Shown: positions 1 to 60,793, counted from the stretch's first letter. The stretch: DNA of 60,793 nt from Candidatus Baltobacteraceae bacterium (GCA_036489885.1 DASXEW010000002.1:96111-156903); one strand, 5' to 3'. Made by a program: numbers and translations. The notes: a model not told the origin generated them from the sequence alone.

Positions 1-441
1 CCACATCAGACGGACGAACGCGTCGTTGATGACCTCGTCGGGCGCGTCGTCGTACATCTTGATCTCTTCGAGCACCACATTTTGCTCGCGCGAAAGATCG
101 CCCGGATCGAAGCGCGAGTGCAGGAACATGTCGCATAGGACGTCCGTCGCAAGCGGAATGTGCTTGTCGACCACGCGCGCGTAGTAGCAGGTTGACTCTT
201 TGTCGGTGAACGCATTCAAATTGCCGCCGACGCGATCCATCGCTTCGGCGATCTCGCGCGCACTACGCCGCTGCGTTCCTTTGAAGAGCATGTGTTCGAC
301 AAGATGCGAGATGCCGCGCTGCGGCGTCCGTTCGCAGGCCGAGCCGACGTCGGCCCAGATACCGATCGCCGCCGAGCGCACCGCCGGAATCTGTTCCGTG
401 ACGATGCGTAAGCCATTCGGTAGAACGGTCTTCCCGTACAC
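1..441 (-). CDS. M16 family zinc metallopeptidase, N-terminal part (cut by window start)
   Basis: The 147 visible residues are the N-terminal catalytic part of a pitrilysin/mitochondrial-processing-peptidase-like protease. The inverted zinc motif HLVEH lies near residue 45 within GISHLVEHMLFKG, and the N-terminal strand LPNGLRIVTEQ is typical of the family. The C-terminal half, including the second zinc-ligand glutamate region, is outside the window. Translation probably starts at a GTG (441-439), five bases after the proS stop, so it is the downstream partner of proS. Small M16 proteases often follow housekeeping genes in bacteria; the substrate is unknown. Confidence 0.9.
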   Translation of the reverse strand, partial: MYGKTVLPNGLRIVTEQIPAVRSAAIGIWADVGSACERTPQRGISHLVEHMLFKGTQRRSAREIAEAMDRVGGNLNAFTDKESTCYYARVVDKHIPLATDVLCDMFLHSRFDPGDLSREQNVVLEEIKMYDDAPDEVINDAFVRLMW

Positions 442-446
442 GCCGG

Positions 447-1916
447 TCAGTACGCCTGCGCGAAGTACGCTTGTACCTTCGCGGGTTCGCCGCACGCAAC
501 GCAGGTTGGACCTTGCGCCGGCGGCCGTATGTTGCGGGTCGTAGCGCTCGTCTCGGCTTTGACGTGCTCTTCGCACTCGGGCCGGCCGCACCACGGGATC
601 TCGATCATCCCGGCACGTTCGCGCAGAAGCGAAAACAACTCCGCCTGGTCCTTCGCGCGCAGCGTATGCGACTCGAGATATTTCTTGGCTTGATCGAACA
701 GCGAGGTTTGAATGCTATCGAGGAGCGTTGCCAAGTGCGTGGAGACCTCCGCGAGCGGGACTGCAATCTTCTGTCCTTCTTCCTTAAAGGCGCGGTCTCG
801 CCGAACAAGCGTTGCGACGCCGCCTTCGAGGTCGCGGGCTCCCAGCTCGATGCGCACTGGAACGCCGCGCATCTCCCACTCGTTGAACTTCCAGCCCGGC
901 GACTGATCGCGCACGTCCAGCCGCACCCGGTATCCGTCGTCCAGCAGACGCGCGTAGAGATGCCGCGCCGCTTCCATGACCGCGGTACTCTCACCGCGGA
1001 CGATCGGAACGATAACGACTTGATAGGGCGCAAGTTTGGGTGGAATTCGCAAGCCGCGATCGTCCCCATGCACCATGATCGTTGCCCCGATCATGCGCCA
1101 CGACATTCCCCACGACGTCGTCCACGCATGCTGCAGTGACTGATCGTCGGCTGTGAACTCAATGTTGTATGCGTGCGCAAATTTCTGACCGAACTCGTGC
1201 GAGGTTCCGGCCTGCAGCGCCCGGCCGTCGGGCATCAGCCCCTCGATCGAATAGGTGTGAAGCGCTCCCGGAAAGCGTTCGCTCTCGCTCTTCTCGCCGG
1301 CATAGACCGGAATCGCCGCTATGTTCTCCGCAACGTCTTTGTAGACGCCGAGCATGCGCTGTACTTCCTCGGCCGCCTCGACTTGAGTTGCGTGTGCCGT
1401 GTGACCTTCTTGCCAGAGAAACTCGAGCGTGCGCAAGAACGGCCGCGTGCGCTTTTCCCAACGCAACACGTTGCACCACTGATTGATCAAGAGCGGCAGG
1501 TCGCGATACGATTGCACCCACTTCGCGAACATCGTCATGATCGTGACTTCCGACGTGGGGCGAATCGCGAGCCGCTCGGTCAACGTTTCACCGCCGCCCT
1601 GCGTCACCCACGCGACTTCCGGCACGAACCCTTCGACGTGTTCTTGTTCGCGAGCCAGCAGCGACTCGGGAATCAGCAGGGGGAAGTACGCGTTCTCGTG
1701 GCCTGTCGCTTTGAAGCGCACGTCCAATTCCGCCACCAATCGCTCCCAAATGCCGTAGCCGTATGGACGCAGCACCACGCATCCGCGAACCGGAGCGAGT
1801 GAGACGAGTTCAGCCTTATAGCAGACCGCCTGATACCATTCCGGCAGGTCAACGCCTTTTGGAGGTATCTCCTTGACGAGCGGTTCTGACTCGAGCTCAT
1901 CGGGACGCGTTTGCAT
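447..1916 (-). CDS. proS: Prolyl-tRNA synthetase, short archaeal/class 3 type
   Basis: This class II aminoacyl-tRNA synthetase (489 aa) charges tRNA-Pro with proline in the cytoplasm. The core carries RPTSE followed by motif 2 (RWEKRTRPFLRTLEFLWQEG) and motif 3 (about residues 280-310), then a PYQVVIVPI anticodon-binding domain. The C-terminal extension has paired cysteines (CGRPEC near 445, CVAC near 472) and a terminal tyrosine, as in the Thermus/archaeal-type enzymes that lack the long INS editing insertion. In many bacteria proS follows dxr-rseP-ispG; here it is alone with an M16 peptidase, about 20 kb from ispG. Confidence 0.96.
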   Translation of the reverse strand: MQTRPDELESEPLVKEIPPKGVDLPEWYQAVCYKAELVSLAPVRGCVVLRPYGYGIWERLVAELDVRFKATGHENAYFPLLIPESLLAREQEHVEGFVPEVAWVTQGGGETLTERLAIRPTSEVTIMTMFAKWVQSYRDLPLLINQWCNVLRWEKRTRPFLRTLEFLWQEGHTAHATQVEAAEEVQRMLGVYKDVAENIAAIPVYAGEKSESERFPGALHTYSIEGLMPDGRALQAGTSHEFGQKFAHAYNIEFTADDQSLQHAWTTSWGMSWRMIGATIMVHGDDRGLRIPPKLAPYQVVIVPIVRGESTAVMEAARHLYARLLDDGYRVRLDVRDQSPGWKFNEWEMRGVPVRIELGARDLEGGVATLVRRDRAFKEEGQKIAVPLAEVSTHLATLLDSIQTSLFDQAKKYLESHTLRAKDQAELFSLLRERAGMIEIPWCGRPECEEHVKAETSATTRNIRPPAQGPTCVACGEPAKVQAYFAQAY

Positions 1917-1944
1917 AACCCGAGCCAGGTTCGCAGCTTGTTAC

Positions 1945-2006
1945 GGGCCCCCTCGGGGAATCGAGAATTTTCTAAAGTGTTGACGGGCCCGATGGTTTGG
2001 GGGCCC
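1945..2006. repeat. Widely spaced inverted repeat upstream of proS
   Basis: GGGCCCCC at 1945-1952 is exactly complementary to GGGGGCCC at 1999-2006, and a palindromic GGGCCC lies between them at 1985-1990. The region separates the divergent proS and cobalamin adenosyltransferase genes (gap 1917-2068), so it could form a leader stem-loop in the proS transcript or an operator. No convincing -35/-10 pair was found around it. In GC-rich DNA such short repeats can occur by chance. Confidence 0.3.
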
Positions 2007-2068
2007 CATGCGATGCATGAGGGGCGCGGAGCTGGGAGCGAAGCGCCTTTCAAACGAAGACTCACTGC

Positions 2069-2689
2069 ATGCCGAGACTGACGAAAATCTACACACGAAC
2101 CGGCGACGAGGGAACGACGGCACTCGTCGGCGGCACACGCGTCAAGAAGAATGCGTTGCGCATCGAGACGTACGGAACAGCCGACGAACTTTCCAGCGCG
2201 ATCGGCATCGCACGCGCGGAGCTCGCCGAGATTCGCCGCTCGCGGGCACTCGATGAATCAAAGGCCATCGACGTCGCCGCGCAGCTCGACGCGTGGCTCG
2301 CATGGACGCAGGACGTGCTCTTCAATCTCGGCAGCGAGCTCGCGACGCCGCCCGGAAAGGGGCGCGACGGCATGCCTACCGTGCGCGAGAGCGAAGCGAC
2401 TGCGCTCGAACGCGCCATCGATCACGCCCAAAAAGATCTCGAACCGCTCCCGAACTTCATTCATCCGGGAGGATCGCTCGCAGCCGCGCATCTGCACCTG
2501 GCGCGCACGATCGCACGCCGTCTCGAGCGCGCGCTTATCACGCTTGCGGAAAAGGAAGAGGTCGGCGCCGACGTTCGCCGTTACGTCAATCGTCTTTCGG
2601 ACGCGCTCTTCGTGTGGGCGCGCTGGATCAACCACGCGCTGGGCGTCGCCGAGCCGCTGTGGGTTGCCCAGGCACGGCCTCCGGCATGA
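2069..2689 (+). CDS. Cob(I)alamin adenosyltransferase, PduO/MMAB type
   Basis: Transfers the adenosyl group of ATP to cob(I)alamin to make coenzyme B12. The 206-aa protein has the family N-terminal signature (YTRTGDEGTTALVGG, then RIETYGTADELSSAIG) and the C-terminal block FIHPGGSLAAAHLHLARTIA followed by RRLERA, which build the ATP site of the trimeric five-helix bundle. Length is normal. It is divergent from proS, and its stop codon overlaps the start of the following permease (ATGA at 2686-2689), so the two are co-translated although no functional link is obvious. No B12-dependent enzyme is in the window. Confidence 0.93.
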   Translation: MPRLTKIYTRTGDEGTTALVGGTRVKKNALRIETYGTADELSSAIGIARAELAEIRRSRALDESKAIDVAAQLDAWLAWTQDVLFNLGSELATPPGKGRDGMPTVRESEATALERAIDHAQKDLEPLPNFIHPGGSLAAAHLHLARTIARRLERALITLAEKEEVGADVRRYVNRLSDALFVWARWINHALGVAEPLWVAQARPPA

Positions 2690-4116
2690 GTCGGAACCTC
2701 TTTGCGCGCGCGCCGCTCGATCGCCTAACACCAAGCGCCGAAAGTTCAGGGCTACGCCGAAAGCTTGGGGGCGTCGATCTCATCGCGGTTGGCATCGGTA
2801 CGATGATCGGCGGCGGAATCTTTACGACGATCGGCCCCGGCATATCGATGGCAGGCCCCGCGATCGTCATCGCATTCTTGCTTGCGGGACTTGCTTCGTT
2901 CTTTGCGGCGCTCGCCTATGCCGAGCTCGGTGCAATGGTTCCGATCGCAGGCAGCGCGTACACGTACGCCTATGCAACGCTCGGCGAGATCGTCGCCTGG
3001 ATCATCGGCTGGGACCTGATCCTCGAGTACGGCATCAGCGCGGCACCGGTCGCGCAGCAGTTTTCGTCATACGCGCAAAGCGCGCTGGCTCTGATCGGCG
3101 TCACGCTCCCGGCGTGGGCGCAGAACGCGCACTTCTCGATGAACCTCGGACAGCTCCATCTCGACATCATCGGCGCCGTGTTCGTCATGATTCTCTCGGG
3201 ACTGTTGGCCCTCGGAATTCGTGAGACGGCCTCGTCGAACAACGCGTTCGTCGTCATAAAGCTCGGCGCGCTCATCGTGTTCGTCATCGTCGGTGCGACC
3301 CTGTTTCACGCCGCCTACTTTCACCCGTTCGCGCCGCACGGTTGGGGCGCGGGCGGACTTGTCGGCGGGAACGGCATGGGGATCATCCCGGCAGCCGCGC
3401 TCGTTTTCTTCTCGTATATCGGATTCGACACGGCCACGACGACCGCTGAGGAAACGCGCAATCCGCAACGCGACGTCCCGATCGGCGTGATCGGGTCACT
3501 AGCAATCGGCACCGTTGTCTATTGCTGCGTCGCGTTCGTGCTCGTCGGAGCCGTGCCGTGGAATCATGTCGACCAGAATGCGGCGCTTGCCGCGGCGCTG
3601 CGGCCGCTGCACAACAACTTTCTCGAAGCCCTCATGGTGCTCGGCGCGTTTGCCGGCACCACGAGCGTCGCGCTGACGTCGCTCCTCGGGCAAACACGAA
3701 TTTTCTACGCGATGGCGCGCGACGGGCTGCTCCCGCCTTTCGTCGCAAAAGTCAGTCCACGCTTCGGGACACCGGCCGGGATGACAATGCTGACGGGCAC
3801 CGTGGTCGCGATTCTCACGCTCGTGGTTCCGCTTGACGCTCTCCTCGAGCTCGTCAACATCGGAACGTTCAGCGCGTTCATCATCGTCTGTGCCGGCGTC
3901 ATTTGGTTACGCAAATATCGCCCCGAGCTGCGCCGGCCGTTCCGGTCACCATTCGTGCCGTGGTTTCCAATTTTCGGCATCGCACTTTCGTTGTTTCTCT
4001 CGACGCAGGGCCTTAGCCAGTTCACCTGGCTGCGTTTCGTGGTTTGGCTGGTGGTCGGGTTAGCGATCTATTTCGCCTACGGGTATCGTCGAACCACGGC
4101 TGCCCGCGGGGCTTAA
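2686..4116 (+). CDS. APC-family amino acid permease (cationic amino acid transporter-like)
   Basis: A membrane transporter of 476 aa with about 12 hydrophobic segments. The first helix carries the APC substrate/ion signature GTMIGGGIFTTIG (near residue 38), followed by AGLASFFAALAYAELGAM and GSAYTYAYATLGE, which resemble the CAT/YfnA branch that imports amino acids. FFSYIGFDTATTTAEETRNPQ near residue 245 is the conserved intracellular segment of the same branch. The start at 2686 overlaps the previous stop by four bases; a longer in-frame extension upstream overlaps the whole adenosyltransferase gene and is rejected. Substrate cannot be read from sequence. Confidence 0.92.
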   Translation: MSRNLFARAPLDRLTPSAESSGLRRKLGGVDLIAVGIGTMIGGGIFTTIGPGISMAGPAIVIAFLLAGLASFFAALAYAELGAMVPIAGSAYTYAYATLGEIVAWIIGWDLILEYGISAAPVAQQFSSYAQSALALIGVTLPAWAQNAHFSMNLGQLHLDIIGAVFVMILSGLLALGIRETASSNNAFVVIKLGALIVFVIVGATLFHAAYFHPFAPHGWGAGGLVGGNGMGIIPAAALVFFSYIGFDTATTTAEETRNPQRDVPIGVIGSLAIGTVVYCCVAFVLVGAVPWNHVDQNAALAAALRPLHNNFLEALMVLGAFAGTTSVALTSLLGQTRIFYAMARDGLLPPFVAKVSPRFGTPAGMTMLTGTVVAILTLVVPLDALLELVNIGTFSAFIIVCAGVIWLRKYRPELRRPFRSPFVPWFPIFGIALSLFLSTQGLSQFTWLRFVVWLVVGLAIYFAYGYRRTTAARGA

Positions 4117-4149
4117 GGGAGTTACGGCGCCCGTCCGATACCATAAGTC

Positions 4150-4824
4150 ATGGAACCCGCATACCATCCGAGCGTCGACGGCAATATCTTATCGAAGGTC
4201 AATCTTTTGCGCTTCATTCGTGCCTTTCACATGGCACATGAGATGCCGCACGGCTACTTTATGGAACTCGGCGTGCTCAATGGCCTCGGCATGGTGCAGG
4301 TCTATTCGCAGCTTCGGGGGCTTTTGACCAATCTTTATGGCTTCGATTCGTTCGCTGGTTTGCCGGAGCTTTCTGCGGACGACAGCGACGCACTGAAGCT
4401 CATGCCGCAATTCCGTACCGGAAACTTTCAGTCGATGCAGCGCGACGCCGTATCGGACTTCATCATCCGTGGCACTTCCGGACTGACGCGCGATCGAGTG
4501 ACGCTCGTCGAGGGCGTTTTTTCGGAAACGCTTCCCAAGTTCGATAAGAAGCAATTGGCTGACAAGGGCCCGTGTCTGCTCGTCAACGTCGACTGCGACT
4601 TGTATTCGTCCTCGCAGGACGCGTTCGCGTTCCTGGACGACATCGTGACGACGGGGACGTGGCTGCTGCTCGACGACTACTGGCATTATCGCGGAAGCCC
4701 GTATCATGGCCAGCGGCGCGCGTTCGACGAATGGATGGCGACGACCAAGCGCGTCGGCACGACGTTTTACGCCAACTACAACGGCTTCTGCCGCGCATAT
4801 ATCTGCCACGAGAAAGATTCCTAA
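4150..4824 (+). CDS. TylF/MycF-type O-methyltransferase
   Basis: A 224-aa class I SAM-dependent methyltransferase of the macrocin O-methyltransferase (TylF) family, which methylates sugar hydroxyls in antibiotics and surface glycans. Visible family features are the short SAM loop MELGVLNGLG, YGFDSFAGLPE, the metal-binding aspartates in NVDCDLYSS (near residue 150) and LLLDDYWHY (near 175). It starts 33 bases after the permease and is followed after 47 bases by a PhyH-type oxygenase on the same strand. Its acceptor may be a sugar made by the neighbouring minus-strand operon. Confidence 0.88.
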   Translation: MEPAYHPSVDGNILSKVNLLRFIRAFHMAHEMPHGYFMELGVLNGLGMVQVYSQLRGLLTNLYGFDSFAGLPELSADDSDALKLMPQFRTGNFQSMQRDAVSDFIIRGTSGLTRDRVTLVEGVFSETLPKFDKKQLADKGPCLLVNVDCDLYSSSQDAFAFLDDIVTTGTWLLLDDYWHYRGSPYHGQRRAFDEWMATTKRVGTTFYANYNGFCRAYICHEKDS

Positions 4825-4871
4825 GGCGCCCTAGGCTTCCGGACGATATTTTCAGGAGGGAGTCTCCTCGC

Positions 4872-5780
4872 GTGCGCGCTTTCGATTACGAACGACCCCT
4901 CGTCGACGAAGAAACGTTGGCCCACTACCGGCGCCACGGCTTTGCTATTATCCGAGGCGCCGCGCCCGAGCGTTTCTTCGAGCTGGCGGGACGCCTCGTC
5001 GACGATTGGGCCGATTTCAACGTCCGGCTCTGGGTGGGGCAGGGGCTAATCGAGGCGGATTTTTCGGAGGAGGACCGCTGGCATCGTTACCTGCGCGCGT
5101 GGCGCGCTGCCGGCCGCCCGCATCATCGCCGTAATCCCAACCATCATCTCATCAACGAGACGATGTACGATCTGATGCGCTTGCCTGCGTTCATCGAAAT
5201 CGCGTCCCGCGTCTTCGAAACGCCGGAACTCTGCATCCATGGCATCTTCAATGCGCGCCCGCAAGTCCCGGACAATCCCGAAGACGGCCTTTTGACGACA
5301 AAGTGGCATCAGGATGGACAGTTTTGGTTCCAGGACTATGGTGCTCCGGAGCCCGATCAGGAAGCCAAAACCCACGTGATGACCATGTGGATCCCGCTGC
5401 AACGCGTCGATGTGAATAGCGGCGCACTGCAGGTGTTCTCGACCGAAGAGACCGGAAATCAATTCTTCCCGGTGTACGACCACGATTACAAGCGCACCGG
5501 AACGGTCGGCCTCTCGCCCGAGGACTCAGCCCGCTACACGCCGATCCCTGCGCCGATGGAACGTGGCGATGTTCTGATCATCACGCAGCGAACCCCGCAT
5601 GCCGCCTGTGCTCCTATGACCGTCGATCGGCTTCGGTGGTCGATCGACCTTCGCTATGAAGCCACCGCAACCCGGACCGCACATGGACGCAAATACGGCT
5701 TCATCGTCAACAGTGCCGACCCGGCCTTCGTGACGCCCGTCGAGGATTGGGTCAGCAAGCGCGAGCCTCCAAACCCTTAG
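4872..5780 (+). CDS. Phytanoyl-CoA dioxygenase (PhyH)-like Fe(II)/2-oxoglutarate oxygenase
   Basis: 302-aa non-haem iron oxygenase. The iron-binding facial triad can be placed as KWHQDGQFW (His and Asp, near residue 143) and the distal His in RTPHAA (near 240), with RWSIDLR supplying the probable 2-oxoglutarate-binding arginine. The GTG start at 4872 is supported by AGGAGGG at 4854-4860; the longer in-frame ORF runs into the TylF gene. It may hydroxylate or oxidise a sugar or its acyl group. It ends tail to tail with the C-methyltransferase, the stop codons overlapping. Confidence 0.85.
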   Translation: MRAFDYERPLVDEETLAHYRRHGFAIIRGAAPERFFELAGRLVDDWADFNVRLWVGQGLIEADFSEEDRWHRYLRAWRAAGRPHHRRNPNHHLINETMYDLMRLPAFIEIASRVFETPELCIHGIFNARPQVPDNPEDGLLTTKWHQDGQFWFQDYGAPEPDQEAKTHVMTMWIPLQRVDVNSGALQVFSTEETGNQFFPVYDHDYKRTGTVGLSPEDSARYTPIPAPMERGDVLIITQRTPHAACAPMTVDRLRWSIDLRYEATATRTAHGRKYGFIVNSADPAFVTPVEDWVSKREPPNP

Positions 5781-7045
5781 CTCTGAATTACGCGGACCTC
5801 CGGTAACGGCACGACGAACGTGCCCCCGCGTCCAAGGTAGGCTGCGTGCTTCTTCACGATGGCGTCAGCGTAACGCCAAGCGAAGATGACGACGGCAAAC
5901 GGTAGCCGCTGCAAGAGAACATCCGGAAGAACGACCGGGATCGTGTAGTCAGGCCCGCGGAGCACCGCGGCCTTGTTGGGGTCGTCGTCGCATAGGAACG
6001 CAAGCTCTGAGCTCAATCCGAATTGCGGCAAAAGTGCCGTCGTTCCGACCGACACACCGAAACCCGCAACTTCCCGGCTCCTCGCGCGCGCTGCTGCAAC
6101 GACCTCGCCGAGCCGGCTGCGGATTTCGCCCAGTCGAATTCCAAGCTGCGCGAAGTACGCCTGTCCAAACGCGCCTTTGGCGCTCTCGGCGGCCACCCAC
6201 GCGTCGACCGCGGCGGTTATGGGGCGATTGCTGCCGCGCGGCTGCGCCGCCATTCGCATGGATCCGCCTTTGGTGGCCACGTGCTCGACTTCTATTGCTT
6301 CCAAGCCGTGCTGCCTCAGCCAACTACACGTCGAAGCCGCAAAGAAGTAGGAGATATGCTCGTGATACACCGTGTCGAGAAGCGTTTTCTCGATGACGTC
6401 CGGGCCGTATTGGGTTTCAAACACGAATACGCCGCCCGGCGCAAGTAGTTTCGCGATTCCGCTCCCAAAGTCGTTGAGACTCGGCACGTTGGCGATGACG
6501 TTATTCGCAACAATGAGATCGGCTCGACCATAGTTACCGGCAATCGACGACGCGAGCTCCGCCGAGAAGAAATCTGCAAGCGTCGGAATTCCCCGAGCGG
6601 TGGCTTCATCCGCGATCTTCCGCGCGGGGTCAACGCCGAGGACGCGCATGCCCTCCTCTTTGAAAAAGGAAAGAAGCGTACCGTCATTGCTGCCGATTTC
6701 GACGACGAGCGAGCCCGCGCCGAGCGCGTAACGCTCGACAATCTGCGCCGCATAGCGGCGAAAATGCTCTGGAAGCCCGGGCGAGAGCGAGGTCGTATAC
6801 ACGTAATCGCGATACTGAAGATCCGGATTTCCGATTGCACCGACCTGGACGTGGCCGCAATTCGTGCACTGCCAAAGATCGAGCGGCACACCCCGCGTCG
6901 CTTCTTCGTGCTGGGCCGCACTCAAGTTGAAGTTCGGCGTCGATATGGGCATGGGCATGAGAGGCACGCGCAGCACGAGCTCGTGGGATTCGCACATCAA
7001 GCATTCAAGGATCGGACGCGATATCCAGAACGACGGGCTCAGCAA
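5777..7045 (-). CDS. Sugar C-methyltransferase (TylC3/NovU-like, zinc-finger N terminus)
   Basis: A 422-aa SAM-dependent methyltransferase in three parts: an N-terminal zinc-binding region (CLMCES near residue 15, CTNCGH near 60), a Rossmann SAM domain (LVVEIGSNDGTLLSFFKEEG near 115, VANNVIANVPS near 180, YHEHISYFF near 228) and a C-terminal Rossmann-like domain (VAGFGVSVGTTALL). This architecture is that of enzymes that C-methylate NDP-4-ketosugars. The start is a TTG overlapping the wbuC-like stop by seven bases, with AAGGAAGG at 7052-7059. It closes the long minus-strand operon that begins with the HAD gene. A paralogue lies at 45040-46275. Confidence 0.87.
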   Translation of the reverse strand: MLSPSFWISRPILECLMCESHELVLRVPLMPMPISTPNFNLSAAQHEEATRGVPLDLWQCTNCGHVQVGAIGNPDLQYRDYVYTTSLSPGLPEHFRRYAAQIVERYALGAGSLVVEIGSNDGTLLSFFKEEGMRVLGVDPARKIADEATARGIPTLADFFSAELASSIAGNYGRADLIVANNVIANVPSLNDFGSGIAKLLAPGGVFVFETQYGPDVIEKTLLDTVYHEHISYFFAASTCSWLRQHGLEAIEVEHVATKGGSMRMAAQPRGSNRPITAAVDAWVAAESAKGAFGQAYFAQLGIRLGEIRSRLGEVVAAARARSREVAGFGVSVGTTALLPQFGLSSELAFLCDDDPNKAAVLRGPDYTIPVVLPDVLLQRLPFAVVIFAWRYADAIVKKHAAYLGRGGTFVVPLPEVRVIQS

Positions 7046-7572
7046 GCTGGACCTTCCTTCGCGATTCGCTTCAGATACCGATCCACCTCAGCAACGTCGC
7101 TTCCGTCAGGCGAAAACGCCATGTACTCCGTCTGGCTGCGAACGAACGGTCCGGACGTCACCTCCATGAATACGAGCCATTCGGATTCGATCCGCAGCGT
7201 ATGCACGACGTTCGCCGGAATGCGGTAAAAAAAGGGCTTCCCGCTTGCGGGATCCGCTAACCGGATCGCGCCGTTCACACCACCGTGCTCGTCCAGGAGA
7301 GCGACGGTCGCCGCGCCTTCGAGGATTTGGAGGGATTCGGCTTTTGCTAGGTGGCGGTGAGGGCGAACGTACACGTCGCGATGGTGGATGATTAGCATCT
7401 GATGGAGCGCATCACTCGGATTCGCGTGCATGCACAGGCGGCTTTGCTTGCGCGGACTCGAAGCGGCCCGGGATTTCAGGAACGCAATCGTGCTGTCGTC
7501 GACGACGACCAGCGACTGATTCGAGTAGTAGACCTCAGGGTTTTCCTCTCGATAGACGAGGCTTGCGGTCAC
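7039..7572 (-). CDS. WbuC-family cupin metalloprotein
   Basis: A 177-aa cupin of the family named after WbuC in E. coli O-antigen clusters. The family block RLCMHANPSDALHQMLI precedes the metal-binding cupin motif RPHRHLAKAES (near residue 72), and the second cupin histidine is in PANVVHTLR (near 123). The biochemical role of the family is unsettled; it recurs in surface-sugar clusters. The GTG start overlaps the stop of the upstream fusion gene (GTGA, 7569-7572), so it is translationally coupled. Confidence 0.85.
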   Translation of the reverse strand: MTASLVYREENPEVYYSNQSLVVVDDSTIAFLKSRAASSPRKQSRLCMHANPSDALHQMLIIHHRDVYVRPHRHLAKAESLQILEGAATVALLDEHGGVNGAIRLADPASGKPFFYRIPANVVHTLRIESEWLVFMEVTSGPFVRSQTEYMAFSPDGSDVAEVDRYLKRIAKEGPAC

Positions 7573-9110
7573 TTCAGAAGCGTCTCGATAAATTTGAGAG
7601 TCGGAATTCGCTGCACAGCGTTGCTATTCCCCATCGTCTTGACCTTCTGCGCTCCGATGACGTTCGCAATGAATGCAACGATCTCCGGAGGCACCTCCGC
7701 AGCAACGCACGCCGACGAGATCGCAAGAACCGCATCTCCTGCGCCGATTCGATCGACAACGTTCGTCGCAAGCGCGGGCGCCACGAAACGGCCCTGAGGC
7801 GAATAATACTCGACGCCCGAGCGTCCGCGCGTAACGAGAAAGCGGTCGCAACGCAGTTTGCTGCCCAGGTCGGCCACGAGCGTCTCGAGCGGCGTCGAGC
7901 GGTCGCGTGCGTCGAGGCGCAGCTCGCCTTCATTGATGCAGACATAGTCCGCGCTGGAGTAGCGGGAGATGGCATGAAACCGGATGTTAGCTGCATTAAT
8001 CTGCGTGTTGACGGCGAGAAAACGTTCGCTATCGATCAGAAGCTTCTTGGCACGGGAGCCCATCAAGCCATGTCCAAAGTCGGCCACGACGACCAAATCG
8101 GCGTTGCCCAGCCTCGCTTCCAGCAGCGAACAGAGTTCTGACTCCTCTGCATCGGTTAGAGGCGCGTCGTTCATGTGATAGACTTCGAAGAGCTTCGTGT
8201 GGGGCTCGGAAACAACATAGCGACGCTTGACGATCGTCGGTGAGTCGCTCTTGTAGATGAAGTTCGCCCGGACGCCCGCGGCGAGATTGCTTCGAATGAA
8301 GCGCTCGTTCGCTTCGTTTGCGCCGAGATACGTGACCAGCTCCACCGATTTGCAGAAGGAAGCGAGGTGGTTCGCGACTGCCAGCGAGCCGCCGGCATAT
8401 GTCTCCGCGCGTTCGTGACGCACGGCTAGCACAGGATCTTTCGCCGATTTACCAACTTGATCGACGTAGACGTACTCGTCCAAAATCGCCTCGCCGACGA
8501 CCATCACGTTGAGGCTTGATAGACGCGCGACGTAGTCCAGCAACTCTTTCGTCGACCAGCGAGAACGGAGCTGGTTGAGGTAGGATTCGACCTCCTCACC
8601 ATACGCGGGCATGAACGTGTTGATCAGGTTCGAGGAGCTGAACGTAATGTCGTCGGTGATTTCGATTCGGCCGCCGACCTCGCGTACTGCGGCCTCCTCG
8701 ATGTCGATCATCCCCGTGATGTCTTGCTCCGGGCGGCGATAGTCGGGACCCTTCACGTAAACGTCAGGACGCAGGATACGGATTGCTTCGATCGCAGTCG
8801 GTGCGCGGTTGATGGCAACGTAATCGACGTCGGCGAGCGCAGCCAGCGCTTCGGCACGTAAAGTCTCCGCAAACGCCGGCCGGTTTGGGCCCTTGTTGAC
8901 GTGGATATCCTCTGTGATCGTTACGACCAGGACGTCCCCCATGCGCTTTGCATCGCGGAGGTGGCGAATGTGGCCAACGTGGAGCAGATCGAAGACGCCG
9001 TGCGCGTGTACGATCCGCTTCCCCGAGCCGTGATAACCCTCGAGAATGCGCCCGAGCTCGTACAGCTCGAGGATTTTTTTCGCGCCTTCTGCTCGATCGA
9101 TGAGATGCAT
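7569..9110 (-). CDS. Bifunctional sugar-phosphate nucleotidyltransferase / PfkB sugar kinase (HldE-like domains in reversed order)
   Basis: 513 aa. Residues about 30-165 form a cytidylyltransferase-fold domain (HGVFDLLHVGHIRHL with the HxGH motif, then HVNKGPNRPAF). Residues about 200-510 form a PfkB/ribokinase domain with YAGGSLAVANHLASF for sugar binding and the catalytic DRIGAGDAVLAI (base Asp in GAGD). Heptose-synthesis HldE has the kinase first and the nucleotidyltransferase second; this protein is the other way round. Predicted role: 1-phosphorylation and nucleotidyl activation of a sugar phosphate. The ATG at 9110 is preceded by an in-frame TTG at 9113. The sugar and nucleotide are not known. 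Confidence 0.85.
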   Translation of the reverse strand: MHLIDRAEGAKKILELYELGRILEGYHGSGKRIVHAHGVFDLLHVGHIRHLRDAKRMGDVLVVTITEDIHVNKGPNRPAFAETLRAEALAALADVDYVAINRAPTAIEAIRILRPDVYVKGPDYRRPEQDITGMIDIEEAAVREVGGRIEITDDITFSSSNLINTFMPAYGEEVESYLNQLRSRWSTKELLDYVARLSSLNVMVVGEAILDEYVYVDQVGKSAKDPVLAVRHERAETYAGGSLAVANHLASFCKSVELVTYLGANEANERFIRSNLAAGVRANFIYKSDSPTIVKRRYVVSEPHTKLFEVYHMNDAPLTDAEESELCSLLEARLGNADLVVVADFGHGLMGSRAKKLLIDSERFLAVNTQINAANIRFHAISRYSSADYVCINEGELRLDARDRSTPLETLVADLGSKLRCDRFLVTRGRSGVEYYSPQGRFVAPALATNVVDRIGAGDAVLAISSACVAAEVPPEIVAFIANVIGAQKVKTMGNSNAVQRIPTLKFIETLLK

Positions 9111-9175
9111 CAACTACTTACCCTACCTGACCTGGTTATCGGCCGAAGCCCGGGCGCACCTCAGTCTGGGATATC

Positions 9176-9766
9176 CTATGGCAGCCGCCCTAGGGCAAAG
9201 GCCGCGCGGCAGAGGGCGGCAACGGTCACCGCGTCGTCGATCCCTCCGGTCACGGCCCTGCGGACGGCCTCGGCGAATGGGATCCGAACGAGCGAGATCG
9301 ACTCAACCTGCTCGGGGGAGGGGTGCTCGAACGCGCAGCCTTGCGCCAAGAACACCTCAATCGGGCTGGCGACGGTCGACGGGATCTCGTGGACGACGCC
9401 GAGCGAGATCCACCGGCCGCCGACGAGGCCTGCTTCCTCGCGGGCTTCACGCCGCGCGCAGGCTAGCGCATCTTCTCCATCCTCGGCTCCGCCCTTGATG
9501 ATCTCGAGAACGTGCTCGTCGATGGCAAAGCGATGCTGTGAGGTCAAAACCAGGTCGTCGCCGTCGATCGCCACGACGCCGCTCGGCTGTCGAACGCGAA
9601 TCAGCGCGTGTTCGCCGGGCGTCCCGTTTGGATGGACGATGTCCCATAACTCGAGGCGACTCCATTTGTTCTCGTGAAGGACGCGTACGCCGCGACGCCC
9701 GAACGCCGACTGCACCTCAGGCAAAAAAGATAAATCCGTAGTCGCCGCGATATCCCGACCGGGCAT
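9176..9766 (-). CDS. Nudix hydrolase, ADP-ribose pyrophosphatase-like
   Basis: 196-aa protein with a complete Nudix box: G at the start of GGAEDGED, then CARREAREEAGL, matching GX5EX7REUXEEXGU near residues 92-114. Such enzymes split nucleoside diphosphates linked to another moiety, ADP-ribose or NDP-sugars being common substrates. The ATG at 9766 has a GGGAG at normal distance but lies 50 bases inside the upstream methyltransferase; a GTG at 9715, one base after that gene's stop, would give 179 aa and is an equally plausible start. Its place within a nucleotide-sugar operon suggests it tunes or recycles an NDP-sugar. Confidence 0.88.
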   Translation of the reverse strand: MPGRDIAATTDLSFLPEVQSAFGRRGVRVLHENKWSRLELWDIVHPNGTPGEHALIRVRQPSGVVAIDGDDLVLTSQHRFAIDEHVLEIIKGGAEDGEDALACARREAREEAGLVGGRWISLGVVHEIPSTVASPIEVFLAQGCAFEHPSPEQVESISLVRIPFAEAVRRAVTGGIDDAVTVAALCRAAFALGRLP

Positions 9767-10409
9767 AGATCCACTCCCAATCCTCGGTCGAGTAGAAACT
9801 GCGGCAGGTCAGTTGCCAATAGAGTAAGTTGGCCTTCTCGCGCTCGTCCCGATAGGACTCGACCATGACGTAAGCTCGTCCGTCGCGCGACACGCGCATA
9901 ATTTCGGAGAGCGACGACCATAAGGGCGCGATCGGAAGATTGTGCAACACGCCCAGCGAGACCACCAGATCGAATGCACCGTCTTCAAACGGAAGCTCGG
10001 CAGCGTCCGCGACGGCAAGGTCGGGACGAACCTCTTCCTTTGCATTTTCGATCGCGTAAGCGGAGATGTCGACGCCGGCTATCTGGAGGCCCGGAACCGA
10101 TTCTCTCAGCTCGTGGAGCAGGTAGCCCTTTCCGCATCCGACATCCAGGACGCGATCGCCGCTGCGCAATCCGTAGATCTCGGCAAAGCGTTCGGCCAGC
10201 GGCCGCCAGCGGCCATCGTATTTATAACCGCCGTATCCGTATTTACGATCGCCGTCCCAGTAGTCGTATCCGAATTGCGATGCGACTTCGGCGCAAGAAG
10301 CTTTGTCGTGTTCGACGACGCGGGCGACATAATCGCGTTTCGTCGACGCGTGCAGCGATTGCACGAGATCGATTCGCTTGCCGGGCTTCAGCGTCGGCGA
10401 GCCGTTCAC
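9717..10409 (-). CDS. Class I SAM-dependent methyltransferase
   Basis: 230-aa methyltransferase with SAM motif I VLDVGCGKGYLLHEL near residue 86, the acidic GVDISAYAIENAK, DAAELPFEDGAFDLVVSLGVLHNL (motifs II and post-II) and a tyrosine-rich N-terminal region (YDYWDGDRKYGYGGYKYDG) that may position the acceptor. Its start overlaps the stop of the downstream-numbered aminotransferase by four bases, so it belongs to the sugar operon and probably methylates a sugar hydroxyl or amine. The acceptor is not predictable. Confidence 0.82.
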   Translation of the reverse strand: MNGSPTLKPGKRIDLVQSLHASTKRDYVARVVEHDKASCAEVASQFGYDYWDGDRKYGYGGYKYDGRWRPLAERFAEIYGLRSGDRVLDVGCGKGYLLHELRESVPGLQIAGVDISAYAIENAKEEVRPDLAVADAAELPFEDGAFDLVVSLGVLHNLPIAPLWSSLSEIMRVSRDGRAYVMVESYRDEREKANLLYWQLTCRSFYSTEDWEWIYARSGYRGDYGFIFFA

Positions 10410-11521
10410 CGGTAAAACTCGTTAACCGCTTCCGCCACGTACGTAACGTCGTCAGGCGAAAGAAATTGATTGATCGGAATCGAGAGAATCCGCTCGGCCT
10501 GCCGCTCGGTCTCCGGCAACGAGCCGCGCCCGTAGCCAAGATGCGCCGCGGCCGGCTGCATATGGATCGGAATCGGATAGTGCACTTTCGTCGAGATACC
10601 GCGTTGCGCGAGGTGCTCGCGCAGCTCCTCGCGGCGTTCGGCTTGCACGACGTACAGATGGTAACTGTGAAACTGCTCGGCCGGCGTCGGCGGAACGAAC
10701 ACGGCGCTTGGTTCGAGCAAACGATCGTAGAGCGCAGCATTTGCGCGGCGCCGGCCAATCACGCCGTCGACTCGCGAAAGGCGATGGAGCAGAATTCCGG
10801 CCTGCAAATTGTCGAGACGTGACACGAAGCCGAACTCGAGCGCCGTATCCCGATCACTCAGGCCGTTATTACGAAGCCGCACAAGGCGGTCCGCCATTGC
10901 ATCGTCGTTCGTTGCGATGAAGCCGCCGTCGCCCGCAGCATTGAGGTTCTTCAGCGGATGCGTCGAGAAGCAACCGATCGCGCCGAAGGTTCCGGCGTAG
11001 CGCTCGGAGTGCTTCGAACCGAAAGCTTGGGCGGCGTCTTCGATGATTGCGAGGTTGTGACGCTCTGCAAGCTCGACGAAACGAGGCATGTCGGCGACTC
11101 GACCGGTGAGATGCACGGGCATGATCGCGCGCGTGCGCGGTGTGATAGCAGCCGCAACTGCGTCCACGTCCAACGTTTGATCGCGTAGAACGTCGGCGAA
11201 CACCGGCGTCGCACCGATGTGCACGATTGCGGCCGTCGATGAAAGAAACGAGTTCGAAGGCGTAATGACTTCGTCGCCGGAGCCGATGCCGAGCACTCGC
11301 AACCCAAGCAGTAGTGCGTCCGTCCCGGATGCTAGCGTTACGATCCGGCGAACGCCCACATATCGCGCCAGCGCCGACTCTAACTCGTCGACCTTACTTC
11401 CGCCAATAAACTCACCGCTCGCAAGAATCTCTTCGATCATCGGCAGCAGTGCGGTGCGCTCTTCCTCGAACTGTGCGTGGAAGTCGATGAAGCGCACGTT
11501 GCGTGCGGCTTCAGCCAGCAT
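10406..11521 (-). CDS. DegT/DnrJ/EryC1/StrS sugar aminotransferase (copy 1 of a tandem pair)
   Basis: 371-aa PLP-dependent aminotransferase acting on NDP-ketosugars. Family motifs are SGTDALLLGLRVLGIGSGDEV, the PLP-stacking region IIEDAAQAFGSK, and the Schiff-base lysine in HPLKNLNAAGDGG near residue 185; the C-terminal KVHYPIPIHMQPA is shared with GlmS/FdtB-like members. The lysine is present, so it is an aminotransferase rather than a lysine-less 3-dehydratase. It overlaps the next DegT gene by 11 bases and is clearly its paralogue, implying that two keto positions, or two sugars, are aminated. Confidence 0.92.
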   Translation of the reverse strand: MLAEAARNVRFIDFHAQFEEERTALLPMIEEILASGEFIGGSKVDELESALARYVGVRRIVTLASGTDALLLGLRVLGIGSGDEVITPSNSFLSSTAAIVHIGATPVFADVLRDQTLDVDAVAAAITPRTRAIMPVHLTGRVADMPRFVELAERHNLAIIEDAAQAFGSKHSERYAGTFGAIGCFSTHPLKNLNAAGDGGFIATNDDAMADRLVRLRNNGLSDRDTALEFGFVSRLDNLQAGILLHRLSRVDGVIGRRRANAALYDRLLEPSAVFVPPTPAEQFHSYHLYVVQAERREELREHLAQRGISTKVHYPIPIHMQPAAAHLGYGRGSLPETERQAERILSIPINQFLSPDDVTYVAEAVNEFYR

Positions 11522-12623
11522 AGAAGTTGCGTACCACGTCGATCACGTAATCCTGTTCGTCGCGTGAGATGTGCTGATCGACAGGAAAGCTGATCACCTC
11601 GCCGGCGTGCCGGTCCGAGACAGCAAAGTCACCGAGCTTGTGTCCCTGATGGGCAAGCGCAGGTTGACGATAGATCGGAACCGGGTAGTGGATCTTCGTC
11701 GAGATGCCGTGATCGCGCACGTATGCGTACAAGTCGTCGCGCCGCTCGGCAAAGACCATGTAAAGGTGATAGACGCGCCGCGAGCTTGCGCGCCGTGGCG
11801 GGACGCGGAGCGCGGATATTTTCGAAAACGCCTGATCGTAGTAGGCGGCGTTGTCGATTCGGCGCGCCGTGATGTCGTGCGTCTGTCCGATGAGCCACGA
11901 TCCGACGACGGCTTGCACCGAATCCAGACGTGAGTTGTACCCAAGAATTTCAACGTCGTCGCGACTAGTCAGACCATGATTGCGCAACAGACGCAGCTGT
12001 GCTGCGACCTTGTCGTCATTGGTTACGACGACGCCGGCATCGCCCCAAACATTGAGGTTCTTGAGCGGATGCAACGAAAAACCGGCGGCAACGCCCCACG
12101 TTCCGGCGCGCTTCCCATTCGATTCGGCAAGAATCGCCTGGCAGGCGTCTTCAACGATCGGAAGCTGGTGACGCTCGGCGATTTGACTCAACGCCGCCAT
12201 GTCGACCGTCTCGCCGGTGAAGTGAACGGGCAGAAGCGCTTTCGTTCGTGGCGTGATGGCGCGTTCGACCTGCGTGACGTCCATGCAAAAACTGTCGTCG
12301 CAATCGACGAAAACGGGCGCCGCGCCGCATTCGGCGATCGCACCAACCGTTGCGACGAACGTATTGGCGGCCGTAATAACTTCGTCGCCGTGCCCGACGC
12401 CGGCCGCGCGCAGTGCGAGCTTAAGGGCATCCGTTCCCGACCCGACGCCGACCGCGTGCGCAACGCCGATCAGCTTGGCGAATTCCTCTTCGAATTGCGC
12501 CACCGCAGGACCTAGCGTAAACGATCCCTCGCCGACAACACGCCGAATGCGTTCGAGGATCTCGTCGACGGCAGCCGGATCGAATTGCTGCGCAAGATAT
12601 GAGTAGCGAACGCGCGTGAGCAT
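11511..12623 (-). CDS. DegT/DnrJ/EryC1/StrS sugar aminotransferase (copy 2 of a tandem pair)
   Basis: 370 aa, same fold and motifs as the adjacent gene: GSGTDALKLALRAAGVGHGDEV, IVEDACQAILAES, lysine in HPLKNLNVWGDAG and KIHYPVPIYRQPALAHQGH. The proteins share long identical blocks (HPLKNLN, ITPRTKALLPVHFTGE versus ITPRTRAIMPVHLTGR), so this is a local duplication followed by divergence. It lies five bases after the transketolase C-terminal subunit in the same operon. Confidence 0.92.
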   Translation of the reverse strand: MLTRVRYSYLAQQFDPAAVDEILERIRRVVGEGSFTLGPAVAQFEEEFAKLIGVAHAVGVGSGTDALKLALRAAGVGHGDEVITAANTFVATVGAIAECGAAPVFVDCDDSFCMDVTQVERAITPRTKALLPVHFTGETVDMAALSQIAERHQLPIVEDACQAILAESNGKRAGTWGVAAGFSLHPLKNLNVWGDAGVVVTNDDKVAAQLRLLRNHGLTSRDDVEILGYNSRLDSVQAVVGSWLIGQTHDITARRIDNAAYYDQAFSKISALRVPPRRASSRRVYHLYMVFAERRDDLYAYVRDHGISTKIHYPVPIYRQPALAHQGHKLGDFAVSDRHAGEVISFPVDQHISRDEQDYVIDVVRNFYAG

Positions 12624-12628
12624 CGTGA

Positions 12629-13558
12629 TTATACCGCCATCGGGAGACGCAACTGCTCGCGCACGCGATCCCGTAGATTGTCTGGAAGAAGTCCTGCAAC
12701 GCGCAGGACGTTCTCTTGATTGCCGTAGTCGCGCGAGAACCGGTCGGGCAACCCCATCCGAACCAAGCGTGCACGAACGTCCGATTCCGCGAGCACCTCA
12801 GCGACGGCGCTTCCGAGTCCACCGATTATGGTGTGCTCTTCAACGCTCACGACGAGCCGCGCACCTCTCGCTGCGGCGATAATGCCGCTTTCATCGAGCG
12901 GCTTGAGCGTATGCAGATGCAGAACGCCCGCATCGATACCATCGCCGGCCAGCATCTCCGCCGCGCGCAATGCATGCGCGGCCATGACGCCGGTGCATGC
13001 AAACAGTACGTCGCGTCCCTTGCGCAGCATCGCCGACTTTCCCATTTCAAAGCCTTCTGCGAGCGACACGACCGGCTCGCCGCCTTTGGCGACGCGTATG
13101 TACATCGGACCTGCGACGTCGAGCGATGCATCGAGGACGCGCTCCATCTCCGGCGCATCAGCGGGCGCGACGACCGTCATGTTCGGCAGCGAACGCATGA
13201 TGCCGAGATCCTCGACGGCCATGTGCGTCGGTCCGAGCGGTGCGTAGACGCCGCCGCCGCCGGTTGCGATCAAGCGAACCGGGAGCTTGTGCAAAGCCAG
13301 GTCAATTGCAATCTGTTCGTAACAGCGACGCGTCAGGAACGTCGCGATCGTGTTGACGTACGGAAGATATCCTTCCATCGCAAGACCGGCCGCCATTCCG
13401 ATGATGCTCTGCTCGCTGACGCCTTCCATGAACCAGCGCTCCGGCATTTCGCGGCGCATATCTTCGAGCGTCCCGGCTCCAAGATCCGAGCCGATGAAAA
13501 CAACGCGCGCATCGCGCTTCGCAATGCGAAAGATCGACGACATCGCCGCCTTACGCAT
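12629..13558 (-). CDS. Transketolase-family C-terminal subunit
   Basis: 309-aa protein with the pyrimidine-binding and C-terminal domains of a thiamine-diphosphate enzyme. VSEQSIIGMAAGLAMEGYLPYV holds the glutamate that activates the cofactor, and GPTHMAVEDLGIMRSLPNMTVVAPAD and VSVEEHTIIGGLGSAVAEVL are typical of split transketolases. The ATG at 13558 overlaps the N-terminal subunit gene by eight bases; a second ATG at 13543 has a better Shine-Dalgarno (AAGGCGG). With the next gene it forms a heteromeric transketolase moving two-carbon ketol units, presumably dedicated to the sugar made here. Confidence 0.9.
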   Translation of the reverse strand: MRKAAMSSIFRIAKRDARVVFIGSDLGAGTLEDMRREMPERWFMEGVSEQSIIGMAAGLAMEGYLPYVNTIATFLTRRCYEQIAIDLALHKLPVRLIATGGGGVYAPLGPTHMAVEDLGIMRSLPNMTVVAPADAPEMERVLDASLDVAGPMYIRVAKGGEPVVSLAEGFEMGKSAMLRKGRDVLFACTGVMAAHALRAAEMLAGDGIDAGVLHLHTLKPLDESGIIAAARGARLVVSVEEHTIIGGLGSAVAEVLAESDVRARLVRMGLPDRFSRDYGNQENVLRVAGLLPDNLRDRVREQLRLPMAV

Positions 13559-14393
13559 AGGCTTGCGCACTCGCGAGCGATGCGCGCAGCTCGGCGCCTG
13601 CAGCCGCGTCAAAGGTTGCTTTGTGATGCCAGATCGGATCGTGCTCGCACACGGGGATACCGGCGCCCTTGACGGTATGCGCGATCAGAACGCTGGGCTT
13701 GCTACGCTCGAACGGAACCGATGTCAACGCTTCACGTAGCGCGCGCATGTCGTGCCCATCGCACTGACGGACGGCGAAGCCAAATGCTTCCCATTTACGA
13801 TCGAGCGGCTCGAGGCCTAACACTTCTTCCACCGGCCCGAACGACTGCAATTTGTTGTAGTCGACCACGACGGTCAAGTTGTCTAGTCCATGCTTGCTGG
13901 CTGCGAGTGCGGCCTCCCAGTTCGAGCCTTCATCCAACTCCCCGTCGCCGGTAACGACAAAGACGCGGTGCGTCGCCTTGCGCATACGTGCACCGATCGC
14001 GAGGCCGACACCGATCGGCAAACCGTGTCCGAGTGCACCAGTCGAAGCTTCAACTCCAGGAATGTGCACTTCCGGATGACCGCCGAGCATTGCGCCGGCG
14101 CGTGCTTGTCGCAGCAATTCCTCGCGCGGAAAGAATCCGCGATCCGCGAGGATCGCATAAAGCGCGAGACACCCATGTCCTTTACTGAGGATCGCGCGAT
14201 CGCGATCGACCCACTTCGGCTCGCTCGGACGAACGTTCAGCACGTCGTCGTAGAGCACGCGGAGTATCTCAACTAGAGAAAGCGCTGAGCCAACGTGACC
14301 GCGGCCCCCCCCGATGAGCGCGTCGACAATCGATTCGCGAAGAGCTCGCGAACGCTCGTCGAGGTGCATCGTTGGATGAGTTGTTGTCGTCAT
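13551..14393 (-). CDS. Transketolase-family N-terminal (thiamine diphosphate-binding) subunit
   Basis: 280 aa. The ThDP/Mg motif GDGELDEGSNWEAALAA lies near residue 150, preceded by SKGHGCLALYAILAD and GALGHGLPIGVGLAIGARM, and followed by HTVKGAGIP; all are conserved in split transketolases. Its start overlaps the upstream kinase stop (ATGA), and it overlaps the C-terminal subunit gene, which fits a stoichiometric complex. Such dedicated transketolase pairs occur in carbohydrate and natural-product clusters, separate from the pentose-phosphate enzyme. Confidence 0.92.
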   Translation of the reverse strand: MTTTTHPTMHLDERSRALRESIVDALIGGGRGHVGSALSLVEILRVLYDDVLNVRPSEPKWVDRDRAILSKGHGCLALYAILADRGFFPREELLRQARAGAMLGGHPEVHIPGVEASTGALGHGLPIGVGLAIGARMRKATHRVFVVTGDGELDEGSNWEAALAASKHGLDNLTVVVDYNKLQSFGPVEEVLGLEPLDRKWEAFGFAVRQCDGHDMRALREALTSVPFERSKPSVLIAHTVKGAGIPVCEHDPIWHHKATFDAAAGAELRASLASAQAYA

Positions 14394-15385
14394 GGTGCCG
14401 TACGGTCTGCCGTTTGAATCTCCAGGCGGTCAAGGATCGCGTTCGCTTTGGCGAGCTGGGCTCGCAGAGCGTTGCGCTCCAGGTCACCTCCGGCCGCGTA
14501 CCTCCGGCGCTCCCGAACTTCCGGGAGAAACTCGCCCAAGACGATCGTGGCCCAGCGAAGAGCAATGAGTGGCTCGAACGCGTGAAGCCGCGAAAGCAGC
14601 GGGGTGCCCTCCTTAAAAACATCGGCGGCCCCGGCCAAAAACTGACCGCGCTCGTTCTCTGAGAGCCGCATCCCCGGGTGCCAGAGAAAGTCGCACACCA
14701 GCTTGGCGGGGTCGTCCCACCCGAAATACTCGAAGTCCAGGAACACCACCTCGCCGTTGCGGCGAAGCGCATTGTGGAAGCCGAAGTCGGATGGGGAGAG
14801 CGTCCGGTCGTCGCGACGGACGGGGACGACGCCGGCCAAGGCGGGCAAAAACCGCGCGTAGGTAGGGCGGAACCGCTCCGCGAGAAACGCGTGCAGGGCC
14901 GGTTCTCCGTCCACCGTGTCGAGCAGCGCCAATCGACGCTCGATCTGTTCCCGAATGTCGTCCGGATTCAACCCCGCCTCCGAAGCAGGGGGAAGCATCT
15001 GCGTCCCGGGTGCGGCGCGGCCTCCATGCAGGGCTTCTAGGAAGGCGAGGACCTGATCGATCTCCGCGGAGGCGTGTCTCTCGACCCGGTCGCCCACGAC
15101 GAACTCGTAGAGCGCGATCCCAGCTTTGGCATCGGCCGCGAACGGTTCTGGGACGCGCCCCGGCGCGACGGTCCAGGCGTAGCGCAGGCCGCTGAACTCG
15201 ACTCCGAGACGGTCGCGCCGATCGTTTTCGCTGCGGCGGTATACTTTGAGTGCGTAGGTGCGCGCATCGGTGACAAGACGAAAAACCCGGTTGTTCCCGC
15301 CGCCCGTGCACGGGGTAAGCTCGAGTACCCGCGCGCCCGCAAGGCGCTCTGCCAGCGCAACAAGTACGGGATCAGCCGAAGACAT
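14390..15385 (-). CDS. Aminoglycoside/choline-kinase-like phosphotransferase
   Basis: 331-aa protein-kinase-like phosphotransferase of the APH family. N-lobe features are GGGNNRVFRLVT (glycine-rich loop) and YALKVYRR (ATP lysine); the catalytic region is LSPSDFGFHNALRR, a variant of HxDxxxxN with serine before the aspartate, and LDFEYFGWDDP is the metal-binding segment. Small sugars and amino alcohols are usual substrates. The start is set at 15385 because the upstream in-frame extension lies inside the HAD gene and lacks family similarity. It may supply a sugar phosphate for the fusion enzyme or transketolase. Confidence 0.8.
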   Translation of the reverse strand: MSSADPVLVALAERLAGARVLELTPCTGGGNNRVFRLVTDARTYALKVYRRSENDRRDRLGVEFSGLRYAWTVAPGRVPEPFAADAKAGIALYEFVVGDRVERHASAEIDQVLAFLEALHGGRAAPGTQMLPPASEAGLNPDDIREQIERRLALLDTVDGEPALHAFLAERFRPTYARFLPALAGVVPVRRDDRTLSPSDFGFHNALRRNGEVVFLDFEYFGWDDPAKLVCDFLWHPGMRLSENERGQFLAGAADVFKEGTPLLSRLHAFEPLIALRWATIVLGEFLPEVRERRRYAAGGDLERNALRAQLAKANAILDRLEIQTADRTAP

Positions 15386-15899
15386 CACGCAACACCACGT
15401 CCCACGAATCCTCGAAAAGAATTGCGCGCGTTTCCTTTGGAAAGGCCGCGTCGGCGAGCACATCTTCGAGATCGTCGATGAAGTGCGTCAGGCGCAAATC
15501 CGTGATGCGCGCCAGCTTCTCCGCGCGCGTTCCTTCGAAATAAACACCGTCGACTTTGATCCCCGCAGCCTCGAGCCAATTGCTCGCGGCCTGGCGCAAA
15601 TCGCGCCCCTGGGGATCGGCTGCCGCAAAGCGCGATTTATGACTCACGATATAGATGTCGGCAGCGTTCGCGCGTGCGGTTCGAAGAAACGCATCAAACC
15701 CCGAGAACGCGGGAGCATTTACGATCGCGGTTCCATAGACATGCGCCTGCAACCGCTGCCATTCGGCTTCTCCATTCGGGCGCGAACGCAACGCATCGCG
15801 CACGCTCGTCTTGCCCGCAATCAGACCCGGAACGGCCGCCGCAAAGATCGGACGGTAATCGACGATGGTGTTGTCGAAATCGATCCCGATTCGCAGCAT
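15372..15899 (-). CDS. HAD-superfamily phosphatase
   Basis: 175-aa HAD hydrolase. Motif I is IGIDFDNTIVDY at the N terminus, motif II is YIVSHKS (near residue 85), and motif IV is THFIDDLEDVL (near 140). The cap insertion is small. Likely role is removal of a phosphate from a sugar-phosphate intermediate, the position GmhB occupies in heptose synthesis, although it is not a recognisable GmhB. ATG at 15899 has AAGGTGAG upstream; a GTG at 15902 is alternative. It is the first gene of the minus-strand operon and diverges from the oxygenase gene. Confidence 0.83.
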   Translation of the reverse strand: MLRIGIDFDNTIVDYRPIFAAAVPGLIAGKTSVRDALRSRPNGEAEWQRLQAHVYGTAIVNAPAFSGFDAFLRTARANAADIYIVSHKSRFAAADPQGRDLRQAASNWLEAAGIKVDGVYFEGTRAEKLARITDLRLTHFIDDLEDVLADAAFPKETRAILFEDSWDVVLRDVFG

Positions 15900-15932
15900 C
15901 ACAACTCACCTTCGACCGCAGGAGCGGTGAAC

Positions 15933-16760
15933 ATGCCCGTTTCCATCGACCCGCACACCCGCTTTGAAGACGCCGAGGACGCGCGTATCCGCGAGTCTTT
16001 TCTCGGCGCTGGCTATGTCATCGAACCGGCCGAAGATCGCTCGGCGCTCGATCATATCCAAAGCTTCGTCGCGAGCACGGCTGCGAAGGCGCTCGGCGTG
16101 CCCGCGCCGGCGAACCCCACTGAGTTTCTCGATCGCATCGCAGAGAGCGTGAAGCCGGCCCAGCTCAACGATCTGCGATTGACGCTCATCGACGCGCTGC
16201 AAGCGGCGGCTTGGTTTCGTCCGACGTATTTCGCGTGCGCTCGGCGACTGCTTGAACGCATCGTCGGCAATGAGCTCGCGATGCAACGCGGGCTTGGTTT
16301 TTCGATTCAGCTCCCTAACGACGAGAGTTCCGTCCTTCCGCTTCACTCCGATGCCTGGTCGGAAGATTCTCCGTTCGAAGCCGTGCTCTGGATACCGCTG
16401 GTCGACGTGGCTCGCACCAAGAGCATGTTCGTTTTGACACGTGACGCGGATGCGCGCTGGCGCGAACGGCTTCATGAATATGCGAAACGCTCGGTCGAAG
16501 AGTTTACCGACGCGGCTGCTGATGATCTCACGTACCTCGATATCCCATACGGAAACGTGCTCGTCTTCACCCATACCGTCATGCACGGCAATCGGGTCAA
16601 CCGTGAACCGACGACGCGCTGGTCGATCAATATCCGCTTCAAAGCGCTCTTCACGCCGTACTCCGACAAGCAGCTCGGCGATTTCTTCGACCCAATCCTG
16701 ATACGACCGGCGACCCGGATTGGCATGAGCTACGCGCTTCCTCCGGGATTCGATGACTGA
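15933..16760 (+). CDS. 2OG-Fe(II) oxygenase of the sporadic carbohydrate cluster type
   Basis: 275-aa putative Fe(II)/2-oxoglutarate oxygenase. LPLHSDAWSE (near residue 130) supplies the His and Asp ligands, VFTHTVMHGNRVN (near 212) the distal His, and RWSINIRFKAL the probable cosubstrate arginine. I recall this as the oxygenase that accompanies the LIC12192-like family in carbohydrate clusters (TIGR04324, from memory). ATG at 15933 is set by AGGAG at 15920-15924. Its stop overlaps the next gene by eight bases. It differs strongly from the PhyH-like protein at 4872. Confidence 0.82.
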   Translation: MPVSIDPHTRFEDAEDARIRESFLGAGYVIEPAEDRSALDHIQSFVASTAAKALGVPAPANPTEFLDRIAESVKPAQLNDLRLTLIDALQAAAWFRPTYFACARRLLERIVGNELAMQRGLGFSIQLPNDESSVLPLHSDAWSEDSPFEAVLWIPLVDVARTKSMFVLTRDADARWRERLHEYAKRSVEEFTDAAADDLTYLDIPYGNVLVFTHTVMHGNRVNREPTTRWSINIRFKALFTPYSDKQLGDFFDPILIRPATRIGMSYALPPGFDD

Positions 16761-17232
16761 GCACCGCGGGGCGCGAGGGTATATTGCAAGCCGGCCGGTG
16801 CGCGGCTCGGTCATACCGCAACGCGTGCAAAACCTGGTCATTCGTGACTATTGCACGCGGCGCGGTCTGATCTATTTGGTGAGCTCCGCCGAATACGCGA
16901 TGCCCGAGTGTTACATGATGCTCGAGAACGTGCTGCGCGAGCTTCCCAAACTCGAGGCAATCGTATGCTTCAGCGTCTTCATGTTGCCTGCGCAAGCTGC
17001 TCGCCGGCGTGAGCTCTACACGCGCATCCTGGAATCCGGAGCGACGCTGCATGCGGCGCTCGAAAATCTCGAACTGCGCTCCGCTGCCCAAATCGAACGC
17101 TTCGAGGATTTGCTTTCGGTCGCGTTTCTTTTGGATAAGGCGCCGCTCGGCGGCCGCTACGAAAAGACCGATCAGCCGCTGGCTGCGAGCGCCGATCCGT
17201 TCGTGCGCGCCTTGGCGCCTTTCATTAGCTGA
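16753..17232 (+). CDS. Sporadic carbohydrate cluster protein, LIC12192-like family
   Basis: 159-aa protein of unknown function that matches my memory of the family seeded by Leptospira LIC12192 (TIGR04323). Recognisable features are the N-terminal RGYIASRPVRG, VQNLVIRDYCTRRGL, SAEYAMPECYMMLE and an LPKLEAIVCFSVFMLP strand followed by a helix. It may be an alpha/beta regulatory or catalytic protein; no active site is evident. It is co-translated with the oxygenase, and its last 61 bases overlap the 3' end of the opposite-strand epimerase gene. Confidence 0.8.
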   Translation: MTEHRGARGYIASRPVRGSVIPQRVQNLVIRDYCTRRGLIYLVSSAEYAMPECYMMLENVLRELPKLEAIVCFSVFMLPAQAARRRELYTRILESGATLHAALENLELRSAAQIERFEDLLSVAFLLDKAPLGGRYEKTDQPLAASADPFVRALAPFIS

Positions 17233-18212
17233 ACGTTGTAGTAGCGTTCGTCATCGATGGCGTACGGGAAGCGGCCGTTGCGAAACGCCCGGCAAAGATC
17301 CCGAACGGCATCTTCGATCGTCCGGCGTGGTTGAAATCCAAGCACGCGCGCGATCTTCTCCGACTCGACGCGATACGAACGGTTGTCGTTCGTCGGGGTG
17401 GTTTCGATCGCAATCGGCGCCAAATCCGGAAGCTCGTGCTCGACGACGCTCTTCACGATCTCGGCCAGCCGCGCCAGCGTGTGATTCTGATAACCGACAT
17501 TGAAGATTTCGCCCGCGACCTTGGCGGCCGGTTCGTCGAGAATGTCGACGTATAGATCGGTCACGTCTTCGATATGGATGTTCGGGCGCGTCTGGGTGCC
17601 GCCGAAAACCGTAATCTTCCGTTTGTTGACCGCATGATTGGTCAAAATATTGACCGAGAGATCGAAACGCATGCGCGTCGAAAAGCCGCAAACCGTCGCC
17701 GGCCGTAAGACGATGACGGTGAAATCGGGGCTCTGCGCCGCGAGCGCAACCGGTTCGCACAACGCTTTATATTTCGAGTAATCTGTGAGCGGCCGCAGCG
17801 GATGTTCTTCCGTCACGCGCTCGGCTTCACTGACGCCGTAAACCGAGCTGGACGAGACGAAGACGAAACGGCGCACGCCCGCGCGCTTACTTTCCTCGAC
17901 GAGCGGCTCGAACGCGTCAAAGTTGATCGACTTTGCAAGCAAAGGATCGAGCTCGAAGGACGGATCGTTGGAGATGCACGCCAGATGGATGACGGTATCA
18001 CAGCCTTCGAGTGCCCGGCGGATCGCGTCGCGATCGCGGAGATCGCCTTCGACCTCGCGTAAACCGGCTGCACCGTGCAAGCTAGCGAGCGGATCGTGAC
18101 CGAAGTAGTACGTATCGAGCACGGTGACGGCGTCACCACGTCCAAGCAGCTTGGGGACGAGCATCGCGCCCACATAACCCGCGCCACCGGTAACTAGCAC
18201 CTTCCGGCTCAT
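17172..18212 (-). CDS. NAD-dependent nucleotide-sugar epimerase/dehydratase (extended SDR)
   Basis: 346 aa. Rossmann motif TGGAGYVGAMLVPKL at the N terminus, VFVSSSSVYG for the catalytic Ser/Thr position, active-site YSKYK (YxxxK, near residue 144), and a sugar-binding half with RPATVCGFSTRMRFDLSVN and NVGYQNHTL. Proteins of this kind epimerise or dehydrate NDP-hexoses or NDP-heptoses. The C terminus (RYYNVQLMK) is typical, then a tail overlaps the LIC12192-like gene on the other strand. One base separates its start from the upstream epimerase stop. Confidence 0.9.
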   Translation of the reverse strand: MSRKVLVTGGAGYVGAMLVPKLLGRGDAVTVLDTYYFGHDPLASLHGAAGLREVEGDLRDRDAIRRALEGCDTVIHLACISNDPSFELDPLLAKSINFDAFEPLVEESKRAGVRRFVFVSSSSVYGVSEAERVTEEHPLRPLTDYSKYKALCEPVALAAQSPDFTVIVLRPATVCGFSTRMRFDLSVNILTNHAVNKRKITVFGGTQTRPNIHIEDVTDLYVDILDEPAAKVAGEIFNVGYQNHTLARLAEIVKSVVEHELPDLAPIAIETTPTNDNRSYRVESEKIARVLGFQPRRTIEDAVRDLCRAFRNGRFPYAIDDERYYNVQLMKGAKARTNGSALAASG

Positions 18213-18213
18213 C

Positions 18214-19233
18214 TTACGCTCCTACCGTTTGGGTCGAACCCAGTCTCTCGAACCAGGTCTTCGTTGCTTTTTCAATCGAGTCGGGATCCCACAGCGGAGC
18301 ATCGCGCCAAGCATCGATAGCCTGCAGCATCCCGGCGACCCCGTCCTCGAACCGTACCTGCGGCCTCCAATGCAATTCTCGCGCGATCTTCGACGTGTCG
18401 GCGAACGTGCAATCCGGTTCTCCCGGCCGCTTGGGAATGTGCACCACGTCGCCGCCGAGCAGCTCGACGAGCCGATTGATGCTTTGCGTCGCACCTGACC
18501 CGACGTTATAGATTTGATTGGCCGGACCACCGCGTTCGAGGACTGCAGCCGCCGTGACAAACGCGTCAACAACGTCGGAAACGAACGTGAAGTCGCGGGT
18601 TTGTTTTCCGTCACCGACGACGGTATAGGGTTTTCCGGCGAGCTTCTGCGCCAGAAAGACGCCGAAGACCGCACCGTACGTTCCGGTCGTGCGCGAACGT
18701 GGTCCGTACACATTGAACAGCCGCAGCGACGTCGTCGAAATGCCGTACACTTTGCCCCAGTGCAGGACGATTTGCTCGCCGAGCAGTTTCGTGAGCGCAT
18801 ACGGATATTGAGGCCGGAGTTCGGCAGCTTCGGACGTCGGATAGGAATCAGGAATCCCATAACACGACGAGGAGGCGGCGTACACAATACGCGGGACGCC
18901 GGCGTCGCGCGCTGCCTCAACGACCGCGAACGTTCCGTCGACGTTTGCCCGGAAGTAATCCTCGGGGCGCTCGATCGACGGCACGATGTCGGCCAAACCC
19001 GCAAGATGAAAGACGACGGCTGCATCGCGGAAAAGCTTGCGCATCTCATCGAGCGCACCGGCGATGTCGAGCTGAACGAGCGTTGCGTGCCCGCTGCGGA
19101 TCGCCGCATCGAGATTGCTTCGACGCCCCGTACGCAGATTGTCGATGACGGTGACGTCGGCGCCGTCCGCAACAAGACGATCGACGAGGTGGCTGCCGAT
19201 AAAGCCGGCACCTCCGGTTACTATGGCACGCAT
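18214..19233 (-). CDS. NAD-dependent nucleotide-sugar epimerase, UDP-glucose 4-epimerase-like (extended SDR)
   Basis: 339 aa from the ATG at 19233, which places the cofactor motif [15 protein letters not shown] at the N terminus; an ATG six codons upstream would overlap the SIS gene. Further motifs: [10 protein letters not shown], active-site YALTK (near 145), [11 protein letters not shown] and [13 protein letters not shown]. The sequence is close to WbpP/GalE-like epimerases, so 4-epimerisation is plausible, but the substrate may be an unusual sugar given the neighbouring GmhA-like isomerase. Confidence 0.9.
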
Positions 19234-19240
19234 CGGCACT

Positions 19241-19840
19241 CTATCCGGCAATCGCCGACGCGTTGACGCTCCGCGTCGCGTACAGCTCGATGCGCTCGCG
19301 GAGCGCCAAAGCGATCGCGTGGTTGAGGATCAGGTGACCGTCCTCTTGCTGCCCGATCCGATCGGCCGGAACGATCACGCACATGTCGGCAGAAACTGCG
19401 AGCTTGCCGCCGGGCTGTCCGCACAGTCCGATCGTCAGCGCACCGAACTCTTTCGCGTAGGAAACGGCGCGCAAAATGTTTACGGAATTGCCGGAGCCCG
19501 AAAGCGCAATGAGCACATCGCCCTTCCTCAGGTGCGTACGCAGCGGCTCGACAAAGATTTCCTCGTATTCGAGGTCGTTCGCAATCGCGGTGACGAGCGG
19601 GACATTGTCGGTGAGCGCCATTGCACGAAAGCGCGGCTGACCGTCGACAAGCGTGCATTTGCACAGGTCGTTCATCATGTGCGAGGCCGTGGCTGCGCTG
19701 CCACCATTGCCGATGATCCAGACGTTCTTGTCCCAGCGCCAAGCGTCGAACAGCGCGCCGACGACCCGGCGCACGTCGTCACGGGAAAGCGCGCGCAGGG
19801 CGCGCTCCATCTCGGCGAGGTAGCGCTCGACCATATCCAT
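19241..19840 (-). CDS. SIS-domain sugar-phosphate isomerase, phosphoheptose isomerase (GmhA)-like
   Basis: 199-aa GmhA-like isomerase. [20 protein letters not shown] (near residue 40) and [20 protein letters not shown] (near 110) are the two phosphate-binding blocks, and [14 protein letters not shown] (near 164) carries the conserved Glu and His of GmhA. GmhA converts sedoheptulose 7-phosphate to heptose 7-phosphate, the first step before kinase, phosphatase and nucleotidyltransferase. Those other activities lie in the adjacent operon. Also reminiscent of the LmbN-type isomerase of octose synthesis. Substrate is inferred only. Confidence 0.88.
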
Positions 19841-19904
19841 ATCAGTAAGAATATCGGTGAAAGGGACCCCGACCGTTATCCGGCCTGGAAGGGCCCTGGC
19901 GGCC

Positions 19905-21686
19905 TCAGGCGTGCTGCTCTTCGCCCGGAAAGACGAAGGTGGGCGGATACGGATACTTCATGCCGCTTGGTCGCTGAGCCACGACGCGAAGGGTGTTTTC
20001 CCGTAGCTTTACGAGCGCGGGCCGATCTCGAAGTGGAAACTGCTCGAAAATGGCCGCGAGGTGCTCGCGTGCCGCTTCTCCGGCAACGGCCGTCGTTCCA
20101 AAGTTCGAAGCGTCGGTTCGACAGGTAAATTCGCAACTGAAATGGTTGACGTGAACGATGTCGACGTGCTTTGCAAAGCGCAGATAGATCTCATAGTCGT
20201 TGAAAATCGAGGTTTCATCGTAGTAGCCGAGCGTCTCGTAGAGATCTCGCCGTACCAACATACTCATGGCAGCAATCCATGGAGAGAACAGGATTCCAGT
20301 GGGATCGATCGTCTGGCTCAGAACCGTTGCATTGTAGCCGATTAGCTTGAGCGAGCCGTCTTCGAGCCGCCGCATATAGCGTGCCAGCGTGTTCGTGTGC
20401 GCGACCGGAGATCCGGAGCCCTCCGTCGCCTCGACGAGCCGCTCGATGAAATCCGGGAAGATCCGATCGTCGTCCGAGAAGGCACAAATATATCTGCCGG
20501 TGGCCACGCGCAATCCCTTATTGAGCACGTGCATAACACCGACGTTTTCAGGCAGGTCGATGAGACGCACGTTAAACCGCGAAACTTCGTTGCAGATGTC
20601 ACCGACCGGCGTTCCTGCGTCGTTCACGACGATGCATTCGATATTCGGGTACGTCTGTCTCACAACACACGCAAGGGCTTCGCGTAGTTCGTCCGGCCGG
20701 TTGTACGTTGTTATGACGACGGAGACGAGCGGGGCTTCGCGGTCCGTCCAATCGATGCCGGACGGTCGCAGCGCCGGCGGCATGCGGACATTTGAAGCGC
20801 GACACGATGCCGATCTGCCAACCGAACGGAGCAAAGCTTTGAAGAGGCCGCGACCATCCCAGGGCTCGTAGATCTCGGCGCGCGCGATGAACTCTGCAGC
20901 ACCGCTCGTCGAGGTAACGACGAGCGGGAAACCTCGCTCGGCGAAGGCGATTGCCGCGGAGGGATCGCTTGGCGCAGGGACGACGACGCACGAAGCCGTC
21001 GACAACAACTCTGGAACACGGCGATCGGTCGCGCCGATAAAATGCGCGCGAACGTCTACCTGCTCGCCCTCAGCGCAAACGATCCATGTTTCGGCATGCA
21101 ATTCTTCGAGCGCGAAACCGACGATGGCCAGTCGATCCGGCGGCGTCTCCGGCGCCCAAACGACAACGCGCATTTGTTGCGACGGTTGCCACGTAACGTC
21201 CGGAATCGCCGCAGGCGCAACGGCGAGATCCCATTCGGAAGACCGGCATCCGAAGGTATTGGTGAAGCGATCGCAATCGCTGACGCTTCGGAAGAGTTGC
21301 GCGGGCACTAGCGCGATGAATTCACGCAACAGCGCTCTGAGCTCGGGTGGAACGGTAATCGTTGTGCTCAGTGGTTTGCCGTTGACGACTAAAGAGCCGT
21401 CCGCCATCGAGGCAAACAATCGAAGCCGGTCATCCATCCCCATGTTGTGCTGCAGAATGTGCAACGCAGGACCTTCGACCGATACGCAGCGGGGATCGTC
21501 CCAAAAAACCATCCCGTAGACCTGAACTCCGTTTTGGCGCGCCTGGACTGCGGCTGGATACGCCTGCGACACGTATTCCATGTCCGCGAAGATCGCGTCG
21601 AATTTTGGATCGCGCAACTGTTGTGCGAACCGCTGAGCCTTCGGACCAAATGTTTGAATCATTGGATCGTACGGATCATCGGCCAA
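19905..21686 (-). CDS. Two-part glycosyltransferase: degenerate GT-B-like half plus C-terminal GT2 (paralogue A)
   Basis: 593 aa. The first 320 residues include [15 protein letters not shown] and [11 protein letters not shown]...IYEPW, which resemble the nucleotide-binding half of a GT4-like glycosyltransferase. From about 330 a GT2 domain begins ([20 protein letters not shown]) with [19 protein letters not shown] (DxD region) and a conserved tail [11 protein letters not shown]. Two paralogues with the same layout lie at 23366-25078 and 31344-33113. Start is uncertain: TTG at 21686 or ATG at 21662. Cytoplasmic, probably transferring two sugars or using one half for recognition. Confidence 0.85.
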
Positions 21687-21693
21687 ATTTCCG

Positions 21694-21710
21694 GCGCCCT
21701 TTACGGGCGC
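21694..21710 (-). terminator. Small intergenic hairpin, possible terminator
   Basis: GCGCCC-TTTAC-GGGCGC forms a perfect 6-bp stem with a 5-base loop in the 30-base gap between the copper-amine-oxidase-N-like gene and glycosyltransferase A. On the minus strand it is followed by a short mixed AAATTT run rather than a clear U tract, so attenuation is only possible. Confidence 0.35.
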
Positions 21711-21716
21711 GTGCGC

Positions 21717-22205
21717 TTAGAAGGCGTCGGAAGTCGAGGAGTCGCTCTGATCCGCTGCGACCGAAGTGTCCGTCGTGAAGACGTTGATCTGCGATTTGCG
21801 CGCGTTGTAGCGAACCTTCGGCCCAAGCGCCCGCTCGAGTGTGCGCGCGGCGACCATCGTTCGTCCGCGGACGGTGAAGGGTGCGTGAGACAGCTTGATG
21901 GTTCGTCCATTCAGCGTTGCCGATTGCGTTCCGAGGTGGAGTTTGAGCGTATCGGCACCCCGGACAACCTCAATCGAACGGCTCGCTTTTTCGTAGCGCA
22001 ATTGCGCACCGAGCACCGTCGTAACAGCGCGGAGCGGCAAGTAGGCTTGCTGATCGATCGTCACGGGCGGAACATCCGAAGCCACACGACGGCCATCGAC
22101 GTCGATCGTCGCGGGACGTGAAAACGCAAGCGTACCCGAAGCGGCCAGTGCGATCGCGCCGGTCGAGAGCAAGGTTCGAAGACTAAGCGGGCGCGGCTTG
22201 TTCAT
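21717..22205 (-). CDS. Secreted copper-amine-oxidase N-terminal-domain-like protein
   Basis: 162 aa. An N-terminal signal sequence (basic MNKPRPLSLRTLL then a hydrophobic STGAIALAASGTLAF) precedes a domain like the stand-alone Cu-amine-oxidase N1 module: YLPLRAVTTVLGAQLRYE, TLKLHLGTQSATLNG, MVAARTLERALGPKVRYN. These beta-rich modules are found in surface and periplasmic proteins and are probably wall or ligand binding. The C terminus is Ser/Thr/Asp-rich. The start at 22205 (23 bases inside ispG) is chosen because the longer frame has no signal peptide. Confidence 0.8.
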   Translation of the reverse strand: MNKPRPLSLRTLLSTGAIALAASGTLAFSRPATIDVDGRRVASDVPPVTIDQQAYLPLRAVTTVLGAQLRYEKASRSIEVVRGADTLKLHLGTQSATLNGRTIKLSHAPFTVRGRTMVAARTLERALGPKVRYNARKSQINVFTTDTSVAADQSDSSTSDAF

Positions 22206-23340
22206 GTCGTCCGATCTCGTGTGCGTAGTCCGGATAGACCTCTGCGATAACCTTTTCGATCTCTTCCCGCAAAGCACCGAGCAGGCGCTCCTCAGGATAG
22301 GTCCCGACCAGGCTACCCCGGCGATAGATGGCACCCTTGCCCTTACCACCGGCAACCCCGACATCTGCCATTTTAGACTCTCCGGGGCCGTTGACGACAC
22401 ATCCCATCACGGCGACTTTCACGGGTGCGGTGTACTCTTTGGCTAGGGCCTCGACGCGCTCGGCTAGGTCGACGACCTCGATCTCGGCCCGGCCACACGA
22501 GGGGCAGGCTGTGATATCGAAGCCTTTTTCGCGCAGACCAAGCGACTTGAGGATCCCCCAGCAAACCGGGACCTCTTCGACTGGGTCGGCCGCCAGCGAG
22601 ACCCGCAAGGTGTCGCCGATGCCTTCCCAGAGCAGAATTCCAAGCCCGATCGCGCTCTTGATCGTCCCATCGCGCGGTAGGCCTGCTTCCGTGATTCCCA
22701 AGTGCAGCGCGTACGGGGTACCGCGTTCCCGGAGCCGCTTATCCATGAGCCGGTACGCGTAGACGGTCGTCTGTACTTCGTGCGCTTTGAGCGAGATCAC
22801 GACATCGGTGTGGCCGAGATCTTCGAGAATTTCGATGTGCCTAACCGCTGATTCGACCATCGCTTCAGGAGTGAGCCCAAGGCGTTCTTCCAGATCTTTC
22901 GCAAGCGACCCTAAGTTGACGCCCACGCGAATCGGCGTCCCGCGCTCGACGGCGAGCTTCACGACTTCGCGCGTCTTCTCCGGATCGGTAATGTTGCCCG
23001 GATTGAGTCGCAGCTTTGCGACGCCGGCTTCGATTGCGGCGAGCGCCATGCGATGATCGAAGTGCACGTCGGCGACGATAGGAACGGGCGAGCGGTTGAC
23101 AATGGCGGGCAGACCCGCGGCGTCTCGAGGATCCTGACACGTGACCCGCACGATCTCGCACCCAGCCATCGCAAGGCCGTAAACTTGTTCGAGCGTCGCA
23201 TCGACGTTCGCCGTGTCGGTGGTCGTCATCGACTGCACCGCGATCGGATGATCGCCGCCGATCCAAACACCCTTAGCATCCGAGACGTCGGTTTTATTCT
23301 TGAGGAAGACAGGCTTCGATTTGCGTCGCAGACGGATCAC
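22183..23340 (-). CDS. ispG: 4-hydroxy-3-methylbut-2-enyl diphosphate synthase (IspG/GcpE)
   Basis: 385 aa; penultimate MEP-pathway enzyme converting MEcPP to HMBPP with a [4Fe-4S] cluster. The TIM-barrel half has GGDHPIAVQSMTTTDT and KLRLNPGNI; the cluster half has the three cysteines in ACPSCGRAEIE (about 281 and 284) and VMGCVVNGPGESK (about 316). GTG start. It follows rseP in many genomes; here a glycosyltransferase separates the two. The secreted protein gene overlaps its 3' end. Confidence 0.97.
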   Translation of the reverse strand: MIRLRRKSKPVFLKNKTDVSDAKGVWIGGDHPIAVQSMTTTDTANVDATLEQVYGLAMAGCEIVRVTCQDPRDAAGLPAIVNRSPVPIVADVHFDHRMALAAIEAGVAKLRLNPGNITDPEKTREVVKLAVERGTPIRVGVNLGSLAKDLEERLGLTPEAMVESAVRHIEILEDLGHTDVVISLKAHEVQTTVYAYRLMDKRLRERGTPYALHLGITEAGLPRDGTIKSAIGLGILLWEGIGDTLRVSLAADPVEEVPVCWGILKSLGLREKGFDITACPSCGRAEIEVVDLAERVEALAKEYTAPVKVAVMGCVVNGPGESKMADVGVAGGKGKGAIYRRGSLVGTYPEERLLGALREEIEKVIAEVYPDYAHEIGRHEQAAPA

Positions 23341-23365
23341 GCGGACATCCCTTCCTTATCGTACC

Positions 23366-25078
23366 TCAAGCATCCGCTCCCGGAACACGTTCCCCCCAGT
23401 CGGCAACAGAGACCGTCGGTGTAAAAACATCGCCAGGCGGCCGAGAGGCGACGCGTTCGAGTGCTTGCTTCCGGAGGGCTTCGACATATGGACGCCCCGG
23501 CGCCGGATGGCGCTCGAAGACGCGTTTCATATCCGCAACGACGTCCTTCTGCCACGTTCGGGACATCTGAGCCCCAGAATCGCGTAGCAACCATTCGGCC
23601 GTCACGTGCGGAACGTGAGTGAAATCCGAGATTTCAGCGAGTCGGATTTGGATTTCTTGATCTCCTACCACGCTGTCGACGTCCCACTTGCCGATCCGCT
23701 CGAATGCCGTGCGCCGAAACATGAGGCCCTGTCCAGCGACCGGCGATGACGAAAACACTTGGGTTCGATCCAGCGGAAAGCAGAACACCGAGCAATTGTA
23801 GCCCGTCGTTTGAAACTCGCCGTTGCGTGCCTTCTCAAAGCGGATGAGCACGTTCGAGTGCGCGACGGAAGCGCCGGTCCGCTCGAGCGCTTCGACGAGC
23901 CGCATGAGGTGATCCGGATAGACCTCGTCGTCGTCAGCCATGACGACAACATATTGGCCGCGCACGAGATCCAGTGCGTAGTTCATCACGGCGAACGTCC
24001 CCTGATTGACCTCGCGTTCGATAACGGAGATGCGCGGATCGATGCCTGCAAAGTCCGCGACGGATTCGCCCGCGTCGTTTACGACTAAGACTTCAAGGTT
24101 TGCGTAGGACTGCGCCGTGACCGACCTCAGTATTCGCGCGAGATCTTTTCGCCGGTTATACGTTGGGATGATGATGCTAACGAGTGGCTCTCGCTCAGGT
24201 ACGCGCGGTCGAGAATCTTCGAGTGCCCTGTGAATAACGTCAAGCGACGGCGGAGATTCGCGAGCCGCGCTGGCACGACTGCCGAGTGCTTCTGCGGTCG
24301 CCGCCCAAATCGAACGATACGACCAGGGCTCGTAGAGCGCGACGCCGTCAGCGACCTCGTGCGCACCACTCGTAGTTGCCGACGCTACGCTCATCCCACG
24401 TGCAGCGAAGGCCTGCGTCCAGCTCGGATCATCGAGAGACGTATCGACAATGCAGAGCGCACGAGAAAGCAGGCCCGGAACGTCCGCCGAGTCGACGTCG
24501 ACGTAACGCGCGCGTTTCGATGAACCTTGGCCGCCCCTGCAAACCACGACGACCGGCGCGTGAAGATCGTGAAGTGCGAACGTGTGGATCGCGCACTTCT
24601 CGGCTGGATAGTCGGGCGCCCAAACGATCACGAGGTCGCGGCCAGCAGCCTTGGTCCACACACCGAGATCGCGGGCGGGATACCAGCGCGCGACGTGCGG
24701 ACGCGCGTACCCGCGCAGCACGCGATGCGCTTCGGCCTCGGTCCAGGAGCGCACGACCAATGCATCTGGAATACGGGAAACGTCCGCAAGCGCAACTTTG
24801 ACCTCCGCTTCATAAACATTGAGCTCTGCGAGCACCCGCCCGCCGACGTTCAACGATCCCGAACCAATCGCGTCGAACACGAAGCGCCGTCGATCGTAGT
24901 CGCCTTCAATGAAGGCGTGTGACAATTCGTACGCCAACGCCGCTCGACGATCCGGTATGAGAAACATCGCGGCGAATACTTCACCTGCGCGCCGCGCGGC
25001 TGCAATATCGAAATACGCCGTCGGAATCACTTCCTGGGCCACAACGAAAACGTGTGTATCACCGAGTTGTGCTGCCAC
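23366..25078 (-). CDS. Two-part glycosyltransferase: degenerate GT-B-like half plus C-terminal GT2 (paralogue B)
   Basis: 570 aa with a GTG start, shorter at the N terminus than its paralogues. The N half has VIVWAPDYPAEKCAIH and ATTSGAHEVADGVALYEPW; the GT2 half begins PLVSIIIPTYNRRKDLARIL and carries NDAGE and VVMADDDEVYPDHLMRL. The C-terminal FTPTVSV corresponds to the PPTFVF/LPTFYM tail of the others. Inserted between rseP and ispG with only 24-35 bases on each side, it is likely transcribed with the housekeeping operon. Confidence 0.85.
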   Translation of the reverse strand: MAAQLGDTHVFVVAQEVIPTAYFDIAAARRAGEVFAAMFLIPDRRAALAYELSHAFIEGDYDRRRFVFDAIGSGSLNVGGRVLAELNVYEAEVKVALADVSRIPDALVVRSWTEAEAHRVLRGYARPHVARWYPARDLGVWTKAAGRDLVIVWAPDYPAEKCAIHTFALHDLHAPVVVVCRGGQGSSKRARYVDVDSADVPGLLSRALCIVDTSLDDPSWTQAFAARGMSVASATTSGAHEVADGVALYEPWSYRSIWAATAEALGSRASAARESPPSLDVIHRALEDSRPRVPEREPLVSIIIPTYNRRKDLARILRSVTAQSYANLEVLVVNDAGESVADFAGIDPRISVIEREVNQGTFAVMNYALDLVRGQYVVVMADDDEVYPDHLMRLVEALERTGASVAHSNVLIRFEKARNGEFQTTGYNCSVFCFPLDRTQVFSSSPVAGQGLMFRRTAFERIGKWDVDSVVGDQEIQIRLAEISDFTHVPHVTAEWLLRDSGAQMSRTWQKDVVADMKRVFERHPAPGRPYVEALRKQALERVASRPPGDVFTPTVSVADWGERVPGADA

Positions 25079-25113
25079 GGCATCGGCGCCGGGACCGAAC
25101 GGCCGGGCTCTTC

Positions 25114-26256
25114 TCAGAGAGCCCCTCTTCCGGCGACGAGCCGCACGATGTCATGATACGTAACCAGCACCATCAAGATCATCAGTGCCGCGAAACCGGC
25201 AAAGTGTACGACCGCTTCCTTTTCCGGATCGACCGGCTTGCCGCGCAAGAACTCAGCGATGATGAATGCACCTCGACCACCGTCGAGCGCCGGAATCGGA
25301 AGAAAATTAAAGATTCCGAGCGAGATCGAGAGTTGCGCCGCAAGCATGAAGTACGGACCCCATCCGAGGTTCTGAACCTGACCACTGATTGCAGCGATTC
25401 CGACCGGCCCCGCTAGGCCGCCGATAGCATGCTGCGGCGACGTGACGAGCGCAGCAAGTACGCCGAGCTGCATCACGAGAAAGAACCAAAACGAGCCGCC
25501 GGCATCTGCAAGCGCTTCCGTGAGGCCGGCGCGCTGAGCCTGTTGCCGCGGAGCAAAACCGAGCAACCCCACGCGTTTGCCGCCGAGCATGCGTTCGACC
25601 GGCGTACCGGTCAGCGTTAGCGTTTGATCGCCCCGTCGCACGACGAGCGTTAAATGTTTGCCGGCCGAGCCGTGAATCGTTTCGACCAGCTGCGCGCCGC
25701 TCTTGATCTGAGTCCCATCGACGCTGACGATCGTGTCACCCGGATGCAATCCCATTTTTATGGCCGGCATGTCGGGTTGTAACGCATCGACCGTGGTCGT
25801 TGCGATCATGCTTCCGAATCCGAGTGCCGCGACGAACAATAAAACCAATGCGACCATGAAATTCGCTATCGGCCCCGCTGCAATGATCGCGAGACGGCGT
25901 ACCGGCGACTTGGCCTGGAAGTTCTCCTCGTCGTCGCTTTCGGCTTCGGATAAGTAGCGGCGTTGCTGAACCGCCTCGTTCGTTTTCCCGTCCTCACCCT
26001 GCATCGCGCAGTAGCCGCCGATCGGAAAAAGATTCAAACGATAGTTCGTTCCGCTGCGCGGCGACGTCCACTTGAGAAGCGTTGGTCCCATCCCGAGAGC
26101 AAAATCGTTGACCCGCACTTTATTCCACCGGGCAACGATGAAGTGCCCGAGCTCGTGCAGTACGACCAGCACCGAGAGCATCACCAAGAAGACGACAACC
26201 TTGCCGACGGCCGCGAAGCTGGGTAATGCAAGGGACAAGGCGAGATGCTGCTCCAC
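25114..26256 (-). CDS. rseP: RIP metalloprotease RseP (site-2 protease, M50)
   Basis: 380-aa intramembrane zinc protease that cleaves anti-sigma factors or signal-peptide remnants. The zinc motif VVLHELGHFIVARW lies in the first membrane helix (near residue 35), a PDZ domain covers about 165-235 (GLHPGDTIVSVDGTQI), and NFLPIPALDGGRGAFI near 315 supplies the third zinc ligand Asp. Four membrane segments are apparent. The GTG start shares one base with the dxr stop (TAGTG), so the genes are co-translated. Confidence 0.95.
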   Translation of the reverse strand: MEQHLALSLALPSFAAVGKVVVFLVMLSVLVVLHELGHFIVARWNKVRVNDFALGMGPTLLKWTSPRSGTNYRLNLFPIGGYCAMQGEDGKTNEAVQQRRYLSEAESDDEENFQAKSPVRRLAIIAAGPIANFMVALVLLFVAALGFGSMIATTTVDALQPDMPAIKMGLHPGDTIVSVDGTQIKSGAQLVETIHGSAGKHLTLVVRRGDQTLTLTGTPVERMLGGKRVGLLGFAPRQQAQRAGLTEALADAGGSFWFFLVMQLGVLAALVTSPQHAIGGLAGPVGIAAISGQVQNLGWGPYFMLAAQLSISLGIFNFLPIPALDGGRGAFIIAEFLRGKPVDPEKEAVVHFAGFAALMILMVLVTYHDIVRLVAGRGAL

Positions 26257-27410
26257 TAGCGCGCGACAACTCCTAACTCGCGGACGAGTCCTTCGGCCAG
26301 GTGACGTGCGCGCGCGTCGGCGCCACGCACGGAATCAAGCGAAAGCTCTTCGGGTGCGACGTCTTCGAGGACCGATTCGACGACCTCCGGGATGCGCGTG
26401 AAACCGATCCGGCCCTCGACGAAAGCTTGGACTGCAATCTCGTTCGCCGCGGAGAGCGCCGCGGGCGCAGTTCCGCCGCGTTCGAGTGCTCGATACGCAA
26501 GCCGCAGACACGGGAAGCGGTCCTGATCCGGCCGTTCGAAACGCAGCGCGATTGCATCCTCTTCTTCGCGAGCGCCAAGCGCAGTAAGCGCATCGACATT
26601 ACGCGCGTCCGGCCACAGCGACGTATCTTCCAACCGATCCGGATACGCGAGCGCATAGCCGATTGGGACGCGCATGTCGGGCGGACAGAGCTGCGCTTTG
26701 ACCGCCCCGTCAGTAAAGATTGCGAGCCCGTGCGCAACGCTCGTGCGGTGCACGAGGACGTCGATGCGATCCCACGGCATCTCGAACAAACGGCTCGCCT
26801 CGATGACTTCTAAACCTTTGTTCATCAGCGTCGCCGAATCAATCGTGTTCTTGGTTCCCATGCGCCAGGTCGGATGTGCGAGCGCGTCCTCGACGGTCAC
26901 GTTTTCCATGTCTTGCGCTGTTTTGTCCCAAAACGGTCCGCCCGACGCCGTGAGGACAAGGCGCGCGATTCGCTCCTTCGGCTCGCCGACCAAACACTGA
27001 AAGAGTGCGCTGTGTTCCGAATCGACCGGCAAGATGTGTGAGCCGCTTTGCGCAGCTTCACGCAACAGCAGCTCGCCCGCTGCTACGATCAGCTCTTTGT
27101 TTGCAACCGCAACGTCGATGCCCCGCGCGACCGCTGCGAAGACTGCGTCGAACGCGACGGCGCCATCGGTTGCTGCCAATACGACGTCGGCCCCACTCTC
27201 CGTTGCAACGCGCATCAATCCGCGCGTCCCGCCGTCATCTTTTAGCGACATGACGCCGACTTCGAACTTCTCGGCTTGCTCACGCAACAGCTCGGCATTT
27301 CGTCCCGCCGCCAAGCCGACGACTTGGAAACGATCGCGATGCCGGCTGATGACGTCGAGGGCCTGACGCCCGATCGATCCGGTCGACCCAAGAATAGCGA
27401 CGCGTTTCAC
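26256..27410 (-). CDS. dxr: 1-deoxy-D-xylulose 5-phosphate reductoisomerase
   Basis: 384 aa; commits DXP to the MEP isoprenoid pathway using NADPH and a divalent metal. N-terminal NADPH loop KRVAILGSTGSIGRQALDVI; metal/substrate motifs LPVDSEHSALFQCL (near 145) and TASGGPFWD, MGTKNTIDSATLMNKGLEVIEA (near 208). The GTG start overlaps the cdsA stop (GTGA, 27407-27410) and puts the cofactor loop at the N terminus; the upstream in-frame extension is only antisense-like sequence over cdsA. Confidence 0.97.
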   Translation of the reverse strand: MKRVAILGSTGSIGRQALDVISRHRDRFQVVGLAAGRNAELLREQAEKFEVGVMSLKDDGGTRGLMRVATESGADVVLAATDGAVAFDAVFAAVARGIDVAVANKELIVAAGELLLREAAQSGSHILPVDSEHSALFQCLVGEPKERIARLVLTASGGPFWDKTAQDMENVTVEDALAHPTWRMGTKNTIDSATLMNKGLEVIEASRLFEMPWDRIDVLVHRTSVAHGLAIFTDGAVKAQLCPPDMRVPIGYALAYPDRLEDTSLWPDARNVDALTALGAREEEDAIALRFERPDQDRFPCLRLAYRALERGGTAPAALSAANEIAVQAFVEGRIGFTRIPEVVESVLEDVAPEELSLDSVRGADARARHLAEGLVRELGVVAR

Positions 27411-28219
27411 GGCGGTGGCAGACCTCCGTGAGCGACGAAGCCGAGAATCCATAGCGAGAAATAAAACGCCGGACCGGCGAAGAGATAACTGTCGAAGCGG
27501 TCGAGCACGCCGCCGTGCGAGCCGATCGCACTCCCGGCGTTCTTGACGCGCGCATCGCGCTTGAGAGCCGACTCGACCAGATCGCCGGCTTGCGCCGCGA
27601 TCGAAGTGATTGCTCCGACGAGCGCGCCTTGCCACCATGCGAATCCGATTTGCGGCAACATCCCGAAGGCGACGCCGACTCCGATGCCGACGAGCAGTCC
27701 TCCAATCGAGCCTTCAACCGTTTTTCGGGGTGAAATTCTCGTGAGCGGGCGTTTCCCGATCGCAACGCCGACCAGCATCGCGAACACGTCGGTGAGCGCA
27801 ATAATGAAGATTGCGTACAGCGTCAGCCACATGCCGACTTCGGGAATGCCGCGAATCACGATAAAGTACGAGACCAGTTTCCCGATGTACAGGACGGCCA
27901 AGAGCGTGAAGGCGCTGCGCGCGAGATAGTGACCCTTGTGCGCGAACGTCGAGAACACGAACGTCGCGATGATCGTCGCCGCGAGCAGCAGACTCTCGAA
28001 ACGATGAACGACGCCGAACGTCGTCAGCCCGATATATGCGAGCACCGCCGGTGCCGCGATCGCGCCCTCGACCGGGGTTCCTTTGCGCAGCGCGAGCTTG
28101 TCGAACTCCCACAAGCAGCCGATGGCGATGACCGCGACGAGCACGGCGAAAAGCGGATAGACCAGAGCGCAGCCGAGGCCAAGGATCGCGAGCCCAATGC
28201 CGATCGCGACGCGGCGCAT
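27407..28219 (-). CDS. cdsA: Phosphatidate cytidylyltransferase
   Basis: 270-aa multi-pass membrane enzyme making CDP-diacylglycerol for phospholipid synthesis. Around eight hydrophobic segments are visible, and the family signature near the C terminus is present as RDARVKNAGSAIGSHGGVLDRFDSYLFAGP, where the SxxKRxxxxKDxxxxxPGHGGxxDRxD pattern is recognisable. It is normally preceded by uppS; here the preceding reading frame is a 63-aa unknown. Confidence 0.94.
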   Translation of the reverse strand: MRRVAIGIGLAILGLGCALVYPLFAVLVAVIAIGCLWEFDKLALRKGTPVEGAIAAPAVLAYIGLTTFGVVHRFESLLLAATIIATFVFSTFAHKGHYLARSAFTLLAVLYIGKLVSYFIVIRGIPEVGMWLTLYAIFIIALTDVFAMLVGVAIGKRPLTRISPRKTVEGSIGGLLVGIGVGVAFGMLPQIGFAWWQGALVGAITSIAAQAGDLVESALKRDARVKNAGSAIGSHGGVLDRFDSYLFAGPAFYFSLWILGFVAHGGLPPP

Positions 28220-28298
28220 TCCGATCGAACCGCCGGCGCCCCGCGATTTGGAACGAGCTAGCGCGCTCGCCGGCGCCGCGACGCTCCTGCGAATCGGA

Positions 28299-28490
28299 TT
28301 AGATCCTCTCGTATCCTTCGTAGCTGCACAACAACTCGGTGACGTCGGCGCGTTCCTTCACGCGCAGGACGCGCAACTTGCCCAAGCCGATCGCAGGATA
28401 CGGTGGAAGCAACATGCGCAGCGAGACATTACGGCCGGCGAGCTGCGCGCGCGCTTCGACTTCCGGAACGAGGACGAGTTCGGAGCTCAT
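28299..28490 (-). CDS. Small protein of unknown function between frr and cdsA
   Basis: 63 aa. The ATG overlaps the frr stop by four bases (ATGA, 28487-28490), the same coupling used elsewhere in this operon, so translation is likely. Sequence has predicted beta character (GKLRVLRVKERADVTELL, then CSYEGYERI) and a proline-rich turn MLLPPYPAIG; no signal peptide, membrane segment or cysteine pair. It occupies the position of uppS but has none of its motifs (no HxxxDGNGRW block). I do not recognise the family. Confidence 0.55.
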   Translation of the reverse strand: MSSELVLVPEVEARAQLAGRNVSLRMLLPPYPAIGLGKLRVLRVKERADVTELLCSYEGYERI

Positions 28491-29044
28491 ACCTCCATGA
28501 TCTCTTTTTCTTTTGCCGCTACCAGCGCATCGACGTCCTTGACGTATTTGTCGGTCATCTTCTGCAGCTGATCGCTTGCGCGTTTGTTCTCGTCTTCGGT
28601 GATTTTGTGATCTTTGAGCAGCGCCTTGACGGCGTCGACGCTCTTGTGCCGGATGCCGCGAATTGCGACTTTGCCTTCTTCGCCGCGCTTGTGCACGATC
28701 TTGACCAAATCTTTGCGGCGTTCTTCCGTGAGCGGTGGAAAGCTGAGCCGAACGTTTTGACCGTCGACGTTGGGATTGAGTCCCAGGTCGCTGGTCTCGA
28801 TCGCCTTACGGATTCCCGCGACCGTCGATTTGTCGTATGCGCTGACGACCAGCGAACGTCCGTCCGGTGAGCTGACGCTTGCTACTTGTTTGAGCGGAAC
28901 GGTCGCGCCGTAGGCTTCAACCTCGAGACGATCCAGCAATGCCGGCGAGGCGCGCCCGGTTCGAATCGCCGCAAAATCGTGGCGCGTTGATTCAACCGCT
29001 TTGCCCATGCGTGACTCACTGTCTTTGAAGACGTCATTGAGCAT
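28487..29044 (-). CDS. frr: Ribosome recycling factor
   Basis: 185 aa, exactly the usual RRF length, when started at the ATG 29044, which has AGGAG at 29052-29056 with 7-base spacing; the ATG at 29050 and the longer frame are rejected. It dissociates post-termination ribosomes with EF-G. Hallmarks: [22 protein letters not shown]-like [26 protein letters not shown], and the helical [22 protein letters not shown] near the C terminus. It overlaps pyrH by 11 bases. Confidence 0.97.
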
Positions 29045-29777
29045 GCGCATACTCCTGGTTCGGCGTGGGGCGTCCGACGTACGTTCCGATCGGCTCGCCG
29101 AAAACGACACGGCGAATATTGCCCGGGACGTTCATATCGAAAACAACGATCGGAAGTCCGTTGTCCATGCAAAGCGTGAGCGCCGTGCTGTCCATGACTT
29201 CAAGCCCGAGCTGCAGCACTTGAAGATAATCGACGTGCGTGAAGCGTGTCGCGGTCGGATCCTTTTTCGGATCGGCGGTGTAGACGCCGTCGACTTTGGT
29301 TGCCTTGAGGATCGCTTGCGCGCCGACTTCGACGGCCCGCAATGCTGCGGTCGTATCGGTCGTGAAATACGGATTGCCCGTCCCCGCAGCGAAAATGACG
29401 ACGCGTCCCTTCTCCAAGTGACGGATAGCCCGCCTGCGGATGTAAGGCTCCGCGATTTCGTGCATTGCAATTGCCGTCTGCACGCGCGAAGCGACATCGA
29501 TACGTTCGAGCGCATCCTGGAGCGCGAGCGCATTAATAACGGTCGCGAGCATACCCATGTAGTCGGCCGTAGCGCGTTCCATCCCCGCGGCTTCGTGAGT
29601 CTTCCCGCGCCAAATATTCCCTCCGCCGACGACGACGGCGATCGAGATGCCTTCCTTATGGACAGCCTGGATCTGACGCGCCATACCGGCCGTCGTCTCG
29701 ACATCGACGCTATGGTCGGCGCCGGCAAAGGCTTCGCCGGAGAGCTTGAGCAGGACGCGTCGGAAAACTGGTTCCAC
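29034..29777 (-). CDS. pyrH: Uridylate kinase
   Basis: 247 aa; phosphorylates UMP to UDP, an entry point for UDP-sugars and CTP. Amino acid kinase fold with [25 protein letters not shown] (near residue 60), [20 protein letters not shown] (near 140), and [15 protein letters not shown]. The GTG at 29777 is chosen: GGAG lies eight bases upstream, 16 bases after the tsf stop, and it gives the standard N terminus; a longer frame extends into tsf. Confidence 0.97.
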
Positions 29778-29793
29778 GGCGCCTACTCCGCCG

Positions 29794-30402
29794 CTACTCT
29801 TCGCCGAGGGCGAACCGCGCGAAGCGCCTGACGCGAACCTTCTCGCCCAAAACGCCCGAAACGCCGGCAACGAGCTCGCCGATCGTCACCTCGTCGTTCT
29901 TCACGAACTGCTGCTCGAGCAGACAATGTTCCTCGAACCACTTGCCCAGTTTCCCCTCGACGATCTTTTCCGCGACCGCCGCAGGCTTCCCGGGTGGGAC
30001 GGTTTTCTCGAATTCCGCCCGTTGCTGCGCTACGATCTCGCCTGGAACGCTCTCGCGATCTAAGTACGACGGCTTCATCGCCGCGATATGCATCGCGACG
30101 TCGCGGCTGAGCTCGATGAAGCGCTCGTTGCGAGCCACGAAATCGGTCTCGCAATTGACCTCGACGAGGACGCCGATTTTGCCGCCAGCGTGAATGTAGC
30201 TCGCGACGCGCCCCTCATTGGCGACGCGTTCGGCTTTTTTCTCGGCGCGCGCGAGGCCTTGCTCCGTGAGCGCGAGTTTTGCCGCTTCATAATTGCCCGA
30301 CGCTTTCACAAGGGCGTTGCGGCAATCGATCATTCCGCCGCCGGTTTCTTCGCGGAGACGTTTGATGTCGTCGGTGCTGGGCTTATAATCTGTGGTTTGC
30401 AT
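29794..30402 (-). CDS. tsf: Elongation factor Ts (short form)
   Basis: 202 aa, nucleotide-exchange factor for EF-Tu. N-terminal UBA-like domain ([21 protein letters not shown]), then [22 protein letters not shown], whose TDFV motif disturbs the Mg site of EF-Tu. The single core subdomain makes it shorter than the 280-aa E. coli protein, resembling the Thermus short form. One base separates it from rpsB. Confidence 0.97.
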
Positions 30403-30403
30403 G

Positions 30404-31195
30404 TTAGGGAGCGACCTCTTCGGTTTCGTAAGAGGTCGAATCGTAAGAACTTTCTGCTTCGGTGTGGCCTGCGATGATAGCGTCCGCGATCTTCGAGACC
30501 ATCAGCTTGACGGCGCGAATGGCATCGTCGTTGCCGGGGATGAGATAGTCAACCTCGTCGGGGTCGCAATTGGTGTCAACAACCGCGATGATCGGAATCT
30601 TGAGCTTGCGGGCTTCGAGTACCGCGATGCGCTCTTTCTTGGGATCGACGACGAACAGGGCGTCAGGCAGACGGTGCATGTCTTTGATCCCACCCAAGAA
30701 TCGCTCGAGCTTGTCGAGCTCGTCGGTGAGCTTCGCGACTTCTTTCTTAGGAAGCAGATCGAAGGTGCCTTGTTGACGCATCCCTTCGAGCTCGCGAAGG
30801 CGCGCGATACGCTTTTGAATCGTTGCGAAATTGGTAAGCGTGCCACCTAGCCAACGCTGATTGACGAAAAACGTTCCACAGCGCTCGGCCTCTTCTTTAA
30901 CGGCGTCTTGCGCTTGCTTCTTGGTGCCGACGAACAGAATGACTTTGTTCGACGCGGCCATCCCTTTGACGACCTCGTAGACCTCGCGCACGCGCGCAAT
31001 CGTCTTCGAGAGATCGATGATGTAGATGCCGTTACGCTCTTGGAAGATGTACGGCTTCATCTTGGGGTTCCAGCGTCGCGTCTGGTGACCGAAGTGCACG
31101 CCTGCTTCGAGCAGCTCGCGCATGGTGATGACCTGATTTCCGGCGGCGGCTTCGCTAGCTGGAATCGCCTGCTCGGCAGCCTCGAGGGTTTCCAC
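30404..31195 (-). CDS. rpsB: 30S ribosomal protein S2
   Basis: 263 aa. The S2 signature [22 protein letters not shown] follows an acidic 23-residue N-terminal extension, and [34 protein letters not shown] and [12 protein letters not shown] are all present. The GTG at 31195 has AAGGA about 11 bases upstream; an ATG at residue 25 would give the standard N terminus and cannot be excluded. First gene of the housekeeping operon. Confidence 0.95.
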
Positions 31196-31264
31196 TGGGA
31201 TTGGGATCCTTTCTGGTCCATGGCGGGGGAGGACATCCTGTCGACCCGACCCGGGGGACCATAG

Positions 31265-31285
31265 CGCCCGGCCTCATGCCGGGCG
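31265..31285 (-). promoter_or_regulatory. Hairpin in the predicted rpsB leader
   Basis: CGCCCGGC-CTCAT-GCCGGGCG forms a perfect 8-bp stem with a 5-base loop in the 148-base gap before rpsB and just downstream of the predicted promoter. S2 regulates its own operon through leader RNA in several bacteria, so this is a candidate control element; it could instead be a read-through terminator. No U-tract follows it. Confidence 0.4.
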
Positions 31286-31303
31286 AATTTGGGCAACCGC
31301 GAC

Positions 31304-31333
31304 AGTATACTATGCCGCCGCCCCTCGGGACAA
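31304..31333 (-). promoter_or_regulatory. Candidate sigma-70-type promoter for the rpsB operon
   Basis: On the minus strand TTGTCC (31328-31333) and TATACT (31304-31309) are separated by 18 bases and sit about 110 bases upstream of rpsB. The -10 element matches the consensus in five of six positions. This is the best promoter-like pair I found for the housekeeping operon. Confidence 0.5.
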
Positions 31334-31343
31334 TCGCTCGCGC

Positions 31344-33113
31344 TCAGATCGAGACGATCGAATCGCCCCCCTCGCCCGCGCGGAAGCCCGGCATATAGAA
31401 GGTCGGAAGAAAGAGATACTTCGTCCCGGCCTGCCGCTTGCGCACCACTTCCTCGAGGTTCCGGCGCGCTTGCTCGATCGCGGGACGTCCGGCAGCCGGG
31501 TACTTATCAAAGATGCGACGGAGCGAGCTGTGGGCTCTTTCGCCCACCATCGTCGCGGCAAAGCTGTCTGCGTCATCGTAGAGCACCCACGATGTCGTAA
31601 AGTGGTCCACGTGTACGAACAGGCTAACGAGCGACATCCGCAGCTGAATATCGTAATCGGCATAGCCCGTTTCGGGATCCCAAAGCCCGATTTGTTCATA
31701 GAGTTTCTTGCGCATCATGAACGACGTCGGATTGATCGATGTCGCAACGAGTGCGAACGTCGGGTCGAGCCCGTCGATATACACGGATCCATTGAATCCG
31801 ATGTCGACGCGACTGCCCTCTGGTAAGCGTTTGGTGTAGTGCGCAATGCAGTTCGTATGCGCGACCAGAGCGCCGGTACGTTCGAGCGCATCCGTCAGAC
31901 GCTCGACGTGATCCGGAAAGAACCGGTCGTCATCGGCACACGCACATATGTACTCCCCGTCGCATGCCTCGATACCAACGTTCATCGCGCGAATGTGCTT
32001 GACGTTCTCTTTCCGGTCGAGCAGCTTGATGTTCATGTGCGGAAATCGCGCGCAAACGCCGGCAACCGGCTCGCCGCCGTCGTTTACGACGACGGTCTGA
32101 ATATTCGGATATGTCTGCGCCGCGACGGCCGCAAGCGCACCCTCGAGTTCAACTTGCCGGTTGTACGTGACGATAATCGCCGAAACGAGCGGTGCGCTCT
32201 TCGACCAATCGCTGACGCTGATCCGTAGCGGCGGCGGTTGCCCGATCTGTGCCCGCAACTCCGTCGGCCGTCCGCACGCGCGCAAAGCACCGGCATAGAC
32301 GGAGCGCCACTGCGAAGGTTCGTAAACGACCGCGCCTCGGATCGCTTCGTGCGCGCCGCTGGTCGAAGCGACGAGCTGTGGAACGTTGCGTTGTGCAAAC
32401 GCGAGTGCCGCTCCAGGATCCGAGAGCGACGCCGTCACGACCAACGCTGCACCGGAAAGAAGATCGCCGACGTGCGGATCTCCGGCGTCTAAATATTCGG
32501 CGCGCACACGCGGCGCGTCACCGCCTGCACAAACGACGAACACGTCGCCTCGCCACTCCTCGAACGCGAACGCGAGCAGCCCCGTCGCAGCAGCAGGGAG
32601 CTCAGGCGCCCAAATAACGACGCGCGGCTCGGCGGGCGTGACGGCCGAGAAATCGGGAATCCGTTCGGGCGACGCAAGTATCTCCGTGCACGTCCGGCGA
32701 CGGCCGAACTGCGCGGCGAAGCGCTCGCGTTCGTTGCTCGACCAGAAAAGTTGTGCGCTTGCGAATTCCGCGAATTCACGCGCGAGGGCGGTCGTCGCGG
32801 CATCAAACGCCGTAAGTTGCGCAACCGGGGTTCCCGAGACAACGAGCGTCCCAGCGGCGAGGGCGTCGAACGCCGCACGCCGCTGATCGAGATCGGAAAA
32901 CTGGGTTAGCAGCGAGGGTGAGACATCGAAGGCGAGGCGGGAACGCGGGTCCTCCCACAGCAGCATCCCGTAGAATAGGTCACCGCGCATTCGGCGCTCG
33001 ACGAGCCGCGGGTAGGCCTCTTTTAGGTTGCCGACGTCGGCAAAGACGGCATCCAGGGTCGGGAAACGGGCGGCGACGCGAGAGGAGCGCTCGCCGAAGG
33101 CTTGGGCCGGCAT
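31344..33113 (-). CDS. Two-part glycosyltransferase: degenerate GT-B-like half plus C-terminal GT2 (paralogue C)
   Basis: 589 aa. N half: VVIWAPELPAAATGLLAF, VASTSGAHEAIRGAVVYEP; GT2 half from about 315: PLVSAIIVTYNRQVELEGAL, NDGGE, CACADDDRFFPDHVERL; tail YLFLPTFYMPGFRAGE. The paralogues A and B share each block. It lies upstream of the rpsB promoter on the same strand and diverges from the DegT gene at 33199, with an 85-base gap holding no clear promoter. The ATG at 33113 has AAGGGG immediately before it. Confidence 0.86.
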   Translation of the reverse strand: MPAQAFGERSSRVAARFPTLDAVFADVGNLKEAYPRLVERRMRGDLFYGMLLWEDPRSRLAFDVSPSLLTQFSDLDQRRAAFDALAAGTLVVSGTPVAQLTAFDAATTALAREFAEFASAQLFWSSNERERFAAQFGRRRTCTEILASPERIPDFSAVTPAEPRVVIWAPELPAAATGLLAFAFEEWRGDVFVVCAGGDAPRVRAEYLDAGDPHVGDLLSGAALVVTASLSDPGAALAFAQRNVPQLVASTSGAHEAIRGAVVYEPSQWRSVYAGALRACGRPTELRAQIGQPPPLRISVSDWSKSAPLVSAIIVTYNRQVELEGALAAVAAQTYPNIQTVVVNDGGEPVAGVCARFPHMNIKLLDRKENVKHIRAMNVGIEACDGEYICACADDDRFFPDHVERLTDALERTGALVAHTNCIAHYTKRLPEGSRVDIGFNGSVYIDGLDPTFALVATSINPTSFMMRKKLYEQIGLWDPETGYADYDIQLRMSLVSLFVHVDHFTTSWVLYDDADSFAATMVGERAHSSLRRIFDKYPAAGRPAIEQARRNLEEVVRKRQAGTKYLFLPTFYMPGFRAGEGGDSIVSI

Positions 33114-33198
33114 CCCCTTAGGCTTCGTCCGGCATCGTACGCGGCCCCAGCACGGCCTAGGTCAAGGCTGCCGCGGGCCGACCGATAACCCCAAGTAT

Positions 33199-34335
33199 AT
33201 GGGCAATTACGAGATTCCGTATTGGCGAACGAAACTGCGCGCCGAGGAACGCGACGCTGTCGCAAGCGCGGTCGAGCAAGGCTGCCTTAGTATGGGCGCC
33301 ATAACCGAGCGCTTCGAAGCCGCGCTTGCGGATTTCTTCGGCGTCCCCAGCGTCGTGTGTACGACCAGCGGAAGCTCAGCGCTCTTTCTGGCTTGCGCCG
33401 GACTTGGGCTCGGACCCGGAGACGAGGTCATACTACCGAACCGCACGTTCGTCGCGACGGCGCACGCCGTTATGCTCACCGGCGCCAGCGTTCGGCTCGT
33501 GGACGTTCGTTCGGATTGCACGATCATCGATGAAGACCAGATCGCCGCAGCGATCACACCACGCACGCGTGCAATCTGCGCGGTGCATCTCAACGGCAAT
33601 CACGCCGACATGGAACGAATCCGCGCGATCGCCCGCAAAGAGGGGCTGGCCGTTTTCGAGGACGCCGCACAAGCGTTTGCCTCGCGTTCACCTCAAGGCT
33701 ACTTGGGCACGCTTTCCGATGCCGGTTGTTTTTCGCTCGGCGTCACCAAGCTGATTACGACCGGCCAGGGTGGCCTCGTCATCGCGCACACACCGGAGCT
33801 GGCAGAGCGTCTTCGGCGTTTTCGCAGCCACGGGGTTTTCGACACGTTCGATGCGACCTACGAACGCTTCGGATTCAATCTCAAATATACCGACATGCAA
33901 GCCTCGGTCGGTCTCGTGCAGCTTGGTCGCGTAAGCGACAAGATCGAACGTCACAAGCGCTTCTACTCGGAATACACCGACGGACTCACGAGCATTCCGT
34001 TTATCCGCATGCTCGAGGTCGATCTGGCTGCGGGCAACGTCCCGCTGTGGGCTGAGGCGCTCGTTGCGGATCGCGAAAACGTCATCCGGTTGCTGGCAGA
34101 AAACGGAATTCAAGTCCGGCCATTCTTGCCGAACCTGAGTGAAGCAACGCATCTGAGCGCGCGCGACGAAGATTTCCCGAACTCGCGTCCATTCGCGCGG
34201 CACGGTATCTTCTTACCGTCCGGTCCGGATCTGCCGCCGAACGCCGTCGCACGAACGATCGAAGTTCTCCGTTCGATCGCGGGTAAGGTGCACGGAGAAG
34301 CGCCCGTGCTACCGCCGCGCCGCTGGGCGGCCTGA
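33199..34335 (+). CDS. DegT/DnrJ/EryC1/StrS aminotransferase
   Basis: 378 aa from the ATG at 33199; the upstream frame overlaps the divergent gene. Motifs: TTSGSSALFLACAGLGLGPGDEV, VFEDAAQAFASRS, Schiff-base lysine in LGVTKLITTGQGG (near 185). It is closer to PseC/Per-type aminotransferases than to the tandem pair at 10406-12623. The start has no obvious Shine-Dalgarno and could be leaderless. It is convergent with, and three bases from, a NeuD-like acetyltransferase that could acylate the new amine. Confidence 0.9.
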   Translation: MGNYEIPYWRTKLRAEERDAVASAVEQGCLSMGAITERFEAALADFFGVPSVVCTTSGSSALFLACAGLGLGPGDEVILPNRTFVATAHAVMLTGASVRLVDVRSDCTIIDEDQIAAAITPRTRAICAVHLNGNHADMERIRAIARKEGLAVFEDAAQAFASRSPQGYLGTLSDAGCFSLGVTKLITTGQGGLVIAHTPELAERLRRFRSHGVFDTFDATYERFGFNLKYTDMQASVGLVQLGRVSDKIERHKRFYSEYTDGLTSIPFIRMLEVDLAAGNVPLWAEALVADRENVIRLLAENGIQVRPFLPNLSEATHLSARDEDFPNSRPFARHGIFLPSGPDLPPNAVARTIEVLRSIAGKVHGEAPVLPPRRWAA

Positions 34336-34338
34336 GGT

Positions 34339-35037
34339 CTATAAGTTCTTCTTCACGATCGCCGGGACGCCGGCGATCATCGTTCTCGGCGCTACGTCAC
34401 GAATCACGACGGCGCCGGCAGCGACGATCGCGTGATGGCCGATTTTGATGCGATTGATGACGACCGCAGCCGTGTGTAGCTGCGCATAGCCTTCGATCAA
34501 CACGTTTCCGGCTGTGACGACCGCGGGATCGAGCGTAACGCCTTCCTGCACGACGTTGTGGTGGTCGAGTTGGGTACCGATTCCCAAGATCACGCCGTCC
34601 GCGATCTCGGTCCGATATCCGATCGTCGCGCGCGCATGCGCGATCAGGTTGCAACCGACAACGGCATCCGGCAGCACGATGCAGCTCGGATGAATCGCAT
34701 TCGGAAGCTCGACTCCGTCACGCTGCGCGCGCCGAATCTCCTGGACGCGACGTTCCTTGTCGGCAAGCGTGACGAGCGCTGACGTGATCCCGCGTTCGCG
34801 AATCGCTTGCGGCCAATCGCGTGCGCACAGCAACGGACGGCCTTTGAAAACTCCACCGGATGGAAAGTCGAAGATTCTTGCGGAACGATTGCGCGCCGCG
34901 ACGGGATCGATCGCCGGCGGCTCGTCTTCGGGATGGACGAAGCACACGACCTCATATCCGCAGCTCGCGATCCACGAGTCGGCTTGACCGGCAGTTCCGT
35001 CTTCCCAACCGACGAACGCGATCGGCTTGAGCGTCAT
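34339..35037 (-). CDS. NeuD/PglD-like sugar acetyltransferase (left-handed beta helix)
   Basis: 232 aa. A Rossmann-like N half is followed from about residue 115 by hexapeptide repeats (IHPSCIVLPDAVVGCNLIAH, IADGVILGIGTQLDHHNVV, IKIGHHAIVAAGAVVIRDV). The histidine in TQLDHHN corresponds to the general base of PglD-type N- or O-acetyltransferases. It ends the minus-strand operon of cluster 2. A shorter homologue lies at 44394-45032. Confidence 0.85.
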   Translation of the reverse strand: MTLKPIAFVGWEDGTAGQADSWIASCGYEVVCFVHPEDEPPAIDPVAARNRSARIFDFPSGGVFKGRPLLCARDWPQAIRERGITSALVTLADKERRVQEIRRAQRDGVELPNAIHPSCIVLPDAVVGCNLIAHARATIGYRTEIADGVILGIGTQLDHHNVVQEGVTLDPAVVTAGNVLIEGYAQLHTAAVVINRIKIGHHAIVAAGAVVIRDVAPRTMIAGVPAIVKKNL

Positions 35038-35043
35038 GTCCGC

Positions 35044-35775
35044 CTATCGCACCCGTCGAAGATAGCCGCCCGGACCATCGCTTAAAATCAATCGATCGCT
35101 GAGCGCGCGATCGACTTCGAAGGGCTGCCCGGCTGCCAGCCATTCATCCAGCGCCGTTTTTGGATTATGCTCCGGCGTCCACGGCCGCTGATAGGCTGAG
35201 TCCACGGGAAGATCGGCAACCGACGTTCCAAAGACCACGAGATAGCAGCCGGCACTCACCAAACCGGCGTAGAGCTCCAGCTCGCGCGCGACGTGTGCGT
35301 GCGCATGGTTCGAGTCGAGAACGACCATCACGCGCTCATGCTCTCGCGCGCGCTCGGCAACCGCTCGCGCGACCGATTCGTCGGTCGAGCTGCCTTTGAT
35401 CAGCGAGATGCGCTTGGACATCGGATGCTCGAGCAGTGCGCGTTCGTTTTGGGGCCGCATCTCGATCTCGACCCCGAGGGTCTCGCCGCGTCCGCCGATC
35501 AGCTCGAGCTGTGAGGCGTAGAAGACGAGCGCACCTCCAAACGCAACGCCGGTTTCGATGACGAGCGTTGGACACGTATCCCAGATGATCTCACCGAGCG
35601 CGATGATATCTTGGGGCAACTGGATGATCGGAATGCCAAGCCATTCGAAATTCCGGTGATAGCCGTACGCAAAGGCTTTGGACATGAATCCGGCGCGGAT
35701 TGCCTGCACGTCTTCATCGCGCGCCGAGGCGGCAATCAAGTCCGCGTCGCGCGGAATCGGAAATCGATTCGACAT
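35044..35775 (-). CDS. CmcI/cephalosporin hydroxylase-family methyltransferase-like protein
   Basis: 243 aa of the CmcI family (misnamed hydroxylases that have a SAM-methyltransferase fold; rhamnosyl O-methyltransferases of mycobacteria belong here). Motifs: GIPIIQLPQDIIALGEIIWDT, LVIETGVAFGGALVFYASQL (SAM loop), GVEIEMRPQNERAL, LDSNHAHAHVARELELYAGL. It probably O-methylates a sugar hydroxyl. One base overlaps the preceding epimerase gene (TGATG). Confidence 0.85.
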   Translation of the reverse strand: MSNRFPIPRDADLIAASARDEDVQAIRAGFMSKAFAYGYHRNFEWLGIPIIQLPQDIIALGEIIWDTCPTLVIETGVAFGGALVFYASQLELIGGRGETLGVEIEMRPQNERALLEHPMSKRISLIKGSSTDESVARAVAERAREHERVMVVLDSNHAHAHVARELELYAGLVSAGCYLVVFGTSVADLPVDSAYQRPWTPEHNPKTALDEWLAAGQPFEVDRALSDRLILSDGPGGYLRRVR

Positions 35776-36602
35776 CAGCGAGCGTTCCTGGCGAGTTCGG
35801 CCTCGGCAAACCTTGTGACCAGCTCGGCGATCGAATCTTCGACGCGCAGACGCGGCGGATCGAATTCTTGCGAAAGTCTTTGGATGTCGATCCGAGGCGT
35901 CACAATCGTCGGAGAGCCGGGCTCGATTTCGATCCGCGCGCCGTTCGTTGCGGCGATCGCATCAAGAATCGCTCCGTTCGTCGTGTTCTCTCCCCGCGCG
36001 ATGTTATAGATGCGATACTTTCCCGAGCGTGCGATCTGCGCGATCAGACGTGCGACGTCGATGGCGTTGACGTAATCTTTCGAAGATTCACGGCTCGTGC
36101 GCACGCGAACGACGCCCTCTCGCACGGCCCCGCGCAATACGTCGCTCAGAAAGAGCCCGGAGCGGAAGTGCGGTCCGGCCAGATTCGACGCGCGGACAAG
36201 GCGAACGCGCGGATCGTCGATTCCCAAAACGAGCGTCTCGCCGGCGATCTTCGAGTGTTTGTACGTCGCGCCGCGCGCCGCGGGCTCGATCCACAGCGTT
36301 GCGTCTTCGCGCGTCGATCCAGCACCGTCGTAAACGCGCGTCGATGAAATGTACGTGAACGATTCCCGCACGCCCGATTCGAGGGCGCGCCGTGCGCGTT
36401 CGACGTGAATCTCGTACGATTCGAGATGGCGCTCGTCTCCGCCCCAGGCAACGCCCGACGCGTAGATCACGTGTCCGCGATCGCCGGTGGCTGATTCGTC
36501 GCTCCGCCGCTCGATGACGTTGTCGCCGCGCGCACGGAGGTGCGCGACGATCGCAGAGCCCAGAAAACCCCGGGCACCGATAACCGTGAACGTATCGCTC
36601 AT
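35775..36602 (-). CDS. Short NAD(P)-dependent epimerase/reductase (extended SDR)
   Basis: 275 aa; VIGARGFLGSAIVAHL at the N terminus, FTYISSTRVY, active-site YKHSK (YxxxK, near residue 137), SKDYVNAIDVARL and YNIARGENTT. It is short for an epimerase and fits 4-ketoreductases (RmlD/NovS-type) in 6-deoxysugar routes. That would complete a CDP-4-keto-6-deoxysugar pathway with rfbF, rfbG and the RmlC-like epimerase. Its start overlaps the tandem GT2 gene stop by four bases. Confidence 0.85.
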   Translation of the reverse strand: MSDTFTVIGARGFLGSAIVAHLRARGDNVIERRSDESATGDRGHVIYASGVAWGGDERHLESYEIHVERARRALESGVRESFTYISSTRVYDGAGSTREDATLWIEPAARGATYKHSKIAGETLVLGIDDPRVRLVRASNLAGPHFRSGLFLSDVLRGAVREGVVRVRTSRESSKDYVNAIDVARLIAQIARSGKYRIYNIARGENTTNGAILDAIAATNGARIEIEPGSPTIVTPRIDIQRLSQEFDPPRLRVEDSIAELVTRFAEAELARNAR

Positions 36603-38359
36603 ACCGAGACGGCGACGACGCTGCGGCCGGCGAGATTCGCGTACAGCCCAACCAAATCCGCGGGCGTCAAAAAGCTCGCCGCATCACGCGCAAAAAGGTT
36701 GCCGAGGTTAGCCTCATGCGCGCGCCGGCGCTCCGCAATACCGTCGCTCGAGGAGGGATGCGCCTCATAGACGGTTGCCAGCGCCTTTGGATACGAAGCG
36801 AACCGTTTGGCAAGCTCTTGTCGCGACAACCCGAGGGCGACGTGCTCGACAAAGGTTCGTTCACCGCTCGACGCCCAACCCGATGGGGCGAGCGTTCGCA
36901 GCATCATCTCCCATTCGGCGAGGATGCCGTACCGGCCGCGAAAGACCATCGTGTTGTCGAGCAATTCGCGCGCAAAGAGCACGGAGCCCAGGGGCATGCA
37001 CGGCGCGATCTCGAGATCCTGCGAGCTCGGACGCTCGGGCAGCGCTTCATCACTGTGCGCAACCGGTCGCGCATACATCGTCGAATGAAAATACTCGTCG
37101 CATACGAGGCGCGTCGCAGAGCTGGCCGCCAACTTGCCGTCAAGAGTCAGCGCGAGGAGTGACTGTAAATGCGTCGGATCGAACTCGTCGTCTTCATCCA
37201 GAAACGCGACGAAATCACCGCTTATCAGCATGCATCCCGTTTCACGTGCCGATGCGGGCCCTAAGCGATCGTAGGTTCGCGCAAAGCGGATATGGTTCGA
37301 GAGCGGCAGCATCCGCAGGAACGATTCGACGTCCGCTCCGGCGTCTTGCACGACGATTGCTTCCCAATTCGGATATGACTGCGCCTGGAGTGACCCGAGA
37401 GCTCGCCGCAGCGAAACGATTCGGCCGCTGCTCGTAACGATCACGCTGATCTTCGGCTCGCGGATGGGGCTGCGCTGCGAGCGCAACTCATCCAACCGAT
37501 GGGCAAACGATTGCGCTCGCGGCTCGAGCTCTACGAAAAGATCGGGATTGGTCTCGCGCAGGCGCGCCAAACGGTCACCGACGAGCATCCGCATGCGTTT
37601 CTCGAATCCGCGGAACCGCGGTGCATTCTCGGTCGTCGCGTAGCGTTCGCCGATTTCGAGCGATTCGCGGAGCTCGTCGCCCGAATGTGTGTACGCCGCG
37701 GCTGACCGCTGAGCGGCGTGTTGGCGCACCCCAGCCACCGGTACCGGCGTGTAGGCGAACTGCTCGCCACCGTGCGCCAAACGCATGCAGATCTCCCAAT
37801 CCGACGCGATGTCGAGCGTGGCATCAAACAATCCATATCGCTCGAGGACCGCTTTACGAAACAGGATCGTCGGCAAACACATGTAGCACGTCATGAACAA
37901 CCAGGCGAATTCGTTTCGCCCCTCGGCATAGCGGGCCGCGACCTGCCCGTAGACGTTGCGCACCGAATGCGGGACGCCGGTCTCTTCCGCGAAGTATGAA
38001 TTGCCGTACACGAACGCCGTCTGGGGGTATGCTTGCGCGAGCGCGACTAAGCGCGAGGTATGCCCCGGGAGCAGGAAGTCGTCGGCGGAAAGCATCGTGA
38101 CGAACTCGCCGCGCGCCAACGTTATCCCGTTGTTGATGTTCGGGGTCAGGCCGATGTTGCGAGGATTCACGTGCACGCGCACGCGCGCATCGTTCGCGTA
38201 CGCCGCGAGCACCCGGGACGTCTCGTCTTTCGATGCATTGTCGCTGACGACGACTTCAATATTCGGATAGTCCTGGGCGAGCACGCTGTCGACCGCAGTC
38301 TTGATATAGCGTCCATAGTTGTAGGACGGGATGACCACCGAAACGAGCGGGGCGCTCAC
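36599..38359 (-). CDS. Tandem-domain GT2 glycosyltransferase (paralogue 1)
   Basis: 586 aa with two GT2 domains: PLVSVVIPSYNYGRYIKTAV with DNASKDET and LSADDFLLPG (first), and PKISVIVTSSGRIVSLRRAL with FLDEDDEFDP (second, from about 300). The GTG at 38359 overlaps the RmlC-like stop (GTGA) and has GGAG five bases upstream; the longer frame is rejected. Two transferase domains in one chain suggest addition of two successive sugars. The closest neighbour is the divergent gene at 40445. Confidence 0.88.
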   Translation of the reverse strand: MSAPLVSVVIPSYNYGRYIKTAVDSVLAQDYPNIEVVVSDNASKDETSRVLAAYANDARVRVHVNPRNIGLTPNINNGITLARGEFVTMLSADDFLLPGHTSRLVALAQAYPQTAFVYGNSYFAEETGVPHSVRNVYGQVAARYAEGRNEFAWLFMTCYMCLPTILFRKAVLERYGLFDATLDIASDWEICMRLAHGGEQFAYTPVPVAGVRQHAAQRSAAAYTHSGDELRESLEIGERYATTENAPRFRGFEKRMRMLVGDRLARLRETNPDLFVELEPRAQSFAHRLDELRSQRSPIREPKISVIVTSSGRIVSLRRALGSLQAQSYPNWEAIVVQDAGADVESFLRMLPLSNHIRFARTYDRLGPASARETGCMLISGDFVAFLDEDDEFDPTHLQSLLALTLDGKLAASSATRLVCDEYFHSTMYARPVAHSDEALPERPSSQDLEIAPCMPLGSVLFARELLDNTMVFRGRYGILAEWEMMLRTLAPSGWASSGERTFVEHVALGLSRQELAKRFASYPKALATVYEAHPSSSDGIAERRRAHEANLGNLFARDAASFLTPADLVGLYANLAGRSVVAVSV

Positions 38360-38922
38360 ACTTGCTCCAAGCCGTAAGTTTCCACCAAGAACTCGCGCAG
38401 CAGCGGTGCGCTTGCATCGGATCCACTCAGGAGCGGCGAACGAATCGGCCACGCGATGCTCAATTCCGGATCGTCCCAGCGGACCGAGCGCGCGGCGTCG
38501 GGCGCATAGCGGCTACTCATCGCGTAGAGGACATCGGTTCCATCCTGCAGCGCTTGATATCCATGCGCGCAGCCGGGCGGAATGAAGAGCGCATCGCCGT
38601 TCTCCGCATTGAGCTCGATGGCGAACGACGTGCGATATGACGCCGAGTCCGGCCGCACGTCGAAGATGGCATCGAAAATGCTACCGCGCACACAGCGGAT
38701 GTATTTGGCTTCGGCGTGAGGCGCGATCTGCAGATGCATACCGCGCAGAATTCCTCGCCGCATGTTTCGCGCCAAGCTTTGCTGTACGAACTCCGCCGTC
38801 ACGAGGCCGGCCGATGTAAACTCGTCGACGCAAAATGTGCGCGCGAAGAAACCCCGGTCGTCGGCGTGCCGTTCCAGCTTCACCACGTACGCGCCGAGAA
38901 TGGGGGTTGCCTCGAAGATCAC
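38356..38922 (-). CDS. dTDP-4-dehydrorhamnose 3,5-epimerase-like (RmlC family)
   Basis: 188-aa cupin epimerase. RRGILRGMHLQIAPHAEAK contains the catalytic His of the RGLHxQ motif, RCVRGSIFDAIFDVRPDS the conserved strand and FIPPGCAHGYQAL the cupin tail with VLYAMSSRYAPDA. Given adjacent CDP-glucose genes it probably acts at C3 and/or C5 of CDP-4-keto-6-deoxyglucose rather than on dTDP-sugars. GTG start. Confidence 0.9.
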   Translation of the reverse strand: MIFEATPILGAYVVKLERHADDRGFFARTFCVDEFTSAGLVTAEFVQQSLARNMRRGILRGMHLQIAPHAEAKYIRCVRGSIFDAIFDVRPDSASYRTSFAIELNAENGDALFIPPGCAHGYQALQDGTDVLYAMSSRYAPDAARSVRWDDPELSIAWPIRSPLLSGSDASAPLLREFLVETYGLEQV

Positions 38923-38940
38923 GCCGTCACCAACGCCCCG

Positions 38941-39705
38941 TCACCAACGTCGCCATGGCGCACCCTTCGCCCAAAAGTCCTCGAGTGTCTGTTTGTCGCG
39001 GATCGTGTCGAGTGGTTGCCAAAAGCCGGCATGGCGATAGACGCCGACCTTTCCGCTGCGAGCCAATCGCTCGAGCGGTTCGCGTTCCCAGATCGTGTCG
39101 TCGCCGGCGATCTCATCGAGCGCTCGCGGCTCGATCACGAAGAAACCGCCGTTGACCCATGCGCCGTCGCCGCGCGGCTTCTCGTGAAAACCAGCGACGT
39201 GCTCGCCCATCAATTCCAACGCGCCGAACCGACCGGGCGGCTGCACTGCCGTGAGCGTCACGAGCGCGCCGCTCTTACGGTGCGACGCGATCACGGCCGA
39301 AATGTCGACGTCACTCACGCCGTCACCGTACGTGCAGCAAAATGTCTGATCCGCGACGTACGGACGGCAGCGTTTGATTCGCCCGCCCGTCATCGACTCG
39401 ACTCCGGTATCGACGAGCGTGACTTGCCATGGCTCGGCGTCGCTGCGGTGGACCGTCATCGAGTTGCGCGCGATGTCGAGCGTCAGGTCGGCCGTATGCA
39501 GATAGTAGTTCGCGAAGTACTCTTTGATGAGGTACCCCTTGTAACCAAGCGCAACGACGAACTCCGTAATGCCGTGGACACCGTACATCTTCATGATGTG
39601 CCACAGCAGCGGCTTTCCACCGATCTCGATCATCGGTTTCGGACGCACGCCGGTTTCCTCGCTGATGCGCGTGCCAAAGCCACCGGCTAAGATGACGGCT
39701 TTCAC
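38941..39705 (-). CDS. rfbF: Glucose-1-phosphate cytidylyltransferase
   Basis: 254 aa, forms CDP-glucose from CTP and glucose 1-phosphate. Signature [50 protein letters not shown] (metal site) and GWxPL-like [16 protein letters not shown] at the C terminus are those of RfbF/AscA. GTG start. It supplies substrate for rfbG, which lies 2.5 kb away on the opposite strand. Confidence 0.95.
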
Positions 39706-39737
39706 AACCCAGCTATCGGCCGGTGCACGCGAATGGC

Positions 39738-40385
39738 TTAGCCAAAATACAGGGCGCTGACGTCCCTTTTCGCGTCCTTGACCGTGAGATCGGGTGAGGC
39801 ACCGGCCACGACGCTGCCCGAAGGGACCCTCTCGCCGCGGACGGTCGTGTTGGCTGCGACCGTGACGTTGCTGCCGATCGACGCTTTTCCTATGACGACC
39901 GACCCGCCGTACAGGACGACGCGCTCTCCAAAAGTCGGAATCTCGCCGCGATCCATGCCGACGGTCACGTTCTGCGCGGCGACGAGATAATTGCCGTAGT
40001 TGGCCTTGCCGAGCATTGTCCCGACCGTATGCATCAGGACGAACACCTCCGGCAAGATCGTGTCGTACATGATCACGATCCCGTTGAGCGCTTTATTCAG
40101 AAGGAAGAGCTTGCTCGCAAGCGGTTCGTTCTCGCGCTCGGACCATGCTGCATGTGCCGCAAAGTAGAGGAACGACGCATACTGGTCGCCGTGCAAATGC
40201 GAAAAGACCGGTTGCCCGTCCCGCCTGTAGCCCGGTAAGACGATGTGCGCGAACGCTTGTTCAACACGCACGAGGGCGCGGCGAACGACATCCCTCACCT
40301 CGACCACGCGGCCGTCGGGGAACATCCCGTTCAGCTGAGCCTCGAGATAAGTAGCCAGCTGGTCCGTTGCAAGACTCGTGTGCAA
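39738..40385 (-). CDS. Serine-acetyltransferase-like hexapeptide acyltransferase
   Basis: 215 aa. A helical N-terminal half ([20 protein letters not shown]) is followed by a left-handed beta-helix: [60 protein letters not shown]. Resembles CysE-like transferases found in polysaccharide clusters; the acceptor is more likely a sugar than serine. The start is taken as TTG at 40385, with AAAGGAG at 40391-40397 and 5-base spacing; the longer frame from 40439 has no such site. Confidence 0.72.
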
Positions 40386-40444
40386 GGACTCTCCTTTCCC
40401 CATCCGCCAGGACGCCTTGGCGCAGTGCCGATACTCCAAGGGAG

Positions 40445-42217
40445 ATGCGCCTTCCGCTGATCAGCATCATCATCACGACGTACAACTACGCGCACTACGT
40501 CGGAGACGCCATTCGCAGCGCCCTCGGCCAGGACTATCCCAACCTCGAAGTTCTGGTCGTCGACAACGCTTCGAGCGACGCGACCGAGCCGTTGGTGGCG
40601 ACGTTCTCGAGCGATCGACGCTTGCGCTACCATCGGCACCCCGAGAACATCGGGATGGTCCCCAATCACAACGCCGCTCTCGAAATGGCGCGTGGGGAGT
40701 ACATCGCGTTCCTGTCGGCCGACGACTTCATGCTGCCTGGCTTTATCTCGCGGTCGTACGAGTATCTCAGCACGCATCCGGATATCGATGTTCGTTACGC
40801 GGGCGCGTATCTCACCGACGCCGGTGGCAATTTCAGCGGCGTCCGACAGATGCCGGGGCAGCCGGTTTTCGCCTATGACGGCGGGCGCAACGAATTGGCG
40901 TCGCTGCTGAGCATGGGATGTTACATGTGCTTCCCTACGATGCTCATGCGGCGCGATCTCTACACGCGGTTCGGTCTACTCGACGACACGATTCAAGCTG
41001 CGGATTTTGAAATCGTCATTCGTTGGGCGGGACAGGGCGTGCGTTTTGCGTACGACCCGGAGCCGGTCATTGGCGTCAGGCTCCACAGCGAACAGCTCAG
41101 CGGCATCCAGAACAACTTTGCGACCGGCCTCGACGTGCGAGAACAGATCTACCTCGTCCGCAAGTACGTCTCTCCCGAAAACGAGCCGCGCATAGCCGGA
41201 TACGAAAAGCGCATCGCGCAGCACATCGCGGGCGCATTCACGTACGGCGCAAAACATAATGCACAGCTGGCTGACGATGCCGAGCTTGTCGCAGACGTGC
41301 GGAACGCCATGGATTACCTGACAGGAGTGAAAGAACGCAACCGCGAGCGTCCGCGGAAAAGCCGTCCGACGATCGTTATCCTCGCCGGAAAATACATTAC
41401 GCCTCTCGAGGAAACGTTACGCTCACTCGTAGCGCAAACGTTCGAGGACTGGGAGGCGCTCGTCGTCCAGCTGCCGGGACACTCGTGGGCACCCCTGGCG
41501 CGACAATGTGACCCGCGCGGCCGGATCAAGACTCTGCAGCTGATTACGATCGGTCACGATGGCGCACGTTTGAATCAAGCGCTTCGCATCGCTGGCGGCA
41601 ACGTGCTCGCGTTCATGCATGCGGGGACTGTCTGGCCGGCGCAGCATCTCGAAACCTTGGCAGCGACGTTCGAGCGTGACGGTGTCGAGATTACTGCGGC
41701 GCGCGCAGCAATTGCAATCGATCAGCTCCAAGGCGAGATGCCGAACCGCCGCCGTTTGGATCTGTGGCGCGACCTGCACGGCTGGCCCGACATGTCGATG
41801 CTGCGCGTTGCCTCGGTCGTACCGCTCGACACGCTGGCGTTTCGCATGGAAATGTACGATCAGATCGGCCCGTTCCACGAGCAGCTGCCCGTCTTCGAAG
41901 ATTGGGAGATTGCACTTCGCTTGCAAAACGCCACCCCGATTACACCGCTCGATTCCGAAGTCGAGATTCGCACGATGCTGACCTGGCCGGATCGTGATAT
42001 TCCGTTCGGCGCCCTACTCGCCGCAGCGCAAGCACTTTATGCCGCATGGCCCGGGCCGGACGACGAAACGGAAGTTGAGCTGCGACGCGAGATGCTCGTC
42101 GATCTCGAGCTCCTGAGCGCAAACCATCCGAAAGCCAGCCGCTCGCCAAGTGCGTTGCCGGATTTTTATCGCGTCGCAGCCGGAACGCGACTACGCCAGC
42201 GGGCGGTGCGCACGTGA
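40445..42217 (+). CDS. Tandem-domain GT2 glycosyltransferase (paralogue 2)
   Basis: 590 aa, divergent from the acyltransferase. The N-terminal GT2 domain (PLISIIITTYNYAHYVGDAI, DNASSDAT, LSADDFMLPG) shares strong blocks with paralogue 1, such as RNELASLLSMGCYMCFPTML versus RNEFAWLFMTCYMCLPTILF. The second domain (PTIVILAGKYITPLEETL, FMHAGTVWPAQH) lacks a clear DxD and may be degenerate. Start at the ATG 40445, with AAGGGAG immediately upstream; stop overlaps rfbG. Confidence 0.87.
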   Translation: MRLPLISIIITTYNYAHYVGDAIRSALGQDYPNLEVLVVDNASSDATEPLVATFSSDRRLRYHRHPENIGMVPNHNAALEMARGEYIAFLSADDFMLPGFISRSYEYLSTHPDIDVRYAGAYLTDAGGNFSGVRQMPGQPVFAYDGGRNELASLLSMGCYMCFPTMLMRRDLYTRFGLLDDTIQAADFEIVIRWAGQGVRFAYDPEPVIGVRLHSEQLSGIQNNFATGLDVREQIYLVRKYVSPENEPRIAGYEKRIAQHIAGAFTYGAKHNAQLADDAELVADVRNAMDYLTGVKERNRERPRKSRPTIVILAGKYITPLEETLRSLVAQTFEDWEALVVQLPGHSWAPLARQCDPRGRIKTLQLITIGHDGARLNQALRIAGGNVLAFMHAGTVWPAQHLETLAATFERDGVEITAARAAIAIDQLQGEMPNRRRLDLWRDLHGWPDMSMLRVASVVPLDTLAFRMEMYDQIGPFHEQLPVFEDWEIALRLQNATPITPLDSEVEIRTMLTWPDRDIPFGALLAAAQALYAAWPGPDDETEVELRREMLVDLELLSANHPKASRSPSALPDFYRVAAGTRLRQRAVRT

Positions 42218-43272
42218 GTTTTTGGAGGGGCCGTCGCGTCTTCCTCACCGGCCACACCGGTTTCAAGGGAAGTTGGATGGCTCTGCTCCTGTGCGAGCTC
42301 GGCGCCGACGTTACCGGTTACGCCCTCGCGCCCGAGACGCGACCATCCGCATACGAGTTGCTCCGCATAGGTGAGCGCGTCCGCGAAGAGATCGGCGATA
42401 TTCGTGACGGGGAACGCCTAGGGCGGGCGGTCGCTGCGGCACGACCGCAAATGATCGTGCACATGGCGGCGCAGCCGCTTGTACGCCGCAGTTTCCACGA
42501 GCCCATCGACACGCTTACGACCAACGTGCTCGGTACAGCGCTTCTCTTGGAAGCCATCCGGAAAACGCCGTCGGTCGAAAGTGTTGTTGTCGTCACCTCG
42601 GACAAAGTCTATGCGAATAAAGAACCGCGTGCGATGCGCGAGAACGATCCGCTCGGTGGCGACGATCCATACAGCGCGAGCAAAGGCTGCGCCGAGATCG
42701 TCACTGCATCGTATCGTGCATCCTATTTCGGAGACGGAGTACATCTTGCGACGGCGCGCGCCGGCAACGTTATCGGCGGCGGCGATTGGAGCGAAGATCG
42801 CTTGATCCCCGATCTCGTGCGTGCAGCCACGAGCGGCAAGCCCGCGGTGCTACGCTATCCCGCAGCAGTCCGTCCGTGGCAGCACGTCGCCGACGTTGTC
42901 GCCGGCTACGCGCTTCTCGCGCAGCGGTTAAGCGCCGATCGCGCGCTCGCGCGCGCTTGGAATTTCGGCCCCGCCGCCGGCGCCAACGTTTCCGTCGGCA
43001 TGTTAGCAGAACGCTTTCTTGCTCGCTACGATAGCGCGTGCCGCCTCGAGCTCGAGGCGCCGGCGTTTACGGAAAAGACATTTCTTGCGCTCGACTCCAG
43101 CGCCGCCCGAGCAGAGTTGGAATGGACACCGCACTTCGATTTCGAGGCCGCGGTCGCCGCAACGGCCGATTGGTACGCGGCCTGGCGCGGCGGCGACGAT
43201 CTACGCGCCCTTACGCGTGCGCAACTGTCGTTGCCGTGCGCTCAGAACCGCGTTGCGCTCGCTTCCCGCTAA
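42214..43272 (+). CDS. rfbG: CDP-glucose 4,6-dehydratase
   Basis: 352 aa; makes CDP-4-keto-6-deoxyglucose. GRRVFLTGHTGFKGSWMALLL is the RfbG-specific NAD motif; HMAAQPLVRRS, VVVVTSDKVYANKE, active-site YSASK and ARAGNVIGGGDWSEDRLIPD are all diagnostic. GTG start overlapping the upstream stop (GTGA). The last 62 bases, encoding a tail beyond the usual end, overlap the opposite-strand aminotransferase gene. Confidence 0.96.
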   Translation: MSFWRGRRVFLTGHTGFKGSWMALLLCELGADVTGYALAPETRPSAYELLRIGERVREEIGDIRDGERLGRAVAAARPQMIVHMAAQPLVRRSFHEPIDTLTTNVLGTALLLEAIRKTPSVESVVVVTSDKVYANKEPRAMRENDPLGGDDPYSASKGCAEIVTASYRASYFGDGVHLATARAGNVIGGGDWSEDRLIPDLVRAATSGKPAVLRYPAAVRPWQHVADVVAGYALLAQRLSADRALARAWNFGPAAGANVSVGMLAERFLARYDSACRLELEAPAFTEKTFLALDSSAARAELEWTPHFDFEAAVAATADWYAAWRGGDDLRALTRAQLSLPCAQNRVALASR

Positions 43273-44392
43273 AAAAGCTAACGATGCCCTCGATCACGCG
43301 CTGGATGAATTCTTCACGCATGTTCGAGTGAAACGGGATCGTAAGTACTTCGTCGGCGACCTTTTCCGTGACAGACATGTTGCCGCGGCGCGCATCGCGG
43401 AAGAACGTGTGCTGATGGACCGGGAGGAAATGAATCCCCGTCGCGATGTTGCGTGCCCGCAGATGCTCGATCAGTGCTTCGCGCTCGCCGCCCAGCACGC
43501 GCAGACTATAAATGAAGAGCGAGATGCCGTCGAAATCGGAATTCGGAACGCGCAGCTGAGGGATCGATTTGAACGCTTCGGTGTAACGGCGCGCAACGGC
43601 AGCGCGTGACTCGATGAATTCTTCGGCGCGCTTGATTTGCGAAACGCCGACGCTCGCCATGATGTTGGTGAGGTGGTACCGGAAGCCTTCGCTCACGACG
43701 TCGTATTCCCACGCGCGTTGATTCTTGTAGCGCTCGGACGTTTCTTTATCGACGCCCAAGAATCGATAGCGTCGTAGACGCTCGACCTCATCCGGCGTAT
43801 TGACGATGATGCAACCGCCGTCGATCGACGTCACCAGCTTCACGGGATCGAAGCTGAAGCACGCGATGTCGCCGTAACTGCCGATCCGCCGGCCACGTAT
43901 GCGCGTGCCGAACCCGTGCATCGCATCCTCGATGACGCGCAAATTGTGACGGCGCGCGAGCCCGTACACGCCGTCCTGGTCGCATGGAATCCCTGCGAAG
44001 TGAAGCGGTAGAATCGCCTTGGTCCGAGGCGTAATCAACCTTTCCGCTTTGGCGACGTCGATGCCGCACGTCTCGTCCTCGATATCGCACATCACAACGT
44101 CGGCACCGGCGAGATGGATCGCTTGGTGATCGGCGACGTAGTTGAACGATGTTGTCAGCACTTCGTCGCCGGGTCCGATACCGGCAAGGAGCATGGCCAG
44201 ATGCAGCGCGGACGTTCCGGTGTTGGTTGCCACGACGTAACGGTCGTTCAGCTCCAAGAAGGTCGCGATGCGCTCCTCGAACTCTTTGGTGGTCGCACCC
44301 ATGCCGAGCCACCCGACGTCGAGCGCATCGGTCATGTGCTTGAGGGTGTCGATGCCGACGCACGGCACGAAGACGGGAATTTGCTCGGGCAT
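43211..44392 (-). CDS. DegT/DnrJ/EryC1/StrS aminotransferase
   Basis: 393 aa from the ATG at 44392. NTGTSALHLAMLLAGIGPGDEV, VIEDAMHGFGTRI, and FSFDPVKLVTSIDGG with the Schiff-base lysine, so it is an aminotransferase rather than the lysine-less RfbH-type 3-dehydratase. HFLPVHQHTFF is typical of ArnB/WecE-like members. The C-terminal tail (after FFSGK) overlaps rfbG. The upstream frame to 44977 lies inside the NeuD-like gene and is rejected. Confidence 0.9.
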   Translation of the reverse strand: MPEQIPVFVPCVGIDTLKHMTDALDVGWLGMGATTKEFEERIATFLELNDRYVVATNTGTSALHLAMLLAGIGPGDEVLTTSFNYVADHQAIHLAGADVVMCDIEDETCGIDVAKAERLITPRTKAILPLHFAGIPCDQDGVYGLARRHNLRVIEDAMHGFGTRIRGRRIGSYGDIACFSFDPVKLVTSIDGGCIIVNTPDEVERLRRYRFLGVDKETSERYKNQRAWEYDVVSEGFRYHLTNIMASVGVSQIKRAEEFIESRAAVARRYTEAFKSIPQLRVPNSDFDGISLFIYSLRVLGGEREALIEHLRARNIATGIHFLPVHQHTFFRDARRGNMSVTEKVADEVLTIPFHSNMREEFIQRVIEGIVSFFSGKRAQRGSERTATTVAHA

Positions 44393-44393
44393 A

Positions 44394-45032
44394 CTAACGG
44401 TATCGGCGCAACTTTGCTGGATTTCCCGCCACCACCGCCCTGGCCGGGACGTCGCGCGTAACGACTGCCCCGGCGCCGACGAGCGCATCCTCTCCGATTG
44501 CGATTCTGGGCAAGACTGACGCACCGGTTCCAATGAACGCGCGTGCGCCGATCTCGACACAGCCGGCCAGCGAGGCTCCCGGCCCGATGTGCGCACCGTC
44601 TCCGACGCTCGATTCGTGATCGACGCTCGCTTTCGTATTGACGATGACGCAGCGGCCGATGGCGACGCCTGCGCACACGACCGCGCCTGCGAGAATTTGT
44701 GCGCCGGCGCCGAGCGTCGCGTCGTTTGCGACGTAGGCGGCGGGATGCACGACCGTCGCCAGGGTGACGCCTGCTGCGACGAGACGATCCGCAATCTCGA
44801 GACGTGCGTCACCTTGCTCGCCTCCGATTGCAACGAGCGCGTGCAGCGCCGCGCCGAATGCCGGGCGCCTGTTCTCGAAATCGCTTCCCGCAAAGAGCTC
44901 GACGCCTGAGAGTGGGGACCGCGCGGCCGGATCGTTGTCGAAGAGCGCGACGATTTCGAAATCGAGACGGGAAACAAACTCCGCCAGGACGACCGCTTGC
45001 CCCGTCGCGCCCCAGAGGACGAGCGGTTTCAT
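44394..45032 (-). CDS. NeuD/PglD-like sugar acetyltransferase
   Basis: 212 aa with the PglD layout: N-terminal nucleotide-sugar-binding domain (LVLWGATGQAVVLAEFV) and C-terminal hexapeptide helix (VVHPAAYVANDATLGAGAQI, VNTKASVDHESSVGDGAHIG, IAIGEDALVGAGAVVTRDV) with the catalytic His in SVDHES near residue 137. One base separates it from the aminotransferase, forming an amino-then-acetylate pair as in pglE-pglD. Confidence 0.9.
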   Translation of the reverse strand: MKPLVLWGATGQAVVLAEFVSRLDFEIVALFDNDPAARSPLSGVELFAGSDFENRRPAFGAALHALVAIGGEQGDARLEIADRLVAAGVTLATVVHPAAYVANDATLGAGAQILAGAVVCAGVAIGRCVIVNTKASVDHESSVGDGAHIGPGASLAGCVEIGARAFIGTGASVLPRIAIGEDALVGAGAVVTRDVPARAVVAGNPAKLRRYR

Positions 45033-45039
45033 CCCGCCG

Positions 45040-46275
45040 TCATTCGTGAACGACCGTGCGCGGTATCGCGGTGACGAACCGCCCGCCCCAATCGCGGATG
45101 AAACTCATTTGGTCGGCGATCTCGTCTTGCAGGTTCCAGGGCAAGATCAACACGTAGTTCGGTTTCGTTTCGGCGATATGCGTGACGGCATGAATCGGAA
45201 TGTGCGTACCCGGCAAATAACGTCCGACTTTGTGCGGATTACGATCGACGGTATAGTCGATGAAATCGCCTCGAACGCCGCAGTAGTTGAGCAGTGTATT
45301 GCCCTTGGCCGGCGCGCCGTAACCGGCGACCGAGTGTCCGGCGCGTTTCGCTCCGATCAGAAATTCGAGCAAGGCATGTTTGCATTGCATCACCGAGGTC
45401 GAGAACTGCTCGTACGTGTGCACGCGATCCAGACCAGCAGCGATCTCGCGTGCGATCAATTCCGCAACGCGCGGAGTCGGAGCTTTGGCCAAATCGGCCC
45501 GCATCGCCCAGACGCGCAGCGATCCACCGTGCGTGGAGATTTCTTCGACGTCGACGACGGTTAAGCCGTGTTCAGCAAACATGCGTCGCACGGTCGTTAG
45601 ACTCAAGTACGAAAAATGCTCGTGATAGATCGTATCGAATTGGCAGCGTTCGATCAAATTCAAGAGGTGCGGAAACTCGACGGAGATCATTCCGCCCGGT
45701 TTGACGGCGAGCGCCAAGCCACCGACGAAATCGCGCAAGTCCGGAACGTGCGCGAGCACGTTGTTTCCGACCAAGAGATCAGCCGCGTAGCCCTCTTCTA
45801 CTAAACGTTTCGCGCTCTCGACCCCGAAGAATTCAACGCGCGTCGGAATGCCTTCGCCCAGCGCCGCTTCCGCAACGTTCCCGGCCGGCTCGATCCCGAG
45901 CACGCCGACGCCGCGATCGCGAAACCACCGCAACAAATAGCCGTCGTTCGAGGCAACTTCGAGCACGAAATGTTTCGAGCCGAGTGAAAGCCGGTCGATC
46001 GCCACATCCGCAAAACTCTTCGCGTGCTCGAGCCAGGTCGACGAATATGACGAAAAATATGCGTAGTCGCCGAAGATCGCTTGCGGCGACGCAAACGCCT
46101 CGAGCTGCACGAGAAAGCAGTTTTCGCAAACGTATGCCCGCAGCGGATAGAACGATTCCATCTTCTGCAACTCGCCCTCAAAAAGAAAACGATTAGCGAG
46201 CGGCGACATCCCCAAATCGACGAAGACCACACGCAATTGGGCACGGCAAAACCTGCACACAGGGCTGTGAGCCAT
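45040..46275 (-). CDS. Sugar C-methyltransferase (TylC3/NovU-like)
   Basis: 411 aa: zinc region CRFCRAQ and CENCFLVQ, MSPLANRFL, SAM loop FVLEVASNDGYLLRWFRDRG (near 105), GNNVLAHVPDLRDFVGGL, FDTIYHEHFSYLS (near 220), THGGSLRVW and the C-terminal VAGYGAPAKGNTLLNY with VDRNPHKVGRYLPGT. This is the complete family pattern, closer to consensus than the copy at 5777-7045. It probably methylates a carbon next to the keto group of the CDP-linked intermediate. Confidence 0.92.
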   Translation of the reverse strand: MAHSPVCRFCRAQLRVVFVDLGMSPLANRFLFEGELQKMESFYPLRAYVCENCFLVQLEAFASPQAIFGDYAYFSSYSSTWLEHAKSFADVAIDRLSLGSKHFVLEVASNDGYLLRWFRDRGVGVLGIEPAGNVAEAALGEGIPTRVEFFGVESAKRLVEEGYAADLLVGNNVLAHVPDLRDFVGGLALAVKPGGMISVEFPHLLNLIERCQFDTIYHEHFSYLSLTTVRRMFAEHGLTVVDVEEISTHGGSLRVWAMRADLAKAPTPRVAELIAREIAAGLDRVHTYEQFSTSVMQCKHALLEFLIGAKRAGHSVAGYGAPAKGNTLLNYCGVRGDFIDYTVDRNPHKVGRYLPGTHIPIHAVTHIAETKPNYVLILPWNLQDEIADQMSFIRDWGGRFVTAIPRTVVHE

Positions 46276-46374
46276 CGCATACCTGGTATCGGCTCGCAGT
46301 TAACACAGACTTAGTATAGATTTCAGGCTCGGGACGAAGAGTTTGGACGAGGACCGGCTAAATATGGGCGCGGC
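46276..46374. promoter_or_regulatory. Divergent intergenic region, promoters not resolved
   Basis: 99 bases between the minus-strand C-methyltransferase and the plus-strand ExeA-like operon must drive both directions. AT-rich blocks are present (TTAACA and TATAGA near 46299-46320), but no correctly spaced -35/-10 pair was found for either strand. Confidence 0.3.
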
Positions 46375-47373
46375 ATGTCAAGGGCCTTCCAACGCTTCGG
46401 TCTCGAGAGAGATCCGTTTCTCGATACCTCTGATCCGCATTTCTTCTGGGAGATGCCGGCAGTCGCGCGAGCCAAGGCCAAGCTGCTCTCGTCCATCGAC
46501 GAGTCGCGTGGCCTCACGGTCGTGATCGGCGATCCGGGCTCCGGGAAGACAAGCCTCGCGCTTGCGGTCGAGACTACCCTTCTCGTACGGGACGATGTCC
46601 TGTTGGGAAAGATTCTTGACCCGCACTTTACGAGCGAGACCGAATTCTTGCTCGCCGTCGGTCGCGCGTTCGGCCTCGGTTTGCCCGCGAGAACGCCCGC
46701 ATTCCTTAAGAACGCGCTGAAGAACTTTCTCTTTGATACGGCCGTTCTCGAGAGCCGCACCGTCGTTCTGTTTTTCGACGAGGCGCAAACGCTGGCTCCC
46801 GAGAGCATCGAGACGCTCCGTCTTCTTCTGAACTTTGACATCCCGCAGCGCAAGCTCATCAATCTCGTCCTGTTCGGACAGAGCGAGCTTGAGCCGCGGA
46901 TTCTCGGGCAACGCAATCTCTACGACCGCGTCGACGGCTGGATCCGTCTGGGACCGCTTGACGAACAGGCCGCCCGGGCGCTGATCCTTCACCGCTTGGT
47001 GCGGGCCGGCGCTCGCGACCCGCAATCGATCTTCACCGAGGGTGCCCTTGATATCGTCGTACGCGCGGCAGCCGGACTTCCGCGCCGCCTGATTCGCGTC
47101 GCACGCGGTGCGATGGAAGAGGCCGCAGCCCACGGCCAAAGCCGAGTTTTCGAAGAGCAGGCGCTCCTTGCAGCCCGCGACCGTGGCCTGGCCGTCACGC
47201 GCCGCGATATCGCGCCGCCGCCAACTCTGGTCGAGCGCGCGCCGCTGCCGATTCCAGAGCCCGTCCCGGTCGTCGCCGGTGGAATTCCCGAGGCGCGCAT
47301 TCCGGTCACGGAATCAGGCCGCCGGATCGGGGGCTTCATGCGGTTTTTCAACACGCGGCGGATAGGCGTCTAG
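46375..47373 (+). CDS. ExeA-like AAA ATPase
   Basis: 332 aa. An N-terminal FGLERDPFLDTSDPHFFW motif is typical of GspA/ExeA-type ATPases; Walker A GDPGSGKTS (near residue 53), Walker B VVLFFDEAQTL (near 133), sensor region LVLFGQSELEP and the lid domain with GLPRRLIRVA follow. The protein lacks the peptidoglycan-binding domain of ExeA and ends in a proline-rich tail. ExeA proteins assist assembly of secretion or surface structures through the cell wall. It is followed without a gap by an unknown protein gene. Confidence 0.82.
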   Translation: MSRAFQRFGLERDPFLDTSDPHFFWEMPAVARAKAKLLSSIDESRGLTVVIGDPGSGKTSLALAVETTLLVRDDVLLGKILDPHFTSETEFLLAVGRAFGLGLPARTPAFLKNALKNFLFDTAVLESRTVVLFFDEAQTLAPESIETLRLLLNFDIPQRKLINLVLFGQSELEPRILGQRNLYDRVDGWIRLGPLDEQAARALILHRLVRAGARDPQSIFTEGALDIVVRAAAGLPRRLIRVARGAMEEAAAHGQSRVFEEQALLAARDRGLAVTRRDIAPPPTLVERAPLPIPEPVPVVAGGIPEARIPVTESGRRIGGFMRFFNTRRIGV

Positions 47374-48753
47374 ATGGATTACGAGGCGCTATCACAGAGC
47401 GCCGAACGGCGCTTACTCGAGCATCGCCGCCGTGAGCTTGGTGCTTCCCCGTCGGCCGTTACCACGAACGCCACCTGGAGCCGCACCCGCGAGAGCCCAA
47501 CCTCGATGGCCCCTGCGGCGACGATCGATCGCAACGGAGCGCGGCTCGACGTCGCGGTCACGGCGTGGCCGGCGGACGGACTCGTTCCGGGAGCGGTCGT
47601 GACGGTTACGATCGTCCTCAACAACGGCGGCATCGAAAACGCCGACTCCATCACCGTCGCGGCCCCGATCCCCTCGGGATGCGCCTATCGGACCGGTTCT
47701 CTCAAACACGACGGACGTGACGCTGACGACAGCACCGATGCGCTCTTCGGCGAGGGGCTCAAAATCGGCCGCATCGTCGCCGCCGGACGCAACGCGATCA
47801 CATGGAAGCTGGACGTCCTCGCGGGCACCACCGACATCATCGTTTCACCCAGCGTGCAGGCTGCTGTTCCCATTGTCGCCGCACGTCCACTGGTTCTGAA
47901 ACGCGGCAAAATGTCGGGCGCCTTTCGCACCGACGTCGCGGAAGCCGTGTCGCGCCTCGACCGCGTCCCCACCACGCACGAAGACGTCGAAGCGCCCTTC
48001 TACGAGCTTACGACCGAAGAAGAAATTCAAGAGACCGCGATACTCAGCGCGATCTCGACCTCGCCCGCGCCGCCGGTCGTCGAACCGGCTCCGATCGCGC
48101 CGCCGCGCGAAAGGTTGTACCGTACGCTTCGTCCGGGAGATTTAAGCTTCGTCGAGCGTTTGCTCGAAGCGCCGCTCGGGCTCTTGCCGCATTTCGTTTT
48201 CACGAATCTGCTCGCCGTTGCAACCGCCGGGGACGGAAGCGATCCGCTTGGTCTTGCGGCGTTCATCGATCGCGAAGCTGCGCTGCTCGGACGACTGAAA
48301 GTCGCAGCCCGCTTAGGAAAGCCGCTTCCGCTCGAGGAGACCACGGGCTCGCCACCGGCGCTCGAGATCGATCACGCAATGCTTCGTTTCGTCGATCCGC
48401 AATCGACTCGCATTTCGGGCGCCGCACTTCTGAGCGCGCCACTCGACGCGCAGCGTCTCACTGAAGCCCGCAACGCGTACGATCGGCCCCTGGCACGCTG
48501 GCTTGCGCTTCGTCTCGTAACGCTGACATTCTGCGCGCAAGGGCTGGCCGACGATAGTGGGCCTGCCGCTGCAGCCGTCAAATCCGCATTGAACGCGTAC
48601 GCTCTGCAAGCGCGCCTTGCATTCGTTGCGTTCGGAACGCGCATGAAACTCGATCGCCGCCTGGATCCGACTCGTGCCGCAACAACGCAGCTCGACGCGG
48701 CGGCTCGCGCAGTTATCGAGGCGATCAGAGGGACGATCACCGAGAGCGAGTGA
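47374..48753 (+). CDS. DUF11-like/unknown protein coupled to the ExeA-like ATPase
   Basis: 459 aa beginning directly after the ExeA stop. Residues about 55-175 look like a DUF11/CARDB-type beta sandwich (VPGAVVTVTIVLNNGGIENAD, NAITWKLDVLAG), usually a cell-surface module, yet there is no signal peptide. The C-terminal half is helical (LSFVERLLEAPLGLLPHFVF and an alanine-rich region from 340) and I do not recognise it. Its job probably relates to the ATPase partner. Confidence 0.7.
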   Translation: MDYEALSQSAERRLLEHRRRELGASPSAVTTNATWSRTRESPTSMAPAATIDRNGARLDVAVTAWPADGLVPGAVVTVTIVLNNGGIENADSITVAAPIPSGCAYRTGSLKHDGRDADDSTDALFGEGLKIGRIVAAGRNAITWKLDVLAGTTDIIVSPSVQAAVPIVAARPLVLKRGKMSGAFRTDVAEAVSRLDRVPTTHEDVEAPFYELTTEEEIQETAILSAISTSPAPPVVEPAPIAPPRERLYRTLRPGDLSFVERLLEAPLGLLPHFVFTNLLAVATAGDGSDPLGLAAFIDREAALLGRLKVAARLGKPLPLEETTGSPPALEIDHAMLRFVDPQSTRISGAALLSAPLDAQRLTEARNAYDRPLARWLALRLVTLTFCAQGLADDSGPAAAAVKSALNAYALQARLAFVAFGTRMKLDRRLDPTRAATTQLDAAARAVIEAIRGTITESE

Positions 48754-49517
48754 GGCTTCTTCTCGGCTTACCGTCCGCGGGGTCTCCGACTGCACCGTTT
48801 CTTGAAAGCCTCGCCGCCTTGGTCTTACCGCCGGGCTGCGTCGATTTCGATCGATGTCTGGTTGCCGGCAACTTCATTCCGGCGCAACGCGAACTGCTCT
48901 TTGACGAAGCACTCTCACGCGGTTTCGAGGTGCTTGCAATGATCGACGATGACATTCAGTTTCCACCCGACGCGCTCGCTCAGATGGTCAGCGCGCTCAA
49001 CGAAGATGCCCAGACTGCCCTAGTCGGCGCGCTCTATTATAGCCGCGACGGACTGCGTCCGATGGCCGTCGACAATTGGTCCGGAGAGGACACGACGACT
49101 GCGCTTATCCCGGCATTCGATGACTCGGCCGTCGTCGTCGACGGTGTCGGATTCGGTTGCGTCGTGATTCGGCTTTCAGCGGTGGCCGCGTTATCGCGTC
49201 CATTTCTCTCCGCGCACATCTTCGTGCAACGCAAAGCCCGGCGCGTATGGGTCGCCGACGAGGACTATCTCTTCTGCGAACGGCTTCGCGGGGCGGGGCA
49301 CCGCGTGCGGCTTCACGCCGGCGTACGTTGCCGGCACTTCGACCGGAAGAGCCAGCAATTCGCTCCCGCGCAGTGGGAGGATCCTAGCGTTACTGCTCGG
49401 CCGCGTATGTACGTGCAAACGCCGAGCGGCGAAGCCTTGATCGCAGCTGACGAGTCGTTACCGCGCGGTAACGAAGAGCATCGCGCGGTGACGTTTGACT
49501 ATCTAAGCGTGGAGTAG
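48750..49517 (+). CDS. GT-A-like glycosyltransferase
   Basis: 255 aa. The N-terminal GLPSAGSPTAPFLESLAAL and VLAMIDDDIQFPPDALAQMV (DxD-containing strand) with ADEDYLFCERLRGAGHRVR suggest a GT-A transferase of GT2-like type; CRHFDRKSQQF is near the end of the fold. The GTG start overlaps the preceding stop (GTGA). It finishes two bases before the convergent FliT-like gene. Substrates unknown; located between the sugar cluster and the filament genes. Confidence 0.72.
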   Translation: MRLLLGLPSAGSPTAPFLESLAALVLPPGCVDFDRCLVAGNFIPAQRELLFDEALSRGFEVLAMIDDDIQFPPDALAQMVSALNEDAQTALVGALYYSRDGLRPMAVDNWSGEDTTTALIPAFDDSAVVVDGVGFGCVVIRLSAVAALSRPFLSAHIFVQRKARRVWVADEDYLFCERLRGAGHRVRLHAGVRCRHFDRKSQQFAPAQWEDPSVTARPRMYVQTPSGEALIAADESLPRGNEEHRAVTFDYLSVE

Positions 49518-49518
49518 T

Positions 49519-49896
49519 CTACTGCGTCTTCGAAAATAGCACGGGCGAGGGGCCCATGCCGCGCCGCGCCGAGCGCGCCGCATCTTTCCATTTGCGCGTG
49601 ATTTGCAAACGGCGGCTGACCTCGGTTCGATACGAGTTGAGCCTCCGAATCTGGTCGTTGCGAAGCGTGAATATCGCCTGCAAACGGCCGAAGACGTCCG
49701 GCATCGTTTGAACCGCTGCGTTTTCAGCCGCAAGCTCGTTGACGATGGCCTGACGCGTACGGCGTTGATCCGAGATGAATCGCTCGAGCGCTTGCCATTG
49801 CCGGCCCCGAAGCGCGACTTCGGCCTGCGCGCATTGCTCTTCGAACTCGTCCAAAAGCACCGCGAGGCGCTCGCTAAGCGGTCGTTGCGAACTCAT
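49519..49896 (-). CDS. FliT/FlgN-like flagellar export chaperone candidate
   Basis: 125 aa, almost entirely helical (SERLAVLLDEFEEQCAQAEVAL, then ERFISDQRRTRQAIVNEL), with a basic C terminus. Its place directly after fliS, overlapping it by 23 bases, is where fliT or a small flagellin-export chaperone normally occurs. Sequence similarity to FliT is weak, so the call rests on position and helical character. Confidence 0.55.
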   Translation of the reverse strand: MSSQRPLSERLAVLLDEFEEQCAQAEVALRGRQWQALERFISDQRRTRQAIVNELAAENAAVQTMPDVFGRLQAIFTLRNDQIRRLNSYRTEVSRRLQITRKWKDAARSARRGMGPSPVLFSKTQ

Positions 49897-50305
49897 CGCC
49901 GAGCTCCTCTCCGCCTGCGGCTTGTTGCTTGCGCCATTCCTTGATTGCCTCCGCCCACGTTTTGCGATAGTCGATGATGTCGGGAAGAATTTTCTCGATG
50001 CGCGTCGGGTCTTGTTCCATGTTCCCGCGCACCAGCTCGCGATGCCAGTATGCGTACACGAGGTTCAGGTTCGTCGCGAGGTCACCGCCGAGATCGAAAT
50101 TGAGCGAGGAAATCAGCTCGATGCACGCACGCTGCGCCCGCAGCAAGAGATTGTGTATCGTCTGGATGTCTCCCGGATCGTTGTAAAGACGATCGACGGC
50201 TTGACGAGCGAACATGATCAACGCGTCGTAAACGCGCAGAATCAGCTCCTCTTTCGGAGCCGTCGTTAGAGACGTCTCGAGATACTTGAGCTCTTGCGGC
50301 GTCAC
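49874..50305 (-). CDS. fliS: Flagellar export chaperone FliS
   Basis: 143 aa. PKEELILRVYDALIMFARQAVD and the second-helix region RAQRACIELISSLNFDLGGDLATN followed by LNLVYAYWHRELV are FliS signatures (ISELxxSLD followed by LxxLYxYM). FliS binds the C terminus of flagellin to prevent premature polymerisation. It sits four bases after fliD and before the FliT-like gene. Confidence 0.95.
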   Translation of the reverse strand: MTPQELKYLETSLTTAPKEELILRVYDALIMFARQAVDRLYNDPGDIQTIHNLLLRAQRACIELISSLNFDLGGDLATNLNLVYAYWHRELVRGNMEQDPTRIEKILPDIIDYRKTWAEAIKEWRKQQAAGGEELGDEFATTA

Positions 50306-50309
50306 GAGA

Positions 50310-52637
50310 TCAGCTCGAGGTCGACGACGTCGAGGACGTTCCGAGGATGCTCGAGAGCGATGCCTGCTCTTGCTGCAGCTGCGCGATCATCGTCTCCGAC
50401 GCCGTGAACTGCGCGCGTAGCTGGTTGGCCTGCGCCGTCGCCTGATCGTTGACCGATTCAATCTGCTGATTGATCGAGTCGATCTGCGCCGAGTTCGTGT
50501 TCTCGATTCCTTGCAGCAACGATACGTCCGGCGCATTGCCGAGGAAGTTGCCGTTCGGGCCGAGTTGCGTCGGTGAGCCCGTGACATATGTAAGATACGT
50601 GCCGAGCTGCGAAAGTATGCCGCTCGTGCCGGTGAACATGCTCTGCACTGCGGCCGGGTTTGCTGCCATGGCTGCATCAAACGTTACGGCATCGAGTGCT
50701 TGTAGTTTTCCACTCGTTCCATCGAACGTCTGGGTCGAGAGTCCGCCGGTGTCGTCCGAATCATTCGAGTCGCCAGAGCCGGAAGTCGAGTCGCTCGTGA
50801 TAACCGCAATGCTCGAGTCGAGCAAAAGGCCGATTGAAGCAAACGAGTTATACGACGACGATCCCGTTTGGGTGAGCCCTGAAACGAGATTGGTAAGCTG
50901 ATCCTTCAGTTCTTGAACTGAGGAGTTGTCAAACAGCACGCCGCCCGGGACGACTTGACTGGAAGTCGCCGTGCCGGACGTTAAGGGCGTACCCGGAGCT
51001 TGCGTCTGGACGACCGGCGGCGTCGTTGAGCTGTTGATCTCATTGATCGCAGCGTTGTACGTCGATACGAACGTGTTGATCGCGCTGATGAGGTTCGTAT
51101 TGCTGGCCGCGACCGTAACGGTGTAAGGATTCGCGGACGTCGTGCTCTGCTGCAGTGTCAGCGTCACGCCCGGAATGATGTTCGTGATCGCATTGCTGTT
51201 GCTGTAGATCGTCGCTGTTCCGCCGGACGCTGTCTGATACGTAACCGAGGCCTGCTGGCCCGTTTGCGTCGTCGCTCCTGCTGTTGTCAGGCCGAAGGCT
51301 TGGAGGAAGTTGCTCGTGTCGTTCGGCGAGCCCAGGACGATGCTTTGGGGTCCGGTCGCTTTGGCAACGAGCTGCAGCTGACCGGCCGTCGTGTTCCACG
51401 CAGCGGTAACGCCAGCATTCGAGGCGTTGATCATGTTGATCACGTCTTGCAGGTTCATCGTCGCCGGATTGATCGTGAACGCAACGCCGTTGATGCTAAA
51501 CGTCGTCCCGCTGTTGAGCGCCGTCGTGCTGTTGGCGAGATTCAGCGAAACGTTCGGATTGATACCGCCGACCGGTGCTGACGACGTGACCGATTGATAG
51601 GTCGTCGCAGCTCCCATTCCACCGTTGAAGCCGAGCATGAAGCTGCCGGCGTCACCGTTGCTGTCGTTGATCGTCAGCGCCGCGCCGGTGGTCGTCGCGA
51701 TGACGAGATTCCCACCCTGAATCGAAGCACTCAACCCGCTAACCGCGTTGATTGAGTTCATCAGCTGCTGGACGGTCTCGCCGCTGTTGTAGGCGATAGC
51801 GTTCCCGTTGATCGTCAGCGTACCGGTTGCGTCGGTCGCGCCGTCGCCGCCGAGCGTATCAGTTGCCGTCACGCCGCCGGTCGTCGAAGTGCTTTCTTGA
51901 CCCCCGACGATCTGGGCAGTGTCGAGCTTGAAGATTTGCTCGAGGTTTCCGGAATCCGATGCCGAGCCGAGCGAGAGCGGGCTGCCGGTCGACGTAATCG
52001 TCAACTCGTCGTTTTGGAAGCTCGCCTTGATGCCGCTGATGCCGTTCAGCATCGAGACGATCGAGGTTGCGGGAAGAGCGCCGTTGACCGTATCGGTGCC
52101 GGCGTCGTACGAAAGCTGCGTGCCGTTGACGGTAAATTTTCCGCCTGAGCTTCCGGAGCCGTTGCTCGGCGTGATCTGGAATCCGGCATTGGTGAGCGTC
52201 TGAGTGACGTCGACAGCCTTGTTCGCCGCCGAGTCGCTCGAGAGCTGCGTCGAGGTCGCAAGCGTTTGCGACAGAATCGTCGTCGTGCCGGGCTGAGGCG
52301 TCTGGCCCGAAATCTGTTGCGCCGATGCGAAGGCCCCATTGCTAACGGTCGCAGCAAACGAATTGAACAGGGAGGGATCGCCGAGCTGCATGATCGCTTG
52401 CTGGACCTGTTGGACCAACCCGCTGATCTTGAGTAGCTCTTTGTTTGCAGACGCGAGCGTGCTGCTCTCGGCAGTCAACGGCTGGTTTTGTGCCAGCGTG
52501 AGCGAGGTCAACTTCTCGATAATTGCGTTGTAGTCGATACCCGAAGCGATACCGGGGAACGAAATCGGCGCAGCGTTGCCGAGCGTTCCGGTCTGGGTCG
52601 AACTCGTAGATGAGCCGACGCCTGAAAGTCCTGACAT
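50310..52637 (-). CDS. fliD: Flagellar filament cap protein FliD (HAP2)
   Basis: 775 aa, larger than the 470-aa enteric protein. FliD_N begins PISFPGIASGIDYNAIIEKLTSL and the C-terminal domain has SSVQELKDQLTNLVSG, AVTFDAAMAANPAAVQSMF and a coiled coil (NSAQIDSINQQIESVNDQA) ending in FTASETMIAQLQQEQASL. The extra central part has repeated GTLTINGNAIAYN-like beta modules. GGAGG at 52647-52651 with 9-base spacing supports the ATG. It caps the growing filament. Confidence 0.95.
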   Translation of the reverse strand: MSGLSGVGSSTSSTQTGTLGNAAPISFPGIASGIDYNAIIEKLTSLTLAQNQPLTAESSTLASANKELLKISGLVQQVQQAIMQLGDPSLFNSFAATVSNGAFASAQQISGQTPQPGTTTILSQTLATSTQLSSDSAANKAVDVTQTLTNAGFQITPSNGSGSSGGKFTVNGTQLSYDAGTDTVNGALPATSIVSMLNGISGIKASFQNDELTITSTGSPLSLGSASDSGNLEQIFKLDTAQIVGGQESTSTTGGVTATDTLGGDGATDATGTLTINGNAIAYNSGETVQQLMNSINAVSGLSASIQGGNLVIATTTGAALTINDSNGDAGSFMLGFNGGMGAATTYQSVTSSAPVGGINPNVSLNLANSTTALNSGTTFSINGVAFTINPATMNLQDVINMINASNAGVTAAWNTTAGQLQLVAKATGPQSIVLGSPNDTSNFLQAFGLTTAGATTQTGQQASVTYQTASGGTATIYSNSNAITNIIPGVTLTLQQSTTSANPYTVTVAASNTNLISAINTFVSTYNAAINEINSSTTPPVVQTQAPGTPLTSGTATSSQVVPGGVLFDNSSVQELKDQLTNLVSGLTQTGSSSYNSFASIGLLLDSSIAVITSDSTSGSGDSNDSDDTGGLSTQTFDGTSGKLQALDAVTFDAAMAANPAAVQSMFTGTSGILSQLGTYLTYVTGSPTQLGPNGNFLGNAPDVSLLQGIENTNSAQIDSINQQIESVNDQATAQANQLRAQFTASETMIAQLQQEQASLSSILGTSSTSSTSS

Positions 52638-52737
52638 TAGTTAGGACCTCCGAGCGTAAATAGGAAATTCAGCCTGAACACGTCCATGTAAAAAAGGGTC
52701 CCTCCTAGAGATATATCGGACAGGCTGCATCTACATT

Positions 52738-54735
52738 TTACAGCGCAACGAGTTGCTCCCGCCGTTCGAGAGCCTGGACGTACCCGACGACGATGGAGCG
52801 TGTGACCTCGCGCACGTCAGCTCGCTCGCTGAAACCCGCGCGAATTCCCTCGAATTTCCCAGCTTCTTCCTGACGGCGGTACCAAGCATTACCAAAACCT
52901 CGCGCGATGCTTTCGACATCCCCAGGATCGACGACGCAGAGAAATTCACCGGCGCCGAGATCGACGGCCGGAAGCCGCGCTGAGATCGCCAGGCCCGCGC
53001 CTCGTGAAACCGCTCGAGCGGCACGCGCGAGTCCACAACCAACCCAAGCGACGTCGACGTAAACCGCTGCCCCGCGATAAAGACCCTCGAGGGTCGCGGC
53101 GTCCGGCTCGCCCAAGACGACCGTCCGGTCGCCGGCGAAGGAGCGCACGAGCGAGGCGTATCCCGCGTCTGCTATCGGTCCGGCGAGTACGAGTGGAAGC
53201 TCGGCGATCTGCGCTGCGCGAACGGCTTGAATTTGATTTTGCGTCGACTCGAACGGCGCGTGCAGCAACAAGTACGGTTCGCTGCCGACGAGCGCGTCGA
53301 TCGCGGCCGCCTCTAATGCCGGCATAACGGGCGGTGGAACGCTGAAGATTTCGGTCTGAACGCCGAAGTTTCGAATCGCCTCGAGCTCGTCGTCGCCACC
53401 AACGTAGATGGCATCGGAGGCGCGAAGCACCGCACGAACCTCATCTTCCCAACGTGCGTTGGTCGGATGAAACGGCATCCCCCAAACGATCTCGTTGAGC
53501 GCAAGCCGCCGATCCCGCATCAGTCCGAGCAGATGCGCAACGCTGGCTTCATCTTGGTTGAAACGATAACAATACGGCGTCACCGTCGCGCCCCAGTATC
53601 CGCCAAGTCCGGCTGCATCGTACAAGGGATGGATTGCGAAGGGAATGCCGCGCGATGCGGCCGCACGCTGAGCGGCAGCTGCTGCGCCCGCATCCGCGAG
53701 TCCGATCGCGTGGATTAGATCGGGCTGGAACTCCGCGATCTCGTTCAAATCATCAACGACGCCAGCCGTAAAGCCTTCGTCACGCATCGCACTCGCGATC
53801 GCCTCGGCGTGATCGACGTCGGCGCCGCCGAATCGTCGCGCGCCGCGCCGCAGCACGAACAGAATTCGCCCAGTCGAACCGCCGACCGCGTCGCGTGCGG
53901 GCAAATTCGGCTCGGGCAGCGACCGCGGCGAACGTACCTCGACTGAGAAGGCTGAATCAGCGCCGGAGATCTGCGTGAAATCGAGGAGACTATCGAGCGG
54001 AATCGACTCCGCAACCGCGATGCGGAAACCGTCGCTCGCGCAATCCAGGTCGATCACGACGCGGGCTTCACGTGCCTCGGAATTTGCACGATGCTCGCCG
54101 TCAACGATCAGGACGTCGGAATCCGCCGGTTCGATCGCCGGTCCGTACCACGCGATCCCGAGAGCGTCGTCGCCCTCGATCCGTACGCGGCGCGCATAAC
54201 TCGCAAGCAACGTCGCTCCAAGGGCAGCGTCGCGTGAAGCGATCACGACGTCGCGGCTGCGAATGAGCCGCCGTGCGTAGACAAACGGTGCGGCACGACG
54301 CGCGACGTCTTCGAGCGGCGCGGCACCGAGGAAACCGGCCTCGCGCGCGCGCATGAAGCGCGCTTCTTCCGATTCGTCACCGAATATCTTCCAGGTTTCG
54401 CGCGTACAACTTCCCTGCGCGAGCAGCTCCGCGAGCCAGGGCTCGACGCGCGCAGCAATTGCGGCGTCGTCGATACCGGATGAACGAATCGATTCCGGCC
54501 ATACGAGCGGATCGCGTTCGCGTGCTTCGAGCATCGCAACGTCAACGACGATACACGCCACGCTCGCGTGCTTGCCTTCGCGCGAAAAGTGCAGATCGAG
54601 CGTCGCGCTGCCTTTGTCACCACGCAAGACCGGCTCGAACCGCGCCGCGACGAGCGTCTCGGGGGCTGCGATCTCCGCAATGGGCGCACTGCCGAAGCAG
54701 ATCGCGAGCTCATGGTGCGTCAGGTGATATCTCAT
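52738..54735 (-). CDS. GT-B (GT4-like) glycosyltransferase with long N-terminal region
   Basis: 665 aa from the ATG at 54735 that overlaps the previous stop (ATGA). Residues 1-280 are of unknown fold. The C-terminal half is a GT-B transferase: FVLRRGARRFGGADVDHAEAIA, ADAGAAAAAQ, LLLHAPFESTQNQIQAV, VVLGEPDAATLEGLYRGAAVY and VDLGAGEFLCVVDPGD correspond to the GT4 nucleotide-binding domain. Lies between fliD and flagellin genes, in one operon with two other glycosyltransferases. Confidence 0.8.
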   Translation of the reverse strand: MRYHLTHHELAICFGSAPIAEIAAPETLVAARFEPVLRGDKGSATLDLHFSREGKHASVACIVVDVAMLEARERDPLVWPESIRSSGIDDAAIAARVEPWLAELLAQGSCTRETWKIFGDESEEARFMRAREAGFLGAAPLEDVARRAAPFVYARRLIRSRDVVIASRDAALGATLLASYARRVRIEGDDALGIAWYGPAIEPADSDVLIVDGEHRANSEAREARVVIDLDCASDGFRIAVAESIPLDSLLDFTQISGADSAFSVEVRSPRSLPEPNLPARDAVGGSTGRILFVLRRGARRFGGADVDHAEAIASAMRDEGFTAGVVDDLNEIAEFQPDLIHAIGLADAGAAAAAQRAAASRGIPFAIHPLYDAAGLGGYWGATVTPYCYRFNQDEASVAHLLGLMRDRRLALNEIVWGMPFHPTNARWEDEVRAVLRASDAIYVGGDDELEAIRNFGVQTEIFSVPPPVMPALEAAAIDALVGSEPYLLLHAPFESTQNQIQAVRAAQIAELPLVLAGPIADAGYASLVRSFAGDRTVVLGEPDAATLEGLYRGAAVYVDVAWVGCGLARAARAVSRGAGLAISARLPAVDLGAGEFLCVVDPGDVESIARGFGNAWYRRQEEAGKFEGIRAGFSERADVREVTRSIVVGYVQALERREQLVAL

Positions 54736-56555
54736 GCGAGCGCTACGGCGTCGCGAGCCGGAACGTAATCCGGCCGCGTCTTCCACTTGTCACTGAAGAT
54801 GCGTGCGTTGCGCGCTTCATCTTGCGGATCGCCCAGCAACGCTTCGGCCATCTCACGCTCGAAGTGATGCAGAAACAGATCGTCGGCAACATATACTTCG
54901 TATCCGGCACGCCGGACGCGCAGGCTCAAGTCTTCGACCCCAAAGCGTCCCGCGCCGAGTTTCGGATCGAAGCCACCGACGGACTTGAGCGCACGCGCAT
55001 CGATCGCGAAATCGAGTGCTGTAAGACCGTCCGTCAATTTTGCATCGCGTGCCATCGTTGCACGGCGTTGCTCCGCGAGCGCCTTGAACGCTTTGATGTC
55101 TGCATACGCCAGATCGACGCACTGCGAGCCTTGGACGAAAACAGAGCTGAACCCGAGCATACCCATCTCGGGCCTGAGCCCGAATGCTTCGCGTACGATG
55201 TCGAACCAGCCGGGCGGCGGATAGAAATCGTCGCCGATGACGATGACGATCTCGCCGGTCGAGCGCGCCAACGCGGTGTTGATGCCTTTGGCCATGCCGC
55301 GCGACTCGTCGACGAGCACGTCGAGCGTCGCATGCGCTTTCAAAAGTGCGATCACGTCGGGCTTCGCGGCGCTAACCACCGCATGGTAATCGACATCCAG
55401 CTGACCGCCATAGATACCTTCAAACGACGTGCGGTGAATGTCGGCACGCGCATGCGCAACCATGACGATCGAGAGCTTTCGACCGGCCGGCGCGCGCGGT
55501 CCGAGCAATCGGTCAACGGCGCGCACCACCGAAGCTTCGTGCTGCGGCGGGTTCATATCAAACGGAATGCGTGAGACGGCCAGCAGTGCGCAACTTTCCT
55601 CGCGCACGCCGCGAACGTTCGGCCGTGACTCTAGCTGGACGAGCATCCGCTCGAGCCAACCGGCAGGCGGCGTTTTGGTGGAGTCGACAAGCGCGACATA
55701 ACGATCGGCGCGCGAGCCGAGCGCATCGCGCAACGCCTTCATCGAACGCGGATCCTCACCGCGTGCATCGGTAATGCTGACGCGCTGTGCGCGTATCGTC
55801 GAGCGAAGCGCGTTCGGCGAAAGCGGACCGTCGCCGTAAAGAATGACTTCCGTCGCCGGCAACGCGACCATGACGACCTCGCGTTGGCCCAGTGCCGTCC
55901 GCACCGTTCGTCGAATTGCGCCGCGTACGGGAGTTTCCAGATCGAAACGCGGCGCGAGCGCGTTGCTCCAGCGGCGAATGAAATTCCGGCGGTCGACCGC
56001 CTCGATGGGGCGAACGACGCCGATCTCCACGGAAAACGTTAGGCGTGGATCCCAGCGCACGCTCTTACCGGTGGCTCGCATGCGCATGCACAGATCGTAG
56101 ACCCGCCACGGTGTCTCGAGCTTCGGATCGATTCCGCCGACCTCGATGAGAGCGGCACGATCGACGAGATAGACTCCCGGGCAAACGACGTCGATCGCGT
56201 TACGCTGCGGCTGCTGCAAAGCATTTTTTCCGCGCGGATCGATAAGAGGGAACGGCTCGACATCATACGGTCCGAATCGGACCGAAGCGAAAACCGCACC
56301 AAAGCGCCGAGTGCCGTCCGCCTCGAGCTGGCAGCCGCCGAGGATTCCACCGTCGGCGTTGAGGCTCAGTGCGGCTGCATATGTGTTGGGTCCGGCGTAA
56401 CCTTGTGGCTCCACGACCAGCAGCTGCCGTGCATCGACTGCAGCCACTGCGGCAAGCACGTTTTCCGGACTGCTTTCGAACACCGGCATGTCGCGCGGAA
56501 CGCTTCGTCGTGACGAGAGGTTCGGCGCACCGAGAAACAGGACCGCAACGTCCAT
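54732..56555 (-). CDS. GT2-like glycosyltransferase with two related domains
   Basis: 607 aa from the ATG at 56555, one base after the previous stop. The first half holds VFLxDRAA-like VCPGVYLVDRAALIEVGGID and a duplicated GT fold; the second half (about 375-607) has IVMVAHARADIHRT, VLVDESRGMAKGINTALARS, EIVIVIGDDFYPPPGWFDI with a DD motif, and SVGGFDPKLGAGRFGVEDLS, a GT2 signature including the ED. A probable protein-linked or glycan sugar transferase beside flagellin genes. Confidence 0.82.
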   Translation of the reverse strand: MDVAVLFLGAPNLSSRRSVPRDMPVFESSPENVLAAVAAVDARQLLVVEPQGYAGPNTYAAALSLNADGGILGGCQLEADGTRRFGAVFASVRFGPYDVEPFPLIDPRGKNALQQPQRNAIDVVCPGVYLVDRAALIEVGGIDPKLETPWRVYDLCMRMRATGKSVRWDPRLTFSVEIGVVRPIEAVDRRNFIRRWSNALAPRFDLETPVRGAIRRTVRTALGQREVVMVALPATEVILYGDGPLSPNALRSTIRAQRVSITDARGEDPRSMKALRDALGSRADRYVALVDSTKTPPAGWLERMLVQLESRPNVRGVREESCALLAVSRIPFDMNPPQHEASVVRAVDRLLGPRAPAGRKLSIVMVAHARADIHRTSFEGIYGGQLDVDYHAVVSAAKPDVIALLKAHATLDVLVDESRGMAKGINTALARSTGEIVIVIGDDFYPPPGWFDIVREAFGLRPEMGMLGFSSVFVQGSQCVDLAYADIKAFKALAEQRRATMARDAKLTDGLTALDFAIDARALKSVGGFDPKLGAGRFGVEDLSLRVRRAGYEVYVADDLFLHHFEREMAEALLGDPQDEARNARIFSDKWKTRPDYVPARDAVALA

Positions 56556-56556
56556 G

Positions 56557-58623
56557 TCAGGCCGTCGCCATTGCCTCGCTGGCCACGCCGCTGGCTTCCG
56601 CATAGCGGCCTTGCCGCAACATCAAGGCTGCGAGCTCGACGCCAACGCGCTTGCGTCCCACCCCCATCGCAGAACGCAGCATCGTTTCGGCGGGAAGCAT
56701 TTGTCCCAAAGCCTCGAGGAGTCGCGCACGTAACAGGAGCGCGTCCTCATGAACCGGCGCCTCTCCGAAGACTTCGTCGAGAACCCGGAGGGCGTCGTCG
56801 AGGTTTCCTTTGCGCTCCATAAGCGATGCGCGCAAGAAGGTTGCCGTCTCGACGACTCTCCGTTCACCGATTCGCGCCATTCCGAGCATGTGGATTGCGC
56901 GATCCGTCTCGCCATCGACCTGCGCGAGCGCGAGGCCGAGATTGAATCGCAAAGCGGCGTTGTTCGGGGATTTAATCAGCCCTTCTTCGGCGACGACGGC
57001 TGCTTCCGCAACGCGCCCCTCTTCCAATAGGCGATGCGAGCGCCGCAAGAAATCGTCCGCGGCAACGAGCGGCGCTTCGAATTCGTCGCGCCGCAACCGC
57101 GCTACGGCGACCTCGTCTCCCTGCTCGCGATAGATTTCCTCGAGCATCCCCAGCGCAAGCCCGTTCCCGGGAGCGCGCTCTAGCGCCGTACGCAGATACG
57201 GCACCGGATCGGCCGACTTGGCACGCCGCACGATAATCGCTGCGGCAACGTTAAGCGATGAAGTCATTTGCTCGTCGACGCGCTCGAGCGCCTCTTCAAT
57301 CACTTCGAGCGCGCGTGTCATGCGCTGACGGCGCACGAGATAATTTACATAGGCCGTGATGGTTTGGTCGTTCTTCTCGCGTTCGAACGCTCCGCGAAGC
57401 ACGATCTCAGCATCGAAGTAGCGTTTGCAGGTCTCGAAGACCCACGCCAGGCGCTCCTGTACCATCCAAATGTCGGGCTTGTTGCGCTGGGCTTCTTCGA
57501 GCCAGGGAATCGCCTCTTCGAACTTGTTCTCATTCAAGTACGTGGCGGCGATATTGGATTGCGCCTTCCAGAGCGAAATTTCTTCGTCGACGACGCTGTA
57601 TCGATCTTCGAGTCCTTTGGTTGCGATGGCTTTCTTGAACCACTCGCGCGCGTCCTCAAATCGTCCGGCTCGCGCTAAGATCTCGGCCTTGCAATAGATC
57701 GCAAGAACGTAGCCGGGCGCGCGCTCCAGACATTCGTCAATCGTCGCCAAAGCGCGCTCGAAATCGTTGCGCTGAGAGGCGTAGGCTCCCGCCAAGAACA
57801 CGTAGCCGAGTGGAATGTAGCCGCGCATGTCCTTGCCGCGCTCCATCTCGACCATGCGTTCCATGGTCTTGATGCCCTCGTCGTACTGATCGTGGCCCAG
57901 CAAGTAGTTCGCGTAATTGAACCAAGAGAATGAGTCTTCAGGATTTTCAATCGTCGCGCGCTCCAAGAGAGGCGCGTTGCGATCGTCCTTCTTCTTCGCG
58001 CCGATGATCTCGAGCGTGTAGCCCCGGTGCAGAATGCGGATCGGCGAGATGACGGCGGTCGCCTTCGTCTCACCTTCATCGACGACGAGCGTCTCATGAA
58101 TCAGGCCGCGATAGCGGATGCGCGACGTCGTCGGAAAGATGCGCGGAAGGCTGTGCGACATCATCGTCGACGCACCGTACTCGGTCGTGTCGTTATGAAT
58201 GCGGCAGTAGAGCACCGTCAGGAATGACGGGACCGTCCGCAAGTCGAGAAGCCGCCGGCGCGATTCGGGAGCGATCTCTTCATCGCCGTCCAGAACCAGC
58301 GTCCAGCGCTTGGTCGCCATCCCGAGCGCCTCGTTGCGGGCCCATGAGAAGTCGCTACGCCACTCGCGGTGCTCGATTCTGGCGCCGAATTTGGCCGCGA
58401 TCTCCAGCGTCCGGTCCGTCGAGCCGGTATCGATGATGTTGATCTCGTCGACGATCCCCTCGACGCTGCGAAGGCACGCTTCGAGGAAGCGCTCCTCGTT
58501 CTTGACGATCATGCACAGGCTGATCCCCTCAGGAAGCTGCTGATGCTCGTCAGGCGGCTGCGGAATACCAAAAAGCAGGGTCGGCGCTTCGGCCTCTGCG
58601 GGGCGTGACGAATCGGTGGCCAT
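56557..58623 (-). CDS. GT2 glycosyltransferase with C-terminal TPR repeats
   Basis: 688 aa. N-terminal GT2 domain of the SunS/waaE-like kind (ISLCMIVKNEERFLEACLRS, INIIDTGSTDRTLEIA, WTLVLDGDEEI with DxD-like acids, PRIFP), then from about 235 at least ten helix-turn-helix units such as IDECLERAPGYVLAIYCKAE and FEEAIPWLEEAQRNKPD. The TPR half probably binds the protein acceptor, a layout seen in flagellin/protein glycosyltransferases. GAGG lies seven bases before the ATG. Located next to flagellin. Confidence 0.87.
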   Translation of the reverse strand: MATDSSRPAEAEAPTLLFGIPQPPDEHQQLPEGISLCMIVKNEERFLEACLRSVEGIVDEINIIDTGSTDRTLEIAAKFGARIEHREWRSDFSWARNEALGMATKRWTLVLDGDEEIAPESRRRLLDLRTVPSFLTVLYCRIHNDTTEYGASTMMSHSLPRIFPTTSRIRYRGLIHETLVVDEGETKATAVISPIRILHRGYTLEIIGAKKKDDRNAPLLERATIENPEDSFSWFNYANYLLGHDQYDEGIKTMERMVEMERGKDMRGYIPLGYVFLAGAYASQRNDFERALATIDECLERAPGYVLAIYCKAEILARAGRFEDAREWFKKAIATKGLEDRYSVVDEEISLWKAQSNIAATYLNENKFEEAIPWLEEAQRNKPDIWMVQERLAWVFETCKRYFDAEIVLRGAFEREKNDQTITAYVNYLVRRQRMTRALEVIEEALERVDEQMTSSLNVAAAIIVRRAKSADPVPYLRTALERAPGNGLALGMLEEIYREQGDEVAVARLRRDEFEAPLVAADDFLRRSHRLLEEGRVAEAAVVAEEGLIKSPNNAALRFNLGLALAQVDGETDRAIHMLGMARIGERRVVETATFLRASLMERKGNLDDALRVLDEVFGEAPVHEDALLLRARLLEALGQMLPAETMLRSAMGVGRKRVGVELAALMLRQGRYAEASGVASEAMATA

Positions 58624-58680
58624 GATGAACCTCTCTCATAGATTCATCGGAAGCCGCGGCCGCCGGCTTGAGACGGAGCA

Positions 58681-58706
58681 AGCGGGCCCGCCTCAGCGGG
58701 CCCGCT
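58681..58706 (-). terminator. Strong hairpin downstream of flagellin gene 1
   Basis: An 11-bp perfect stem (AGCGGGCCCGC with its complement) and CTCA loop lies 65 bases beyond the flagellin stop. Its core is nearly identical to the hairpin at 60144-60171. No run of U follows, so it may be a weak or Rho-assisted terminator or an mRNA-stabilising 3' stem limiting read-through into the glycosyltransferase operon. Confidence 0.65.
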
Positions 58707-58770
58707 CCGGCTCCTACCCCTTTACGGGCTATCCGTCGACGTGGAAGCCCCGGGTGCGGTCACCGAGATG

Positions 58771-60012
58771 TTACCGAAAGAGCGGCAAAACCGAGTTGGC
58801 GTTCGAGTTGGCTTGCGCCAAAACCGAGGTACCAACTTGCACCAAGATTTGCAGCTTGGTGTATTCGGTCGTCGCCCCTGCGACGTTGAGGTCCGTGATG
58901 TTCGACGCCGACGCGGTCAGATTGACCGCGGCGATGTTGTTGTTGTCCTCGTCCTCGTTCAGCCGGACGACCGTGGCACCGAGGAGTGCCCGCTGATTGA
59001 GGAGCTGGTCTAGGGCGTAGTCGATTTGCCCGATCGCGTCTTCCGCTGCCAGCGTCCCGGAACCCGTACCGATAGAGCCCGCGACGTTGATGTTGGAAAG
59101 ACGAAGTGTCTGGGTGTTGGTAGCTTGGATTCCGATCTGGATCACCGCCCCTTCGTCTGCCCCGTCTTGGATTGTAAACGCGGGGCTATTCGGATTAGAA
59201 GCTGCGCTGACATACTGGGTGACCTTGATATATGACGTGACGCCGACGTCAACCGTACCGATCGAGATACCGGTGGTGACTTGGACGCCGTCGTACGTGA
59301 AGGTGACTGTCGCGCCGCCGGACACCGTCGCGATGCAGACTTGCTGATACCCACTCGTTGCCGTGCTCAGGAACGAGAAGATGACGCCCTGCTGTGTCGG
59401 ACCCAATTGTGCGACTTGCAGTTCGAGCGTCCCGTCCAGTGACGTGTTGTTCGTCACCGAGTACGTCGTACTCGCGATGAGCAGGTTATTGACGCCCGGA
59501 GTGCCTGACGCTGCGCCAAGAACCGAGTTCGAGTAGATAACCGCGTTGAAGTTAATCTGCGGCGTGAAGCCCTCATTTGAGCCACTCAGCAGATATGCTC
59601 CATTGAAGTTGGTGTCTTGCGAGATGCGGTTGACCTCGAGCAATAGCTGCGAGACTTCCGCTTGCAGACTCAACTTGTCGTTGTCCGACGTAACGTCTGA
59701 GGACGCTTCAACTGCTAGGTTGCGAATGCGCTGCAGAATGTCGGTCTCGGTCTGCAGAGCGCCGTCCGCTACGGTCGCCGCGTTGTTCATGTCCTGGACG
59801 TTTTGACTCGCCGTATCGAACGCTTGAGCTTGTGCGTTTAAGCGAGTCGCGATTGCCAATCCCGAGGGATCATCTGCGGCCGTGTTGATCCGGAGACCAC
59901 TCGAAAGTTGCGTTACTACCGTCTGAAGCCGATCCTGGTTGCGATTCAGGTCGAGCGTGACGGCATTGGCAAGTAGGTTGGTAGCAATAGAGAGGCCACC
60001 AATTCCTGGCAT
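58771..60012 (-). CDS. fliC: Flagellin (filament subunit), copy 1
   Basis: 413 aa. N-terminal D0/D1 (NLLANAVTLDLNRNQDRLQ, SSGLRINTAADDPSGLAIA, LQTETDILQRIRNLAVEASS) and C-terminal D1/D0 (AIGQIDYALDQLLNQRALLG, TKLQILVQVGTSVLAQANSN) surround a variable 210-residue middle with a Cys (YQQVCIATVSGG), rare in flagellins. AAGGAGG (60023-60029) 10 bases upstream of the ATG 60012 fixes the start. The middle domain is Ser/Thr-rich, suitable for O-glycosylation. Confidence 0.96.
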   Translation of the reverse strand: MPGIGGLSIATNLLANAVTLDLNRNQDRLQTVVTQLSSGLRINTAADDPSGLAIATRLNAQAQAFDTASQNVQDMNNAATVADGALQTETDILQRIRNLAVEASSDVTSDNDKLSLQAEVSQLLLEVNRISQDTNFNGAYLLSGSNEGFTPQINFNAVIYSNSVLGAASGTPGVNNLLIASTTYSVTNNTSLDGTLELQVAQLGPTQQGVIFSFLSTATSGYQQVCIATVSGGATVTFTYDGVQVTTGISIGTVDVGVTSYIKVTQYVSAASNPNSPAFTIQDGADEGAVIQIGIQATNTQTLRLSNINVAGSIGTGSGTLAAEDAIGQIDYALDQLLNQRALLGATVVRLNEDEDNNNIAAVNLTASASNITDLNVAGATTEYTKLQILVQVGTSVLAQANSNANSVLPLFR

Positions 60013-60022
60013 ATTATCTTTT

Positions 60023-60029
60023 CCTCCTT
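60023..60029 (-). promoter_or_regulatory. Strong Shine-Dalgarno of flagellin copy 1
   Basis: AAGGAGG on the minus strand with 10-base spacing to the ATG, as expected for a very highly translated gene. A second AGGAGG lies directly before another in-frame ATG at 60060 (16 codons upstream) with no spacing, so that site is unlikely to start the protein. Confidence 0.8.
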
Positions 60030-60093
60030 GATCCGCGCCCGCAGTACGAGCACGGAACATCCTCCTAAAGATGTTGCGAAAAGATCTTATTCA

Positions 60094-60122
60094 GTTTTAT
60101 CCGTGGGCTTTTATGTCGTCAA
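60094..60122 (-). promoter_or_regulatory. Candidate promoter of flagellin copy 1
   Basis: Minus strand TTGACG (60117-60122), 17-base spacer, then TAAAAC (60094-60099). It sits about 80 bases upstream of the flagellin ATG, leaving a long 5' leader. No sigma-28 consensus (TAAA/GCCGATAA) was found, so the flagellin may use the housekeeping sigma factor or a divergent flagellar sigma. Confidence 0.4.
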
Positions 60123-60143
60123 CCGCCTCCTTTCGGGACCGAC

Positions 60144-60171
60144 GGGCGAGCCCGCCTCAGCGGGCCCGCCC
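60144..60171 (-). terminator. Hairpin downstream of flagellin gene 2
   Basis: GGGCGAGCCCGC-CTCA-GCGGGCCCGCCC forms a 12-bp stem with one mismatch, starting about 20 bases beyond the second flagellin stop. It shares a 19-base core with the hairpin after flagellin 1, so the 3' regions were duplicated together. Confidence 0.65.
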
Positions 60172-60189
60172 CTCGTTCTTGGTAGATCC

Positions 60190-60793
60190 CTACCTGAACA
60201 GAGCCAAGACGGAGTCCGCGTTGGCGTTAGATTGCGCCAAAACCGACGTTCCGACCTGCACCAAGAGTTGAAGCTTGGTGTATTCGGTGGTCGCCCCTGC
60301 GACGTTGAGGTCGGTGATATTCGAGGCCGAGGCCGTCAGGTTGACCGAAGCGATGTTGTTGTTGTCTTCGTCTTCGTTCAACCGGTTGATCACGGCGCCG
60401 AGCAACGCGCGCTGCGTCAGCAGTTGGTTCAACGCGTAGTCGATCTGACCGATTGCGTCTTCCGCCGCCAGCGTTCCGGAGCCCGTTCCGATGGAGCCCG
60501 CAACGTTAACGTTGGAAAGCCGCAAGGTCTGGGTGTTCGTGGATTGGATTCCGATCTGAATGACCGCGCCTTCGATCGCTCCGTCCTGGACCGTGAAGGC
60601 TGGGTTGTTCGGGTTGGAAGCCGCACTCACGTACTGCGTTATTTTGACATATGACGTAACGCCGACGTCAACCGTACCAATTGAGATACCCGACGTGATT
60701 CCGACGCCGTCGTATGTAAACGTGACGGCGGCACCCGTGGCGCCGATCGTCGCGATACAGACTTGTGAGTATCCGTTGGTGGCGGTGCTCAGG
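60190..60793 (-). CDS. Flagellin, copy 2 (N terminus beyond the window)
   Basis: About 200 C-terminal residues are visible, running to the window edge. It matches copy 1 almost throughout: the Cys-containing SQVCIATI strand, GISIGTVDVGVTSY, then AIGQIDYALNQLLTQRALLG and the terminal QVGTSVLAQSNANADSVLAL. The closely spaced copies are a tandem duplication. The short ORF from the internal ATG at 60630 is only part of this gene. Confidence 0.93.
   Translation of the reverse strand, partial: LSTATNGYSQVCIATIGATGAAVTFTYDGVGITSGISIGTVDVGVTSYVKITQYVSAASNPNNPAFTVQDGAIEGAVIQIGIQSTNTQTLRLSNVNVAGSIGTGSGTLAAEDAIGQIDYALNQLLTQRALLGAVINRLNEDEDNNNIASVNLTASASNITDLNVAGATTEYTKLQLLVQVGTSVLAQSNANADSVLALFR

Follow-up and report, generated by a model that had tools for sequence, protein, structure and literature searches.

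A predicted flagellin glycosylation cassette built around a GmaR-class GT2-TPR transferase in Eremiobacterota

Introduction

What do the transferase-like genes placed between fliD and the flagellin genes of an uncultured bacterium modify? The locus belongs to a member of the candidate phylum WPS-2/Eremiobacterota with a genome of 3.48 Mb in four contigs. The window, which is the whole stretch of 60,793 nucleotides that was analysed, constitutes the final 60.8 kb of contig C2 (156,903 bp) and terminates at the contig end, inside a flagellin. A sequence-only reading of this DNA had proposed that the cassette glycosylates flagellin, possibly using sugar donors from two gene clusters, 1 and 2. If true, GmaR-type flagellin glycosylation would also occur in a phylum of which the first member brought into culture, Vulcanimicrobium, lacks flagella; in V. 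alpinus (3.50 Mb), flagella were not observed and the flagellin gene is absent (PMC9758169).

Organization of the locus

The minus strand of the window carries, in order, fliC, fliC, GT2-TPR, tandem GT2, GT4-like, fliD, fliS, and a fliT-like gene (Table 1), and the Pfam search together with the ORFs of the window gave exactly three large ORFs between fliC and fliD. Coupling among the three transferase genes is tight, because the GT2-TPR and tandem GT2 genes meet at TGACATG, where stop and start stand together, and the tandem GT2 and GT4-like genes overlap by ATGA, both junctions having been read from the sequence. The starts at 60012 (fliC), 56555 (tandem GT2), and 54735 (GT4-like) are likely to be the true ones. 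A fourth transferase-like gene, having the acidic motifs IDDD and DED, lies just outside the interval considered in the sequence-only reading.

Table 1. Features of the cassette and its surroundings, in positions of the window.
Feature	Position	Strand	Evidence
Second flagellin (fliC), C-terminal part, cut by contig end	60190..60792	-	Flagellin_C E 5e-16
GC-rich hairpin between the two flagellin genes	60144..60172	-	Fold z -4.0
fliC adjoining the cassette, presumed acceptor	58771..60012	-	Flagellin_N E 7e-35; start from alignment and ribosome-binding site
GC-rich hairpin in the fliC/GT2-TPR interval	58675..58708	-	Fold z -3.9
GT2-TPR, GmaR-class predicted flagellin glycosyltransferase	56557..58623	-	GT2 E 2.6e-19, with TPR
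Tandem GT2 protein	54732..56555 (ORF to 56603)	-	GT2 E 6e-6; relatives up to 8e-53
GT4-like (GT-B) protein with additional N-terminal domain	52738..54735 (ORF to 54786)	-	GT4 E 0.003
fliD, filament cap	50310..52637	-	FliD_N/C; FliD_C E 6e-33
fliS, flagellin chaperone	49874..50305	-	FliS E 4e-22
fliT-like small gene	49519..49896	-	Position after fliS, conserved in relatives; no confident family match
Fourth GT2-like transferase, convergent with the flagellar genes	48750..49517	+	Glyco_transf_21 E 1e-4

Contig C3 also ends inside a flagellin. The ends of C2 and C3 share an overlap of exactly 68 nt, and joining them restores an intact FliC of 414 amino acids, so that the array is most simply read as flgN-flgK-flgL-fliW-fliC-fliC-fliC-GT2TPR-GT2x2-GT4-fliD-fliS-fliT?, with three flagellin genes; further fliC copies could be hidden by a collapsed repeat. 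The very stable hairpin in the interval between fliC and the GT2-TPR gene is possibly an attenuator, which would fit the need for flagellin in vast excess over its own transferase. Its twin follows the second fliC.

The GT2-TPR protein

The GT2-TPR protein has its GT2 domain at residues 35-144 and its TPR region from about residue 219 onwards, as placed by Pfam. Among solved structures, the nearest relative is the GT domain of Listeria GmaR (22ao), matched at E 2.6e-28 by the single sequence and at E 1.4e-51 by the profile, and the profile also matched the GmaR construct 7x9r over chain residues 7-253, covering the TPR region (E 2.6e-28). Judging from its length and name, 7x9r is probably the truncated GmaR of PMC9638930.

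The GT domain of GmaR puts GlcNAc on flagellin (PMC9638930), and its C-terminal part relieves MogR repression (PMC9638930, PMC3150276). Given this bifunctionality (PMC3150276) and the tendency of the GT2-TPR gene to go with the flagellum, the protein could mainly be a regulator that restrains a motility repressor or a chaperone, with its transferase activity minor or lost. This is very improbable, as the 7x9r match stops at residue 253 of 503, with the anti-repressor part of GmaR not found in the protein, and every GT2 hallmark motif is invariant across the 12 relatives aligned. With GT2 and TPR present and the anti-repressor part unmatched, the protein is classed by its sequence as a relative of GmaR and not as GmaR itself or its ortholog, and its transfer activity is predicted. 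Of the three cassette proteins, it alone carries the full GT2 motif set in this genome, and it is, as far as motifs can tell, the one clearly competent enzyme of the cassette.

The nearest named records come from metagenome-assembled genomes of candidate division WPS-2/Candidatus Eremiobacterota. Beyond the phylum, 75 homologous loci were found in Paenibacillus, Bacillus relatives, Gemmatimonadetes, Scalindua, Chloroflexi, and others. In at least 29 of the 75, filament genes lie no more than about 10 kb away, a lower bound, since the window's own proteins served as queries. The GT2-TPR class is thus widespread and flagellum-associated, and not peculiar to this genome.

Co-occurrence with the flagellum

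Conservation was followed in 41 genomes, comprising the window's own, 24 others of the genus or family, four of the order, and 12 of the class. Flagellin is present in 15 of the 41 and the GT2-TPR gene likewise in 15, with both in 14 (Fisher p 6e-9), and on the rpoB tree the two change together in all six independent contrasts (6/6, p 0.03), for which G022 was scored as flagellated. The transferase is therefore a near-constant companion of the flagellum in the mostly uncultured Eremiobacterota. There is one exception in each direction: G028 has flagellin without GT2-TPR in a genome that is 82% complete, and G022 has GT2-TPR without an assembled flagellin. G008, assembled as one 3.5-Mb contig, has no flagellin. 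Nine genera share the order fliC-GT2TPR-GT2x2-GT4-fliD, and a sister family has fliC-GT2TPR-GT2x2-fliD, without GT4.

G022 retains the cassette together with fliD, fliS, and the fliT-like gene in an assembly without flagellin, which counts against the glycosylation of flagellin; two small transferase-like ORFs occupy the expected flagellin position and abut the cassette. The latter neighbours would suit a cassette that makes another surface glycan, such as an envelope polysaccharide, and has come to lie among flagellar genes by chance. Polysaccharide clusters commonly hold tandem GT2 and GT4 proteins, and sugar-nucleotide and GT2 genes do occur elsewhere in the window. Such an origin is nevertheless improbable, because the position within the filament operon is conserved in the nine genera and the cassette is lost together with the flagellum. 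Moreover, only transferase-like genes were found between fliC and fliD, with no flippase, polymerase, or sugar-synthesis gene among them. Glycosylation of flagellin remains the preferred reading.

Flagellin as the presumed acceptor

The ORF at 58771-60060 matches Flagellin_N and Flagellin_C in Pfam (E 7e-35 and 7e-15, respectively). The sequence-only reading had pointed to Ser/Thr-rich middle domains, and the composition is as described, with 25% Ser/Thr in the middle domain and 13-17% in the ends. However, FliC of E. coli K-12 equals it with 24.6% and is not known to be glycosylated; Ser/Thr richness is therefore uninformative on glycosylation and was set aside as evidence.

The flagellins of the window and that of G001 have a single cysteine each, located in the middle domain. 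As the GT2-TPR profile also matches SunS (E 1e-35, with homology over about 280 residues), the protein could be a SunS-like peptide S-glycosyltransferase acting on this cysteine, but it misses the NCBIfam cut-off for SunS (TIGR04195) by far, with 87.9 against 350 bits (88 when rounded), and the flagellins of most relatives carrying the same enzyme contain no cysteine at all. A SunS-like activity is accordingly extremely unlikely, and S-linkage to the single flagellin cysteine was judged unlikely. The hydroxyls of flagellin are preferred as the presumed site.

The accompanying transferases

The tandem GT2 protein of the window has VEPQ in place of NND in its first domain and keeps GDD in the second. 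In G006, G010, G011, G013, G020, and G024, NND and VVDN/VVDNG are intact in both domains, while the proteins of the window, G019, and G022 have lost both motifs from the first domain and retain only an acidic pair in the second; G001 has the same motif loss in the available part of the gene. A pseudogene was considered and rejected, as the frame is open and the dN/dS to G001 is about 0.40 (0.19 for GT2-TPR), figures to be read with dS near saturation and a partial gene. By these values, the tandem GT2 gene is constrained, yet apparently faster-evolving than GT2-TPR.

The GT4-like family profile matched sucrose-phosphate synthase (E 6e-6) and the GT4 structure 2iuy (E 2e-4). Structure models made from three-row alignments were poor (pLDDT 46 for the GT4-like protein and 31 for the tandem GT2), and the Foldseek matches of the former were GT-B enzymes, in weak agreement only. 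In all ten genera aligned, the GT4-like protein has neither glutamate of the EX7E signature. Its retention without the catalytic glutamates makes it a candidate pseudo-glycosyltransferase whose role would be conserved. The earlier count of three transferases between fliD and the flagellins thus holds for ORFs, but they amount to one competent GT2, one remodelled tandem GT2, and one GT4-like protein. With EX7E missing from the GT4-like protein and the acidic motif missing from the first GT2 domain, it is doubtful that the glycan is extended in this genus. The fourth transferase (48750-49517) tracks flagella, being present in 10 of 16 flagellated and one of 25 other genomes; in G011, its gene is situated away from the cassette.

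Sugar donors

The heptose genes of cluster 1 are HldE-like and GmhA-like, and two epimerase/dehydratase genes accompany them. HldE and close GmhA orthologs were found only in G000, G001, G019, and G022, which are the flagellated members of one eight-genome rpoB clade (support 91); within this clade, the heptose genes occur in 4/4 flagellated and 0/4 other genomes, corresponding to two or three independent contrasts, which is not significant. The same four genomes are those with the remodelled tandem GT2, which suggests, on the basis of two or three independent events, that the glycan may have changed in their clade.

Cluster 2 encodes a confidently assigned glucose-1-phosphate cytidylyltransferase and a CDP-glucose 4,6-dehydratase, and would therefore lead to CDP-6-deoxysugars. 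As a donor source it was rejected, since its C-methyltransferase (45040-46275), the sole gene of the cluster tested, was found in 9/16 flagellated and 11/25 other genomes (p 0.53). The suggestion that both clusters supply the donors is hence retained, weakly, for the heptose module of cluster 1, which tracks flagella, but not for cluster 2, whose tested gene does not.

No NeuB/PseI-type synthase was found in the genome. The NeuB-profile search gave a single weak match, which was rejected because the ORF reads, by eye, as an aromatic-pathway enzyme beside an EPSP-synthase-like ORF. The Maf profile PF20157 had no match in the genome, but none in any control genome either.

A second GT2-TPR gene at the hook

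The least expected result, which lies outside the original finding, was a second GT2-TPR gene (C3:1952943), whose start follows flgE at a distance of about 20 nt within a fliG-fliI-fliK-flgE operon. G019 has the fliG-fliI-fliK-flgE-GT2TPR order as well, and G001 has flgE-GT2TPR. If this paralog is active, the hook (FlgE) may also be modified. A targeted literature search, with most subscription papers outside its reach, returned nothing on hook-linked GT2-TPR enzymes. The paralog shares its architecture with the fliC-linked enzyme and differs in its neighbours, so it would offer a clean test of acceptor choice. A speculative extension, rather unlikely as a whole, is that the two GT2-TPRs are dedicated to the filament and hook export substrates, each glycosylated by its own paralog, with cluster 1 heptose perhaps serving as the donor of the clade and the tandem GT2 remodelled accordingly.

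Proposed mechanism

The cassette probably glycosylates flagellin in the cytoplasm before export, with GT2-TPR priming and the other proteins perhaps extending. The GT2-TPR protein would bind flagellin, probably via its TPR solenoid, by analogy with FlmG, a TPR-bearing flagellin transferase in which the TPR part binds flagellin (PMC7591256). It would then move a sugar from a nucleotide donor onto the middle domain of flagellin, where the hydroxyls of Ser/Thr side chains are the most likely targets, as in GmaR. Extension of the first sugar could fall to the tandem GT2, perhaps along with the 48750-49517 transferase, and the GT4-like protein would be a partner of GT-B fold that either has an altered chemistry or catalyses nothing. 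The identities, order, and conservation of the genes, their co-occurrence with the flagellum, the homology to GmaR, and the motif losses are observed; we infer the flagellin acceptor, the O-linkage, the sequence of priming and extension, and the donor.

The central proposal of flagellin glycosylation is strongly supported as a prediction, since the GT2-TPR is of the GmaR class, its gene follows flagellin in almost every flagellated relative, and gains and losses of this gene go together with those of the flagellum. The flagella of these Eremiobacterota are very probably sugar-coated by a Listeria-type flagellin-decorating enzyme.

Comparison with known systems

GmaR of Listeria monocytogenes resembles the GT2-TPR protein in its domain order (GT2 at the N terminus, then TPR), in the motifs of the GT2 domain, in its link to the flagellum, and in the (here proposed) flagellin acceptor. 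The window protein differs from it by having no anti-repressor match, a longer TPR region, and an operon with further transferase-fold proteins. SunS is alike in the homologous stretch of its GT2 domain, while the window protein falls far under the family cut-off, belongs to a flagellar locus, and has no conserved acceptor cysteine. FlmG of Caulobacter likewise combines TPR and transferase parts in one cytoplasmic protein with flagellin as the acceptor, which is presumed here; however, FlmG has its TPR first and a GT-B transferase, whereas the window protein has GT-A (GT2) first and TPR second, and FlmG uses pseudaminic acid, for which the NeuB-type synthase was not found in this genome. Among published arrangements, the nearest is the flagellin glycosylation island of Geobacillus (PMC5109656), where GT2 and GT4 genes have been inserted next to flagellin in the filament gene region. 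The Geobacillus islands differ from strain to strain and include maf genes and genes for sugar synthesis, whereas the cassette of the window is composed of transferase-like genes only and is kept in nearly all flagellated relatives. In its mode of working, the cassette would be like a GmaR-type cytoplasmic flagellin glycosylation system.

Flagellar loci

In the genome under study (G000), a second gene of the GT2-TPR type starts approximately 20 nt downstream of flgE, which encodes the hook protein. The same pair is present in two related genomes, G019 and G001, and the flgE-linked GT2-TPR protein is a candidate hook glycosyltransferase.

The window end (60793, contig C2) and the end of contig C3 (L007 end) both lie inside flagellin genes and share an exact overlap of 68 nt, so the two contigs are probably chromosomal neighbours; the assembly break is the result of the repeated flagellin genes. 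An additional divergent flagellin-domain gene is found distant from the filament locus. Flagellin was not found in the G022 assembly, where two small transferase-like ORFs on the opposite strand take its place upstream of the cassette.

Two genes adjoin the flagellar locus in most flagellated relatives: one for an AAA ATPase, which resembles the XrtA/PEP-CTERM ATPase with a score below the cut-off, and one whose product matches DUF11 weakly.

Sugar gene clusters

Both clusters had been proposed as donor sources by the sequence-only reading. In cluster 1, the heptose genes (HldE-like and GmhA-like) are confined to four genomes, those whose flagellar cassette encodes a remodelled tandem GT2 protein. 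The confident cytidylyltransferase and dehydratase assignments in cluster 2 point to CDP-6-deoxysugars as its product, and co-occurrence of one cluster 2 gene across 41 genomes gave no link to flagella.

Coordinates of the features discussed
Feature	Position	Remarks
HldE-like and GmhA-like genes	window 7569-9113 and 19241-19840	cluster 1
Glucose-1-phosphate cytidylyltransferase and CDP-glucose 4,6-dehydratase	window 38941-39705 and 42214-43272	cluster 2; confident
AAA ATPase and weak-DUF11 genes	window 46375-48753	adjoin flagellar locus
flgE and second GT2-TPR gene	L070:8319-11464 (G000:C3, about 1,951,300-1,954,460)	further loci L073, L074
Divergent flagellin-domain gene	L004 (G000:C1:1015741-1016124)	
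Two transferase-like ORFs	L060:1-1431	G022
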